The notes under the pieces were generated by a model. That model searched no databases. It saw only the letters and a list, made by a program, of their open reading frames with translations, and was not told where the DNA came from. Shown piece after piece: positions 1 through 64,000 of a stretch of 64,000 nt of DNA. How positions within the stretch are numbered: the stretch's first letter is position 1; every line of letters begins with the position of its first letter. The translations under genes and the position numbers were made by a program. Origin of the DNA: Actinostola sp. cb2023 (taxonomy: Eukaryota > Cnidaria > Anthozoa > Actiniaria > Actinostolidae); the NCBI GenBank assembly GCA_033675265.1, contig JAUJYZ010001187.1, positions 456,001-520,000 on the forward strand. Reading direction: 5' to 3'.

Positions 1-50
1 CAGGGAATGCGGTACTATATTAATAATTCAAAGTGAGTATCTCATATTAC

Positions 51-772
51 CTCATCCACTGTGTCGGGAAGGAAGAATATCCCATCACCACGAGTAAAAA
101 GGTTTTCTATTGGTGCTTTTGGAAAGAATGATAACAAAATTAAAAGTGAACATAAAAAAAACAAATAACATAATTTTAACAAAACAAATACATGTAATTA
201 AAAAATCTGCGGTTTTATTCCCACTAAAATTTGCTTACAAGCAAAAGTGCACGTTAGATGAAATATGTACCTGGCCCTTCAACAAACTCCAGCAGCTGGG
301 TGTCATCATGCAATTTTCCAACTGTGAACAAAGTTATTAGGCATACATTTAGAATGAAAATGGACATATACAATGTATGTATGGTCACATGAAGGTTTAG
401 GAAAAGCGGGGAAAAGTCATTACCTACCACACAATCCCTTCCCGTTATAGGTTCTTTGTATGATGCAGGTTCTGTGTCTACCAAATAAAGTGTACATTGT
501 AAAGAATGTTAAAATTCAAATCTGCAGTAGTATTATATGGGCATACATGCATGTATACACATGTATACATAGATGTACATGTAAATGTACATACAGACAC
601 TGCAATATCAATCAGTGGGCTACACAGTTTGAAAATGAACATCTCCTCGTAGCTACATGTATACTCTAATAGTGTTCTAAAAAGGATTACTCAGTTTGAT
701 GTCATAACATCATTAAGTGAGTTTTTAACATACCGAGGAAAGCAGGCTTTAAATCATCACTGTCATCTGATT
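51..772 (-). CDS. Partial minus-strand gene, four short exons, product unrecognised
   Basis: Four candidate exons read on the minus strand at 734-772, 424-477, 271-321 and 51-106. Each is bounded by an AG acceptor and a GT donor, and reading phase is preserved at every junction. They give a continuous acidic, Ser/Asp-rich peptide with segments such as SDDSDDLKPAFL, GKLHDDTQLLEFVEGP and FTRGDGIFFLPDTVDE. No family was recognised. The 5' part would lie to the right and the 3' part beyond the window start. The exon at 17793-17851 has matching phase and similar composition and could be the preceding exon, which would put the whole BEL/LINE/DNA-transposon nest in one intron. The splice sites and phases are seen; the existence of the gene is inferred, since no transcript evidence is available. 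Confidence 0.42.
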
Positions 773-1018
773 CTACAGAGATATAAAATAATGTTTTGTA
801 TTAACATTGTTGAATTAAACCACAAGCAACCTCAAAATATCAAAGGACAACTATCGAAGTAGGTAAACCGTCCAAAAGATTTGAACCACGATTTATTGAT
901 GTGTTTGTAAATGTTGGAAATCGCCAAAGCCATGGAAAGGTCATCCCGCGTGGCGTGCACGAAAACGAGGATGGCATAATTTGCATACAATTTGCATTTC
1001 TACCGGAAGTTCGTGAAA

Positions 1019-2392
1019 ATGCCACCAAAGATCGATGTAAGAACTCTCCTTGGGAAGATGAGGAACTCAATTCACAGTTTTGGTGAATTGTTAGAAGAAT
1101 TTGACGTTTTGTTCGCAACAAAACCACATTTAGACAGGCTAAAAACTGTATTTGACGAGATTGAAACCAAGTACAGAAGTATTAAGAAACTTCAAGAGAA
1201 TATCGCTAATAAGTTGTTTGATGCAGATGATGGAGATGATCGTTTGAAAGACATTGAAATCGCTGGATCTAAAGTTAAAAACGACTATGTATAATTGGCA
1301 CAAAAATACGCTACATATCAGAAATAATTTAATCTACAAAAAGGTCATGAATCTACTACTGCCAAGTCAGAACAAGATGCCATAGACGCCATGACCGCGG
1401 CAGTAACAAAGATGGCAGAATCTTTAGGATCAAAGCCTAATACAAGTGCTCTTGAAAGGTTGCCAGTACCAGTCTGGGATGGAAACCGTAGAACGTACAG
1501 AACCTGGAAAAAGGAATTTAATCACTCGATGAGCAAATATGGACAAGATCCAGATGAACAACTACAGCGATTTCGAAAAGCGATGCCAAAAGGCTACTGG
1601 TGGACCGAGCAAGTGAAGACCTGTAAGACTATCGTCCAAGCTTGGAGTATCCTTGATGTAGAATTTGAAGATAAGCGGAAGCTTATGGACACTCTCCTCG
1701 CAGAGATAAACAACTTGAAACCTGTCAAACAAGACTCAAAGTCTCTCACAATGTTCGCTACAACCGTCCAAAGGTACGTTAACGACATGGAAGACAATGG
1801 CTGTTCTGTGAACAACGCTTCTGAATCACCGTTCTTTATGTCTCAACTCTTATCCAAGCTCGATTCCCGAGACTACATAGATTTTGGGAGAGAGATGAAA
1901 AGACAGAGTAAAGAAGAAAATGTGGAAAATCTTTTGGATTGGCTACATCAAGAAGCGAGTCTTCGGTCTAGAAGAAAGATAGTTGTTGAAAACGACGACA
2001 AGATAGAACGGAGCCAACGAGTAGTTCATCAAAGCAGAACGGAAAATCATGCCAACGCTACCTCAGTTCCCGATGACGAAACCTGCCCACTTGGATGTAC
2101 TGAAAAGCACCTGCTCCCAGCATGCCCTGCTTACCAGAGCTCAACCGTGAGTCAACGATGGGATGCAGTCAAAAAGCACCAAAGGTGTCGGAAGTGTTTG
2201 ATATCTCATCACACCAACGATTGTAAGAGAGCGGATGGTACATCTTGTGATAAGTGCGAAAAGAATCACCATCGTTCTCTGCACAATGAAAAGAGATATA
2301 CTTCTAGTTCCAATCTGAATCCTAACGCATCTCCATTCTCAGGTGAACAGGTTGCTGCGAACAACAACAACATCCAAGGCAGTAACGGCTAA
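1019..2392 (+). pseudogene. gag: BEL/Pao Gag-like polyprotein segment
   Basis: The reading frame starts at the ATG at 1019 and is broken by in-frame stops at 1292-1294 and about 30 bases later, then continues open to 2392. The middle part matches the DUF1759-type capsid region typical of BEL/Pao Gag (PVPVWDGNRRTYRTWKKEF and following helices). Two Cys/His clusters near the end (CRKCLISHHTNDC, CDKCEKNHH) look like nucleic-acid-binding zinc knuckles. In an active element this protein would form the particle and package the RNA. The two stops in an otherwise continuous frame show that it is decayed. The same frame continues after the stop at 2390-2392 into the protease, so Gag and protease were originally one frame. 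Confidence 0.82.
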
Positions 2393-2404
2393 GAGGAGAA
2401 CAGT

Positions 2405-2885
2405 GTGAAGACAGTCACTGGGTTGTGCCCAGTGCAAAATATCAAAATCCAAGACGTCAACGGAGAGTTCATCGAAATCCTTGCAATGCTGGACAGCAGT
2501 TCTAACACAAGTCTATTATCCAAAAGGACAGCCAAGCACCTTGGACTCACAGGGCCATCAACTCACCTTACAATGAATCTCGCTGGAGGAAAATCAGAAA
2601 TGGCAACCTTATTTCAAATTGTACTTGCTCCAACAGCGGAAGCAAGCATCACAAAGACACTCCAGTCCAGGTCTACACAGTAGGCAGACCATGTGACAAC
2701 GCCAAAACAATCTCAAGAAAGCGCGTAGAAGAGTATTCCCATCTCAAACCAGTAACCGATAAACTTCACCTTTCAGGTGGAACAATAGATTTACTCATAG
2801 GAACTGACTTTGCTGATGCGTTTATTGACATCCATACTCTCTCTGGAGAATCAGGAGACCCCATTGCCAAGAGAAACTGCTTTGG
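2405..2885 (+). pseudogene. BEL/Pao aspartic protease segment
   Basis: This continues the Gag frame after a single stop. It contains the sequence MLDSSSNTSLLS, which occupies the position of the DSGSNTSL-type active site of retropepsin A17 proteases. The usual Gly of the D-S/T-G triad is replaced by Ser, so catalysis is doubtful. A one-base frameshift between about 2640 and 2700 moves the rest (VYTVGRPCDNAK, then IDLLIGTDFADAF) into another frame, and a further shift near 2890 leads into the reverse transcriptase. Family assignment rests on order within the element and on the active-site motif. Confidence 0.7.
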
Positions 2886-3638
2886 TTGGTATGCATCGAT
2901 TCAACGATGACCACAGATGATGTACCACGTGTACAGTCAGTGAACGTGGGGACAGTGAGTGTCATTGAAGACATCAAGAAACTTCTTTATCAGGACCAGT
3001 TAGGGATCAAACCAACAAGGCTTTGTACCTGCACCGAAGGCACTCTACGCGAGAACAAGTTTATTAAGTCCCTTTCTGATTCAACCACTCTAGTAGAGGG
3101 ACGAGTTCAGGTTAAAATGCCGTGGAAAGAAAACGGACCTCCGAAGCAGAGCAACTATGACATCGCACTCAAGAGAATGTATTCATCGGAAAGGACTTTC
3201 AAGAAAAGAAACTGCTTCGACAGCGTAGAGGAAGAAGTCCAAAAGCTCGTCGACCAGGGTTTCGTAACAAAAGTACCTCAAGAAGAAGTAGATCACAATA
3301 AGCAAGAGTGGTATTTACCCTTACAAGCTGTATTCACGCCGGAGAAGACAACAAAGGTACGCCTTGTGTTTGATGCCTCTGGCAAAGGCCATGATGGTTT
3401 GTCCTTGAACGACCATCTGGAAAAGGGTCCTAACTACATCAATAGCCTGACAGATGTTCTCATAGCTTGGAGATGGGATAATGTCGCATATTCAGGGGAC
3501 ATCCGCAAGATGTTCAACCAAGTCATGGTGCACCAGGATGATCAAGTCTACCATAGGTTCCTTTGGAGAAAGGACCCAAGTGAGCAACCCACTGTTTACC
3601 AATGGCTCAGACTGAGTTTTGGTGACAAACCAGAATGA
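2886..3638 (+). pseudogene. pol: BEL/Pao reverse transcriptase, N-terminal half
   Basis: The 250-codon frame carries the fingers and palm of a BEL/Pao reverse transcriptase. The segment VRLVFDASGKGHDGLSLND and the following YSGDIRKMFNQV are characteristic, with the first catalytic Asp in the GDIRKMFNQV stretch. The frame ends artificially where a TGAA microsatellite and the LINE begin. The rest of the domain, including YVDDI, is found about 10.5 kb downstream. Neither half could work alone. Confidence 0.85.
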
Positions 3639-3664
3639 ATGAATGAATGAATGAATGAATGAAC
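3636..3664 (+). repeat. TGAA microsatellite at LINE 3' end
   Basis: About six copies of TGAA lie exactly between the BEL sequence and the 3' end of the minus-strand LINE. Short tandem tails in place of poly(A) are usual at the 3' ends of CR1/L2-type LINEs. Confidence 0.8.
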
Positions 3665-3782
3665 TTTATTTAAAGAAGGTTAATATAAAAACATTTATAA
3701 AATGCACCAGTTTAGCATAGCTAATCTTCCACTGGGCCTTCTAGGTTAAATAAATAATAATAATCGTAATAATAATATGTAA

Positions 3783-5021
3783 TTAACTAAATAAATGGAA
3801 TAAAAAGCATCGTAACTTATGAATTCTAGGTATGTAACTAGATTGACCCCAGATTATGCTGCAATAATCAATCATAGGTTGAAAAACAGTTTTATAATAT
3901 AATAACCTAATATTAAGTGGTAGATAGGCTTTTATCCTGCGTAATAATGCTATATTTTTACTAAGTGATGAGGCTATATTATCAATATGTATTTTCCACG
4001 ATAAGTGTTTGTCGATGGTAACTCCAAGGAGCTTTTCACTGTCAACATTCTCAAGCAATGTTCCATTGTGCTGTACTTGAAGGTCAATTGAGCCAATCTT
4101 AGCTGCCTTCTGGTAGGTGCAAATAGTCATACACTTTGTTTTGCTTTCATTCACAACCATGTCATTTGAGGAGCACCATAAGTGAACATCATGCATAGCT
4201 GATGAGAGGTTTCTATCAAGTTCATTGGTGGAGTTTCCAGAAGTGTGCAGGGTAGAGTCGTCGGCATACATATCAATTTCTACTTTGGTACACAAAGGGA
4301 GATCATTTACGAACAAAATGAACAGTAAGGGTCCCAGTATACTGCCTTGAGGTACACCAGATGATATAGGTGCGAGGGATGATATTTGGTCCTTGACTCG
4401 TACACAATGGCTCCTACCTGCTAGGTAAGAATGCATCCATTTCAGTAGTGTAGAATCAAAATGGTAAAGTTCCAGTTCAGCTAGGAGTATGTCAATGTTT
4501 ATCATATCAAAGGCTTTGCGGAAATCGACAAAGACGAGACCATTTAGGAGGCCATTTTCAATGTTATTTAGACAGGTATCAATAAGTTTTGCAAGGGCAG
4601 TTTCGCATGAGTGGTTTGTATGGAATCCAGATTGTGCTGTATATAGTAGATTGTATGTTGATATATAAGCACTGATACATTTATGTATATGGCGTTCCAA
4701 CAGTTTGCTAACAATACAGAGAATAGATATGGGTCTGTGGTTGTTCTTATCACTATGGCTACCAGATTTGTGCACAGGAGTGATCCTTGCGGTCTTCCAT
4801 AGAGTTGGGAAATTACCGGTGGAGATACTTCTATTAAAAATAGAAGTTAGAGGGTTTGCGATGACAGGAGCTGACAGCTTAAGGATTTTTGAGCTTAGTC
4901 CATCTAGGCCAGTAGATTTGTGAGGATCAAGTTCAGCAAGTGATTTTAAAACATAGTTACAGTTAATAGGAGGTATCGTAAGAACGGCATCATCAGATAA
5001 GTTCGCTGAAGTCAGGAGCAT
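3783..5021 (-). pseudogene. LINE reverse transcriptase domain
   Basis: A 412-codon frame contains the ordered reverse transcriptase blocks: DPHKSTGLDGLSSKILK, the palm start FVDFRKAFDMINIDIL, the SSGVPQGSILGPLLFILFV block, and the catalytic MYADDSTLHTSG. The YADD box with both aspartates is intact. The C-terminal ISRPHKLR-like region found in many CR1-type elements appears as YIPRIHKLRCFLF. A frame change of about 100 bases separates this domain from the upstream endonuclease, which would be in the same protein in a functional element. It would perform target-primed reverse transcription. Confidence 0.88.
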
Positions 5022-5120
5022 GGGTACTTACTGGTAGATATTGTTGAACAATTGTTGAGAAGTAGTTATTTAAACTTTCACATATGTCGGCTGCACTTGT
5101 TAGACTTGTATTGCCTTCTT

Positions 5121-6243
5121 TCAGGGTAGTAGGTGTTGATTTAGTTTCTTTAGGAGTCGATTAAGATGTTTCCATAACTTGGATGAGTCACCTTTACCAT
5201 TTGTAATGCACAATTGGTAGTAAGTTTGCTTTGCTTTTCTTATTAATGAAACACATTGGTTACGAGTGGATTTATATTGTGTAAAGTCTTTAGTTGCTTT
5301 GCAGTGGTCCCTTATTCGCATACACTGAATAATTCCATCAGTCATCCATTCTGGTTGCTGGATTCTTTTGACCCTTTTAGATTTTAAAGGCAAGTGCTTG
5401 TCAATTACACCTTGGAAAAGTTTATACCAGATGTCTAGACTATCATCAATGTCATTTGAGCTATCAATTTCGCTCCATGGACAATGTTTTAAATCTTCAA
5501 GGAAGTTGTCTTTATCAAAGTTTTTGAAACATCTGTACTTGATACTGGTGTGGGAGTATTTAGTTCCAAAGGAGTCTTTAAACACCACACAGGTTGGAAA
5601 GTGGTCACTCAGGCCTATCTTAGGGACTTTAACTCTTCTTACTTTAGCGGAAGAGGAAGTAAACATGTGATCAATTAGTGTGGAGGAATTTGATGTTATT
5701 CTTGTAGGTTCCTTTATAAGTTGATGCAATTGAAAGTTCTCAGTTATCTCAAGCCAGGATTTGCTATGAGGACTAGTTACCATTAAATCAATGTTAAAGT
5801 CTCCCATAATAGTAAGTTCATAGCCCTCTATATAAGCATTGGTAATTTGGGATTCAAATTTTTCCAGCCATAATGGTACGTCATAATCTGGATTTCGATA
5901 AGCAGTACACAGCAAGTGCGCAGGGCGTTTCGATGGACAAAGTTGGATCCAAACTGATTCAATATCTTGAGACTCTAGATCTTTTGTTCTGCAGTATGGG
6001 GTATCTTTGTGAATATAGACTATAATACCGCCACCTCCTTGTTTATTGACTGGTAATTTCTTTTCGGCACGATCCATTCTTTCTATTTTGTATCCTGGAA
6101 TTTTCACGTGTGAATTTTTGAAGTTGTCGTTCAGCCAAGACTCAGTTATACCAAGAATATGGGTTTCTTTACCCGGATTATTTAGTAAAAATCTTAGTTC
6201 GTCGAGTTTAGTATTGTTTTGATGTGGAGTACTGCAATACTGC
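5121..6243 (-). pseudogene. LINE apurinic/apyrimidinic-type endonuclease domain
   Basis: The frame carries the endonuclease/exonuclease/phosphatase fold motifs seen in APE-type LINEs: ILGITESWLND, a Gly-rich GGGGIIVYI stretch, TIMGDFNIDL with catalytic Asp and Asn, and the terminal LSDHFP with the conserved Asp-His pair. It lies upstream of the reverse transcriptase. The apparent N-terminus beyond 6247 (reading MTHVPHFTW) is not LINE sequence but the inverted repeat of the inserted DNA transposon. The true upstream LINE sequence resumes at 13748. Confidence 0.87.
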
Positions 6244-6247
6244 TTAA

Positions 6248-7113
6248 GAGTTAATTTTTCTGCAAACCAGGTGAAATGTGGCACATGAGTCAAAAATCAA
6301 GGTGTCTGATATTTTGTCCAGGGATACACTATTATAAGCCTATTCGCCTGGTATATTTATTTTATTCAAATTACTTTTTAATTTCTTGAAAAAAAATTAA
6401 AACCGTCACTGCCGATTTTGTCAAAAAATGTTTGAAATTAGAACGATTTTCAGGTCCAAGAAAACCATAGTTCTCGAATTCTCAACAGGACGCTAGACGC
6501 AAATAAGTTCAGATATTGAATTACGAGATACTTGCGAGTAATTCAAGCCTAAAAATAGCATTATAAATGCAGTATTAAATTTCTGAGGATTAACGAAAAA
6601 TGGCTTATATTTCGGTGTCTGTAAATTTCAATTTGGAGCACTTTTTCAAGAGCTCAGTTCTATATCCGGTATAACTCAGATTTACACAAAAATACATTTA
6701 CAACATTTAGAAGTGATGTTCTTGGCCATAGCATAAAAATTAGTTTGGTACTTTTCATTGATCGAAAGAAAGAACGCGACTCATTTTGTGAAAATAGCAC
6801 TTCCTACTTGTAAACCGGCCCGCGACAATCAATTTCCCGCACCTGGAAATAATGGTCCAGACATTGGACTAAAACGTCACATGTTACTTCAAACTGGGCA
6901 AAAGACTCAAAAATAGATCTTTTTCAGCATACCTTTCAAATCCAGTGGCTAACGATTGATTTATGGGCTATTTCCAATCAGTTTCCTATCAGAGGTCACG
7001 GAGCGATGATGCCTGAACTCGCTACAACTCGCTTGAATATCACTTCTCTTGCCATGTTATCGCTCTATTCAGTATTAATACTGCCCTAAAACAGGACATG
7101 TTCCTTTTCCTTG
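6248..7113. repeat. Left terminal inverted repeat of the 7.5-kb transposon
   Basis: It is the reverse complement of 12866-13743 with a few substitutions and small indels. It starts GAGTTAATTTTTCTGCAAAC next to TTAA. No convincing gene lies in it; 7114-7705, between the repeat and the last exon, is A+T-rich without a recognisable feature. Confidence 0.88.
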
Positions 7114-7705
7114 CCGTTTCTCGCTGCTTTGATTGTCGTTAACTACAATTTCTCAACTTTTGTAGCGGAGTACAACAATTTGTCACGCAATCTGGAAGGC
7201 AACGGGCTAATTTATTCATTTATTTATTCATTCATTCTTGCTCCATTTCTAGTTTCTATTGCTTTTCTCGGTTCTAATAAAAGTTACAAATTTAAATAGT
7301 CATTTTAACATAAGTTTTGCATGTACTTTCTTTTTCCTGTCTTGTATTAGCTATAAGGAAGCTACTGCTTAGACCCGACCCTATGTAGCTTGAAAGTCCT
7401 AGTCTGAACAGCAATACCTTGAATACTGTTAGCTGCAAAGAAAGACTTGAAAGCTGACCATATGCATGGAGAGCAAAATCATATCAATGAAAACTGATAA
7501 CGTTAACTTTCTTCAAGACAACTTGTATATTCTATCTAACGGACCGAAATTACAGAACACCATACGCTATCCAGCTAGCGGCACTTTCCTGGGGATTTAA
7601 GTGATGATTATTATTATCAACATAATAAACGGATAATAAATATTTACAAGAGCCTAATGTTACATAATCATTGAGTTCCTTTATATCAGTTTAGCTGAGA
7701 CTTTG

Positions 7706-10700
7706 TTATTTCTGGCAGGTACAGCCGTCGTAAAGCAACATGATCTTCTGGATGTAAGGCTGTTTACGTCTTATTGTGACGTCACTGGTATTTATATCAA
7801 AAGACGTGCAGATGTCCTTTAATAATGGAATGGACAGGTTCTTCAGCTTAGAGCTCGAGCACATATCACAAAGATTGTAAATATCATACGTGATAGGATG
7901 TGCCAGCCCTACTTCACGCGCAGCACTAGCTACGAGGTGTTCCATGTGAGCTTCATTGGTGGCACTTTGTATGTCATCAAATAGAACTTCATCGTCTCCG
8001 CCGAGGTGTTTCTTTGATGCGAGACGAGAGAAATAACTTGCAACTTGTGTTGGAGTTAGGAAGTCATCCCTTGTAAAGAGGGGATTGCCATCGGCATCTC
8101 TAGCTGTCATCATTGCCCGCGCCACAGATGGAAGATCAGCTTTCTGGCCTGATTGCTCGCCAAATCTAAATTTGGCGGCAAGATAGCTTATCTGACTTGA
8201 CGTAAATCTGACTCTTCGAGAGGCTCCAGATTTGAGAGCCCATCCCAATGACAAGGAGGAATCGCAATGTGAGGAGGCTCGCATTGTGGCGTGAGTGTCG
8301 AGGTGTGGAACTCCTGCACGTTGTCCCTCGAGAGTTTCTGCATAGGCGAGAGCAGCCCTGTCTAATAGTGTTTCTCGTTCAAGTGCTCTTTGATGTTTGC
8401 CACAATCTAAGTGACGCTGCATTGAAGAGTGCCTTAGGAAGGTTTGAGTGCATCCTTCTTCGGGACATGCGAAGATTGCGTCTGCAGCATTTCCACTTAT
8501 ATCAGCAACTTCACTTTCATCCTCGTGTTTTTCTTGTCCGTCGTTTCCTCGTTGTAAGATGGGATTTCGTCTTTGTTTGACAGATACAAAACTGTTTGGC
8601 TGTGTGGAAGTGCAAGTGATGGCTGACAGCTCTGATGGAGATGGGGACTGTAGTTTATTAGTCGGGATCAACTTTCCAGGGCCGATATCAAATGCCCTCC
8701 TCCAGACGCGAATTCCATCGACTTCATACTTGATGTTGTTTAGGAGACTGACGCCTTCTATCTTTAATGTTGCCATCTTAGATGCTGTCACAGATTCACA
8801 GAGGGTGACGTTCACTGCTGGTACTCCACCTGCTGACATAATTGCGTCTTTCATTTGGACTTGTGTCTCGATGTCGTTTCCAGAGTTTAAGTGAATTCGC
8901 ATATGCGATTTGATTGTTACGGCTTTTCTATCACACGAGCCTTTTCCGCCTTGTGGATCGGAAAAGTCAAGACGCTTGATTGTGACCTCATCGTGAAGGC
9001 CAAGTACTCTGGCACATGTGATGGTTGCCCCACAGTGATAACAGCCTGCATTATCTTGACGGTAAAATACAGATGTCAGGCTAGGCATGGTTATCTTGAG
9101 TTGTTTTATAACATCTGCCATCACTGCGATCACAGCGCAGCTATCTTGGCTGCACGATGGAAATATGTGAACAAAAGTGAGCATCTCATGTTCCAAGCCA
9201 TTCTTCCTGGTAGCTACGGTAACATGCCATGGAATGCCACGTTTCCCAAACCAGTCGGTCTGGCTCTCTTTGAATTTTCTGGGCAAGTACTTCATTGCCC
9301 AGTCTTGTACCAGCAGAACAGATGACGCATCTAAAGACTCCAATACCTCTACACGAGCAGCATCCTGGTTAACGGAGCGCAGAAGATGTGATTTCCACGC
9401 CAAGATCGTGTTTTTTGCTTGTTTCACTCTGTAAGAAAGTTGTTCCCTCAACACAGACGACATGTTGTCATTTTGTGAAGCCAGCTCAGCCTCGATTTCT
9501 TGAATCACTGCACTTAGCATTTCACAGCGGTCACATATGTCAGTGTGTTCATGATCGCAACTAGACTGAAACGCAGGCTCCTTTGGATCGCTGAGGGCGT
9601 AGTCTCTGCAGTGATCTGCTACAGTTGACCTTTTAGACACATGTACCTGTGGCACAAATCAAGAGTACTTATTCAGTATCATTGGATACATTTGTAGCGT
9701 CATAGATTCCCCGGCCTTTAGTAATTTTATTTGTTTGGGAGCGCTGTTTTGTAATACAAATTCCATTATATGGCCGATTATTTTAGACCACAAACTAGCT
9801 ATATCAAGAAAATATTCCTACTCGGCCGTCTTCAAACACTATACCACAACATTTCCTAATTAGTACCATTGACACTCAGCTCATTTCATTATCGTTGAAG
9901 TGATCATGATTGGTGGTGATACAAAGAAAATATTGGTGTAATAAATCATACCTTATAGTCGCTTTTCAGGTAGCGCTTGCTTTCACGAAGTCGAAGTTGT
10001 TGTCTCTTGGCCCATCCCATTCCTTGTCCGATATCTCCAAGAGTTTCCGTAACTTCTAACAGGTCCTCAAACGCTTCAGTCCCTGAAGAACTTATATAAT
10101 CAAGTCCTTGTAACGACTTCCTTACAGACGCTGCACAAGTTTTCAGAATGCGCAGCAATGTACTACGCCCTATGGCCGTGAATCCTGACTCTTCACAATA
10201 AGATGTATACTGCTTTACTATTCTTTCAGGTAATAGTGTTCGTATGACGTTAGGAACTTTGATGGTTTCTTTTGTTGACAGAGTGATTGTTCGCTCCCCG
10301 AATGGCAGATCTTGTATAACATGAGAGCTTGTAATAAACGCGATGAAATGATCGATTTGGGTTGTAGGAACTCTCATTCTAGGAGTGGGAGTTGACTGTA
10401 TGGGCACTCCCCTGCCATGTATTAGGCAATGGCGTTTAGCTTCAGTATATCGATGTTTGGTTAAATCTGGGATCCAGCGCTGCAGTCGTTTGAATGATAG
10501 TTTGTCGGCCATCACTGAGAGGATTTGCCGTCTTGTTTCCCAGCAACTGGCAGCATTGTAGCACTCAGCAAGAGCTTCAATTAGTGTTTGATCAAGGGCT
10601 GTATCATCGTTAGAATCATCGTCCGTAGATAAAGAGAGATGGATACTTTTGGAAGAACACATGCCCTGGAAAAGTGGCGCAGAATCGTTTGGTGCGATAT

Positions 10701-12399
10701 CCTGGAGAACAGCTGTCACACCTTGCCCAGCCTTGCGTATGTAATAACGCCTTGTTCTCTCACTTGCACTTTCCCAGGGAGTGATGAGCTGTGATCGCAT
10801 AGGAGATAGATCTCGAGAACGTAAATACTTATTTAGTGCTTCTGCAGGTTCTTGATTTGTGTCGCTGATGTCGTCAAAACTGACTTGACAAGAAGAGTCG
10901 TCACTATATATACTTGGGGGAATATAAAAACTTCCTTCTGGCGTTATGGGAGTATCTGATGTACAAGCGCTCTGTAAAGTGAAAACAACCCTGTGACTGA
11001 TAGTCTTCTATATCAAATGTGCAGAGTAATGCATGTGGGATAGGAGTGCATGGGTACCATTAACTTAATGAATACCTCCATTAAACGACCACTATTTAAT
11101 GTACCAATCATGCCGGTCGATTAATGGAGGTTCGACTGTATTTAAAATACAACTATATTAATATCCTTAAAAAATACTTAATCAGGTAAACGATTTGGCA
11201 TGTGCGCAGTAGTGGTTGTGAAATGACGTTGGATGAAATTGGTATCCTTACAAACGGTAAACCATCTACCTACCAAGGAAATATTTTCTGCCAGTTGTGA
11301 TATTGTGGATGGGATCTCTATGGCATTCACTATGAGGTTCCGTGGTCAGCATTGGTTCAGCACCAATGCTGGATCTGCAACTACAGCATACCCCTGTTGA
11401 GAAAGAAAATAATACTCCTAATCTACTTTTGGTATATTTTCAAATCAAGAGTCGGAATAAAAGAAATTGTAATTACAAAACAATCCCAGAGAAAAACAAT
11501 GATTAAAACAATTGCGCACACACCTTTGTCTAATTATTTATAAATTTGGCCTCAATTGTGTAGGCCTCGTCCACACTAATCCGGATAAATTGGCCACTGA
11601 AAACTGGGGCGGATCTCGGATTTTGAGGTGGGGGGTTCACCCCACAAGGAAACTGGTTGCGCGCGCGGATTTTTTTGTATTAAACATCGTATTATTGAAT
11701 TGTTCCTGGGCAGCAACAATCCGCCATAGGAAAACGGTAACTGGTTGAAAACGCTCTCTAGAGTGGATAAATTTGAAAACGCCAGCTGGGCGGTTTAGCC
11801 GTGGACGATAACGGAACTACAGTGGAACCTGGTTAATACGGACACCATCGGTCGGGACGAGACGCAGTGTCTGTATTAACCGGGTGTTCGTAAGGCCACT
11901 GTATTTGTTAACGCTGTATTGCTGGCGTCGCGACGATCATTAGCGGTCTCTTTTGCCGCTTAATTAGTGTTTTAGTTCCCATCCAAACGGATAAATTTGA
12001 AAACGCATTTAATTGTTTATGGTTATCTTATTAACGATTTAGTGTGGGCGGATGCGTTTATAAGACGAATTTACCAGTAAATCAGATCACCAAAAATAAA
12101 GGATAACAAACAAACCACATACCTGAGCCAGCCGCAACAAATATTCCAGTGCGGTGAAGGATTGTCCTGGAAAGGGCTTTGCTGATGCCACGGTCAGCCT
12201 TTCGCGGTTTACCTCCCTTGGCATGCTTACACAGATCCGCTGGGACACGACAACGCTGCGTTCCTCTGCGCCATCCAATGCCGAGAGAATAACGATGCGA
12301 GGGACAAACTGTCAGCTCTGAGATATCAGACGGCAAAGAAAAAATCGATGCACGTGCTAATATGAGTTCCACCTCCGTGTCAATATCGATTATCCCCAC
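7706..12399 (-). CDS. Multi-exon transposase-like protein with DDE-type motifs and a C2H2 zinc finger
   Basis: Exons on the minus strand are 12399(or upstream)-12123, 11393-about 11265, 10971-9952 and 9646-7706. Exon 1 (CPSHRYSLGIGWRRG ... KADRGI) ends in phase 1 and joins exon 2 (a CxxC-containing segment) cleanly; exons 3 and 4 also join in phase 0. The exon 2 to 3 junction could not be phased by eye, so a small exon may be missing. Exon 4 (about 645 codons) has likely catalytic acidic residues in VLLVQDWAMKYLP, FYRQDNAGCYH and LDFSDPQGGKGSCDRK, and a finger CPEEGCTQTFLRHSSMQRH. The role in cutting and joining the element ends is inferred from position between long inverted repeats. The superfamily is unassigned. 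No stop codon interrupts exons 3-4, so it may be functional. Confidence 0.72.
11066..12062. repeat. Small MITE-like insertions within introns of the transposase gene
   Basis: Three palindromic pieces are visible. One is at about 11066-11140 (CCTCCATTAA ... TTAATGGAGG). One is at 11566-12050, with related ends CGTCCACACTAATCCGGATAA and a reversed TTAGTGTGGGCGGA. Inside it is a third at about 11819-11905 (ACAGTGGAACCTGGTTAATAC against GTATTAACCGGG ... CCACTGT). They resemble non-autonomous DNA elements. The exon at about 11265-11393 lies between the first two. Confidence 0.45.
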
Positions 12400-12865
12400 T
12401 GATTTCGTGTGTCCTAAAATCTATCTCTTGCATGAAAGAAGGGGAATTACATTGGTTTATTTTCTATTGCTGTTCTCTAGGTCACAATGTCCACCAACTG
12501 ATCTTTGAAATGAGCAATTCACCTCCATTATCAAACTGATTCGCGAGGGAACAAGTGCTGGAATTGTTATTGTTCGATCTGTCAGTCAATTTTAAAATAA
12601 CATGTACCTTTCACATTTTCGGGAGTTTCACATTTTTTTCCATAGGAAAATACAACTTATCAAATATCATAAGAATTATTCTGCTAGTAAAAATCTTATG
12701 TAATGACTGGACTAGTGCAATCAGGAATGGCATAGTCAGATATATGTTATCGCTCAGTGGAAAAGAAGCAGAGGCAGCCATCGAGATTGCGTGACAATTG
12801 TACAAATTCAAGTGCCCGCCCGGGCCGTAATTTCATATTGTACCGTATCGAGTATTCTGCTCTAG

Positions 12866-13743
12866 AAAAGGAAAAGGAACATGTCCTGTTTTAGGACAGT
12901 ATTAATGCTGGAGCTAGAGCGATAACATGGCAAGAGAAGTGATATTCAAGCGAGTTGTAGCGAGTTCAGGCATCATCGCTCCGTGATCTCTGATAGGAAG
13001 CTGATTGGAAATAGCCCATAAATCAATCGTTAGCCACTGGATCTGAAAGGTATGCTGAAAAAGATCTATTTTTGAGTCTTTTGCCCAGTTTGAAGTAACA
13101 TGTGACGTTTTAGTCCAATGTCTGGACCATTATTTCCAGGTGCGGGAAATTGATTGTCGCGGGCCGGTTTACAAGTAGGAAGTGCTATTTTCACAAAATG
13201 AGTCGCGTTCTTTCTTTCGATCAATGAAAAGTACCAAACTAATTTTTATGCTATGGCCAAGAACATCACTTCTAAATGTTGTAAATGTATTTTTGTGTAA
13301 ATCTGAGTTATACCGGATATAGAACTGAGCTCTTGAAAAAGTGCTCCAAATTGAAATTTACAGACACCGAAATATAAGCCATCTTTCGTTAATCCTCAGA
13401 AATTTAATACTGCATTTATAATGCTATTTTTAGGCTTGAATTACTCGCAAGTATCTCGTAATTCAATATCTGAACTTATTTGCGTCTAGTTTCCTGTTGA
13501 GAATTCGAGAACTATGGTTTTCTTGGACCTGAAAATCGTTCTAATTTCAAACATTTTTTGACAAAATCGGCAGTGACGGTTTTAATTTTTTTTCAAGAAA
13601 TTAAAAAGTAATTTGAAAAAAATAAATATACCAGGCGAATAGGCTTATAATAGTGTATCCCTGGACAAAATATCAGACACCTTGATTTTTGACTCATGTG
13701 CCAATCTTTTTTAATTTCACCCCGTTTGCAGAAAAATTCACTC
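12866..13743. repeat. Right terminal inverted repeat of the 7.5-kb transposon
   Basis: Inverted partner of 6248-7113. It carries a short extra stretch near its outer end (about 13703-13715) that the left copy lacks. The region 12400-12865 between the first exon and this repeat shows no recognisable coding sequence and is the likely promoter and 5' leader. Confidence 0.87.
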
Positions 13744-13747
13744 TTAA

Positions 13748-14167
13748 GTTCCAATGAGTAACTTTCAAGCCGCTTGGTAAGTCGCTACATAAAGTCGCTT
13801 TGTTGTTGTCAGGACAGTTGTAGTCTGGGCCAGGATTTGGTTCGATATCGATGTGGATAGTAAGGTTGAAGTCAGGTTCTCTGCCAGGGAGTTTGAGACT
13901 TGTAATTCCGCGTTTAGTTGCTTTAAATTGTGGATAAGTAAATCGAGTGAAGCCAAACTTCCGTGACGAAGGAGCTCCAACAGTAATTCGATTATAAAAC
14001 GCACAGAACGGATATAATTCGTTAGAAGAGCCATTAGAAGAACCGTGGTATCTGAAGATGGAATGGTTATCGATATTCTTGAGGTAACTCCAAGGTTGTA
14101 ATAGACTAAAACAGGATAAAAACAATAAAAAAGGTCGGAGCACGAGACAAGCTGCCATTTCGGCCAC
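13748..14167 (-). pseudogene. LINE 5' coding segment with a 2A-like ribosome-skipping motif
   Basis: This frame is the N-terminal part of the LINE protein, cut off from its endonuclease by the DNA transposon. It begins with a hydrophobic, signal-peptide-like stretch (ACLVLRPFLLFLSCFSLL). Residues 107-114, encoded at 13826-13849, read DIEPNPGP, which fits the 2A consensus D-V/I-E-x-N-P-G-P. 2A peptides make ribosomes skip a peptide bond before the last Pro; such motifs are known at the N-termini of some APE-type LINE proteins. The downstream SGLKVTHWNL resembles the start of LINE endonuclease domains. The skip activity is inferred from the motif only. Confidence 0.75.
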
Positions 14168-14185
14168 AGGAAGCCCAATGTCAGC

Positions 14186-15535
14186 TAAAATCCAGCACCT
14201 GACATTGCAACCAACTCCATTAACATGTCAGCAAAATAATCTCAGGCACTTCTTCTTGAAGCCTCAAAAGAGCTTCAGGAGCATGCGTATGTAGACGATA
14301 TTGCTGGCTCTAAACTACAAGAGTCAGAAGCCAAGCAAGTCACAAAGGACATAGACACTATACTTGCAAAAGGACAGTTTGAAATCAAAGCCTGGCATTC
14401 TAATCATAAGGATATTGACCAGTCGGACGGAGAGGAGTCTGTAGACTTACTCGGCCACCGATGGGACAAGAAGCATGACACATTCTCCTTCAAGAAAAAT
14501 GAAATCGTTTCTCGTCATGAACATTTAACAAAGAGAAATTGCTTAGCAATCCTGGCGCAACTGTGGGATCCCATCGGCCTCGTGTCACCAGTCACAGTCA
14601 AGTTCAGAATAGACTTGCAGGAGCTGTGGAGTTCAGGATTTGTCTGGGATGAGATTCTACCTGAGAGTGTTCAACAAAGATGGATGGAAAGTTTAAAGTC
14701 CATGAACGACCTTTTGTCATTTAACTTTGACCGTCAGCTAAAACCCAGTAACTCACTAGGAGCTCCGGAAATCCATGGATTCTCTGACGGAGGAGAGCTG
14801 GCGTACGGAGCAGTCGTCTTTCTCAGATGGAAGCTGGTAGACGCTTCCTACTGCTGCGTACCAGTGATGACCAAGTCGTTTGTGGCTCCGCTAAAGAAGA
14901 AATCAATTCCAAGGCTGGAACTTCTTGGTTGCCTGGCTCTCACTCGAATGTACGATACATGCACGAAAGCACTTGACTTCGCAAAAATCGTTGAGTGTAG
15001 AAAATTCTTCTGGGTTGATTCGTCGACTGTGCTTTCCTGGGTCAAGACACCACCCAGAGAGTTCAGACCCTTTGTATCAGCCAGAGTAGCAGAGATCCAA
15101 GAGACAGTCTGTGTAGAAGACTTCCGCTACATCAGATCAAAGAGCAACCCTGCTAACGCCCTTACAAGAGGCATTAAGCCAGAACATTTAGAATCTTGGC
15201 TCAATGGTCCCGATTTTCTCTTACAGCCAGAGGGTCAATGGCCTAAGCATGAAGAAGAACCTGAACACACCAAAAATGGTTTCTCCGAGACTGCTGAGAC
15301 TAAAAGGGAGAGGAAAATTCCGAAGCAGACAGAAAGAATTGCTGAGGATACGAAATTTGCCGAAAACTACTCAGCAACAGCAGCTCCCAACGATGAGAGA
15401 AAGGACAACCCAATTCTTTCACAACTTCTAGAATCATGCTCTACATTCCACAAGGTTACAAAAACACTAGCCTTCCTATTACGCTTTGTCCAAAAAGTAT
15501 CCAAGAAATCAACCAAAAAAGGGTTCAAGAATTGA
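14186..15535 (+). pseudogene. pol: BEL/Pao reverse transcriptase C-terminal half and RNase H
   Basis: This continues the domain broken at 3638. After one in-frame stop (14237-14239) the frame is open to 15535. It starts with EASKELQEHAYVDDIAGSK, which holds the catalytic YVDDI, then the connection, then the BEL-type RNase H (IHGFSDGGELAYGAVVFLR, SIPRLELLGCLAL, FFWVDSSTVLSWVK, SNPANALTRG), with acidic active-site residues in place. The last 30 codons drift into a different frame, where the integrase N-terminus continues. Confidence 0.87.
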
Positions 15536-16175
15536 AAGACGCAAAACAACAGCTTTTCAAATGGTGTCAACACAAGCTAGATGTGAGATCACTTGACAAG
15601 GGTATAGTTGCCCAGGAAGACAACGAAGGAATCATCAGAGCGCATGGACGTCTTGAGGACGTAAGAACCCTTCCAGCTGAGATGCGAAACCCAATCATAC
15701 TTCCACGGGATCATCCACTGGTGAGGCTGCTTATCCTACACCTCCATGACAAAATAAGTCACTGCGTCTACAAGAGCTTAGTCCACGAAATAAGGAAACG
15801 TTTCTGGATCGTTGGAGTCCGTAGTACAGCCAAGCAGCTTACCAGAAGGTGTGTAACGTGTAGAAGGTTGAGGAAGAAACCACTTGAACAACTCATGGGT
15901 CAAGTCCCTAGTCTTCGAGTCGCAGCAGGATGCCCGATCTTCACAAACACAGCACTCGACATGTTTGGACCGGTACAGATCAGACTGAACCGCAAGACAC
16001 TAAAAGAAGCTTGAGTCATAATCTTCACATGCATGACTACCAGAGCAGTTCATTTGGAGCTAGTCACCGACAAAAGCACTGATACGTTCCTGATGGCCTT
16101 CAGACGCTTCGCAAGCTTTAGAGGTCACCCAAGCACCTGTTGGTCAGATTGTGGCTCTAAAGCTTGCAAAAGCCT
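15436..16175 (+). pseudogene. pol: BEL/Pao integrase, truncated
   Basis: The frame has an integrase zinc-binding region (HDKISH ... RCVTC) and the start of the catalytic core with the first Asp in TALDMFGPVQI. A stop at 16012-16014 interrupts it; the same frame continues with TTRAVHLELVTDKSTDTFLM and reaches the second Asp in CWSDCGSK. Sequence homology ends around 16175, so the third acidic residue and the C-terminal part are missing. Confidence 0.84.
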
Positions 16176-16363
16176 GTAATCCGAGCCCCACATTAACCTC
16201 TCCCCCAGTCAGAAGTAGGGATTAATTACTAATGTAATTGAGAACGGGTGAGCGTGCGTAACACACTGTACCATACCATGTTGAATGTCAGGATCATCCA
16301 TTTCAAAACTGTCAACTAAATTAGAAAAAAATCAAAATTAGTAAAATGAGAAAAGTATTATGT

Positions 16364-16722
16364 CCCGGGGTACTCCCTTTGTCCAAGTGGTAGGGGTGAT
16401 CGGCAGTCGGTATGCATAAATTAAAAGAGATGTTGAAGACATGTTCATTTCGACCCCTAAAAGGTACAACCATATATGGCGAAAAAGTGATTGTGCTGAT
16501 AACGTTTAATCAGTGACTGGACAACATCTTTCTTCTGTTCTTTCATGTTTGTTCAATAAAGAAAATAAATAACAATTGACCCTAAAAGGTACGGAGTCAT
16601 GTTACGTAACTGACTTTTGAGTTAGAACCAATAAAAGGTACACACAGGAAATATTTTCAACCCTAAAAGGACTGCCGATCACTCCTACCACTTGGACAAA
16701 TTGAGTCCCCCCCCCCCCCCCT
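16364..16722. mobile_element. MITE-like element with about 45-bp inverted repeats
   Basis: The stretch near 16366-16408 (GTCCAAGTGGTAGGGGTGAT) is matched in reverse at 16668-16712 (ATCACTCCTACCACTTGGAC). No coding sequence lies between. The sequence 16176-16363 before it and 16723-17284 after it hold nothing recognisable beyond A+T-rich microsatellite-like runs of AAT. Confidence 0.65.
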
Positions 16723-17284
16723 GGGATTAATGTAGTGTCCTGCACACACAATAATGTATAATTATCCATAAATAATGCATATATTGGGTGCATGTTAGTC
16801 ATACAAGAGAACATGTATAGTTGAAGTCATGTACCAGAAAAATATGCAAGTCTTTAATTTACTCAGGCTGGCTGCCTGAATGGCAAATGTGGCCATACTA
16901 TACACTCCTTAATATTATATACACTTACACATTTTTGACAAGGCCAGCTTCTTTGGATTCGTGGATTTGTCTGCAACTAGAAATTAAACAACTTTAGGCA
17001 ATAATACATGTAATCATATTTTAATAATGATAATAATAATAATATTAACAATAATAATAATAATATTAATAAAATAAATTATCGATTCTGATTGGCTAAG
17101 AGCAGTGCAGTTGAAAGGTAATTTGCACTGCAGTGCAAATTATTATTATTTTCATGAATATTATGTTATTAATTGGTAATCTAACCGTATGATTACCTCT
17201 ACTACAGCTACTAATAATAACAATGGTAATAATATTGAATAATAATAATAATCTAGGTCTAAGTCTAGGTAATAAGACTACATG

Positions 17285-17414
17285 TACGTGCTGTCCAATT
17301 TGGAAATAATGGGATGAAAAAAATTCTGAGGACTGCCAAAGCCGTAGGCCAAGTCCAATTTGGCAGTCAGAGGAATTGTTTTAATTCAATTATTTCCAAA
17401 TTGGACAGCACGTA
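17285..17414. mobile_element. Palindromic MITE
   Basis: ACGTGCTGTCCAATTTGGAA at the left is mirrored by TTCCAAATTGGACAGCACGT at the right, with a second inner palindrome around the centre. The total is about 130 bp with no coding capacity. Confidence 0.7.
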
Positions 17415-17792
17415 GTCCTGTTACAATTATATATTCAATTTCCTCGCGTGGAATTTCAATTTGAGATGCAAAAGTACATGGCATTGTGAAAACTGAATGT
17501 AGGCGCTGGTAGCAACTCGCAGTTCCGCTTGCAGAAATTAAATATATAATGAATCACGTGACTTTATTGTAGTATTTTAGTCTTGACGACCTTTTTGAGA
17601 ATGACTGTATGTATTTTCTTAAGAAACGTCAATACGAAAACTAGCTAAATTATTTTGTCCAAATTTGAAAAACATGAAAATAATACCATAGGTGCTAATA
17701 TGGGATTATAGATAGATGATATAATTATAATTATAATAGGATGATGAACCGGAAAGAAATACAAACACCTACATTGTATGATAATAACTTAC

Positions 17793-17851
17793 CACTAAAT
17801 CTGGAGGCTTTACTTGACCCTTCATCTTCTGAATCAGTTGTATCTATATTA
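17793..17851 (-). CDS. Candidate single exon, acidic, probably linked to exons at 51-772
   Basis: It is bounded on the minus strand by a TATAG acceptor and a GTAAGT donor. It starts and ends in phase 1, which fits the exon at 734-772. The peptide (TTDSEDEGSSKASRFSG) is acidic and Ser-rich, like the SDDSDDLKPAFL segment of that exon. The assignment is inferred; a stretch of 19 codons is too short to prove coding. Confidence 0.35.
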
Positions 17852-17869
17852 CAATAGAGTGATATGGCA

Positions 17870-17985
17870 CTTAACCCGTGAAACAGATTAGCCAAGTAGA
17901 TATTACTAAACACTAATTCCATTGTTTTCTTTTGTTTTGATCTGACTATTAGTCACCAACTATTAGATTTTGTTTCATGGGTTAA
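17870..17985. repeat. MITE, TTAACCC(A/G)TGAAACA family
   Basis: Inverted ends TTAACCCGTGAAACA and TGTTTCATGGGTTAA enclose an A+T-rich core with TTGTTTTCTTTTGTTTTG. A close relative lies at 41768-41884, and related palindromes lie at 29892, 32812, 42058 and 43300. The region 17986-19022 holds no recognisable gene; a short inverted repeat (GTAACCTGACA) is visible near 18730-18772. Confidence 0.6.
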
Positions 17986-19022
17986 ACTGCTAGTGTATAT
18001 AGTTATCACTCTCACACTATTTATATTGTTATCCAAACAAAATTAATCCATTTCGAGGGCTTATGAGTTATGTATGGCGGTTCCGCTGAATCCGCTGTGT
18101 CTTCAGATGTCACGATGTCACGTGTACGTAGGACCTCGTGATCGTTGCACAGGCAGCCCTTGGCCCCAGACTGATTTAGGTCGAGCTGAACGCGCGGAGA
18201 ATGGGGACGACTTTAACTCTGACCGGCTGCAGCTGATCTATACTCCCGAAAATGAAAATTCTCCCGGCCCGGGTAGGAGGTAGTCCCCTCCTCCCCAGGG
18301 CCGGCTACGCAGGCTAGGTAGGGGGTTATTTTGCATGTTGTCTTGAATTTATACGTTTACCATATCATTACGTTTTTTATCAATAAAATTCAAGATTCCG
18401 AAAATGGAAAACAAAATTAGACAGAGTGTTCATCAGTATAACAGGGTAGATGTGTCTGTTTGAGCGAAGGGAAAATAGAATTAAGCTTATTAGTTTGAGT
18501 TACTAGCCGATAAATGAAAGTAATTTTAATGAATAATTGATTCACAAAATGTCTTGCTATAAATAGTGTTGTGCAACAGCTTTGGTTCGATTGAGTTCGA
18601 TTCAATTTTTGTTCGGTTTCGTTCGATTAGTTACGCCGGGAAATATAGGGACAAATCCAAGGAAAATCCGATGATAGCGTAGCCTCCTTTGCAGGCGTCC
18701 TTAGGTGAGGTCCTAAAATCAAGTTCTACTGTAACCTGACAACTAAAGGTTACAGTGCGCAAATGTCAGGTTACTTACTCCCCTTTACTCTGTAAAAAAA
18801 GAAATTACCTTTTTATATATTTTTCTTAACAAGTAAGTACACTCTTTTGGTTTTGGATCCCTTGCATAACTTCGTAAGGTCCTCACCGCCAGGCAGTTCA
18901 TTAGACACGCGCTCGAAGCACGTGCCTCTTGATGTGGATCTATACACTCTAATTCTAAAACGAGGAAAAGAAGATTAATTTGCCTTTTGTGGATGATTGA
19001 ATTTGAAGTACAAATGACTTAC

Positions 19023-19185
19023 TGACTGATGTCTTTGCCGTTGAGACACGCGGGCATACATTTTGAAAGCTCATCGAAAAGCATTTGAGCTGTCCATTTT
19101 GGATAAACAGACAGCTCCCTTGTACGTCCTTCTTGGACGAGTTTCGTCCAAGCACCGCCTCTCGGAATGGACAAGAGGGGCCGCT
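19023..19185 (-). CDS. Candidate coding exon, unrecognised
   Basis: On the minus strand an exon from a pyrimidine-rich TTGTAG acceptor (19186-19187) to a GTAAGT donor (19021-19022) is open in one frame. It reads as a balanced, protein-like sequence including GGAWTKLVQEGRTRELSVYP and KCMPACLNGKDIS. It ends in phase 2. It lies just outside the left end of the iteron-bearing transposon. It may belong to the same minus-strand gene as 17793-17851 and 51-772, but the phases do not join directly, so an exon would be missing. No family was recognised. Confidence 0.4.
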
Positions 19186-19341
19186 CTACAACTACAAAAA
19201 GCTTAATTACAGGTCGTACAAGAGTCAGAGATGGAACATTAAGAGAACACGTCGGGCTAGAAAGTACGGTGGCTCATAGGGGACATTGAGAAAACAAAAT
19301 GGTGCTATTGATCCAAAGTTTTCGATCCAAATTTATAACTA

Positions 19342-19633
19342 CGGATCCAACGTCATAACTACGGATCCAAAGTCAGAAGTATGGATCCAAAGTCATAACT
19401 ACGGATCCAAAGTCAGAAGTATGGATCCAAAGTCATAACTACGGATCCAAAGTCATAACTACGGATCCAAAGTCAGAAGTATGGATCCAAAGTCATAACT
19501 ACGGATCCAATGTCAGAAGTATGGATCCAAAGTCATAACTACGGATCCAAAGTCAGAAGTATGGATCCAAAGTCATAACTACGGATCCAAAGTCAGAAGT
19601 ATGGATCCAAAGTCATAACTACGGATCCAAAGT
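19342..19633. repeat. Left subterminal iteron array, 20-bp unit
   Basis: About 15 copies of GGATCCAAAGTCATAACTAC alternate mostly with GGATCCAAAGTCAGAAGTAT, so the array has a 40-bp higher-order period. It sits immediately inside the left terminal repeat and about 40 bp upstream of the start codon of the HECT gene. Confidence 0.92.
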
Positions 19634-19669
19634 TGGTACCTAGGCCCGCTCGGTCGAGCACATTGTAAA

Positions 19670-22600
19670 ATGGCGGCGAGCAGAAGTGTTCAAGAGGTAA
19701 GCGAAGTTTTTAAAGATTTTTGATATTATTGTCATATTCTATACCATTAAATCTTAAGAATATAATCCTTGGAGCAATTTGATGCTACAAGAAGGCCAGC
19801 ATTACAATCATAAGTCAATTAAAACTGTCTTCTAACGGAGTTTTATTGATGATGTACATTGTAGGTTTGTGAGTTTCTGAAACGCCGAGACGTTGAAGAG
19901 GAGGTTATATCCACTTTTGAAAGGGAAAAGGTAAGAATGCATACAATTATACCTCAGTGTTATACCTCAGTGTTATACCTCAGTGTTATACCTCAGTGTT
20001 ATACCTCAGTGTTTATACCTCAGTGTTATACCTCAGTGTTAAGTTATACCTCAGTGTTATACCTCAGTGTTATGTTATACCTCAGTGTTATACCTCAGTG
20101 TTATACCTCAGTGTTATACCTCAGTGTTAAGTTATACCTCAGTGTTATACCTCAGTGTTATACCTCAGTGTTAAGTTATACCTCGGTGTTATACCTCAGT
20201 GTTATACCTCAGTGTTAGTTATACCTCAGTGTTATACCTCAGTGTTATACCTCAGTGTTATACCTCAGTGTTATACCTCAGTGTTAAGTTATACCTCAGT
20301 GTTATACCTCAGTGTTATATACCTCAGTGTTATACCTCAGTGTTATACCTCAGTGTTATACCTCAGTGTTAAGTTATACCTCAGTGTTATACCTCAGTGT
20401 TATGTTATACCTCAGTGTTATACCTCAGTGTTATACCTCAGTGTTATACCTCAGTGTTAAGTTATACCTCAGTGTTATACCTCAGTGTTATACCTCAGTG
20501 TTAAGTTATACCTCGGTGTTATACCTCAGTGTTATACCTCAGTGTTAGTTATACCTCAGTGTTATACCTCAGTGTTATACCTCAGTGTTATACCTCAGTG
20601 TTATACCTCAGTGTTATACCTCAGTGTTAAGTTATACCTCAGTGTTATACCTCAGTGTTATATACCTCAGTGTTATACCTCAGTGTTATACCTCAGTGTT
20701 ATACCTCAGTGTTAAGTTATACCTCAGTGTTATACCTCAGTGTTATACCTCAGTGTTAGTTATACCTCAGTGTTAGTTATACCTCAGTGTTATACCTCAG
20801 TGTTATACCTCAGTGTTAAGTTATACCTCAGTGTTATACCTCAGTGTTATACCTCAGTGTTATACCTCAGTGTTATACCTCAGTGTTATACCTCAGTGTT
20901 AAGTTATACCTCAGTGTTATACCTCAGTGTAACATTCAGTCTTGCTTATTTGTGCCCTGTCTGACAACACACATGAATAATACAGAAGCATTATTCAGTA
21001 AGTAACATGTTTGATTCTTTATACTTAATATAGTTTGATGGTGAAGCTGTTCGATACTGCGCTGACACATCCTTGAAAGAACTTGGCTTGACCGCTCAGG
21101 GGGACAGACTTGCACTAAAGGCCTTTTGTGATGAGAAACCAGCCGATGAACGAAAACTCACTTTATTGAAGCAGTTGAAACAGAGATGGAATAGTACTAA
21201 AAAAGTCGACGGATCGAACCCGAAACCTAAAAACAAAGAGGTTAAAACCAGGCGTGTTATGCTAGGTTGGATGAGATATGATAAAAAACCTGGTAGATAT
21301 GTAAGAGTTTCTCTCACAAAAGGAGGTGGAACAAGAAAAATGGACTTACCTATAAACTTTTCAAAAAATGATGTCATAGAATATGCAAAAAAGGTTTTCT
21401 TCCCAAGTAATGAGGATCTCCAAGGAAATTTCAGCTTTGACCTGGCCAATTTTAAGCAATCAAAAGTAGATACCCTTACAGACACAGATGGGGAAGTGCA
21501 TGAATTTTCAGTTGGTAAATACTTTGAAGTCAGCAAAACTCATCAAATTAATTTATATTTGATGACAAGAGAACTACATGTATGTGACACTGATGATGAG
21601 GATGATTTTGAACAATCTGTATTTGATACAAACACCTCTACTGAGAAGTCCCCAGTTCATACTACACGTCTGAGTAAGAACTCTTGCACAGCAGTTACTG
21701 TGGATACTTTGCCATCATCTGGAGGACACCAACATAATTTATCACTTATTGGTGACACTGATGATGAGGATGATTTTCACATGTTGAAATCTGTATCTGA
21801 TACAAACACTTCTACTGGAACTCCCCCAGTTCATACCACATATCTGAGTAACAACACTTCTGCAAGAGTCACTGTAAATACTCCTCCATCATCTGGAAGA
21901 CACCAAAAGAAATCATCACCTATTGGTTCTTCATACGAAAGAGAAATGATAAAACATGAGCAAGATGCAGAATATCAAGCAAGTTTAAAGATAGACCAGG
22001 AAAATCAACAGAAGAAGTTGACAAGTGAAGTCAGTTCTGCAAATCAGAAAGCTCTACAAGCTGCACGTCTTCAGAGAGTTCCTCCCGAACCTGCTCTTGC
22101 ATATATTAAACAGCTTAAAGTATACATAAGACATCCATCGAGGGGCCTTGTATCACGTGCATTTCGTGAAGATGAGAAAATGATGTCTGTCTATGATTGG
22201 TGTGGATCATTAGAACCTGTTCCAGAGCACTTCAGCCTGTGCACATCACATCAAAAGATTGTTTTGCCTCAAGAGCCTATAATATCAGTCAAAGGAATAA
22301 TGCTATATGTTCACGTTCAAGAAGAACCTCAAGAGCTAGTTGGAAAAGACACAGAAGTCACATTCAAAGGTTTTGGATGGTCTGATGAACATGGAATTGA
22401 AGATGACACACTTCCACTTGCTGATAAAGAAATGTTGACACATACATTTACATGTACCTCTTCAGATTATTCCATTGAAAAAGTTCAAGAAACACTGCCC
22501 AAGAATATCATGGAGGTAGATCATACAAGGTATCTAAACTAACTGTACAATACTCATAAACTAATATAACAATATCAATATTTAATATAGTCATTCATAA

Positions 22601-24965
22601 GTGTTTTTGGGTGGGGCTAAAACTGGGATTTTACAGTATTGCGTTTGGCATTTAACCTTAACATTAATTAAATTAATGTCAATTTAACACACCTTTTATT
22701 TACTTTCATCTTTCAGTACTATCAGTGATGATGATGGGGAGGGATCTTCATCTTATCAACATTACTTACAAAGGGAAAGCAGTTTGAGTGCATCGGTAAG
22801 ATTAATTAAATATTTTTTTATGGACCTGTCTTAGCATAAAATCAAAAATCATTTTGCTACATGTCACTTTACAGTACCTACAGGTGAATTAATTTACTCT
22901 AGATTCCCAAAGTCCTTTGCGGTCGTCAGCTTCTTGCTTGTTGCTTTTGGCACAGACAACGATATTATTTTGGAATAGGTGTTTATGAAAAATTCAAAGG
23001 GATTAGTCTCGCAACTAATCCTATATATTTATATATATAAAAGCTATTGATAAATACTAATATGATAGTAAAAAAGATGCACCAACTTGGAACAGTTTGT
23101 TCCTGCTCTCTTACATTAGCTTCAGCCTTTTATTTTCTTTTTAGCCTGGAATGCGCTTCAGACAATGGGTAAATGAGGTTTTTGAAGCAAGGTGCGAAAG
23201 TGAGGGTGGTAAGTATTCTTATTCTTATTACTGGTTGATTTCTTTAGTAGTAACAGTCTAAATACTACCTCTCGATGATGATTTATGCAAGTCAACAACC
23301 AACAGTCAATATAATACATTTGGACTAATCTTTGAAAACTTTGCTTATATTACTGGTGGGGTCGAAAAATAGATAAAAAAATAAAATGGCTGTTAAAAGA
23401 CCAGCTAAAAATACTCTAAATACTATCAAAAACAGACAAAGATCAGTCCAAGTTTATTACAAACTAATTTTACGAGTTTTCTCGATACATAGACGTCATT
23501 GGCTAATGACCCATTTCAAACCTTCTGGGATTTATAAGTTTTTGTTCACTACATTTCCATACCAATACTATGCGGTTGACATGGAAATGTTGCGAACAAA
23601 AACTTCTATTTATAAGGTTTGAAATGGGTACAACACTGCATTAGCCTTTAGGTCTATTTACTGTAAAACTTATACAAAACTGTTTGGGCTGCCTGTGGTA
23701 TGCGTTTTCTTAGTGTTTTAAAACATGAGATCACATTCTCATCCCCAGACCCTTCTCAGCTTTCTAACAAAAATCGGAATCTCTGGGTCTTCCGGTTTGT
23801 CTCTTACCAGAGCCTTCAATTTTTCGTTAGAAAGCTGAGAAGGGTCTGGGTACGAGAATGATGAGATCATTGATCATTATTTTCCTTTGAAGAAAACAAC
23901 GATGATCCTGAAGATTCAGATGAGATCACTGAAGTGAAACAAGTAACAGTCAAGCGAAGCACTATTCTTCATGATGCTCTGGAGCTATACTGTGATCCCC
24001 ACATTGTTGAGTGTAAGCTAAATGTCACATTTAAAGGAGAACAAGGGATTGACTTTGGTGGTGTGACTGAAGACTTCTTTTGTTCCTTTTGGGAGGCCGC
24101 TTTTGCAGAGTACTTTGAGGGAGATGTGGTAAAGATTCCTTTGGCAACTCCAATAAAAATGTCTGCTATTAGCAATTCCATTTTACCAGCACTTGGGCGC
24201 ATTCTAGAACACGGTTGGAGACTTACTCGAAAAATTCCAGTAAGGTTTTGTGAAGCTAGTTTTATTGCTTTGGTGTATGGTGAGGAAGCAGTACCAAATC
24301 AAGTCCTAAAGAGATCTTTTCTCTGGTACATCAACCAGTTTGAAAGGGACATTCTTTGTTCTCTTCTAGAAGGTGAAAAGGTAGCCGATTATAAGAAAGA
24401 TGCAATATTTGGCCTTTACCAACGGTTTTCCATGCAGTGTTTGCCAGCCAAAACAGAAGAAGCATTAAAGGAGCACATTATCACAATGGCAAGGGCTGAA
24501 TTTGTCTTCAAGCCAATGTTTTTTCTATCAGCTATGAGGCGGGGTATTGGAGGAGATAATTTAAAGGCACTCCAGAAAGAACTTCCTATTGATAAGATAT
24601 CAGAATTGTATGATGAGCTCTCACCAACATGTGAAACGGTCTTGCAGAAATTAAAGAAAGGATCTGAAGACCTAAGGCTGGAAGAAGTACGGGTATTCAA
24701 CTTTTTAACCATTTATGTGGGAAGCATGGACAGCAACCTTCTTCGAAGATTTCTTCACTTTGTCACAGGGTCCACAGCAACCCCACGTAAGCCAGGCATC
24801 AAAGTCTGCTTCAATGGTGCACAAGGTCTGAGCCGTGTACCTTGTGCCTCAACCTGTAGTTCCACATTAACCATTTCTACAACATATGAAAGTTTTGCTG
24901 AATTCAAGAAAGAGTTTAACATGGTCCTTGGAAGTGATGAAGCATTTGAAATGAATGTGCCTTAA
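19670..24965 (+). CDS. SAM-like/UBX-like/HECT E3 ubiquitin ligase, transposon-borne, six exons
   Basis: Exons are 19670-19696, 19865-19930, 21034-22529, 22717-22795, 23145-23208 and 23893-24965. All junctions are GT-AG and in phase, and together they give exactly 935 codons including the stop. The N-terminus (EFLKRRDVEEEVISTFEREK then FDGEAVRYCADTSLKELGL) resembles a SAM-type helical domain. The middle is acidic and has two copies of a DTDDEDDF motif. Codons around 22090-22290 (IRHPSRGLVSRAF ... MSVYDWCGSLEPVPEHFSL) look like a UBX/ubiquitin-like fold. The last exon is a HECT catalytic region ending with VPCASTCSSTL, where the Cys fits the thioester Cys of HECT ligases. It should transfer ubiquitin to unknown substrates, presumably in the cytoplasm or nucleus. 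The second intron holds a 1-kb minisatellite. It has no stop codons or frameshifts. Confidence 0.82.
19942..20931 (+). repeat. Minisatellite of a 13-bp unit inside an intron of the HECT gene
   Basis: About 70 near-perfect copies of TTATACCTCAGTG fill most of the second intron. At intervals the unit is followed by extra AAG, G, AT or TG bases (TTAAG, TTAG, TTATG). The pattern of these spacers is repeated on a larger scale (for example 20037-20222 and 20367-20552), which indicates block duplications of about 330 bp. The reading frames through the array are by-products of the repeat. Confidence 0.95.
23508..23629. repeat. Palindromic MITE in a HECT-gene intron
   Basis: ACCCATTTCAAACCTT at the left is mirrored by AAGGTTTGAAATGGGT at the right, with GTTTTTGTTC/GAACAAAAAC inside. 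The whole unit could fold into one hairpin. Confidence 0.7.
23734..23861. repeat. Palindromic MITE in a HECT-gene intron
   Basis: CCAGACCCTTCTCAGCTTTC is mirrored by GAAAGCTGAGAAGGGTCTGG, leaving a central loop of about 50 bp. It ends about 30 bp before the acceptor of the last exon. Confidence 0.7.
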
Positions 24966-25020
24966 TCATCTCCTCATCATCACAAATATTCATTCGTTTT
25001 CAAACAATAGTCTAAACCAT

Positions 25021-25292
25021 TAGTGAACACTTCCACAAGTGATTTCTTTTTGACAACTTGTTGATTAATACTGCTAACCAATTAGATATCAGCACTTCAC
25101 TTTGATCAGTGTTTGTACATTGATGTAATGATGTACAAAACTCTGCCTATTGAAATATCAAAGTGAAATGCAGATACTGAGTATCTAATTGGTTAGAGGT
25201 ATTAATCAACTAAGGTGTGAAATCATATACTGTATATATGTAATAGTGTGAAATAGATGTCAAAAAGAAATCAAAAACTTGTGGAAGTGTTC
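25021..25292. repeat. MITE with long imperfect inverted repeats
   Basis: AACACTTCCACAAGT at the left is mirrored by ACTTGTGGAAGTGTT at the right, and the inner arms CTAACCAATTAGATA / TATCTAATTGGTTAG also pair. It lies in the 3' flank of the HECT gene. The rest of 24966-26265 shows no coding sequence. Confidence 0.7.
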
Positions 25293-25790
25293 ATGTTACA
25301 GTTTTAGGGTTGGCTTAATGTTCCTTTTACAAATATGCCCTCATTGCTGAGCTATGTTTCGATTTTAATGCATATGAGATTTATGCTAAAATATAAACAT
25401 GGGGCTCATTTTAATTAGTAACCCCTCAAACACGAATGAGGGACCAGATGTCAAGGCACAAGACAATATATACTGAAAAGAAAAATAATGTTAGTACGTG
25501 TTTTATGAAACATGTTACATTTCATAATATCATTACATTTGCTTGTCCAAAATGCAATTGAGGCAATTTCAGTTGTGCAGGTGCAATTCCTGGCATAAGT
25601 GGCCTGAGAAGTTATGGCTACAATGGGTTGAGTTTGACACATATCAAATTTTGATGTGTTAATGTTACAGTTGAGTTTGATAAAACATATTTATAGCTGT
25701 TTTCAAAAATTATGACTTCACCATCATAAATTGGAATAGTTGTTCAAATTTAGATTTGATCACTGTCTCTAATACTCGAGTTGTTTAGAC

Positions 25791-25988
25791 ACCGCTGTAC
25801 TCCTTGACAAAAGACGCGTTTGCTCAGGCTTAGCCTCAATCCAGAGAATAACCAGTGCCATTAAAAATGGTTTCTATTTTTGAATGTCAACACTTTTTCG
25901 CATTATTTGTGAATAATTAATTAATTAACACTGAATTGAGGCTAAGCCTGAGCAAATGCGTCTTTTGTCAAGGACAGCGGTCGTCGCT
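25791..25988. repeat. MITE with 45-bp inverted repeats
   Basis: TTGACAAAAGACGCGTTTGC and GCTCAGGCTTAGCCTCAAT at the left are mirrored at the right by ATTGAGGCTAAGCCTGAGC and GCAAATGCGTCTTTTGTCAA. The two arms differ at a few bases only. Confidence 0.75.
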
Positions 25989-26265
25989 TAACAACTCTAA
26001 ACTGGAGTATTTAATTTGTTGTGCATATTCCAGTGTCTACATGCAATACTACACTGTACCTCAATAAAAGTCGATACTCTTGCACCTGATATATTGACAT
26101 ACATTGGTATGGCTGTCGGTATGGCATTAAATTCTGAAAACAGCATTGACATGATTTAACTGTGATTGAAACTGTGATAAAATGCAATAATAAAACACCA
26201 AATTGAGTAAATTATTTCTTGAAATATTGATGACTGAAGCTGCTGATGTTCTGAAATGCTATAAG

Positions 26266-27477
26266 CTATTTACTTCTGAAACTAAAAGTTCTATATAGTG
26301 AAAATGCTTCACTTGGGGATTTTGGAGAGCCAAGGGCGTGGTCTTCCATAATAAGCCCTGCCAGTTCTGCAAATTCATTAGCACAAGTAACTGCAGAGTT
26401 TTTGTGCTTTTCAACTTCCTCCAAAATGTCTTCAATGTCACTCATATTTACTAAATGACCACAGTTTGTTGTCCCATTTAATTCTGGTAAGAAATACAAC
26501 ACATCTGGACGTCCTGGAGGAGTTTCCCTGTTTGAACAAGGTCGAATCCTATGGAGGTTCCAGTGAAGGACAACACGGTCCAGCTCTTGTTGGATCAATG
26601 GCAGATAACAGAACTTCAAACATTCCACGTGCAATGGTTCACTATCTGAATATAACCCTTGATCCCTCAGATCTTTAAAATAGTTCATCCACCAATTCAT
26701 TTCATTTTTTCGCAAAAAACTCCACCATGCTTCAATCCTTTGGTTCGAAACAGATCGTCCAAATAAAAAACTTTTATTGCCGGCAAAAGAATCAGTGTGA
26801 TCGTCTCTTAGGTATCTCTGAATACGAGCAATGTGTACATTTTCTGTCCCCTGGTCTCCTCGAATAACAGTTGCTGTACTACCATGAGAACGAATATAAT
26901 TAAGATAATATTTGGCAATTATATGAGGATCCTTATTTGACACGCCAACCTTGAGCCACAAAATGCGACGGCTGTAGCCGTCGATAGCTCCGTGTATGCA
27001 AAAGCCAAACGGCTTTATTTTATCATATCCGTCTATATGCCAGATGAAGTCTGGTCCTTTTGCATGATATTCTCGTCTCTTGAGCTTGTTTTTAGAACGC
27101 AACTCTACACCTTGGGGATCTAAAGCTTTTAATACGAGCCTCACCGTTTCTCTATCAACCCTTAAATCGTAGTCAACAATCAACCTTTGGTGCATAAGAC
27201 GGTAGCCAATAGAACATCCACTTCCCTCCAATTCACTCTCTATGGCTGATATAATATCACGCCCATCACTGTGAGCACATCTTCTTCTGAGGCCCAGACT
27301 ACGCAGGATTCGCTTTAAATGTCTTAAACTTATGAATATTCCATGCACAAGTCCAAGAAATGCAACAATTTCAGAATACCCTAGTCCAAGCTGAAAGTAA
27401 GCTTCAATTAGGCTGTACTTATCCTCCAATTGTGCTTGAAATGGAAGATATAAAAGTTCCCTTTCGTTGTCAGCCAT
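26266..27477 (-). CDS. rve/IS3-like DDE transposase of the iteron-bearing transposon
   Basis: An uninterrupted 403-codon frame encodes an integrase-core protein. An N-terminal helical region (residues 20-125) looks like a helix-turn-helix DNA-binding part. The catalytic core has D149 in FIWHIDGYDK, D208 in VIRGDQGTEN and E249 in SNQRIEAWWSFLRK, the acidic triad expected for integrase-fold enzymes, followed by a Trp-rich segment. The predicted role is cutting and joining the element ends. It starts about 70 bp from the right iteron array, as the HECT gene does at the left, so both genes read away from the arrays towards each other. It resembles eukaryotic elements grouped near IS3EU/Ginger, but I cannot decide the superfamily from sequence alone. 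Confidence 0.85.
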   Translation of the reverse strand: MADNERELLYLPFQAQLEDKYSLIEAYFQLGLGYSEIVAFLGLVHGIFISLRHLKRILRSLGLRRRCAHSDGRDIISAIESELEGSGCSIGYRLMHQRLIVDYDLRVDRETVRLVLKALDPQGVELRSKNKLKRREYHAKGPDFIWHIDGYDKIKPFGFCIHGAIDGYSRRILWLKVGVSNKDPHIIAKYYLNYIRSHGSTATVIRGDQGTENVHIARIQRYLRDDHTDSFAGNKSFLFGRSVSNQRIEAWWSFLRKNEMNWWMNYFKDLRDQGLYSDSEPLHVECLKFCYLPLIQQELDRVVLHWNLHRIRPCSNRETPPGRPDVLYFLPELNGTTNCGHLVNMSDIEDILEEVEKHKNSAVTCANEFAELAGLIMEDHALGSPKSPSEAFSLYRTFSFRSK

Positions 27478-27540
27478 CTTGCTATGCTACTTCAATGTGC
27501 CCGCGGTATCGCTTGGTCAGTTGGCCCTAGTTGTTTTTAG

Positions 27541-27960
27541 ATGACTTTGGATCCATACTTCTGACTTTGGATCCGTAGTTATGACTTTGGATCCATACTT
27601 CTGACTTTGGATCCGTAGTTATGACTTTGGATCCATACTTCTGACTTTGGATCCGTAGTTATGACTTTGGATCCATACTTCTGACTTTGGATCCGTAGTT
27701 ATGACTTTGGATCCATACTTCTGACTTTGGATCCGTAGTTATGACTTTGGATCCATACTTCTGACTTTGGATCCGTAGTTATGACTTTGGATCCATACTT
27801 CTGACTTTGGATCCGTAGTTATGACTTTGGATCCGTAGTTATGACTTTGGATCCATACTTCTGACTTTGGATCCGTAGTTATGACTTTGGATCCGTAGTT
27901 ATGACTTTGGATCCATACTTCTGACTTTGGATCCGTTTGGATCCGTAGTTATAAGTTTGG
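27541..27960. repeat. Right subterminal iteron array, 20-bp unit
   Basis: About 20 copies of the same unit as at 19342-19633, in the opposite orientation (ACTTTGGATCC). The two variants alternate here as well. The array is longer than the left one, so unit number is not conserved. Confidence 0.92.
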
Positions 27961-29655
27961 ATCGAAAACTTTGGATCAATAGCACCATTTTGTTTTCTCA
28001 ATGTCCCCTATGAGCCACCGTAAGAAAGAACTAAAAATGTTTCATTATATTCAGCCTAATAATAACTTCTACACTTTTAATCCAATCAAAATGAAACTTG
28101 ACATCGTGACAGTTTATGTCAATTCAAGAAATCGTGTCCCAAAGGATTTTTGATTTTATTGATTTTTGGCGGGAAAATAACGTTATGAACATGCCAACAA
28201 AAAAAATTTCATTCAGAACAACACTAATTTGATCATGCCATTCGAAAGAACATGTAAAAATAACACGGCGGGCCCGCGCGCTTCAAAAAACAGCACCCTA
28301 ACGTGTCGCCGGTGGCCATATTGGACGGGCGCATATTTTGGGAGTCTGGGAACGAATTTAACGAGTGCAAAACGACTTCTCTTTCGGAGCCTCGTGTGTC
28401 GATCGTGTTATTCCGAATAACAATCGGAAGACAGGAATATCCGAAGCTTGCCTTGATGTCCATTTTGGTTCCAAACTCGAAGGGTAAATATTGAAAAGCG
28501 ATTTTATATGATTGTCGTTTTCTCCAGGTTTTTGAAAATCTGAAGATTTTGATTTGAAGGGCATATTTTGACCCTTGGTAAATTTTCGCCGTGTTAATTA
28601 TTTTGTAAATGAAATAAACACATTTTGAATCCTCGATAGTTGTTTGAAATTGTTATCGTTTTAGTTTTTTGAATTTTGTTTTTGATTTTCTGTCATGAGC
28701 GGTTGTTTTTGGTCAATTTTCACTACTTTAACTGTAAGTTTCAACGCTACCGCGTTTACAAGTCACCACATTACGAAGATAATGAGTCATCGCTAATCAA
28801 AAACACTGTAATGGAAAAGTCTACGAGGCAAGAAGTAGAAAACAAAGAACACAAAAAGAGTTAGAAGGTAAATAAGCTTAATGGTAAGCTTAAATGAGGG
28901 AGATCCTTAATCTTTTTTTGTGGAAGAGGTATAAAAGAGCTATATAGTTATAGGTCTCATGTGCTGTTGGTTGTGACATTTCGAAATCAGCTTAGTAAGT
29001 AAGCTTAAATTTAAATTTCTGAATTAACATTATTTATTTCCATTTCCCTCCTGTAACTTTAGCCATACTGCAGTTTAGGCCATGTTGTACCCCAAACCAC
29101 ACCGAGGGAATGAATGTGTATTGATAAGGGTTATAATACTGATGAAAAACCTAAGCTTATCTTGTAAAGTAAAACTGTATACATGTACTGTGTACAATTA
29201 AAAATTGAACTGCACTGTACTGATTATTATTATAATATGTATATTCGATGTACTAGTAAGTTATGTACCATATGCCTGTGACAAATTATATTTTTATTGA
29301 AATAAAAGTAATTCTATTATATTGTCATCCCGTGTAAGCTTATATAAATGAGTTATTCAAAAATACAAATAAGGGCTGACATAACATAACTATTATTTCA
29401 CAGTGAAACTCTCTTCACACCATGAACACTTCTACTGCATGTGAGACCAATACTTAGCCTGGTTTATAACTAATAAATATTGTTTTAAATAATTCCACAG
29501 TAAAGTAAGGTAAAGTTTGATCTATTGGTGTCACCAATTATAGTTATTTGGTTACATGCAACTGCAGAAATATCAAATCAACTAGTATAAGTGTGACAAG
29601 TTTTCATATAAATAATGGTGACAGTAACTAACAAGTTATAACTGATAAGTTAACT

Positions 29656-29755
29656 GATTAATTATATTTAATTATGTACTCCATTTATGCTGTTATGATA
29701 CAAAAATAACAGCATAAATGGAGTACATTATAATAATTAAATATAATTAATCCAT
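29656..29755. repeat. Palindrome in the 4.1-kb element
   Basis: TGTACTCCATTTATGCTGTT-type sequence is mirrored by AACAGCATAAATGGAGTACA, flanked by the paired TAATTATATTTAATTA and TAATTAAATATAATTA. It probably forms a long hairpin. Confidence 0.7.
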
Positions 29756-29891
29756 ATAAAAATACCACTACATACAATACCTTGTGTACTATTTGCAGAA
29801 TATTTGCAGTTTAAATATAACAATAATTGTTATTTTGTTATTATACCAATCATTACAGTAGTCTGTGGATTTTCATTAGGACAAAAAGTCC

Positions 29892-30032
29892 CCAAACTAG
29901 AGTACAAACACTTATACCATGCAACATAAATATAATATTATTAGTAGTACTAAATACTGATATTTATATTCTCGTTTAATTAGTGCTATTTAGAACAAAA
30001 TGCTGTATGCATATAGTGTTTGTACTCTATTA
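29892..30032. repeat. MITE-like palindrome
   Basis: AGAGTACAAACACT at the left is mirrored by AGTGTTTGTACTCT at the right. The inner TTAGTAGTACTAAAT and TTAGTGCTATTTAGAAC resemble the related copies at 32812, 42058 and 43300. The flanking stretches 28500-29650 and 30040-31300 show no recognisable gene. Confidence 0.55.
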
Positions 30033-31310
30033 TTATAAATAAATAAATAAATACATAAAATAAATACTGTCCATGTCTTGTTTTAGGATTGTGTATTCTA
30101 TAAATTTACTCATATGATAACACTATTTGAGGCCATTTTCAAATATTCTGATTATACCAGTTGGTCATTTTACCTTTCCCAATATTTATTTACCTTTTAA
30201 TCAGTACTGATTAGCAATTCGTCTAACTTGTTCAGTTGATTGTAAGCTAGAGTGTTAGTCCACAGACAGTGACATCAAATTCAAGATTCATTGCAGACAT
30301 GCATGACGGCAACTTACAGTTACAGTCTATACAATAGCATTGACTTAAATATACATGACTGGGGTAAAAGAAGTATATTATAGGAGTGTGACACAAGCAA
30401 AGTATGACTAACTTATAATGATAAGTCTGTTGTTACATACTATATGTTTCAGGTTGAAATGGAAGTATTCAAATACTATGGTAGTAACACTTGCTTGCGT
30501 CACACAGTGAGCCCTATACACTCATAATGAAACTTGTCATCACACTCTAAAATGTATTTAACTTTATTGAAAGTTGAGAATGTTTGTACATGTAAGTGCA
30601 GATGAATCACCTGAACTCAGAATTTGAAAACCATCAACAAAGACTGAAGGGTACTGTAGTACCCAATAATAGTATTATAATTATTATTGTACTATTGCGT
30701 TCATTCCATCTGTGTGCATGTACATGTACCAAGTGTCTCCTCCCTAAAACGACACATTGCCATACTACTCTTCTACTCATTCCAACAATAAATGCCTAAT
30801 TAGGGCATTATTGCTGTGCCTGCTAATCTTATAATTTTAATTTTAACCACCACCACTATTTAATCATAGTCAAAAACATAATGTTGAATGTTGTCGAAAA
30901 CAACAAACAATAACATATATATCATCACATGTATCATCACTCAGTTGCAGAACATAGACCAATAATTTTTATTGAATTCAACAAAAAACTCCAATGTATT
31001 AATTAATAAATGATCTTAAAATTATATAAGCTTATTTTCAAAGATCAAACAAGTTTGTACACTCAAGTTCTTGACGTTAAGGACCTACAGTACCTAAAAG
31101 AAAAACAATACATAAAATTGTAGTTAAAAAAATCACTGTTATTGTTTAATACTGTACAGCATTAAGTTTTTATAAATGTAGTGTCATTTCATTTGCTAGA
31201 TTTACCGTGAAGAGCAAAATATATTTAACGATGAGTTAAATCTTACAACATGAAACCCCTAAAATTACTGTAGGGCATAAATAAAGAGGAGATATTTCAG
31301 AGAAACTTAC

Positions 31311-31465
31311 CGTCTATTAAATTGAGTGTTCTTCATGGAAGTACCGAAGTATATTTCACGATCGATAGCAGAAGTCTGTTGCTTTTTCCTTAACATAATA
31401 CACCATGGAGGCCTATTTCTTTCCCAACCATATCCAACAACAAACTCAATTAACTGTTTCACCAT
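31311..31465 (-). CDS. Possible short first exon in the 4.1-kb element
   Basis: From an ATG at 31465 a 51-codon frame runs to a GTAAGT-type donor at 31309-31310. It encodes VVGYGWERNRPPWCIMLRKK and a basic tail. No downstream exon or family was recognised, so it may be chance. It is the only coding-like piece I could find in this element. Confidence 0.22.
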
Positions 31466-31645
31466 TCTTCACCAAAGAAATATTTTACTCGTTCATTTTC
31501 CCGTCAATTTCGCTGAACAAATTGCTCTAAGACCTCACCGCATGTTTATACACGACGCCATTTTGTTTACATTTATGCGCTAAACCGCTGGCCAATTTGT
31601 CTGGCGAACGTGACGTTTTATCGAGTGTCTGGGCCCGCCGTGTAA

Positions 31646-31791
31646 AGTTATTACCGTAAACATATCTCAGATATCGTCATTCAATCCAGAGATATGAAAT
31701 TTTGAAATTTTAAAAATGTTTCTAAAAATAGCACAAAATCTCTGGATTGAATGACGATATCTGAGATATGTTTTCTGTAATAACTTTATTT
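31646..31791. repeat. Palindromic MITE nested in the right repeat of the 4.1-kb element
   Basis: CATATCTCAGATATCGTCAT is mirrored by ATGACGATATCTGAGATATG, with AATCCAGAGAT/ATCTCTGGATT inside. The AAAGTTATTAC / GTAATAACTTT flanks are also paired. Confidence 0.75.
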
Positions 31792-32204
31792 TTACATGTT
31801 CTTTCGAATGCCATGATCAAATTAGTGTTGTTCTGAATGAAATTTTTTTTGTTGGCATGTTCATAACGTTATTTTCCCGCCAAAAATCAATAAAATGAAA
31901 AATCCTTGTTGTTCTGAATGACATTTTTTTTGTTGGCGTGCTCATGACGTTATTTTCCCGCCAAAAATCGATAAAATCAAAAATCCTTTGGGACACGATT
32001 TCTTAAATTGACATAAACTGTCACGATGCCAAGTTTCATTTTGATTGGATTAAAAGTGTAGAAGTTATTATTAGGCTGAATATAATGAAACATTTTTAGT
32101 TCTTTCTAGCCCGACGTGAAGTTTCTTGATCACTGTCGCTAGAGCAGTCCATGCTCGATCAGGCGGACTAACACTGAGCTGAACGGACAGTGATACGCAT
32201 AATT

Positions 32205-32330
32205 AATGATTGACTCTTTACAATTTCGTTTGACGGAAACCAGGCACTACGTACGGGTCAAAGCGTCTCAGCATTTTCAAAACACCCCCAGAGGTTACAG
32301 CGTGGTAACAGTGATACGCAGAACTGATTA
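32205..32330. repeat. About 127-bp repeat unit, left copy
   Basis: The stretch from TTAATGATTGACTC to GTGATACGCAGAACTGATTAA is nearly identical to 39954-40076 on the other side of the Kolobok element. The bases just before it (GACAGTGATACGCATAATTAATG) resemble the end of another copy, which suggests a short tandem array as the insertion target. Confidence 0.75.
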
Positions 32331-32811
32331 AAGGGGCACTCTCACAGGTAATGCATTGCGCGCCTTGAACCCCTCAGCGCCATTTTCGTATGATACGAAA
32401 ATGGCGGATTTATCGATCATGGAAAGTGATGAAAGTTTATTTGCTAAACCTAAACGCGGGCGTCCCAAAAGGGCCGAAAAACTGAAAGTTGTGTACCTAA
32501 AGGACACGACCATTAACATGTGGACTCAACAGAAGGAACAGATGGGATTTAAAAGTATAACTAATAGCGATTTCGCAGAAATTTTACTTGCTCGACCAAC
32601 TGGAAGTGGAACAGATCTCACGGCATTCGAGACCTTCGACGATGTACGACCTCGTAAGTATGGTATACAAACATATATACTCATTATTTAACCATTCTTC
32701 TCTAAATCAAGTGCTATGGACACTTCTTTATCGCAGGTAAACGTCGATGTGGTCCACTTTTTCAATCTACTCCGATGTCTAAAGGGTAATTAGCCGATAA
32801 CATGTAAGCTT

Positions 32812-32954
32812 AGAGTGCAAATTAGAAAAGCTTGAAAACTAAATAACTAATTAGTACTAAATAGCACTAATGAAACAATAGAAAACAATAGAAATAGCAC
32901 TATTTAGTACTATTTAAAATTAGTACTATTTCACACTTTTCTAAATTGCACTCT
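32812..32954. repeat. MITE-like palindrome, AACAATAGAAAACAATAG family
   Basis: AGAGTGCAAATTAGAAAAG at the left is mirrored by CTTTTCTAAATTGCACTCT at the right. The core contains AACAATAGAAAACAATAG, shared with the copies at 43300 and (reversed) at 42058. Confidence 0.65.
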
Positions 32955-33793
32955 ATACTCATGACATAAGAGTAAGCTTGTAATTATATACCATAAGCTG
33001 ATAACCTATATCTGTCTGTCTCCCTTTTACTAGTTTCATGATCAGTTTTACTCATTAGCTGTCAGTTTATTTGTTTCACATTTCCTATTTAGAAACCAGT
33101 CAAACTGTAAAAGTCACTATAGAGGTACATGTATGAATGACTCCCTCAGCACTTCAAAGATGTGTTTGACGATCAACCCCTCGTTTGCATCAATTCCTGG
33201 CAATCCTTTTGCTGATATTAGTGGTAGTGATAGTGCTAGCAGTGCCAGTGACGAATCTGATGATGAGGATAATGCATCTGAAGCATCTCTGACTCTGAGG
33301 TTTGTATTTAACTCGATTTAAGTATATTTTGAACTAAATTTCAAAAGACTACACAGTCAAGTGTTACTCTGTAATGTGTGCAAATGACCTAAAAATATTT
33401 AAATAAAATTTAAAAGTAAATATAAAACAAATAAGTGATACCTGCTTTTTCTGCAGTTCTAATGAAGGCGACGAGGGCTTACATATGAGTGAATATGATG
33501 TTGATGACACATGCAGTATTCAAGAAAACAATATGTAAGTACAGGTGTATACATGTAGATGATCTAATCTACATGTAAATCTTAATCTGACAAGGTTTCT
33601 CATCTGTAGATTATGATGACATGATCTATGTAATATGTGCACATATTACTGTAATATCAGTTATATGATTAAAAATAATGATTAAATATTATCCTTATAG
33701 AATTATTGCCATAATATACACGTATGTCAATGCAGTTAATTGCTTACATGTACATATTTTGTTCTGCATTCACATTATAGGTGTGATTCACCA

Positions 33794-34249
33794 GCCATTG
33801 ATGTTGACTTGAGGGATACGTTTACCGATGACCTACAAGAAAGTGTTCCAGTAGTACCCACTGAGTACTTATCACAAGTTGTAGATGATGATAGTGCAAC
33901 TTTGACTGCCATTGATGTTGACTTGGGGGATATGTTTACCGATGACCAACAAGAAAGTGTTCCAGTAGTACCCACTGAGTACTTATCACAAGATGTAGAT
34001 GATGATAGTGCAACTTTGACTGCCATTGATGTTGACTCGGGGGATACGTTTACCGATGACCAACAAGAAAGTGTTCCAGTAGTACCCACTGAGTACTTAT
34101 CACAAGTTGTAGATGATGATAGTGCAACTTTGACTGCCATTGATGTTGACTTGGGGGATACGTTTACCGAGGACCTACAAGAAAGTGTTCCAGTAGTACC
34201 CACTGAGTACTTATCACAAGTTGAAGATGATGTATTGGATAATGAGAAC
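33794..34249 (+). repeat. Four tandem 114-bp coding repeats (38 aa each)
   Basis: Units start at 33794, 33908, 34022 and 34136. Each encodes IDVDLGDTFTDDQQESVPVV followed by PTEYLSQVVDDDSATLTA with minor changes. They are acidic and lie N-terminal to the catalytic region of the Kolobok transposase. The near identity of the units suggests recent expansion. Confidence 0.92.
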
Positions 34250-35819
34250 ATTCAAATTGGCCCAATTACTTACAAGGAATATTGTGAACAACTCAAAGCC
34301 AAGGCCAAAGGCAGATTAGATAAGCTTCTTTCAGATGTAACTGGCCTAGAACAGTTTTTAGAGTTTTATCATAAGATGAAGGTAGTAACAGAAGTTGAAA
34401 AGATAGAGGAATTAATTGTTGGTAAGTGCTCACATGAAAACTGTAATAATAACAGATCAATTACAAACAAAACTCTGGAGGCTGGAGTATTGGTTATATC
34501 ATACAAGTGTTCTAATGGACATTCAGGGATATGGTCTTCTTCATCAGTGTTGACACACAGAGGAGGACGTAAAGTATACACTATGCCACTTCTGTTAATT
34601 GCCTCTGTCTTAGTGTCAGGAAACAACTTTGATAAAGTTGGAATGTTGTTCAATTTCCTTAAACTCCAGTTCATCTCTCCTTCCACATATCACCGGTGTC
34701 ATAGCCATGTTGTTGTTCCTGCTATTAAAAAGCTATGGTATGATGTAAAGGAAGAATTAACAAGGTCTACACCTATGACACTATGACATTAAGTGGTGAT
34801 GGTAGAATGGATTCTCCTGGTTTCTGTGCCAAATACTGTGTCTATTCCTTGATGGATCACAACATTGATTTGATTATTGATATTGAGGTCATTGACAAAA
34901 GAGAAGTTGGAGGTTCATCTACCTTGATGGAAAGGCTTGCATTAAAGAGATTACTTGACAGAGTTTTACACACATACAATATTGGGGAGTTAGTCACTGA
35001 TGCATCAGGAGTAATAATCAAACTGGTCCGTGATACCAAAGGTACACACATGCATGTACATATGTATAATAATAATAATAAGTAATAGATACAATATGAG
35101 CGGCCGATCTGTATGGGATTTACAAACTCGAGCCGTAATCTGACTTATCGAATCCAACGATGTATAAGTGGATGTTTTACTATAATTTGGATGATAGAAT
35201 ACAGTTTGGCCAAGAAAATCCAAGTTAAAGTTGAATGCAAATGAGGACGATTCTGTATCCGATTTACAAATGTCTGCTACGCTTATGATTTCTATTGTAT
35301 TCCCCTCATTAATTATTCATGAATTTGATAATAATGTATATGATATATAATGATATATACAGCGATTTGCAAAAATTCTGAAAAATCCTAATACATGTAT
35401 ATCGATATATAGTAATTTGCATAATCCTAATTCTTTGATTTTAGCTACCGTATTATTAAACCTGATTCTAAACCCAATTAACTATTTTATAGTACAATGT
35501 ATGTATGTGAAAAAACAATTGAAAACTGTCATGTGAAGGCGACAGATATTGCAGTTCACATGCCATACTTGGGCAATGTATCGATTTGTTGAATAATAAA
35601 TGTACATACACATGCACATAAGGCAGATATTTATAACTTTGCTCACACTAATGTTTTATTGTAGAGCTACCTGTAAATAAGGAGAAACTGGAACATCTAT
35701 TCCATTCATTAGATATCTGGCATAAGTCATGTAAATTGACTGCAGTTTTGACAGAGGTATTTACATGTCTATGGATTTATGTATGTTTTGTATCATATTA
35801 TTGGGAGGACCACAAGTTT

Positions 35820-36415
35820 ATCAGTACTTTTTAACTCGTGGATTGAAAATCCTCGAGTTATTGGTGTGGGTCAATATGCTAATGTGTCACTCACTAGAGT
35901 AACATTGTAAACTTCTGAGCCTTACAATTCTTGACCAGCGTAAGTAAATGCCGGGGAGATTGAGGCGAGTGGACTAAGCTATCCCCAACCCTCTCCCAAG
36001 GGGAGAAAGGATTGGAACGCTAGCTTAGTACCATACCGTCTTCGTACCATTTATATACAAAAAGTTATCTTTCCCCCAATCGATGTGGGACCTTGTCAAA
36101 TCAAAACACTACGCATGACCACTAATTTTTTGCACAATCGTCAGATTATAGAGCGAATGGGATGTCTTTACAAAATGATATTATCAAACCTGGTGTGTGT
36201 CTGTTTAGTGGGGCTTTGTACGGCCGAATATTTCCAAAAAGTACAATACATCAGAAAGTGAATTTTTCATGAGGGGGGCTCCCCGGATTAACGATCGATT
36301 GCTGCTCTGTTTACAAAGGAAAACATTCCACGAGTTAGCCATAGGGCGCCTTTGATTGTAACTGTCAGGTGTCTACCCTCATGAAATAAAGTTATCTTAT
36401 CTTATTAAAAACACA
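35820..36415 (+). repeat. Possible retroelement 3' fragment in a Kolobok intron
   Basis: The stretch ends with ACCCTCATGAAATAAAGTTA followed by (TCTTA)n, a layout like the 3' end of a LINE or LINE-tailed SINE. No coding sequence was recognised upstream of it. The remaining intron sequence 35044-35819 is A+T-rich and shows no gene. Confidence 0.35.
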
Positions 36416-38444
36416 GAAAAATAATGTGGGCATGCTCCACCCCATATCCTTCCCCCAATATGGGTTTTCTCGTACCCATACACTGTATGTATACAAATAT
36501 TTATCCATGAATTTTCCTATCTGAGTACAATTTACATTAAATATACATGTATATTTTCCTACATTTACATAATCGCAGGCATCAAAACCAAAAGATTGCC
36601 GGGATATTTCAAAATGGGCAAGTGTGATAAGAAACCACTTTTGGTACTGCTGTCAGTCATGTCATGGAAACGAGGAACAACTCAAGGTTTGTCAGAACTG
36701 TACATGGAATATCATTGTCAAAAAAAATATTGTTTATTACACTGTACATAACTTTTAATTTTCAGGACTCTTGGATCAGTATTATTCATCACATTTGTGG
36801 AGAACATGAATGGGAATCGGGTCAGTGCCCTCATGAACCCATAGAAGGTGAAGACAACAACCCTTACTTGACTAAAGACTCAAAGGCAGCAGAGGCAATA
36901 AGGAAGATTGTTTTTGATGTGAAGTGGCTGAAAAGCCTTGAGAAGTACAGATTTTTCAGGTAAAAAAGACAATGTACATGTGTTATTGGAGAATCATCAT
37001 TTAATGTATGTATCATGCAACCTTCATGTAATTCATTGATTTATTGCCTACAGACATACCAGTAAGCTAGAAAGTTTTAATTCAATGATGTTGAAATATG
37101 CACCCAAACGAGTGGCATTTGAGTAAGTAAAAACTTTTGTTACACTGTATGTAATAATATACACCGAATTTGAATAACTATTGTTCTGGACTGACTAGCC
37201 TCTCATTCATGTGAAAATGCTTTTGTGTTTCCACGTGAACACGAGGTTGGTCAGTCAAAGAGAACAATGGCAGTTCAAATTGGACGCCATATTTCGATTC
37301 GGTGTATATTATTGGGTTAACTGGTTATATAATACAAAATTAAGGACTTTGAAATCCATAATTTCAAAGTCCTTGAACTTTGAAATCCATTTCAAAGTAC
37401 TCTTGAGCGGACTTTCCGGGGTTTCAAGGTCCATCATGTGACCGGATTTGATGCAACGGATTGGCTGGTTACCTCATGAATAATTAATGAGTTTGAGAAA
37501 GATTATTTAAAATATGTAAGAGATCTATTATTTTGTAGATATGAGGTTTTCACTGCGAGGACATATTTGGCTGGGGTGGACCACAATGCTCATGCTTTTC
37601 GTGAAGTACTGACTACAGCAGAGGGGAAAATGGTAACAAGGAAGGTATACAGCAAGAGATAAAAAAACTGGAAGCTGCAGTTGAAAAAAGAAGACAAAAC
37701 GTACCACTTCTGGCCTCTTTTGGCTGCAAGAATGCTGTACCAACGAGACACTGATGAAGAAAGATGGTCAAGAAAAGTGCCCACCAGTTCAAGCAATCCA
37801 AAAAGAATTGCCCCAAATATTGCAATGAGACCAACACCATCAACAGACGAGCTGGCTTTGAAGTCGCGCTTTATTAAGAAATAAGATACACCTGTTTGCA
37901 AAAATGTTGACCCATAAGAAAATTAAAAAGGAATTTCGAACAATAATAATTATTAAGGGTGCAGTGCGTCGATTGACATTATTCCAGAATAGACCTCTTT
38001 AGCTTGGGTGTGATGTTTACCCACTTCAGACCATACCTGTGTCATTCCAATAGAGAATAATCCATAATATATTCATATTTTGGAATAAAGTCAATCGAAC
38101 CAAAGCTGAATCAAACTGAACAAAGACTAACATGTCAAACTTCGGTTGTTGAAGCTGGCACTAAAATAAAAATTCCTTTTTTATTTTAATTTTATTTTTG
38201 GTATTTTCTCTAGGGTCAACATTTTTGAAAAAGGTGTAATCTATTGTATAGATCTAATACATGTACCATTGATGGTTTGCCCATACAAGTTACTTACTTA
38301 TTTCCCTTATGAATTAATGCAACAAAGTATATTATATCAGACCACTCATATAATATAAGAGGGATGTTTAAACAGAAGTGAAATGTTGATAAACAAAAGT
38401 GTTCAATAACACAACCTCTTGTAACATTTATTCGTGCAATTTTG

Positions 38445-39829
38445 TCAATTTTGTCTAAAGCCCATGTATAGTCCATCAGGAGATGGATAGAACTGGCGCA
38501 CCATTCTCACTACACAGGCAGGGACCACTCTTCTGTTCCCCCTTCCTAGTTTTCCATATTTCCACAAAGTGTAATTTCTATATGCAGCTTTCCTGTAGCT
38601 GTTGGGTGAATAGTCTGGTTCATCTGCTCGAATATCACATCGAGCCCGTATCACTATCAACAAAACTTCCCTATCCAAACAGACGTTATTAAATAATTGA
38701 AATGATGTCACACATGTTCGTTTTCTGCAGCACACATTTTCTATATCAAGAGGCATAGGAAGACAAATCCCACAAACACACCATTCTGGAACTGGTTGCT
38801 CTGGTTCAGGTGGATTTTCATTTGACAAAACCATATGTTTTGCATACTCCAGGCTGCCTCTTCCTTGGCTTAAAAGTCTTACTAAAAGGTCATCCTTTTG
38901 GATTTTAATTTAAACTTATTAAAAATTCCTGTGAACATAAATAAAGCTTCATTGTAATTCACAAGTTGTACTGAAGTGAAAAAGAATAAATAATAATGTA
39001 CATGTCTGGTTATACAGGTGTATATCATGTACTTGGAAGGGATTGTAGACATTGCATTTATGCGTTATATATGCATGTGTTAGAGACATTTTTAATACAA
39101 AATGCAAACGACATAAACGTTCACACAAATATGTCTACCTCGCATAACTTATCATTTCATTTCAAGTCAGATTACACTAATGTGGGCTCTCTAAACAAAA
39201 TATCTTGTACCTTGATCTCTACTTCAGAGTCTTCTACTGCTTGTCTGTGACGAGAAAAAGCACTAGGATTCGTGTTTACTACAGGTGCCGCGGCTGCCTT
39301 GTTCTTGCATGGAGCTTTTGATGTTCCGCATTTACACAGCTCGCAGCAATTTAGGCTTTCGGTTTTACAAGGACAGCCAGTACTTTTGTTCGTTTTCTTG
39401 CGACTGCAAGTATTCTTGCAAGTACAAGTCTGAGTGAAGTTTTAGAAAATATGAATTCAGTTCAAAAATTTGGCTTCGAACGAAGTGTGGTCCGGCATTG
39501 ACGGGTGAATAAACGGTAGTGCGAAATACAAATGCATAAAGATTAGTGTTGTTTACAGGCGTGTTCACATGGCAAATTATTGATAAAAGAAAAGATAAGC
39601 CAATATTGAAAGGACAGCACTATTAAAGTTCAATTGTATCAGTTTCTTATATTTTGAAAATAAAAAGTTCAATTGTATCAGTTTCTTACATTTTGAAAAT
39701 ACTTTCATCAGTGCGTTATTCACCCGTCGAGGTCCGGCATGTGTCACGGCAATCGGTTTTGTAAGTATAAATGTATCTACTTACCACACGAGAAGGAAGA
39801 GATTCTCTGGAGACCTCCTGACTTGCCAT
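38445..39829 (-). CDS. Kolobok-borne gene: CRC-like Cys-rich segment plus P2X7-tail-like domain
   Basis: Three exons on the minus strand (39829-39785, 39429-39211, 38894-38445) join in phase 0 with GT-AG sites and give 237 aa. Exon 2 has a dense Cys pattern (TCTCKNTCSRKK, GCPCKTESLNCCELCKCG) resembling CRC/tesmin-type zinc-binding segments. Exon 3 matches the cytoplasmic C-terminal part of P2X7 receptors: WCVCGICLPMPLDIENVCCR, then AYRNYTLWKYGKLGRGNRR and VPACVVRMVRQFYPSPDG. The Cys residues there bind zinc in P2X7. No membrane segment or channel part is present, so this is not a receptor. The gene converges on the transposase gene inside the same terminal repeats and is undamaged. The role is unknown; DNA or protein binding for the element is a guess. 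Confidence 0.83.
39624..39705 (+). repeat. Short tandem duplication in an intron
   Basis: AAAGTTCAATTGTATCAGTTTCTTA(T/C)ATTTTGAAAATA occurs twice in a row, with one difference. It lies in the first intron of the antisense gene. Confidence 0.85.
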
Positions 39830-39953
39830 TGCTGAATTCGAAAGGCGAACTTCTCACGTGTAGTTTTCACGTGCGTTCTTGTCAAATCTAAGTAGTATCC
39901 CGTATGTAAACAATAACACGGCGCGCAATGCATTACCTGTGAGAGTGCCCCTT

Positions 39954-40076
39954 TAATGATTGACTCTTTACAATTTCGTTTGACGGAAACCAGGCACTAC
40001 GTACGGGTCAAAGCGTCTCAGCATTTTCAAAACACCCCAGAGGTTACAGCGTGGTAACAGTGATATGCAGAAGAAA
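39954..40076. repeat. About 127-bp repeat unit, right copy
   Basis: Direct repeat of 32205-32330. A shorter 31-bp piece of the same unit (ACAATTTCGTTTGACGGAAA and following CCAGGCACTAC) recurs at 44525-44555, on the far side of the Harbinger element. Confidence 0.75.
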
Positions 40077-40345
40077 TGATTGGCAGATACGTTTTTACAC
40101 TCTTTTTACTCGATCGGCTCTCGTTACAAACCACCAACCTTCCTCTCATGCGCAACACCGCTGGACGGCTCAATAGGGACTTTAAGACTCGCCGACTACC
40201 GACTACGACTACGGATGGACGTGACTTTAACGTGTCTGGGGTACTGGGTTCTAGTACGAAGTCACGGCGCGAAATTTGAAACATTAAGATTCGACCGCCA
40301 CGGTATCGACTACGTGATCAGTCTACAACATTTTAACTTTCGAAA

Positions 40346-41429
40346 ATGTCATTTGAAGATGTAAGAAATGCTTTGATTTTTGAATTTGCAGAAGGCGTAC
40401 TAAGTGATGAAGAGTTTTTAATTCTATACGAGTATTATCAGTCCGACAATCCTGCTTATCCTTACTGGGAATATGACGCATTTTGTCTCGATAGCCTCGA
40501 TTCTAGCGAGTGCAAGGCAGAATTTAGAGTGGAAAAAGAAGACATCCCACATCTAGCCATGTCACTTGGAGTTCCAAATAAATTTAAATGCAGCCAAGGC
40601 ACAGTTTGTAGTGGTTTAGAGGGACTCTGCTTACTCTTGAAGCGTTTAGCTTACCCTTGTAGATACAGTGACCTTATTCACAGATTTGGGAGACCTGTAC
40701 CAGAGCTTTGTATGCTGACTAACGTTGTTCTCGACTGGGTGTATGATACTCATGGACATCGATTGACATCCTGGAACCAGCCTTTCCTTTCTCCTTTGTG
40801 TCTGGAACAATATTCTCAAACAATAAGAAGAAATGGAAGTCCACTTACTAATTGCTTTGGTTTCATTGATGGAACCGTGCGTCAAATATCACGTCCTGGA
40901 CAAAATCAAAGAGTAGTTTATAATGGCCACAAAAGAGTTCACAGCCTCAAATTTCAGTCATTGGCTATTCCAAATGGTCTCATTGCTAATCTGTTTGGTC
41001 CAATTGAGGGGCGTCGCCATGATGCTGGAATGCTTGCCGTTTCAAATTTATTGAATGCACTTCAAAGGATTGCACACGACAGAGCTGGAAACCCTCTTTG
41101 TATTTATGGAGATATGGCCTACCCTCTACGCCCTCAGCTCATGTGTCCCTACCGACCAACTGACTACCCTATACTTACTCCAGACATGCAGGCATTTAAC
41201 AGGGCAATGAGTGAATTACGTGTGTCTGTTGAGTGGCTATTTGGAGATGTTTTCAAACTATTTCAAATTCATTGATTATAAGAAGAATCTGAAACTAGGG
41301 ATGAGCTCTGTTGGAAAGCAATACATGGTCAGTGCCCTTTTGAGAAATTGCCTCACCTGCTTGTATGGAAACAGTACATCTACATTCTTTGATTTAGAGC
41401 CTCCAACCATTAATAACTACTTTGCATGA
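40346..41429 (+). pseudogene. Harbinger transposase (DDE superfamily), one frameshift
   Basis: From the ATG at 40346 the frame encodes a Harbinger nuclease: CFGFIDGTVRQISRPG (first Asp), LFGPIEGRRHDAGML, IYGDMAYPLRPQL (second Asp) and MSELRVSVEWLFGDVF (Glu). At about 41260 one extra base shifts the frame; the proper C-terminus continues in the next frame as YFKFIDYKKNLKLG and ends at 41429. The N-terminal 310 residues with all catalytic residues are intact, but the last 55 are lost. In intact elements this nuclease works with the Myb-like partner encoded opposite. Confidence 0.87.
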
Positions 41430-41767
41430 CTTTTGATTAATGTAATCATTACTTTCCCTTTCAAGATACCTCTTTAAATGACTGGTTATTATGGGGAAGG
41501 GTCAGAGATTTCAATCAAAATGAACTCAGTCAAATTCTCATGTAGAGTGATTTTACTTAGGTAACCCATGAAATATTATAAGATCCTGTTTACATGAAGT
41601 TAGGGTATCCCTAGCACTAGGGATAACTGAAAATACATTTTAATTTCACTTGAACAGTGTAGTCCTTGATGTCAAATAACATGAAACCATGTCAACTTTA
41701 TACATGCAATACCTAGAATGTATTTTAAAGTAGCCATATGCAAAGTAAAGCATTAGAGTGATTTCAT

Positions 41768-41884
41768 TTAACCCGTGAAACAAAATATAATAGTCAATGT
41801 CTAATAGTCAATACGAAACAAAAGAAAACAATGGAATTAGTGTCTTCTAAGGTGTATTAGACTAATATCTATTTCACGGGTTAA
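41768..41884. repeat. MITE, TTAACCCGTGAAACA family
   Basis: Inverted ends TTTAACCCGTGAAACA and TTTCACGGGTTAAA with an A+T-rich core containing AACAAAAGAAAACAATGG. It is closely related to 17870-17985. It lies between the two Harbinger genes; 41430-41767 and 41885-42057 contain nothing else recognisable. Confidence 0.7.
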
Positions 41885-42057
41885 ATGAAACCACTAGCTC
41901 TATCAGTTTATTTCTGTCCATATCAATAGTGTATCAAAGTCCTCAATTGCAAACAGCAATATAATAAAGCTTACAGTTTATGAACCCAACAAAAATATGT
42001 AGCAAACCTTGTCAACTTGTTAAGTGATATATAATGTGTTTTAAAAGTAGAGTGCTC

Positions 42058-42206
42058 TCACACTTAGTCCATGAAACAGTACTAAAACCAACTAGTACTA
42101 AATAATAATACTATTACTAAATAGTGCAGAATCCTTTGTTTTCTATTGTTTAATTAGTGCTTTTTAGTACTAATTAGTTTGTACTCTTTCATGGATTGAG
42201 TGTGAG
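42058..42206. repeat. MITE-like palindrome, related family
   Basis: CTCACACTTAGTCCATGAAA at the left is mirrored by TTTCATGGATTGAGTGTGAG at the right, and the core has TTGTTTTCTATTGTT. It is the third type of the family listed at 17870 and 32812. Confidence 0.7.
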
Positions 42207-42348
42207 CATCTACCCTTATGCAAACTTTATTTACTTACATGTAGTAAAGCATTTACAGCTTATTCCACTATTAAAATCTTCAAAAAGCAATATAAACATA
42301 TTTTATGAACCTATAACACAGCTTGGTATACCTTTTCACACTATCAGA

Positions 42349-43491
42349 TCATGGTGACTTGGACAGCTTTGCCAACAGTGCAACCATCTGGGATTGCAAT
42401 TGCATTTGTTGTTGGATTTGTTGTTGCTGTTGTTGCTGCTGGATGACTGCCTGTTTTTGCTGTGAAAGCAAGTATGCTTGCATTTGATCTTGCTTCTTTA
42501 TTTCCAGCTCTAGTTTCTTTTGTTCCATTTCAAATTGCTGTTTCCTTATTTCGATTTCCTCTTTTTTCATCTCAACATCAGAAGAATGCCTTATTTGCAT
42601 ATATTCAAGAGCATCATTTCCCTTCCTCCTCTTTCTACTACTTCTTGGCTTTGTATATGAATCACTTGTAGAAGACTCTTCAGAGTCACTTCTATCATCT
42701 AAATTGCTAGCATCATTCTCACTCTTCGTTGACTTGCTCCAAGTTTTCATGGCTTGATCTCTAATTGTCATTGCCTTCGCTCTTTCATTAGCTTTCACTT
42801 GTGAGGATTTGTTTGGCATGCTGTTTCTAATTATGGTTTGAATCTCTTCCAAAACCAATTCCACTTCAGTGAGATCATCAGGACTAGCACCTGATGAGTT
42901 CTCCTCTTTTCTTATCTTAGCACTGAACTCACTCAAAAGCCTGTTAAACCTCTCCCTCACGGAACGCTGATCCCTAGAAAAGTCTTTGAAACGTGGATGT
43001 GCATTAAGGGAATTAGCGATTTCTGTCCACTTTATCCCGGCTTCTTTGGAACCAACTCTTTCAAGGTATGGTTGTTGCATACGCACTTCCCTTATAAGCG
43101 CAATATCCTTTGAATCATCCCACCTAGGCCTAAAAAAAATAAACCATGATCTTTATTTAATTTAGACATGTTCATAGGTACTAAACCATATATAATGAAC
43201 TATTCCAACATTATACAGGCATGGTTATAAACGAGAGAGACTTCATTTATGACTGAAGCTAGAACATATAAGAAATTTAAATATGCATAATAGAATATAC
43301 AAACACTAAAACCATGCAATGTTTGCACTAATTAGAACTACTCAATAGTAGTAATAATTTAAACAATAGAAAACAATAGACTACAATGTCACTATTTAGT
43401 ACTAAATCAGTAGTAATATTTATGATACACGGTTTTAGTGTTTGTACTCTTTAATCGGATAACTTCCATCTATGAGGTTTAATTTCTTACT
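42349..43491 (-). CDS. Harbinger Myb/SANT-like DNA-binding protein
   Basis: The main exon (43129-42349) starts after a T-rich AG acceptor and encodes PRWDDSKDIALIREVRMQQP, then GIKWTEIANSLNAHPRFKDF and RSVRERFNRLLSEF, a trihelix Myb/SANT-like fold with the usual Trp positions. The rest is charged coiled coil with a Gln-rich tail. A preceding exon ending at 43491 (GTAAGA donor) joins in phase; its start is unclear. In Harbinger elements this protein binds the ends and helps the transposase into the nucleus. The frame is free of stops, in contrast to the partner transposase. The intron 43130-43490 contains a MITE at 43300-43450. Confidence 0.78.
43300..43450. repeat. MITE-like palindrome in an intron
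   Basis: CAAACACTAAAACC(A/G)TG at the left is mirrored by ACGGTTTTAGTGTTTG at the right, and the core carries AACAATAGAAAACAATAG. It belongs with 29892 and 32812. Confidence 0.65.
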
Positions 43492-44075
43492 TCGATTTAG
43501 AAGTCGTCTGTGACTGTGGGCATGCCTCTGCAGTCTGGCATGGAATTGTGATACTAAATTAAAATATCCAAAAGGTTTCAGTTATTACATGTATTTGTAG
43601 GTCTTCGGAATAGTTATGTTCTGGATTTTACACATAATTTTACTTACCCATTAACTTGGTAGGCCATTGTTTATGTTACTGATATCACTACATACAAGAA
43701 AATATGAAGTTCAGGGTTATTTTAATAAATCAGCGACACTAGCACTGATCCAGCATTCGTTTCAGTACGGTCTTCCCTAAAAAACTCGATGAAATTGTCG
43801 CTATAATAGCCAAACTACGATAAAATATGATCTTAGGGTATTTACAAGGCTTTAGGCCAGCCTTTTCATTATTTGTAATTCATAAAAAGCAATAATTAAT
43901 CGCTTAAAAGACGACTACACACTTGACTACGTAAAACATGGCGATTACTTACCGTCGTGGGAAGGCTACGAATGTAGTACGGTGGGATGCACCAACATGC
44001 TTGTCTCGTCCCAGTCCACTTCCGGTACTCGTCCGTAGTCGTAGTCGGTAGTCGGCGAGTCTTAAAGTCCCTAAT

Positions 44076-45417
44076 GACTTCGACGACGCTACGAACAAGC
44101 CGCATGTAGTGCGAATGTAAATATGCCTACGTATACGCATGCTCGATTGGTCTTCGGTCGCACATGCTTTGAGATTTTCGCGGAGGAAATAATTGTGTAT
44201 TAAAGCTTGTTATTGTAAAGCCATGAATGCAGCCAAGTCTAATACGCTCACTCCACATACAAACGCACACGACTTTCGCGGTAGTTCCACGAAACAGAAC
44301 TGATCTAAAGATCTCGTTATGCCAAGATCGAACTGGGTCGTGACCCCAGTAGAGTGCGAACGCTGAAACGTCTACCAAAGACGAGCTATTCGTAAAAATA
44401 CACCAGTCATATCAACGAATATGGAAGTCATGGTGAAGAAAAAACGGGTTTACAACATTTTACGGCAGCTTTTTTCAGTCTATCGAGTGCGCGCTACGTG
44501 GAGCGTCTGGTTAGTTCACATTCCACAATTTCGTTTGACGGAAACCAGGCACTACTGGCTAAGTCTTAGCTTTTGAATGGAAACGTGCAAAACTCTGGAA
44601 ACTTTAATGGTGTTGTTTTTGACAGATTTACTTTTGATTATGTCAAGTGTGTCCTGAGCCGGAGACTCACATTTCAGTTTGGTTTTGGTTTGAAGACGAA
44701 CAGCCCACAATTTGTTTCTTCTATCCGTTATTGTTTTAAATTCGTTACGATCAATCAAGAAATCAGAAAGAATATAAGCGACATGGAAAGTGTTTGTCCC
44801 TACTTTAAAACTAGCGAGGAAATTCACACCATAGAAATGTAAGTATTATTCGTGTGCAAGTGACCTCAAATACCACAAAAATTAATGTTAAAATTTAGCT
44901 ATGAATCCAGTGACTTGATTCTTACGCAACTCTTACCAAACGCTAGTCACGTCTCTGAAAAGTCGTGGAAAACAACAAATTTTAACCAAATTAAATATTT
45001 TTTAGTTTTTTACATGTTTAGAAGTTCTATTTATAGTGAAATTACGTGATGTTTATCAACTCTAAGCCTAAATGTATTTTTTGAAATATTGGCCGCCATG
45101 TTGGAGGACATCAGTTTATCATCCAACATGGCGTCGCTACAAACACACTTGGGAAAATTGGGAAACTTCGTTCACCCATAGCTCGGTAAAGAAATATTTG
45201 GTTGCACACGAAGATGCGCCAGCTTTCTCAAGAAATATATGTTAGGACTCTTCTTAGACTCTTGTTACATGTAAAGCATATAAACTACAGGTTTAGTAGA
45301 CTGATTCGGGAATATAGATAACGGCTTATTTCGTCATTATCTACGTATATAGACAAAACGAATTTTTAGCCGTTTTACACGTCGGAATTTCTGTTTTATT
45401 AAATTTGTTACTATTCC
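44076..45417. other. Sequence between Harbinger and the hairpin-array element
   Basis: Contains a 31-bp copy of the 127-bp repeat unit (44525-44555) and a possible plus-strand first exon at 44783-44840 (ATG to GTAAGT, starting MESVCPYFKTSEE). A GCCGCCATGTTGGAGGACAT / ATCCAACATGGCG palindrome lies near 45091-45135. No gene can be supported. Confidence 0.4.
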
Positions 45418-45420
45418 GAC

Positions 45421-46510
45421 GAAAAAGTGTAGCCGTTATCCCATGCAGTAACGGCTACATTAAAGTTCACATATTTGAAAGGAATAAGTATAGCCGTTAT
45501 CCCATGCAGTAACGGCTACATTAAAGTTCACATATTTGAAAGGAATAAGTGTAGCCGTTATCCCATTCAGTAACGGCTACTTTAAAGTTACAAAATTTGA
45601 AAGGAAAAAGTGTAGCCGTTATCCCATTCAGTAACGGCTACATTAAAGTTCACAAATTTGAAAGGAATAAGTGTAGCCGTTATCGCATTCAGTAACGGCT
45701 ACTTTAAAGTTACAAAATTTGAAAGGAAAAAGTGTAGCCGTTATCCCATTCAGTAACGGCTACATTAAAGTTCACAAATTTGAAAGGAAAAAGTGTAGCC
45801 GTTATCCCATTCAGTAACGGCTACATTAAAGTTCACAAATTTTAAAAGGAAAAAGTGTAGCCGTTATCCCATTCAGTAACGGCTACATTAACGTTAACAC
45901 ATTTGAAAGGAAAAAGTGTAACCGTTATCCCATGCAGTAACGGCTACATTAAAGTTCACATATTTGAAAGGAATAAGTATAGCCGTTATCCCATGCAGTA
46001 ACGGCTACATTAAAGTTCACATATTTGAAAGGAATAAGTGTAGCCGTTATCCCATTCAGTAACGGCTACTTTAAAGTTACAAAATTTGAAAGGAAAAAGT
46101 GTAGCCGTTATCCCATTCAGTAACGGCTACATTAAAGTTCACAAATTTGAAAGGAATAAGTGTAGCCGTTATCGCATTCAGTAACGGCTACTTTAAAGTT
46201 ACAAAATTTGAAAGGAAAAAGTGTAGCCGTTATCCCATTCAGTAACGGCTACATTAAAGTTCACAAATTTTGAAAGGAAAAAGTGTAGCCGTTATCCCAT
46301 TCAGTAACGGCTACATTAAAGTTCACAAATTTTAAAAGGAAAAAGTGTAGCCGTTATCCCATTCAGTAACGGCTACATTAACGTTAACACATTTGAAAGG
46401 AAAAAGTGTAACCGTTATCCCATGCAGTAACGGCTACATTAAAGTTCACAAATTTGAAAGGAATAAGTGTAGCCGTTATCGCATTCAGTAACGGCTACAT
46501 TAAAGTTCAT
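45421..46510. repeat. Left array of the 61-bp hairpin unit
   Basis: About 18 copies of a unit that includes GTAGCCGTTA-TCCCATTCAG-TAACGGCTAC, a 10-bp perfect stem with a 10-base loop, followed by TTAAAGTTCACAAATTTGAAAGG. A block of about 510 bp (45421-45930) is repeated at 45931-46440, so the array grew by block duplication. Units differ mostly in C/G at the loop and TTAC/TTCAC after the stem. Confidence 0.93.
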
Positions 46511-46960
46511 ATTTTAAAACTATATTTATAGCTTTTTTCAAGTTCAATCGCGTTTTTTCGTATTTTTTAGTTATGATAGCTCACTTTTCCAGTTATATCG
46601 TAAAAATTAATCAAGAGTTAAAATAGAAACTGCATAAAAATGAAAAGATTATCTTCTGTAAATCCATACACAATAACGATGAAGTTCCTTGAACTGAAGA
46701 GAAAATACGATGGACAGGCTCACGTACAACTGTCAAGCGGATTTCTTGTGAGAGTAGGTTTCTATGGATACGAGGAAGAGAGAAGAAGCAAAATGGCGGA
46801 CATAAATTGGTCATTCCTCGGTATTTTCTTCAAATGATCTTCAGTTAGAGGATAATTGCGCGTTTTTTATCACTGGAATATACCGTTACTTATTTGAACT
46901 TTGCTCTGGTACAGATATACTGTGAGTATTGCGTTTTATCAAGTAAATGCAGTTGTTTAA

Positions 46961-47617
46961 GGACGTTCGCGGGCAAAAAAACTAAACATGTTTTTTCCCT
47001 GAAACTTCGTATGGTGAAATAAGATCATTATAGAAGCTAAATGAGCAAATAAAAAATGGGGGTCACCGACTTCGCTATGGAGCCAGATTTTTTCAAAGTA
47101 TACCCTTTTTCTGATCGAAAATTACGTGCGTTCAATCCACGGAAAGTCGAGAATGACAGGAATTTTTTGGTAGAAAAACTAAGCGGATTGCTAAAATTTT
47201 CTTCAAATGGCTATCTAAGAGTTTATAGAATAAAATTATGTACACAATTTTGTGAATATGTAGAAACAACCTGTAGTTTTTGGCACATGTTTACAGTCAC
47301 CACGTAGCCATCGACGACTCTTTCGCGTGAAGGTAGGTTGAAGTTTTCATCTAAATTCGTGTTTTTATCAAAATCTAAACATGTTTTTTTCTTTAAATTT
47401 GGTACATGGGGAGCTTTTATGATTCTTTGTAAAATCACAAAATAAAAAATGGGGGTCACCGGTATCGTTCTCGAGATATTAGCCGATGAAAATCGTCTAC
47501 GTAACATGCGTGACTGGCTGCCATCTTGGACGTGAGGAAAGAGGACTGGACCGAGATGATTCGAACCTTGATTTTATGCGCAGAAAAGATGCGCGTGAAC
47601 AATGCGCGCGAACGTCC
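46961..47617. mobile_element. 657-bp MITE with TTAA duplication
   Basis: GGACGTTCGCGGGCA at the left and TGCGCGCGAACGTCC at the right are inverted, each next to TTAA (46957-46960, 47618-47621). The interior has two copies of a segment ending AAAAAATGGGGGTCACCG (47050 and 47445). No transposase is present. 46511-46956 holds no recognisable gene. Confidence 0.72.
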
Positions 47618-47822
47618 TTAACTAAAGGATATGACATTGTACAACGAGGAAAACAAATAAATGAAGAACGTCGATTGTGAACTACATGAATTTATTTTAT
47701 TAAATACAATTGAAATAAATAGATTTATGACTTCTGCGCATGTCTGTTCATTTAAGCGGGAGTTTTGAATACGTTATAGTTGTGGAATTATTAAGAGAGT
47801 TTTATACAAGTTTCTTCCCGAA

Positions 47823-50800
47823 TTGCTTTTCGATTTTACTTTTATTGTGTCACTAAGTGATCAGAAGTTAACTAAAGGATGGCAGGGACCTTTTTATGTC
47901 CAAATACTTGAAACTCGTTTAAAACAGGAAATGTACAAAGAATTTATTGACACATTTACTGACACGATGGACAGATTTTCAGTACAATTTCTACAGTTTC
48001 ACAAGAAGTTACCTGGTTTGAAGGATACAATTAATAAGTGGAACTTCAGGAAGTCTGATGAGAAGTCCTGTCACATGGAAACGTTTACAAGAAAGAACTG
48101 GAAAAAACTGTCAGACACTCGAAAGAAAGAACACTCTTTCAGTAACTGTAAGGGCTGTGCAGTAAGATATGCAAACATTCAAGTTTTGTTCCCTATAAAG
48201 TCATCTTTTCTCAAAGGAAAAGCTTAAGCGAAGGTTAGCCCGGTTTTTGCAGCTCTAGGCGAAGCCAACAAGACAAGAGCTAAATAACTCTCCACAAAAC
48301 CTTCTCCAACCAACATCAAAAATGCAGCCAAAGCTATATATGACAAAGTTTCTCCATTATTTGAGAAATCCTTTAATGTGAGCTTTGCAGAAGGTTTGTC
48401 GAAAGTTCCAGAGCTACTACTTCAACACAAGACACTAAATGAAAGACGAAATGACAGACGAAATCACTACCGCAATACTAAGGAAGGCATTGAAAATCAA
48501 ATGGAAGAAACTGCATTTCTGAGGCAAGTACAATTGTATTATTAATTAATTAAACACAACTGATTAACTAACAGGAATAAATGTGTTAATATAACTTGTG
48601 TATCATTAGTCTATCAGCTTTATTAATGATTTGACATCTACTAATCAGCCAATGCATGCATGATCAGTTTGATTTTCAGGTATGGCACATACTGTAATAA
48701 TTATTATGTGCCACACTTGAAAATCAAACTGATTATCATTATTATATGAATTAATACACCTATAGCTCTAAGTAAAATAATGTCACTGTAATATTTAATA
48801 ATCTCAAGAATGTTTACAAAATGTCTGACTTGCAGTACTGCTCATTTGTCACTGTTAATAAATTCTCATATCAAAATTAAAGGAGTCAATAATCAAAACT
48901 TATTGTTTATCTTTTATACTTAAAGGTGTTTTGGTGGGGGACAGTCCTTGAGTGCATGGCAGCGTGGTAGGATCACCCTTTCTTTTGAGCCAAAGGAAAC
49001 TGCAAGAAAAAGAAAAGCAGAAAATGATGACAATCAAATTCCAGCAAAGAAAAATCACACAGGCAACTTTGAAGCAATTAATTGGGACAAAGAAACCTTA
49101 AAACAAGAAGTAGAGGGGTTTCCTGATGGATACTTCATTAACTACAGTCTGTTGGCCAGAGAGTACAATGTATGTGGTAGCTCTGGTCAAGTAATGCAAA
49201 ATGGTGGTCAGATTGTGAAAGAATGGTTAAGTTCACAGGGTGTTGACCTTTCTCGTTTCAAGACGATAAGAAATGATAATGGAAAGGTAATAAGAAGAAG
49301 GAAAAGAAAAGGAACAGGAGGTGAAATTAGCCTCCCCACAGAAATTACAAGGGATACATTAAAACAGAAGTTGAAAGAGAAAATAGAGTCTGGTGAATAC
49401 ACAGTTGGTGAAATGATAGTACCTTACCAGGTAAGAATTAGCTGATTTAACAAAATAATTGTGTGACAATGGGACTTACAACAATATAATTTTAATTTTC
49501 AGTATGAAAAACTTGTTATTAATAAAGACCTCAAGATTGTGAAAAAAGAATTTACAACAGAGGGGATAAAGACACCTCTCCAAGAAATTAGAAGGAAAAT
49601 GCTGATGAAGCAGGAGCAATACCTCAGAAAATCAAGTGATCAGTTCTACAATGAATTAACTGAAAATGAACTGAAGCAGAGGCTTGTAGAGCTGAATGAG
49701 TTATATGAAAATGAACACTTAAGTGTTAGTGAAATGAGAAATAAGTTGAAATACATAGAAATAACCAGAAACTTGCTTGTTTGGTTGGACAACTCTACTG
49801 TGGCCAACCATGGATATTTGGTGTGCCTTGTAACTTGTCTATATGACCCTGCCGTCTTTCTAACTGATCAGGAATACAAAGCTAAAACTGGGAAGAACAT
49901 CAAAATCCAGAAAGTGATTGAAGAGCCTGAAGTCCACTTCATTGCAAGGTGTGGAAGTTCCGAGCATGAACAACTTCTCTACTGTGAGACAAGATTGAAG
50001 TGCATTCAAGGACTAAAATCTAGTATCTCCATTGACTCCATCGAGTATAAGGATACAATGAGATTTTGTCATGGAGACAGTCCCCAAAGAGCTTTTGAAG
50101 CTGGTCAACAAAAGGGTGGCAATTATTTTTGTGCCTCATGTGGTATTCACTGTCAAATGGTAGCTGACCCATCCCATGCTCTAAACTGCAAATTAGAAAC
50201 ACTTCAAAAAAAGCAAATTGTTATCTTGCAAGGAGCTGTTTCATGGAGAAACAGCATCAAGTTACAAGCAAAACCACTCAAAGGCTTAAGCAAGGCAGAA
50301 CTTGAGGAGGAACTAGCCTCAAGAGGCAATTTTGAAGATGGAACAAAGAAGGATCTCCAAGACAACCTCACTGAAATATTGTGTGGAAAACAAAGAGTCC
50401 CAGCTTTGTTATTTAATGTGCCAGAAGCTTCCCTCAAGACCCTGTGCCTTGATCGATATGAGATCCTGCCATGTGAACCGCTACACGATATAGGTCATCA
50501 CATTGAAAACTTTTTTTCTGAGTTTCCTAGACATATATCTGATGCTGAATCAAAGCTCATAGATGAATGTGTAGAAACGTGTCTAGGAGGCAAGGAAAGC
50601 AAAAGAACAGTTGACCACCGTGCTGCCCTTGTAAAGACAGCAGCTGTGGCGCACCAATCCAACATCATGTCAGCAAAAACACTGTCAGTAATTGACACAT
50701 TAGTTCAAATGCAAGAGATTCTCTACTCCCCAGATGACAAGCGCTCTCCAGCACTAATTCTTCGCTACTGTAACCAAGCCTGGTATCATGCTATCCTACT

Positions 50801-51803
50801 AAAAACTCTCATTGATCAACCCAAGAAACTCAACTCCCAAGAAAAATGTTTGGCATTTACTTTCATAACCTGTCTACCCATGCTGGGCTCATGCTACGTC
50901 TCATATCTGGCCAAGCATCTAATGCAGAGGCACAAGAAATAATTTTCAACAGCATAAAGCGCATCACTAAGCAAACCAGTAATAACCACCCAGGACACAT
51001 CATTCCTAATTTGTTCATTCGCCTACAAGCTGAAAAGGAGATGGAGTTGCAAGGAGATGATGTTGGCAAGCAGCAAGCCCACATAAGCAATCTCGCTAAA
51101 TCCCTTCCACCAGCTACCAACACCTGTATCCCCATAAGTATCATTAAGAAGTACAACCATGAATGGCAAGCTCACCTCCAACAGATTAGTGATTATTTGA
51201 TTGAAGGAGAAGGTGTCTGGTGGAGCAAGAATGATGATTATGTGGAATTCCATGATGTAACTAATCATCCATCACCTGAAGACACTGGTCCATTTCTTCA
51301 TCATTTTAGGTCGAGCACACTCGAGAATGAAGCAGATATGCTAGATGACTGTTGGTATCAGTGTATTACAAGCCAAACACCAATCCCAACTAACATAATT
51401 AGATATGATGAATCTGATGGTACCACAACTAAGTTATACATCAATTTCCTTAACAATAGCAACCAAGTACATGTACCTCCACCAGCAGAAGAAGATATCA
51501 ACAATGACCAAAATAACATCAACAGATTCTAATGATTTTGAAAACATCCATCCATCTATAAATCCCTCTTCCACAAATTACAGTCATCCAACAAGAGGGG
51601 GAGGAGAAGAGGAAGAGAAAGATGATGAAGAAGAAGTCATATCTATCTCTCCCATACAAGATGAAACAATCAACTTGGAGGGTATTCCATCACCACAATC
51701 ATTTGAAATAATTAATGATCAGCATGAATTAAATTGTTCTCCTGTTTCCAACCAAGACAAAGTCTCAAATATTACCAAATCAAATCCATCTAAACAACAA
51801 TAA
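47823..51803 (+). pseudogene. Decayed multi-exon gene of an unnamed transposon protein family
   Basis: Coding runs through 47823-48524, 48926-49430 and 49503-51803. The first exon has stops at 48225-48227 and 48285-48287 and a one-base insertion near 48481, and ends with a GC donor (GAG/GCAAGT). A one-base deletion in an A-run near 50840 shifts the last exon, and the C-terminus after 51530 is in a third frame. Recognisable pieces are NCKGCAVRY, GQIVKEWLSSQGVDL, GNYFCASCGIHCQ with paired Cys, a SAP-like segment (GLSKAELEEELASRG), YEILPCEPLHDIGHHIENFF and YFHNLSTHAGLMLRLISGQA. I associate this type with repetitive genes of marine animals but know no named superfamily or proven catalytic residues. 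The 3' part may lie beyond the Rep insertion at 56166-56508. Confidence 0.62.
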
Positions 51804-51857
51804 ATGGTAGTGGAGCCTACACATTACAACTACAGCTGTACATTACAAACCCACCTA

Positions 51858-52164
51858 CAATCCTGGAATAATTACATTGGGACACATGTCAGTCACGTGA
51901 CTTCAAACTCCGCGCGCAGTACTGTCACGTGACCTCAGCTCGCGTAACGTCTCCTCCCCCTCCCCTCCTCCCACCGATCAATGTTGATACCGAAAATTTG
52001 TTGATCGAAGCTCAGAGGTTCTCCCTGTGGGTCAACATTGATCGGTGGGGGAGTGGGGGAGGGCTGGATAGGGAGTGGAGGAGGTGGACATTGAGTATTT
52101 ATACCGCAAAAGGAAAGAAACCCAAAATGGGCTTCGGTGTCCCAATGAACTATTCCCTGACTGT
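51858..52164. repeat. Left direct repeat with hairpin, promoter-like
   Basis: It contains two CACGTGAC boxes, C-rich then G-rich tracts, and a 17-bp perfect inverted repeat: CCACCGATCAATGTTGA against TCAACATTGATCGGTGG. With the flanking C/G tracts this could form a stem of over 30 bp. A TATA-like TATTTATACC lies near 52096. The right copy lacks about 18 bp and so has only one arm of the stem. Confidence 0.85.
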
Positions 52165-52320
52165 CCGAATTTAACACATATCCAGAATATATAAATCAGG
52201 GTCATATTTTGCTTGATCTGACATCTCATGATGGTCAGCGGTAATATTAATGACTCTGGGATGGCTATTAGTTAAATAATCTCAGAGGATTTCGTCGTTC
52301 GTCTATAATTACATGTAATC

Positions 52321-53637
52321 ATGGAAGGGCTGCGAAGTCGACAGCAATGTATGGTATATTTGGTGACATACAGCCGTGCGAATCTTCAACAAGTACCCAG
52401 TAGGGAGGTTTTTGCCGCTATGGTAGTCAACGCATTCGAAGAACTCGATGTTGCGAAAGTTGCACATTGGGTTGTAGGTCAAGAGGATCACAAAGATAGT
52501 GAGGAAAGTTCAGAATTCCGTACGCACTATCACATGGCCCTCAAGTTGACACGTCGAGCAAGGTAGTCTAGAGTAAGAGAAAAATTGCAGTCCTCAAACG
52601 ACATTCGAGTTAATTTTAGCTCCACGCATAACACCTACTACAGTGCTTACAAGTATGTGATCAAAGAGGATAAGAACTTTCTTCTCTCAACCAGTCACCC
52701 TCAGCTCAACGACCCACCAGTGACCGAAAAAGCGATACAAGCTAAGAAAGTTAAACGAACGACGAGAAAGGCCAAAGGGAAGAGGAAAGAGCGTTATTCC
52801 ACGTTTGATGTTGTTGAAATCATTCGTAAGCAAAGTATAAAGAGTAGACTAGAACTCATTGAGCTGGCTATGAGACAAAAGGTGGAAGGAAAGACCACAT
52901 TAGCAGAATTTATTGCGAACAGAGGGAGCAAAATTGTAGACGAGGCATTATCACTAGCCAAAAAGTTTGAAGAGGCGCCAACGAAATTAGTACGACTTCA
53001 AAAGAGCCGCATTGACCTATTGAATGAAGCCTATCATGGCGAGTGTATTCCTGATTGTGGTGGTCGATGGATAGGTTGTGCTCTATCCCTACTTCAGCAA
53101 AACAACATCCAGTTATCGACGTTTTGCACGGCCATATTTAATGCTCTTCGACTCGGTCGCGGAAAATATCGGAACATTTATATTCACAGCCCCGCGAATA
53201 CGGGCAAGTCATTCATGGTATCACCCCTGAAGACGATTTACAGGAGCTTCACGAACCCCGCCACTGGAACATTTGCTTGGGTAGACATTGAGGAGGCAGA
53301 AGTCGTGGTCTTGAATGACTTTCGATGGCATCCCTCGATAATTGCTTGGGGAGACTTACTACAACTACTAGAAGGGGATACTGTTCACCTCTCCGCCCCC
53401 AAGAATTTTTGTCGGAAGGACATCGAATTCACTAAAGACACCCCCATTTTCGCCACAGCGGATGCCCCGCTTGTTCTTGTAAAAGGGGGCTTTCTAGACC
53501 AGGCAAACACCCAGATGATGCAAGTGAGATGGGTGTTCTTTCATTTCTGGCGACAAATTCCGCAGGAGCTACAAGTGAATGTACCCCCCTGTCCGAAGTG
53601 TTTTGCGCGGGTAATTGTTGACTACAAAGACGTGTGA
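52321..53637 (+). pseudogene. rep: Rep-like protein: HUH endonuclease plus superfamily 3 helicase
   Basis: One frame from the ATG at 52321 to 53637, interrupted by an in-frame TAG at 52564-52566. The N-terminal part has YLVTYSRA (motif I) and an HUH motif in THYHMALKL (residues 69-71). After the stop, YKYVIKED supplies the Tyr-x-x-Lys that would attach to DNA. The C-terminal part is an SF3 helicase: Walker A in HSPANTGKSF, Walker B in VVVLNDFRW, and the sensor region PIFATADAP. This architecture is shared by CRESS-DNA viruses, parvoviruses and related plasmids and transposons. The predicted role is nicking an origin and unwinding during rolling-circle or hairpin replication. No capsid gene was seen. 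The single stop suggests a rather young copy. Confidence 0.83.
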
Positions 53638-54583
53638 TCAGCTTAACTTAATATTAACTTAGCATTAAGTCGCAGACGAGAAACTTTTTATCCGAGTTCG
53701 AGGTATTTGAATATCCTGAAGAAACACTCTTTCGAGTGTTTTATATAGCTTATCAAACCATTAATAATTAGGATCACAAATTGGTATGATTTCCTTTGTG
53801 TTGATCTAGCTCATGAATCATTATAATAGTAATAGTAATAATACCAGTAATGATAATATGTTTTACAATCCAACCTCGTAGCCCACTGAAGGGCTAAAAT
53901 ATGCTGGTATTTATAACTTTCCACAATATAGTTCATTTGAAAATGAAATTGATTATTAATGAGATTCCGAAATATGATACAGTTAAATACACGTTTATAT
54001 GACAGTACTCCGGTACAGTACTCCACTAAAAAAATCCCCATTTCGAGGGAAATCAGTTGTCCCATGGACATTTTTTCTGTGGTAGTGATATATACCCACT
54101 CATTCAGCACTGTGGCTGCAGAATCATAATTATCCAGTCTGTTTTCGGGGAGAATATGACAGTACTCCACCAAAATCATTACTATCAATAAGTGAAATAT
54201 AATTCAGTTTAGTTATGTACTAGATGGAGTACTGTTTAAAACACGCTTAGAATAAATTATCTTGCTACTTAAATGTCACAAACATATACAACCTTGCATG
54301 TACTATAACAGAGACCGAGAAAGTAATGATTTAGATAGCGTTTTATTGTGAAAAATTCCAGCAAACGGATGGAGTACTGTTCAGTGTTCATGAAACAAGT
54401 TATAAATAGCAGTATGATTGACAGCTAGATTATCAGTGCAGTGTTTATCTTCCTATTGTACATTATCCAAGTTTGTATAGTTTTCCAGTTACTAAGAAAG
54501 AAAGATCACACAGTAAAAGTAAACAACAATATGCTGTGACTTTTAGAATAGGCAATAAATGTAAACAAGAATAAGCTCTTTCT
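53638..54583. other. Non-coding stretch after the Rep gene
   Basis: A+T-rich, with no recognisable gene. The sequence AGTACTCC or its complement GGAGTACT recurs several times (54003, 54021, 54162, 54228, 54369). It may include one end of the Tc1/mariner-like insertion, but no inverted repeat pair was identified. Confidence 0.5.
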
Positions 54584-55640
54584 TTAGTATTTTGTTCTAG
54601 CCCCGTTTCCCTGGATCACAGAGTCAATTCGCGTCGGTAAACTTGCGATTGTTCGATCTATTGTCGCTATGTCCACGTCATCGCAACAGCGAAAAACGCG
54701 TTCTTTAAATTGTTCAAATGTTTCCTTTTCAATTCTCATAACCAATGCTTGTTCCTCTAAGCGTCTCTTTAACAAGTGGAAGACATTCTCGATTGGGTTT
54801 AAGTCGGGCGAACGAGCAGGCAGGCGGTGTAATCCAGCCTCAATTTGATCCAGGGCTAACATGGCGTTTTTACTCGTTTGGCTAGGATCGTTGTCCATAA
54901 CGAACAGCCTCCTTCCGTTAGCCTTTGGGCCCGCCTTTCCAAACGTGATATTGAAATAACTTAAGAATGATTCCCTTCCCGTAAGCTATGGCGACTATAA
55001 GATGAAGACGGCGCCCACCAGCGAGGTCTTTACTCCCTTTAGCAGTTATATTTAATCCTTCTCCTCGCCTACGCCACACCCGGCCTCTTGTCCTACACGC
55101 ATCCTTCATAGGATTAAACTTGTGAATAAATGACACCCCGTCTAAGTAAAAGGCAACATGCGTTGTGTAAAAGGTTGGGTCCGACTTTAAAACACGCTTC
55201 ATAGAGCGTGCATGCTTCAGTCTTATCACTTTGTCCTTTTCAGACAACAATCCTTTTTTCCGTGCTTGCAGGAAATAAAACCCCATACCATTCAGATACT
55301 TTGAGTACGTCCGCCGGTGCATAAGCGTCGGGTTCAGACCTGCTTGTCTGACCAGTGACATGACTGTGATGTTGCCATTTGTCTTGCGCATCGTTTCCAA
55401 CGTACGTACCATTAAACGTTTGCCCCTTGCACTAAGTCTAGGCCGTGGTCCTGGCTTTTTCTTGGTCACTCCATTTCCTTTCCTTCCTTCCTTCACTTCA
55501 TAAAGGCTTCTGTTGCAGATGCGATGCGCTGATGATTTGGATATCCCACACCTTTGAGCAATGTCTCTTAAACTGCTTTTGCCTTTTTCTCGAAGGAAAA
55601 GGGCATAGGCCTGCGTAAAAGCACTTAATGGTCTCGCCAT
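54584..55640 (-). pseudogene. Tc1/mariner-like transposase, one frameshift
   Basis: The frame from 55640 encodes a helix-turn-helix start (SSLRDIAQRCGISKSSAHRI), a second HTH with the basic linker KKKPGPRPRLSARGKR, and the first Asp in AFYLDGVSF. It stops at 54918 because of one extra G; the next frame continues through FVMDNDPSQ (second Asp) to DLNPIENVFHLLKRRL (third acidic position) and ends at 54584. The length and spacing fit a Tc1/mariner-superfamily transposase. It was probably inserted into the Rep element after that element arrived, but its terminal repeats were not found. Confidence 0.83.
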
Positions 55641-55876
55641 ATTCAGTGATCGTTGCGCAACGCACAGCCAAAGATCATTTGATGTCCTGCCAATTAGGAC
55701 AATTGAACCTTACATCATTTTTTTACGTGGCAATTAGAACATTTGAGTAATGGCTACAAATTTGTAATAAAATATAGCATTTCACGACAGTATTGATATA
55801 TCGGGGATAATTTCGAAGCAATAATATCATTCGCATAGTGCGTCATTTCAATTTCTGGAAAAAAAATTTTTTCGGG

Positions 55877-56165
55877 CAATCCTGGAATAATTACATTGGG
55901 ACACATGTCAGTCACGTGACTTCAAACTCCGCGCGCAGTACTGTCACGTGACCTCAGCGCGCGCAACGTCTCCTCCCCCTCCCCTCCCCCCACCGATCAA
56001 TGTTGATACCGAAAATTTGTTGATCGAAGCTCAGAGGTTCTCCCTGTGGGGGAGTGGGGGAGGGCTGGATAGGGAGTGGAGGAGGTGGACATTGATTATT
56101 TATACCGCAAAAGGAAAGAAACCCAAAATGGGCTTCGGTGTCCCAATGAACTATTCCCTGATTGT
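55877..56165. repeat. Right direct repeat
   Basis: Same orientation and about 95% identical to 51858-52164, apart from the missing 18 bp. A plus-strand frame runs through it and into 56166-56508, but the repeat part is proline-rich and probably not coding. 55641-55876, between the mariner-like gene and this repeat, holds no recognisable feature. Confidence 0.85.
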
Positions 56166-56508
56166 AGGTAAAGCACTAGAAGTGGTAATGGGTCCCACAG
56201 AGGAAGTGAAAAGTCTAGATCATCAACATCATATGCTGAAAAAGATGAAAAAACAAAACAGTCAAACAAGAAACAAACAACTTGAGGATAAGTATGTAGA
56301 TGCACTTGCAAGCATCCAAGTTAAAATTTTGAAAGAAAAAACAACTGCAGAAGAAAAGCTCAAAGCATGGGAAAAAGATTATGTAATGAATCATAATCTT
56401 AGAGCGCCATCCCTAGAGGAGATGAAAACAGACCAGGATGCTTCACTTTTAATAAAAAAAGTTAAGTATGCAAATGCCTTGCTGAAAGAATGGAATATTC
56501 AATTTTAG
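56166..56508 (+). CDS. Candidate 3' exon, coiled-coil, unrecognised
   Basis: After a possible AG acceptor at 56165-56167 the frame encodes a Lys/Glu/Gln-rich helical peptide of about 113 aa (KNSQTRNKQLEDKYVDALAS-like, ending LLKEWNIQF). It might be the C-terminal exon of the decayed gene at 47823-51803, cut off by the Rep insertion, or an unrelated gene of the element. No family was recognised. Confidence 0.4.
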
Positions 56509-56668
56509 CCTTTGTACATTATTTTGTATTTATCACTGACAGTTGTACAGGTGTATGAATTAGTTTGAACTATGGATGATACATTTTGTACAGGTCCAAT
56601 TGTATTGCTTATATATATATAGATATATAAATATTGTGTATATAATTAACTTAAATCGACAAATTGTA

Positions 56669-56968
56669 TATAAGCTTATACACTCAATTGCAGAAAGGTT
56701 GTAGTATACATTTATACAAATATCTAATGAGATACAAGATATCTAATGAGATACAAAGTGCGAAACATCGCTTATTTTCTTCTAATAGATCAGAATCATC
56801 AATTTTAGATTAGTATAGCATCCAACAAGGACAACACAATAATTTTCAGCACTATTTTGTGCTTAAATAGTTGTATTTTAGCATGTTTAGCATTTTGCAT
56901 CTCATTAGATATTTGTATATTTGTATAAATATATACTACAACGTTTCTGCAATTGAGTGTATGTATAT
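56669..56968. repeat. 300-bp MITE with long inverted repeats
   Basis: TACACTCAATTGCAGAAA and the following TTGTAGTATA at the left are mirrored by TATACTACAA and TTTCTGCAATTGAGTGTA at the right; arms of about 60 bp. The sequence 56969-57964 that follows has no supported gene; a minus-strand ATG at 57843 with about 38 open codons is the only coding-like piece. Confidence 0.75.
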
Positions 56969-57964
56969 ATAATAATTATGTACATACATGTAGTTCTCAA
57001 AGGAACGTTCAAGTTTTCGTTTTACAAAAAACTGAATGTAACTTACATTTATAACAAGAACTCAAATTATTTAAAAAATTAATAAACTTTATTTACCGTG
57101 GTCAGAACACTTGCTAATTGGTCTTTAATACTGCCACAACACGAAAATTAAAAAATCTGAAATTGAAGTACGTACAAGCAATCGAAGTAAGCAATATTGG
57201 TCCCCTTGATTGGTCCGAAGAACCGACATATATAAGCTTTTAAATATCGTTTAGCAATTATTTACATGCGTGAAATGCACGTACATGTAAGCTCACATAT
57301 TGACATAAGCTTTTAAAAGTAAATGAGTTTAAATCATCCAGCATATACATGACATGCAAATGTACATCCATGAACTTGACACACAAATAATAAAGTTATA
57401 TTCATTCATGTTTGTTTCTTCTAAGTCAGTAAAATGTTTTGTTCTTTTATATCCAAGCTATCGATCGTATCGCTCGATTATAAATCGATCCGAAGGGCAA
57501 ATGTTTTACATGTATGTACATCTTCGACGCGTCGAAAACCCCTCTTTATAGTACAACTTCGGTATTGTAAGTCATATACTAGTAAAACTTACACTATATA
57601 CGACGTAAGCTTACATGCAACAGGCGTATGTACACATGTACACGCGATCAGAGTTTAGTTTTAGCCACACTAAAATGACTTACCATATAAATTGTGTAGT
57701 TCCAAATTCCACGAAATGGACACAACCTAGAACTCCCATGGCTGAAAGCTCCAACAAGTATTTACAAATGCTAATGAAGGTGAAAAACACGAACTGTACG
57801 AGAAACTTCGCGTCCCTTCGCGTCTACGCATAAGAGACGCCATTGTTATCTGTATTCATAACGACTTTGCGTCCGTTGTCACGGTAACCTAGCGTCCAGG
57901 CTCTCTTCGCCAAAAACTTCGCGGGGGTCAATTTTTTGATTAAGAGCCTTGCCTTAACAATGCT

Positions 57965-58795
57965 GAGTCCCATTCAGTAACGGCTACTTTAAAGTTACAA
58001 AATTTGAAATGAAAAAGTGTAGCCGTTATCCCATTCAGTAGCGGCTACATTAAAGTTAACAAATTTGAAAGGAATAAGTGTAGCCGTTATCCCATTCAGT
58101 AACGGCTACTTTAAAGTTACAAAATTTGAAACGAAAAAGTGTAGCCGTTATCCCATTCAGTAACGGCTACTTTAAAGATACAAAATTTGAAAGGAAAAAG
58201 TGTAGCCGTTATCCCATTCAGTAACGGCTACATTAAAGTTACAAAATTTGAAGGAAAAAAAAAGTGTAAGCTACATTTAGTTCCAAATTTCAGGAATAAG
58301 TGGCGTTATCGCATTCAGTAAAGCTACATTAAAGTTCACAAATTTGAGAGGAAAAAGTGTAGCCGTTATCCCATTCAGTAACGGCTACTTTGAAGTTACA
58401 AAATTTGAAAGGAAAAAGTGTAGCCGTTATCCCATTCAGTAGCGGCTACATTAAAGTTCACAAATTTGAAAGGAATAAGTGTAGTCGTTATCGCATTCAG
58501 TAGCGGCTACATTAAAGTTACAAAATGTTAAAGGAATAAGTGTAGCCGTTATCCCATTCCGTAACGGCTACTTTAAAGTTACAAAATTTGAAAGGAAAAA
58601 GTGTAGCCGTTATCCCATTCAGTAACGGCTACTTTAAATATACAAAATTTGAAAGGAAAAGGTGTAGCCGTTATCCCATTCAGTAACGGCTACATTAAAG
58701 TTAACATATTTGAAAGGAATAAGTGTAGCCGTTATCATGTTTGAAACGAAAAAATGTAGCCGTTACTGCATGAGATAACGGCTACACTTTTTCGT
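57965..58795. repeat. Right array of the 61-bp hairpin unit
   Basis: About 13 copies of the same unit as at 45421-46510, in the same orientation, more diverged and with one damaged unit near 58258-58330. The last unit (58755-58795) is inverted. The stem GTAGCCGTTA/TAACGGCTAC is conserved in most copies, with some G changes in the right arm. Confidence 0.9.
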
Positions 58796-59003
58796 TTCTA
58801 ATGGGCCGACTGATGGAGCAGTATATACGGTAGCACATTAACAATCCGCTCAGATTATAGTTTTTCTGAGCAGCACATTCGCGTTTCAAAGCTTTTACTG
58901 TTATTGTTGCATGAACACTGTATAACTAAAGTGGTCACGATTATAATTTTTTAAATGAATAAAACAGATTTCAGACGTTTTTTTCCTCCCTTTTATAAGC
59001 CCC

Positions 59004-59074
59004 CGCCGTTTCTAGTCTCGTTCCATTCCCATGCGGGAAAGGACTGCAGGGGAATGGAACGAGACTAGAAATGG
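59004..59074. repeat. Near-perfect palindrome
   Basis: CCGTTTCTAGTCTCGTTCCA is mirrored by TGGAACGAGACTAGAAATGG, with a short loop. It is a hairpin-forming MITE or the fused ends of one. Confidence 0.8.
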
Positions 59075-59557
59075 CTGCAAAGGAGACTATTCTTCGACTA
59101 AATAGGAGATTCACTTGCACAATCTTCGACAAGCTACGTATAAACGTAAATGCGACTAAAGTAATTAACTTGTCAATGAAGCGTTAATTGATGGTCTGTA
59201 TGGTGCAAATTGACTAATATTTAAACTAATGAAATTGGGGATTTAAGTACAACTTTTAGCTTACTAAATTCATTTTCTTACATATATAACTCTATTTAAA
59301 ATTACACACCTAACGTTTTTAGCAAGTTGTTGTTTTGAATTGTGATATATTTCTCAATACACAATATCAATTAAGTGGACAACAGGTTCGATGCTGTGAT
59401 TGGCGGTTGTTCGGACAACTTGATTTCCACGTGATCACTACAAACGATCATAGTCTACGTACGGCACATTTTTCTTCAGATCTTACTGCTGAACAGTTCG
59501 CATGTCTTCAAGTGCTACAGTATTTAGTATTACTATCTTCTCATTGTTCAAACCACG

Positions 59558-62500
59558 ATGTCAGTCACCGGTGGTTTAAAATTTACCTATGCAGAAGTCA
59601 TCAAGGGCGTTTCTTTTCCCCCACTTCAATATCAAGTTCAAAATGAACAAGAGGCAATGAACCTTGCAATTACCAAGTCTTTGAAGGTAAGGTATAATGC
59701 TCTTACAGTTAACTAATCCCTTACAAGTTAGCCTTCTGCGCATCAAGATCACTGAATATATTTGTATTTCTATTTGAATTTAGGTTCAACAAAAACGCGT
59801 TCGTGTTTCAGAGTTTGAGGAAGACCAGGAAGGTCCTAAATCCTCTGGACTTATCTCTGGTGTTAGCCCTAAGGCATTTATTACTCTGCAATTATTTCTT
59901 CAATATTTACATAATTGCCATATTACTTAGCTTTCGAATGTTTTTTTAAAGCAGCAAAAGTTTAAATGAGTTAAACTATGATTGCTCAATTTGCTTCAGT
60001 ACTACTGAATGAAGGATCATATGACAGAAGCTTTAGATACCGGGTAATGACACGTACGCGTAATTGGAAATTGTAGTTAAATATAAATTGACAGTTCTAA
60101 AAATAGTTATTACTAATAAAAGCGTTAGTCCGTTCGTGAAAATAGCCAATGCGGAATTTTTCTACACCGAAGGAGCGATGAGCTCAATCTTCTTCACGTT
60201 TTTCGTGACCAGACAGCCTTTTCGAAGAGTTGCGTTTTTACAAAAGGTTTCTTCTCTAGAGAGCTAGATAAAATTATTTCCTTCTTATTCTCTTTTTACT
60301 ACCGCAAAAAAATGTATTTTTATAAATTCTTGATTTCTTTACTTATAGGGGAAGCAACCGACATTTGAATGGTGGGAACAGGAAGAATTCAACGCTGGAC
60401 TACCTATACTTCCAATTGGACAATTTTCATACATGAAACAAGAGGTATAACAGTCGTACGACATCATGTGACTCATTCTTGCTGTACACGTGTTGGTATT
60501 AGGGATGGGGCTGGTGTTGGTCATGTGACTCACGTGTTTATGGTAACTACCTATGGGGAGGGGGGAGGCATTGGGTAGAGAAATAAGTCATTGGGTGGTG
60601 TTGGTCATGTGACTCACGTGTTTATGGTAACTACATATGGTCGGGAGGGGGAAGGGGACGGGTAGAGAAATAAGTCATTGGGTGGTGTTGGTCATGTGAC
60701 TCACGTGTTTATGGTAACTACCTATGGGGAGGGGGAGGGGATGGGTAGAAAAATAAGTCATTGGGTGGTGTTGGTCATGTGACTCACGTGTTTATGGTAA
60801 CTACCTATGGCCGGGAGGGGGAGGGGATGGGTAGAGAAATAAGTCATTGCTGTGTGTGTTTGTTCGTAACTATGTCTGGGCTCGATGTGAATAATTTTAA
60901 AAGTTTTTGATTTCCATTTTAGGCCAGATGCCCTCCAAGGACAACTGGACTAAAAGCGAAGAAACTCCTTGTAAAAAGAGGTATGTTAGAACTAATTGTA
61001 ATTTTAATTTTAAATAAAAAATATTTTTTTGCACTGACTTGACATTTTCCTATCAAAAACTATTTAAAACAATAAGTCTATCTAAGACGATTATTCTTGG
61101 CTTTCACCTATGTCATCGAAAATTTTCCCAGGACTTATATAGAACAAAACCTTCATAGGCCAAAAGAGCAGCCAAAACCATATATCTCAGCCAAAGCTTT
61201 AGCTAAAAGAAGTTTTAGATACGAAGATATGAGCGATCGCTTATGCTCATAATTTAGTTAAAATGTATGGGTCCGCCATCTTGGTGTCCCATCATGGCGG
61301 CCAAGTCACGAAGACTGAAAATCATGTTTAATTGCAAATACTTCAATTTTTCAATAGCTATATTCATCATAATAAAGTTACCCATCATCTACTAAGTTAA
61401 AATCGTATTATTTCAAACGAATTTTCCTATTTCTATATGGCTTTTGAAAATGCGTGACTGTATTGCGTGACATAATTTGTCTCGCAATAAAACGGAAACC
61501 AAACATCTAAATTACAAAATTATTTTGGTAAGAATTTTCTTATAACGACATAAACAAGATATCCAACAAACAGTTTTGTGAGGTGAATAGTTTGGATTTT
61601 AGCTTTTTGATGACGTCATGTGAAAACCAAGAATACATGCCAAATGTTATTTGAAACTGAGCGTGATTGAAGGATTTTAGGGGGGAAGGTGTTTGTTACA
61701 GACCCAAAAGCCCAATTTAACATAAGTCACAAACTCAAAGTTGGGGGAGTGGTAATTGTCGTGGATGTTAGTCAAACCAATGGTCACATTCACCCTATAT
61801 ATGGTGATCACATGACCCTAGCCCTAGCCCCAAAGCCAGCCTTCAGTCACATCTAACCCTAGCTTCCAGAACTTAACCCTAAGGCAAACAAAATAACCCT
61901 CAGCCTGAATCGTTACCCTAACCCTAGTTTTGAGTTAACCGCAACCCTAACTTCTTCCTGGTGCTGTCAAAAGTCCTGGTCATGAGACTTTTGTTTTCTT
62001 CCTTAAAGTGCCTATGAAACGAAAATGTCGATCCTTGTTTTATTGTACATTATTGTTGTTTGGTCTTTCTCTGAACATTTGCTGTATTTTTTAAACATCG
62101 ACTTTGAGCGTGCGAACATTATCATTTTCAACCAAAATGTGCGACAAGAGACTGGGCCCTTGACAATGGCTCGGTGACGTCATAAGTTGTGCATGCCTTT
62201 GTTTGCACAACTTATGACGTCACATTTCTATAGCTTGACCGAGCGGGAATTGTCGCACTTTGAAACCCAAAATGCCCAACTTCGTGCGCGAAATAAAAAA
62301 TGTTCCTGAAGCTCAATTCACTTTTTATTAATGCCATGTAAACAACCAAATAGTAAACTTTCGTAGTAGCAAATACAAACGGGGTCGGTTTTTTCGTTTC
62401 ATAGGCACTTCAACCCATTCGCTCCTGCGTTATTTTGCGTTTTTTAGTGATTTTCTGGACCTAATCACGCCGTAGATAATTTGGATTCCATATAAGGGGT

Positions 62501-63364
62501 TTCCATGGAAATCTTGAGCCCACAGGCTCATGCATGCAAGTTCCCACGTGATCTGTCTTTCGCCGTGGGAGGCCTCCAGTCTGGCACGTTGATCTGCCTC
62601 AAGAAGGCCTATTTTGCATCTTAGAGTGTTTTATAACCAATATTCACCACAGAAGCCCCCATAACAGCATCATAAAGCTTGACTGGTGTGGTAGAGACCG
62701 TTCTCCTGAAAGAATCCAGGAGTAGAAGCGATTTCACCAAAAAGATCGAATCGACGGTCGATTATCAAAATGGCGGACTAAAAAGAGAAATCGTCTCTCT
62801 GGTCTATCTGTGGTGGATTCCAGGACCTACTAACTAAAGGCTGTTTTGGCGACTTTCGACATGTAAAGAATGCAACCGGTGCAATGTTTTGCCTGTAGGT
62901 TCGGGTTATAAAAGACTTATAAAAAACTCCATAAAGCTGTAATTGCCGCCTTTCACTTGAGGTTAAAATTTGAAGAGTTATCTAGTTGTCACTAATAACT
63001 GGCCATGAGATCGATGTTACGAAAATTCAGAAAGTTAGAATACAAATCAGTATCGATGTTTGCGGCCTGTTTCGGCAGGAGTAGGAGTCAATAATAACAC
63101 TTTATTCATTAATATTAATACATATCAATACAATGAAAGGAGATACCAGAGGTTAACCCTATCGAGGATATCTCCCAACAAAAAGATAAATAAATAAATA
63201 TAATAAAATACATAAAATTGTGGGTTAAAGAATTAAAATACTTTATCTGATTTTTCTCCAATTAAGCACATTTTAATTTAATGTTACAGATTCTGGAAAA
63301 GGAAAACACAAGGGCAATCGTGAATTCAGAAAGATTTCCGTAGGAGGTGAAACCAGCATTAAAG
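59558..63364 (+). CDS. Partial multi-exon gene with a UIM-like motif, continues beyond the window
   Basis: Candidate exons are 59558-59686 (ATG start), about 59784-59859, 60349-60444, 60923-60980 and 63290-63364. Exons 3 to 5 join in phase; the end of exon 2 is uncertain, because the GTGTTAG donor gives a phase that does not fit exon 3. Exon 1 ends with NEQEAMNLAITKSLK, which resembles a ubiquitin-interacting motif (acidic start, then L-A-x-x-x-S-L). Later exons are basic (KGKHKGNREFRK). There is no closer family match. It follows the hairpin-array element and could be a host gene or cargo of another element. The 3' end is outside the window. Confidence 0.45.
60515..60845 (+). repeat. Tandem repeat, about 82-90-bp unit, four copies
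   Basis: Each unit has GGTCATGTGACTCACGTGTT, ATGGTAACTAC, a G-rich tract and AGAGAAATAAGTCATTGGGT. It lies in an intron of the candidate gene. The unit has CATGTGAC and CACGTG boxes. Confidence 0.92.
61000..62005. other. Intron or intergenic stretch with degenerate telomere-like runs
   Basis: No coding sequence was seen. At about 61805-61965 there are many copies of AACCCTA and close variants (TAACCCTAACCCTAG, AACCCTAAC), scattered rather than in a perfect array. Near 61275-61305 lies CCGCCATCTTGG/CATGGCGGCCAAG. Confidence 0.6.
62006..62410. repeat. 405-bp MITE
   Basis: AAGTGCCTATGAAACGAAAA at the left is mirrored by TTTTCGTTTCATAGGCACTT at the right. An internal palindrome TGACGTCATAAGTTGTGCA is also present (62170-62222). 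It has no coding capacity. Confidence 0.8.
62411..63230. other. Repeat-like sequence without a gene
   Basis: The borders CATTCGCTCCTGCG (62419) and GGCAGGAGTAGGAGTCAA (63074) are roughly inverted and may be another MITE. A following A+T-rich stretch (63096-63230), with short direct repeats of AAATA, may be a LINE 3' end on the minus strand. Neither has coding capacity. Confidence 0.35.
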
Positions 63365-63540
63365 GTGAGGTAGCAATAACAAAAGAGAGTCTTGTGATGT
63401 CTGCAAATTCCTTTGATTCTGGAGCAACCTGTAAAATGTTCGAAGGCAAACTAAATAGAAACGAAATCCAATAGTTGTTTGTAGGTCGTGTTGTAATTCA
63501 TAATAAGTAAATGCTTGTTTCATCGACCTTGAGTTTATTT

Positions 63541-63965
63541 TTTGAAATATAAACCGAGCTTTCGAGCTACGCGCTCATCTTCAGGGTTACAATGTGTATG
63601 TAGGCGTCATTACAACGTTGAGAAAACTAACGGGATGCGTGAGCAAACACAAAGCGCGCGAGGAAGAATCAAACAAAAGAAGAAAAAAACACGCGAGTTA
63701 CGGTGCGCGAGCAAACATATGACAAGAACAGACAGGAAAAATAAGTGAAAGAGAAAATTAAATAAATAAATAATTAAGTGGATGAATAAATAAATAAAGG
63801 AATGAATGAATGAGTGAATAAATAAATGGATAAATGAATGAATGAATAAATGAATGGATAAATAAATGAATGAATAAATGAATGAATAAATGAATAAATG
63901 AATGAATAAATGGAAGAAAGAATGAATGAATGAATAAAAAATAAAATAAATATGATATAAAAGAG
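63541..63965. repeat. Retroelement-like border and degenerate (AATG)n/(AATA)n microsatellite
   Basis: From about 63755 to 63950 the sequence is a mixed run of AATAAATG and AATGAATA units. Just before it, 63550-63590 reads on the minus strand CTGAAGATGAGCGCGTAGCT then CGAAAGCTCGG, a motif that looks like part of a Penelope-type or hammerhead-related element. No intact gene is present. Confidence 0.5.
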
Positions 63966-64000
63966 AGAAATACAGGCAAAGCTAATGATGATCTAACAGG

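Follow-up and report, generated by a model that had tools for sequence, protein, structure and literature searches.

Does the genome of the sea anemone Actinostola sp. cb2023 contain a transposon that encodes its own ubiquitin ligase, and what could such a ligase do for the element? The question is raised by a stretch of 64,000 nucleotides (hereafter the window), which contains a DDE transposase gene and a gene with a HECT domain. An earlier note on this DNA had assigned both genes to a single transposon with iteron-bearing ends and limits at 19247–32116. The two genes and the iteron-bearing ends that they share are borne out by our analysis, but the outer boundaries are not: the region consists of two nested elements, and both genes sit within the inner one (19265–28022).

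The inner, two-gene element has a length of 8,758 bp and inverted ends of the form TACGG..CCGTA, which were delimited by aligning its inverted arms in the window. The alignment comprises 369 bases with a single 10-base gap; the initial 67 bases are identical, and the arm on each side starts with TACGGTGGCTCATAGGGGACATTGAG. The left arm, with its terminal repeat (19265..19633, plus strand), contains 15 iterons of 20 bp (19343–19633, plus strand), and the right arm, whose terminal repeat ends with CCGTA and whose extent rests also on the iteron count (27544..28022, minus strand), contains 20 iterons of 20 bp (27544–27934, minus strand). When up to one mismatch is allowed, the iteron GGATCCAAAGT has 39 matches in the window versus 1.3 expected, and 37 of them fall inside the two inverted arrays. 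The element is flanked by a 6-bp target-site duplication (AGAAAG) at 19259..19264 and 28023..28028 (locus L023).

The outer element (19248–32118) has separate inverted ends with arms (CACGTCGGGCTAGAAAG...) of at least 210 bp, which start with CACGTCGGGC, and would measure about 4.1 kb once positions 19265–28028 are subtracted; a clear target duplication was not seen at its ends. If its left flank is rejoined with a single copy of AGAAAG, the resulting sequence matches the opposite arm over 210 bases without a gap, which indicates that the HECT-bearing element inserted into the left arm of the outer element.

The transposase (403 aa; 26266..27477, minus strand) is encoded in a single open frame, in agreement with the intact gene that had been claimed, and it shares the iteron-bearing ends with the HECT gene. 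It matches the Pfam family rva_4 (E = 5.8e-34) and has the catalytic residues D, D, and E at spacings of 58 and 40 residues; the triad is kept in all 29 transposase loci compared and is invariant across the 18 rows of the alignment. The two genes are convergent (tail to tail), with their stop codons 1.3 kb apart. Transposons of the IS3EU/GingerRoot type are described as having TA..TA ends, 6-bp target duplications, and an integrase-like DDE transposase (PMC10045372, Kojima and Bao 2023), and fungal IS3EU elements have TAYGG..CCRTA ends (PMC12730594). Ends of the form TACGG..CCGTA occur both in the window family and in a second family described below (L076); target duplications are 6 bp in eight of nine two-ended copies of the window family (5 bp in the ninth) and also 6 bp in L076, and the transposase is integrase-like with a DDD/E motif (rva_4; conserved D, D, E). 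The element is a recently active DNA transposon that, judged by its ends, duplication, and DDE transposase, fits the IS3EU superfamily. It has the type of ends, the duplication length, and the type of transposase in common with the published IS3EU/GingerRoot elements, but the sections covered of that account make no mention of a HECT ligase (PMC10045372).

The HECT gene is located on the plus strand. Its six exons have GT..AG borders and join in phase to 934 residues plus a stop, which agrees with the 935-codon gene originally proposed. According to the gene model, exon 1 (19670..19696) holds the start codon and the beginning of a SAM domain and is followed by exon 2 (19865..19930); alignments and a profile place the remaining SAM domain, a GGGTR region, a coiled coil, and a UBX domain in exon 3 (21034..22529). 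Exons 4 (22717..22795) and 5 (23145..23208) precede exon 6 (23893..24965), which contains the HECT domain (also located by Pfam and profile) and the stop codon. Intron 2 harbors a minisatellite of TTATACCTCAGTG-like units (19950–20930), whose length varies among copies.

Of the SAM/UBX/HECT make-up that had been proposed for the protein, HECT (34.3 bits, cut-off 23.9, E = 2.7e-8) and SAM_2 (22.3 bits, cut-off 20.5, E = 1.5e-4, residues 6–59) score above their Pfam cut-offs. The UBX domain stays below its own (16.2 bits, cut-off 21, E = 0.012), yet the profile of its segment matches FAF1 (see below). The context of the HECT cysteine is kept, as the earlier note had stated: the catalytic residue (alignment column C321; 24855–24857 in exon 6, plus strand) is a cysteine in all 21 HECT exons compared. 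The HECT fold, for which a search with profile tools had been suggested, is recovered in a comparison of the HECT profile with HUWE1 (E = 3.9e-16). A predicted structure of a relative (P0002) matches the HECT domain of NEDD4 in Foldseek (E = 5.6e-13); both the NEDD4 and HUWE1 HECT domains are matched, with TM-scores by target of at most 0.50. The mean pLDDT of this model is 65, and blocks of its HECT part (residues 501–830) reach 69–97. The likeness to ligases of the NEDD4/HUWE1 type lies in the HECT fold and the catalytic cysteine; identity to the listed solved HECT domains is only 12–20% and, unlike those ligases, the one described here is transposon-encoded.

The segment preceding the HECT domain has the layout of a FAF1-type adaptor, a coiled coil followed by a UBX domain (21925–22527, plus strand, within exon 3). 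A five-row profile (window, C1379, C44, C1292, and C751) matches FAF1 across both parts (E = 1.4e-12), and the segment is present in all five loci examined. Most of this match is contributed by the coiled coil, because FAF1 chains without it score only 0.18–0.21 against the same profile. The arginine of the FPR loop, which we take to be the p97 contact of FAF1-type UBX domains, is absent from all five aligned rows, and we therefore term the segment FAF1-like instead of assigning it to the FAF1 family. The N-terminal GGGTR region is common to four rows of the alignment and has no convincing match in the PDB (best E-value 0.37). From its N- to its C-terminus, the predicted ubiquitin ligase comprises a SAM domain, the GGGTR region, the FAF1-like coiled coil with its UBX domain, and the HECT domain. 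A coiled coil–UBX fragment of FAF1 alone stimulates the disassembly of ubiquitylated CMG by p97-UFD1-NPL4 (PMC9377798), and UBXN-3/FAF1 works in chromatin-associated degradation, where it acts on chromatin-bound complexes (PMC4743000). The transposon-encoded segment resembles these p97 adaptors in its coiled coil and UBX but differs in being fused to SAM and HECT domains and in the FPR-loop arginine, which is not kept.

The end pattern of the window family has 25 matches in the 424-Mb genome, and 15 stretches around shared ends were fetched for comparison. Nine elements are two-ended, eight with a 6-bp and one with a 5-bp duplication. Whether both genes travel together, a test that the earlier note had proposed, can be answered in the affirmative: the four long copies (window, C498, C1192, and C1442, the last with one end found) contain both genes, and the six short two-ended copies (1.0–2.9 kb) contain neither; a transposase-only copy was not encountered among the 15 stretches. 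In five stretches (L012, L013, L017, L020, and L021), the end has no recognised partner and there is no gene match; in the case of L017, about 8 kb adjoins the end, and we count the absence of a gene match there against the reading favored below. Substitutions between the long copies amount to only 0.03–0.06% across 6.4 kb, which points to very recent movement. The copies are also separated by four to eight indels, which exceed the substitutions in number, suggesting that some of the frameshifts in C498, C1192, and C1442 may be assembly errors; only the window copy is free of frame-breaking differences in both genes. C498 (L009) and C1383 (L020) have an identical left flank beside a copy, so that C1383 may represent the other haplotype of C498. 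Products of such HECT genes bear the annotation of ordinary hypothetical proteins in Actinostola. Two of them, P0001 and P0123, stem from contigs with copies of the window element (C1442 and C498, respectively); P0002, likewise annotated, is encoded on C751 beside an IS3EU transposase.

The association of the two genes extends far beyond the window family. In six-frame searches of the genome, 103 of 1030 transposase candidates and 114 of 172 HECT-exon candidates were scored, so that all counts are lower bounds. For at least 46 of the 103 scored transposases, a HECT match lies no more than 10 kb away, compared with about 0.55 pairs expected by chance. Forty-four of these pairs are convergent and two divergent; 40 pairs, all of them convergent, are separated by 2.4 kb or less. 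The frequency of pairing decreases with the identity of the transposase to that of the window, from 4/4 (≥90%) and 22/25 (55–89%) to 13/24 (50–54%), 4/7 (46–49%), and 3/43 (below 46%), so that the transposases divide into one group with HECT and another largely without it, with the proviso that distant HECT exons may have been missed. In the second IS3EU group (transposases below 46% identity), 40 of 43 loci lack a HECT match over this 10-kb range. In total, 57 of the 103 scored transposases are unpaired within 10 kb, a number that we also count against the favored reading and that indicates that IS3EU elements can do without a HECT gene. Conversely, 64 of the 114 HECT matches are more than 10 kb away from any scored transposase match.

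A complete member of a second family (L076, on C1292) has a length of 8,763 bp, ends that are identical at 30 of 30 positions (TACGGAGCCCCCTAAGGGACATGCACACTT), the target duplication GTGCAT, and its own 24-bp iterons; its transposase and HECT are 55% and 29% identical to those of the window. The end pattern of this family has 16 matches, and its four long pairs (on C573, C1292, C1519, and C1567) all enclose a HECT match, three of them together with a scored transposase match. Inverted iteron arrays flank the transposase and HECT genes on both sides also on C1379. These data support the idea of a transposon in which a DDE transposase is accompanied by an intact HECT ligase gene; the pairing recurs across divergent families, including one with other ends. 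Chance insertion of unrelated neighbors, which the window alone could not exclude and for which the nested insertion provides a local precedent, is incompatible with 46 paired transposases versus roughly half a pair expected, with the position of HECT between inverted ends in all four long pairs of the second family, and with its presence in all four long copies of the first (one with a single end seen); we reject this explanation.

If the ligase were dedicated to its own transposase, the two genes should diverge in parallel. HECT exons were fetched for 20 loci, and 21 HECT exons were compared; a transposase was fetched for 18 of them (none for C831, C1482, and C23), and removal of the near-identical pairs C1468, C1300, C243, and C894 left 14 pairs. 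The transposase of C1407 is interrupted by a stop and entered the comparison with its open part only. Co-divergence of the ligase with its own transposase is not supported (Mantel r = 0.06, p = 0.25 over the 14 pairs), and the trees are in strong conflict. The transposases of C1379, C200, and C948 form one clade (100/99), whereas the corresponding HECT exons belong to two, one of C1379, C751, C44, and the window (100/100) and another of C200, C948, and C1452 (100/100). Similarly, the transposase of C1407 clusters with that of C808 (100/100), but its HECT exon with that of C501 (100/99). Four of five clade tests, for which the clades were named after the trees had been seen, reject the clade of the other gene. 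The exception is the grouping of C808 with C1067 in the transposase data (p = 0.125), and we therefore do not propose the transfer of a ligase into the distant C1067 lineage. The position of both genes between inverted arms was checked for C1379, C1292, and the window; the remaining loci in the trees were paired by adjacency. The conflict indicates that ligase genes have been exchanged between transposase lineages and have nevertheless been retained.

Estimates of selection on the HECT exons are restricted by saturation at synonymous sites, which affects 201 of 210 pairs; in the two pairs suitable for an estimate, dN/dS is 0.13 (C501/C243) and 0.46 (C44/C1468, with few changes). Among the transposases, dN/dS is 0.09–0.125 at dS values of 1.1–1.7 and 0.09–0.67 for close pairs; a value of 3.0 at a dS of 0.004 is noise. 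The small number of HECT pairs with an estimate and the 64 of 114 HECT matches without a scored transposase nearby, some of which may be host genes, would agree with a captured host gene that is a mere passenger and adds nothing to transposition. We consider this improbable, because the HECT gene is retained together with transposases that are 39–61% identical to that of the window, the cysteine is kept in all 21 exons where it was examined, and one ligase type is replaced by another instead of being lost. The ligase probably plays a part in the life cycle of these elements.

From the sequence, we infer possible functions that the FAF1-like segment renders more specific. The ligase would attach ubiquitin to DNA-bound proteins, and p97-UFD1-NPL4, called by the FAF1-like segment, would pull the tagged proteins off. 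We see an even chance that the ligase works in this manner, tagging DNA-bound proteins and passing them to p97, with a host factor met by all elements as the likeliest target; candidates are silencing chromatin and a repressor bound to the iterons. A host target is favored because the ligase is not confined to a single lineage of transposases, and the conflicting trees would fit a target that is common to many elements. The same machinery could instead be directed at the transposase–DNA complex of the element itself, which would be ubiquitylated after strand transfer and dismantled by p97, allowing host repair to be completed, as in the case of ClpX and MuA. Such a target would be in line with the integrase-like nature of the transposase and its DDE triad, with the requirement of Mu for transpososome remodelling by ClpX (PMC3562280), with the degradation of HIV-1 integrase by CRL2-VHL with VBP1, whose loss impairs post-integration expression (PMC9603942), and with the action of FAF1-type adaptors on chromatin-bound complexes (PMC4743000). 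The parallel to Mu concerns only the mode of action, namely an unfoldase that releases DNA from its stable complex with the transposase; MuA itself calls ClpX (PMC3562280), whereas here the host p97 would be called via an element-encoded ligase. A dedicated pair, however, would be expected to co-diverge, which HECT and transposase fail to do, and many IS3EU transposases in this genome have no HECT gene nearby, so that we regard this reading, the main alternative, as rather unlikely.

A ligase that lowers the transposase level could also restrain the copy number of the element and keep the host viable. The low abundance of the family, with 25 end matches and four long copies in 424 Mb, would be in agreement with such self-limitation, but the copies are nearly identical and must have multiplied recently, and selection for restraint on a single element would be weak if ligases move between elements; we give this explanation little credence. 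The removal of DNA-bound host proteins therefore remains the preferred reading. In its broadest form, which we consider conceivable rather than probable, an animal transposon lineage would encode an all-in-one tool, a HECT ligase joined to a p97-unfoldase adaptor, that strips DNA-bound host silencers or the transpososome of the element, and this module would be traded between elements and selected wherever it lands.

There is a precedent for cargo of this kind in fungi, where TET/JBP genes have been described as cargo of IS3EU elements; these genes pass from one transposon superfamily to another and have been proposed to oppose silencing (PMC12730594). The parallels are the superfamily, a second gene with a proposed role against silencing, and its mobility between transposon lineages; in the sections covered of that study, however, the fungal cargo is a TET/JBP dioxygenase together with an alpha-kinase (PMC12730594), whereas the elements described here reside in an animal and encode a ubiquitin ligase that includes a FAF1-like segment. 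If our reading is correct, transposons would exploit the ubiquitin–p97 route directly, providing a counterpart to the TET/JBP genes proposed to act against DNA methylation in fungal transposons and an example of a transposon-encoded ligase that is open to testing. It could also help to identify the host factor by which such elements are held in check in cnidarians, and some of the HECT genes that seem to belong to the host in animal genomes (such as P0001, P0123, and P0002) may stem from elements of this type.

A literature search for IS3EU together with HECT, with Repbase, preprints, and most subscription journals outside its scope, found no description of the combination; the same is true of a search for HECT domain, integrase core domain, and transposon, and wider search terms yielded nothing similar among the matches listed. 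No relatives were confirmed in IMG/VR. The transposase has 1218 matches, and the 120 listed include Acropora proteins at 56–58% identity; the 26 relatives of the HECT protein include LOC110254267 of Exaiptasia diaphana (71%) and a JGI protein (87%).

The window contains several other features. Two long open frames of 650 aa (7706–9658) and 353 aa (9946–11007), both on the minus strand, have no Pfam match at 0.001. A reverse-transcriptase element in two frames is located at 3783–6296 (minus strand), with an RVT_1 match (2.7e-29) in 3786–5027. Remnants of a broken Tc1-like transposase, also in two frames, are present at 54584–55709 (minus strand), with a weak match to HTH_Tnp_Tc3_2 below its cut-off. 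An open frame at 40337–41275 (plus strand) has a DDE_Tnp_4 domain (1.1e-18) and presumably encodes a PIF/Harbinger-like transposase.
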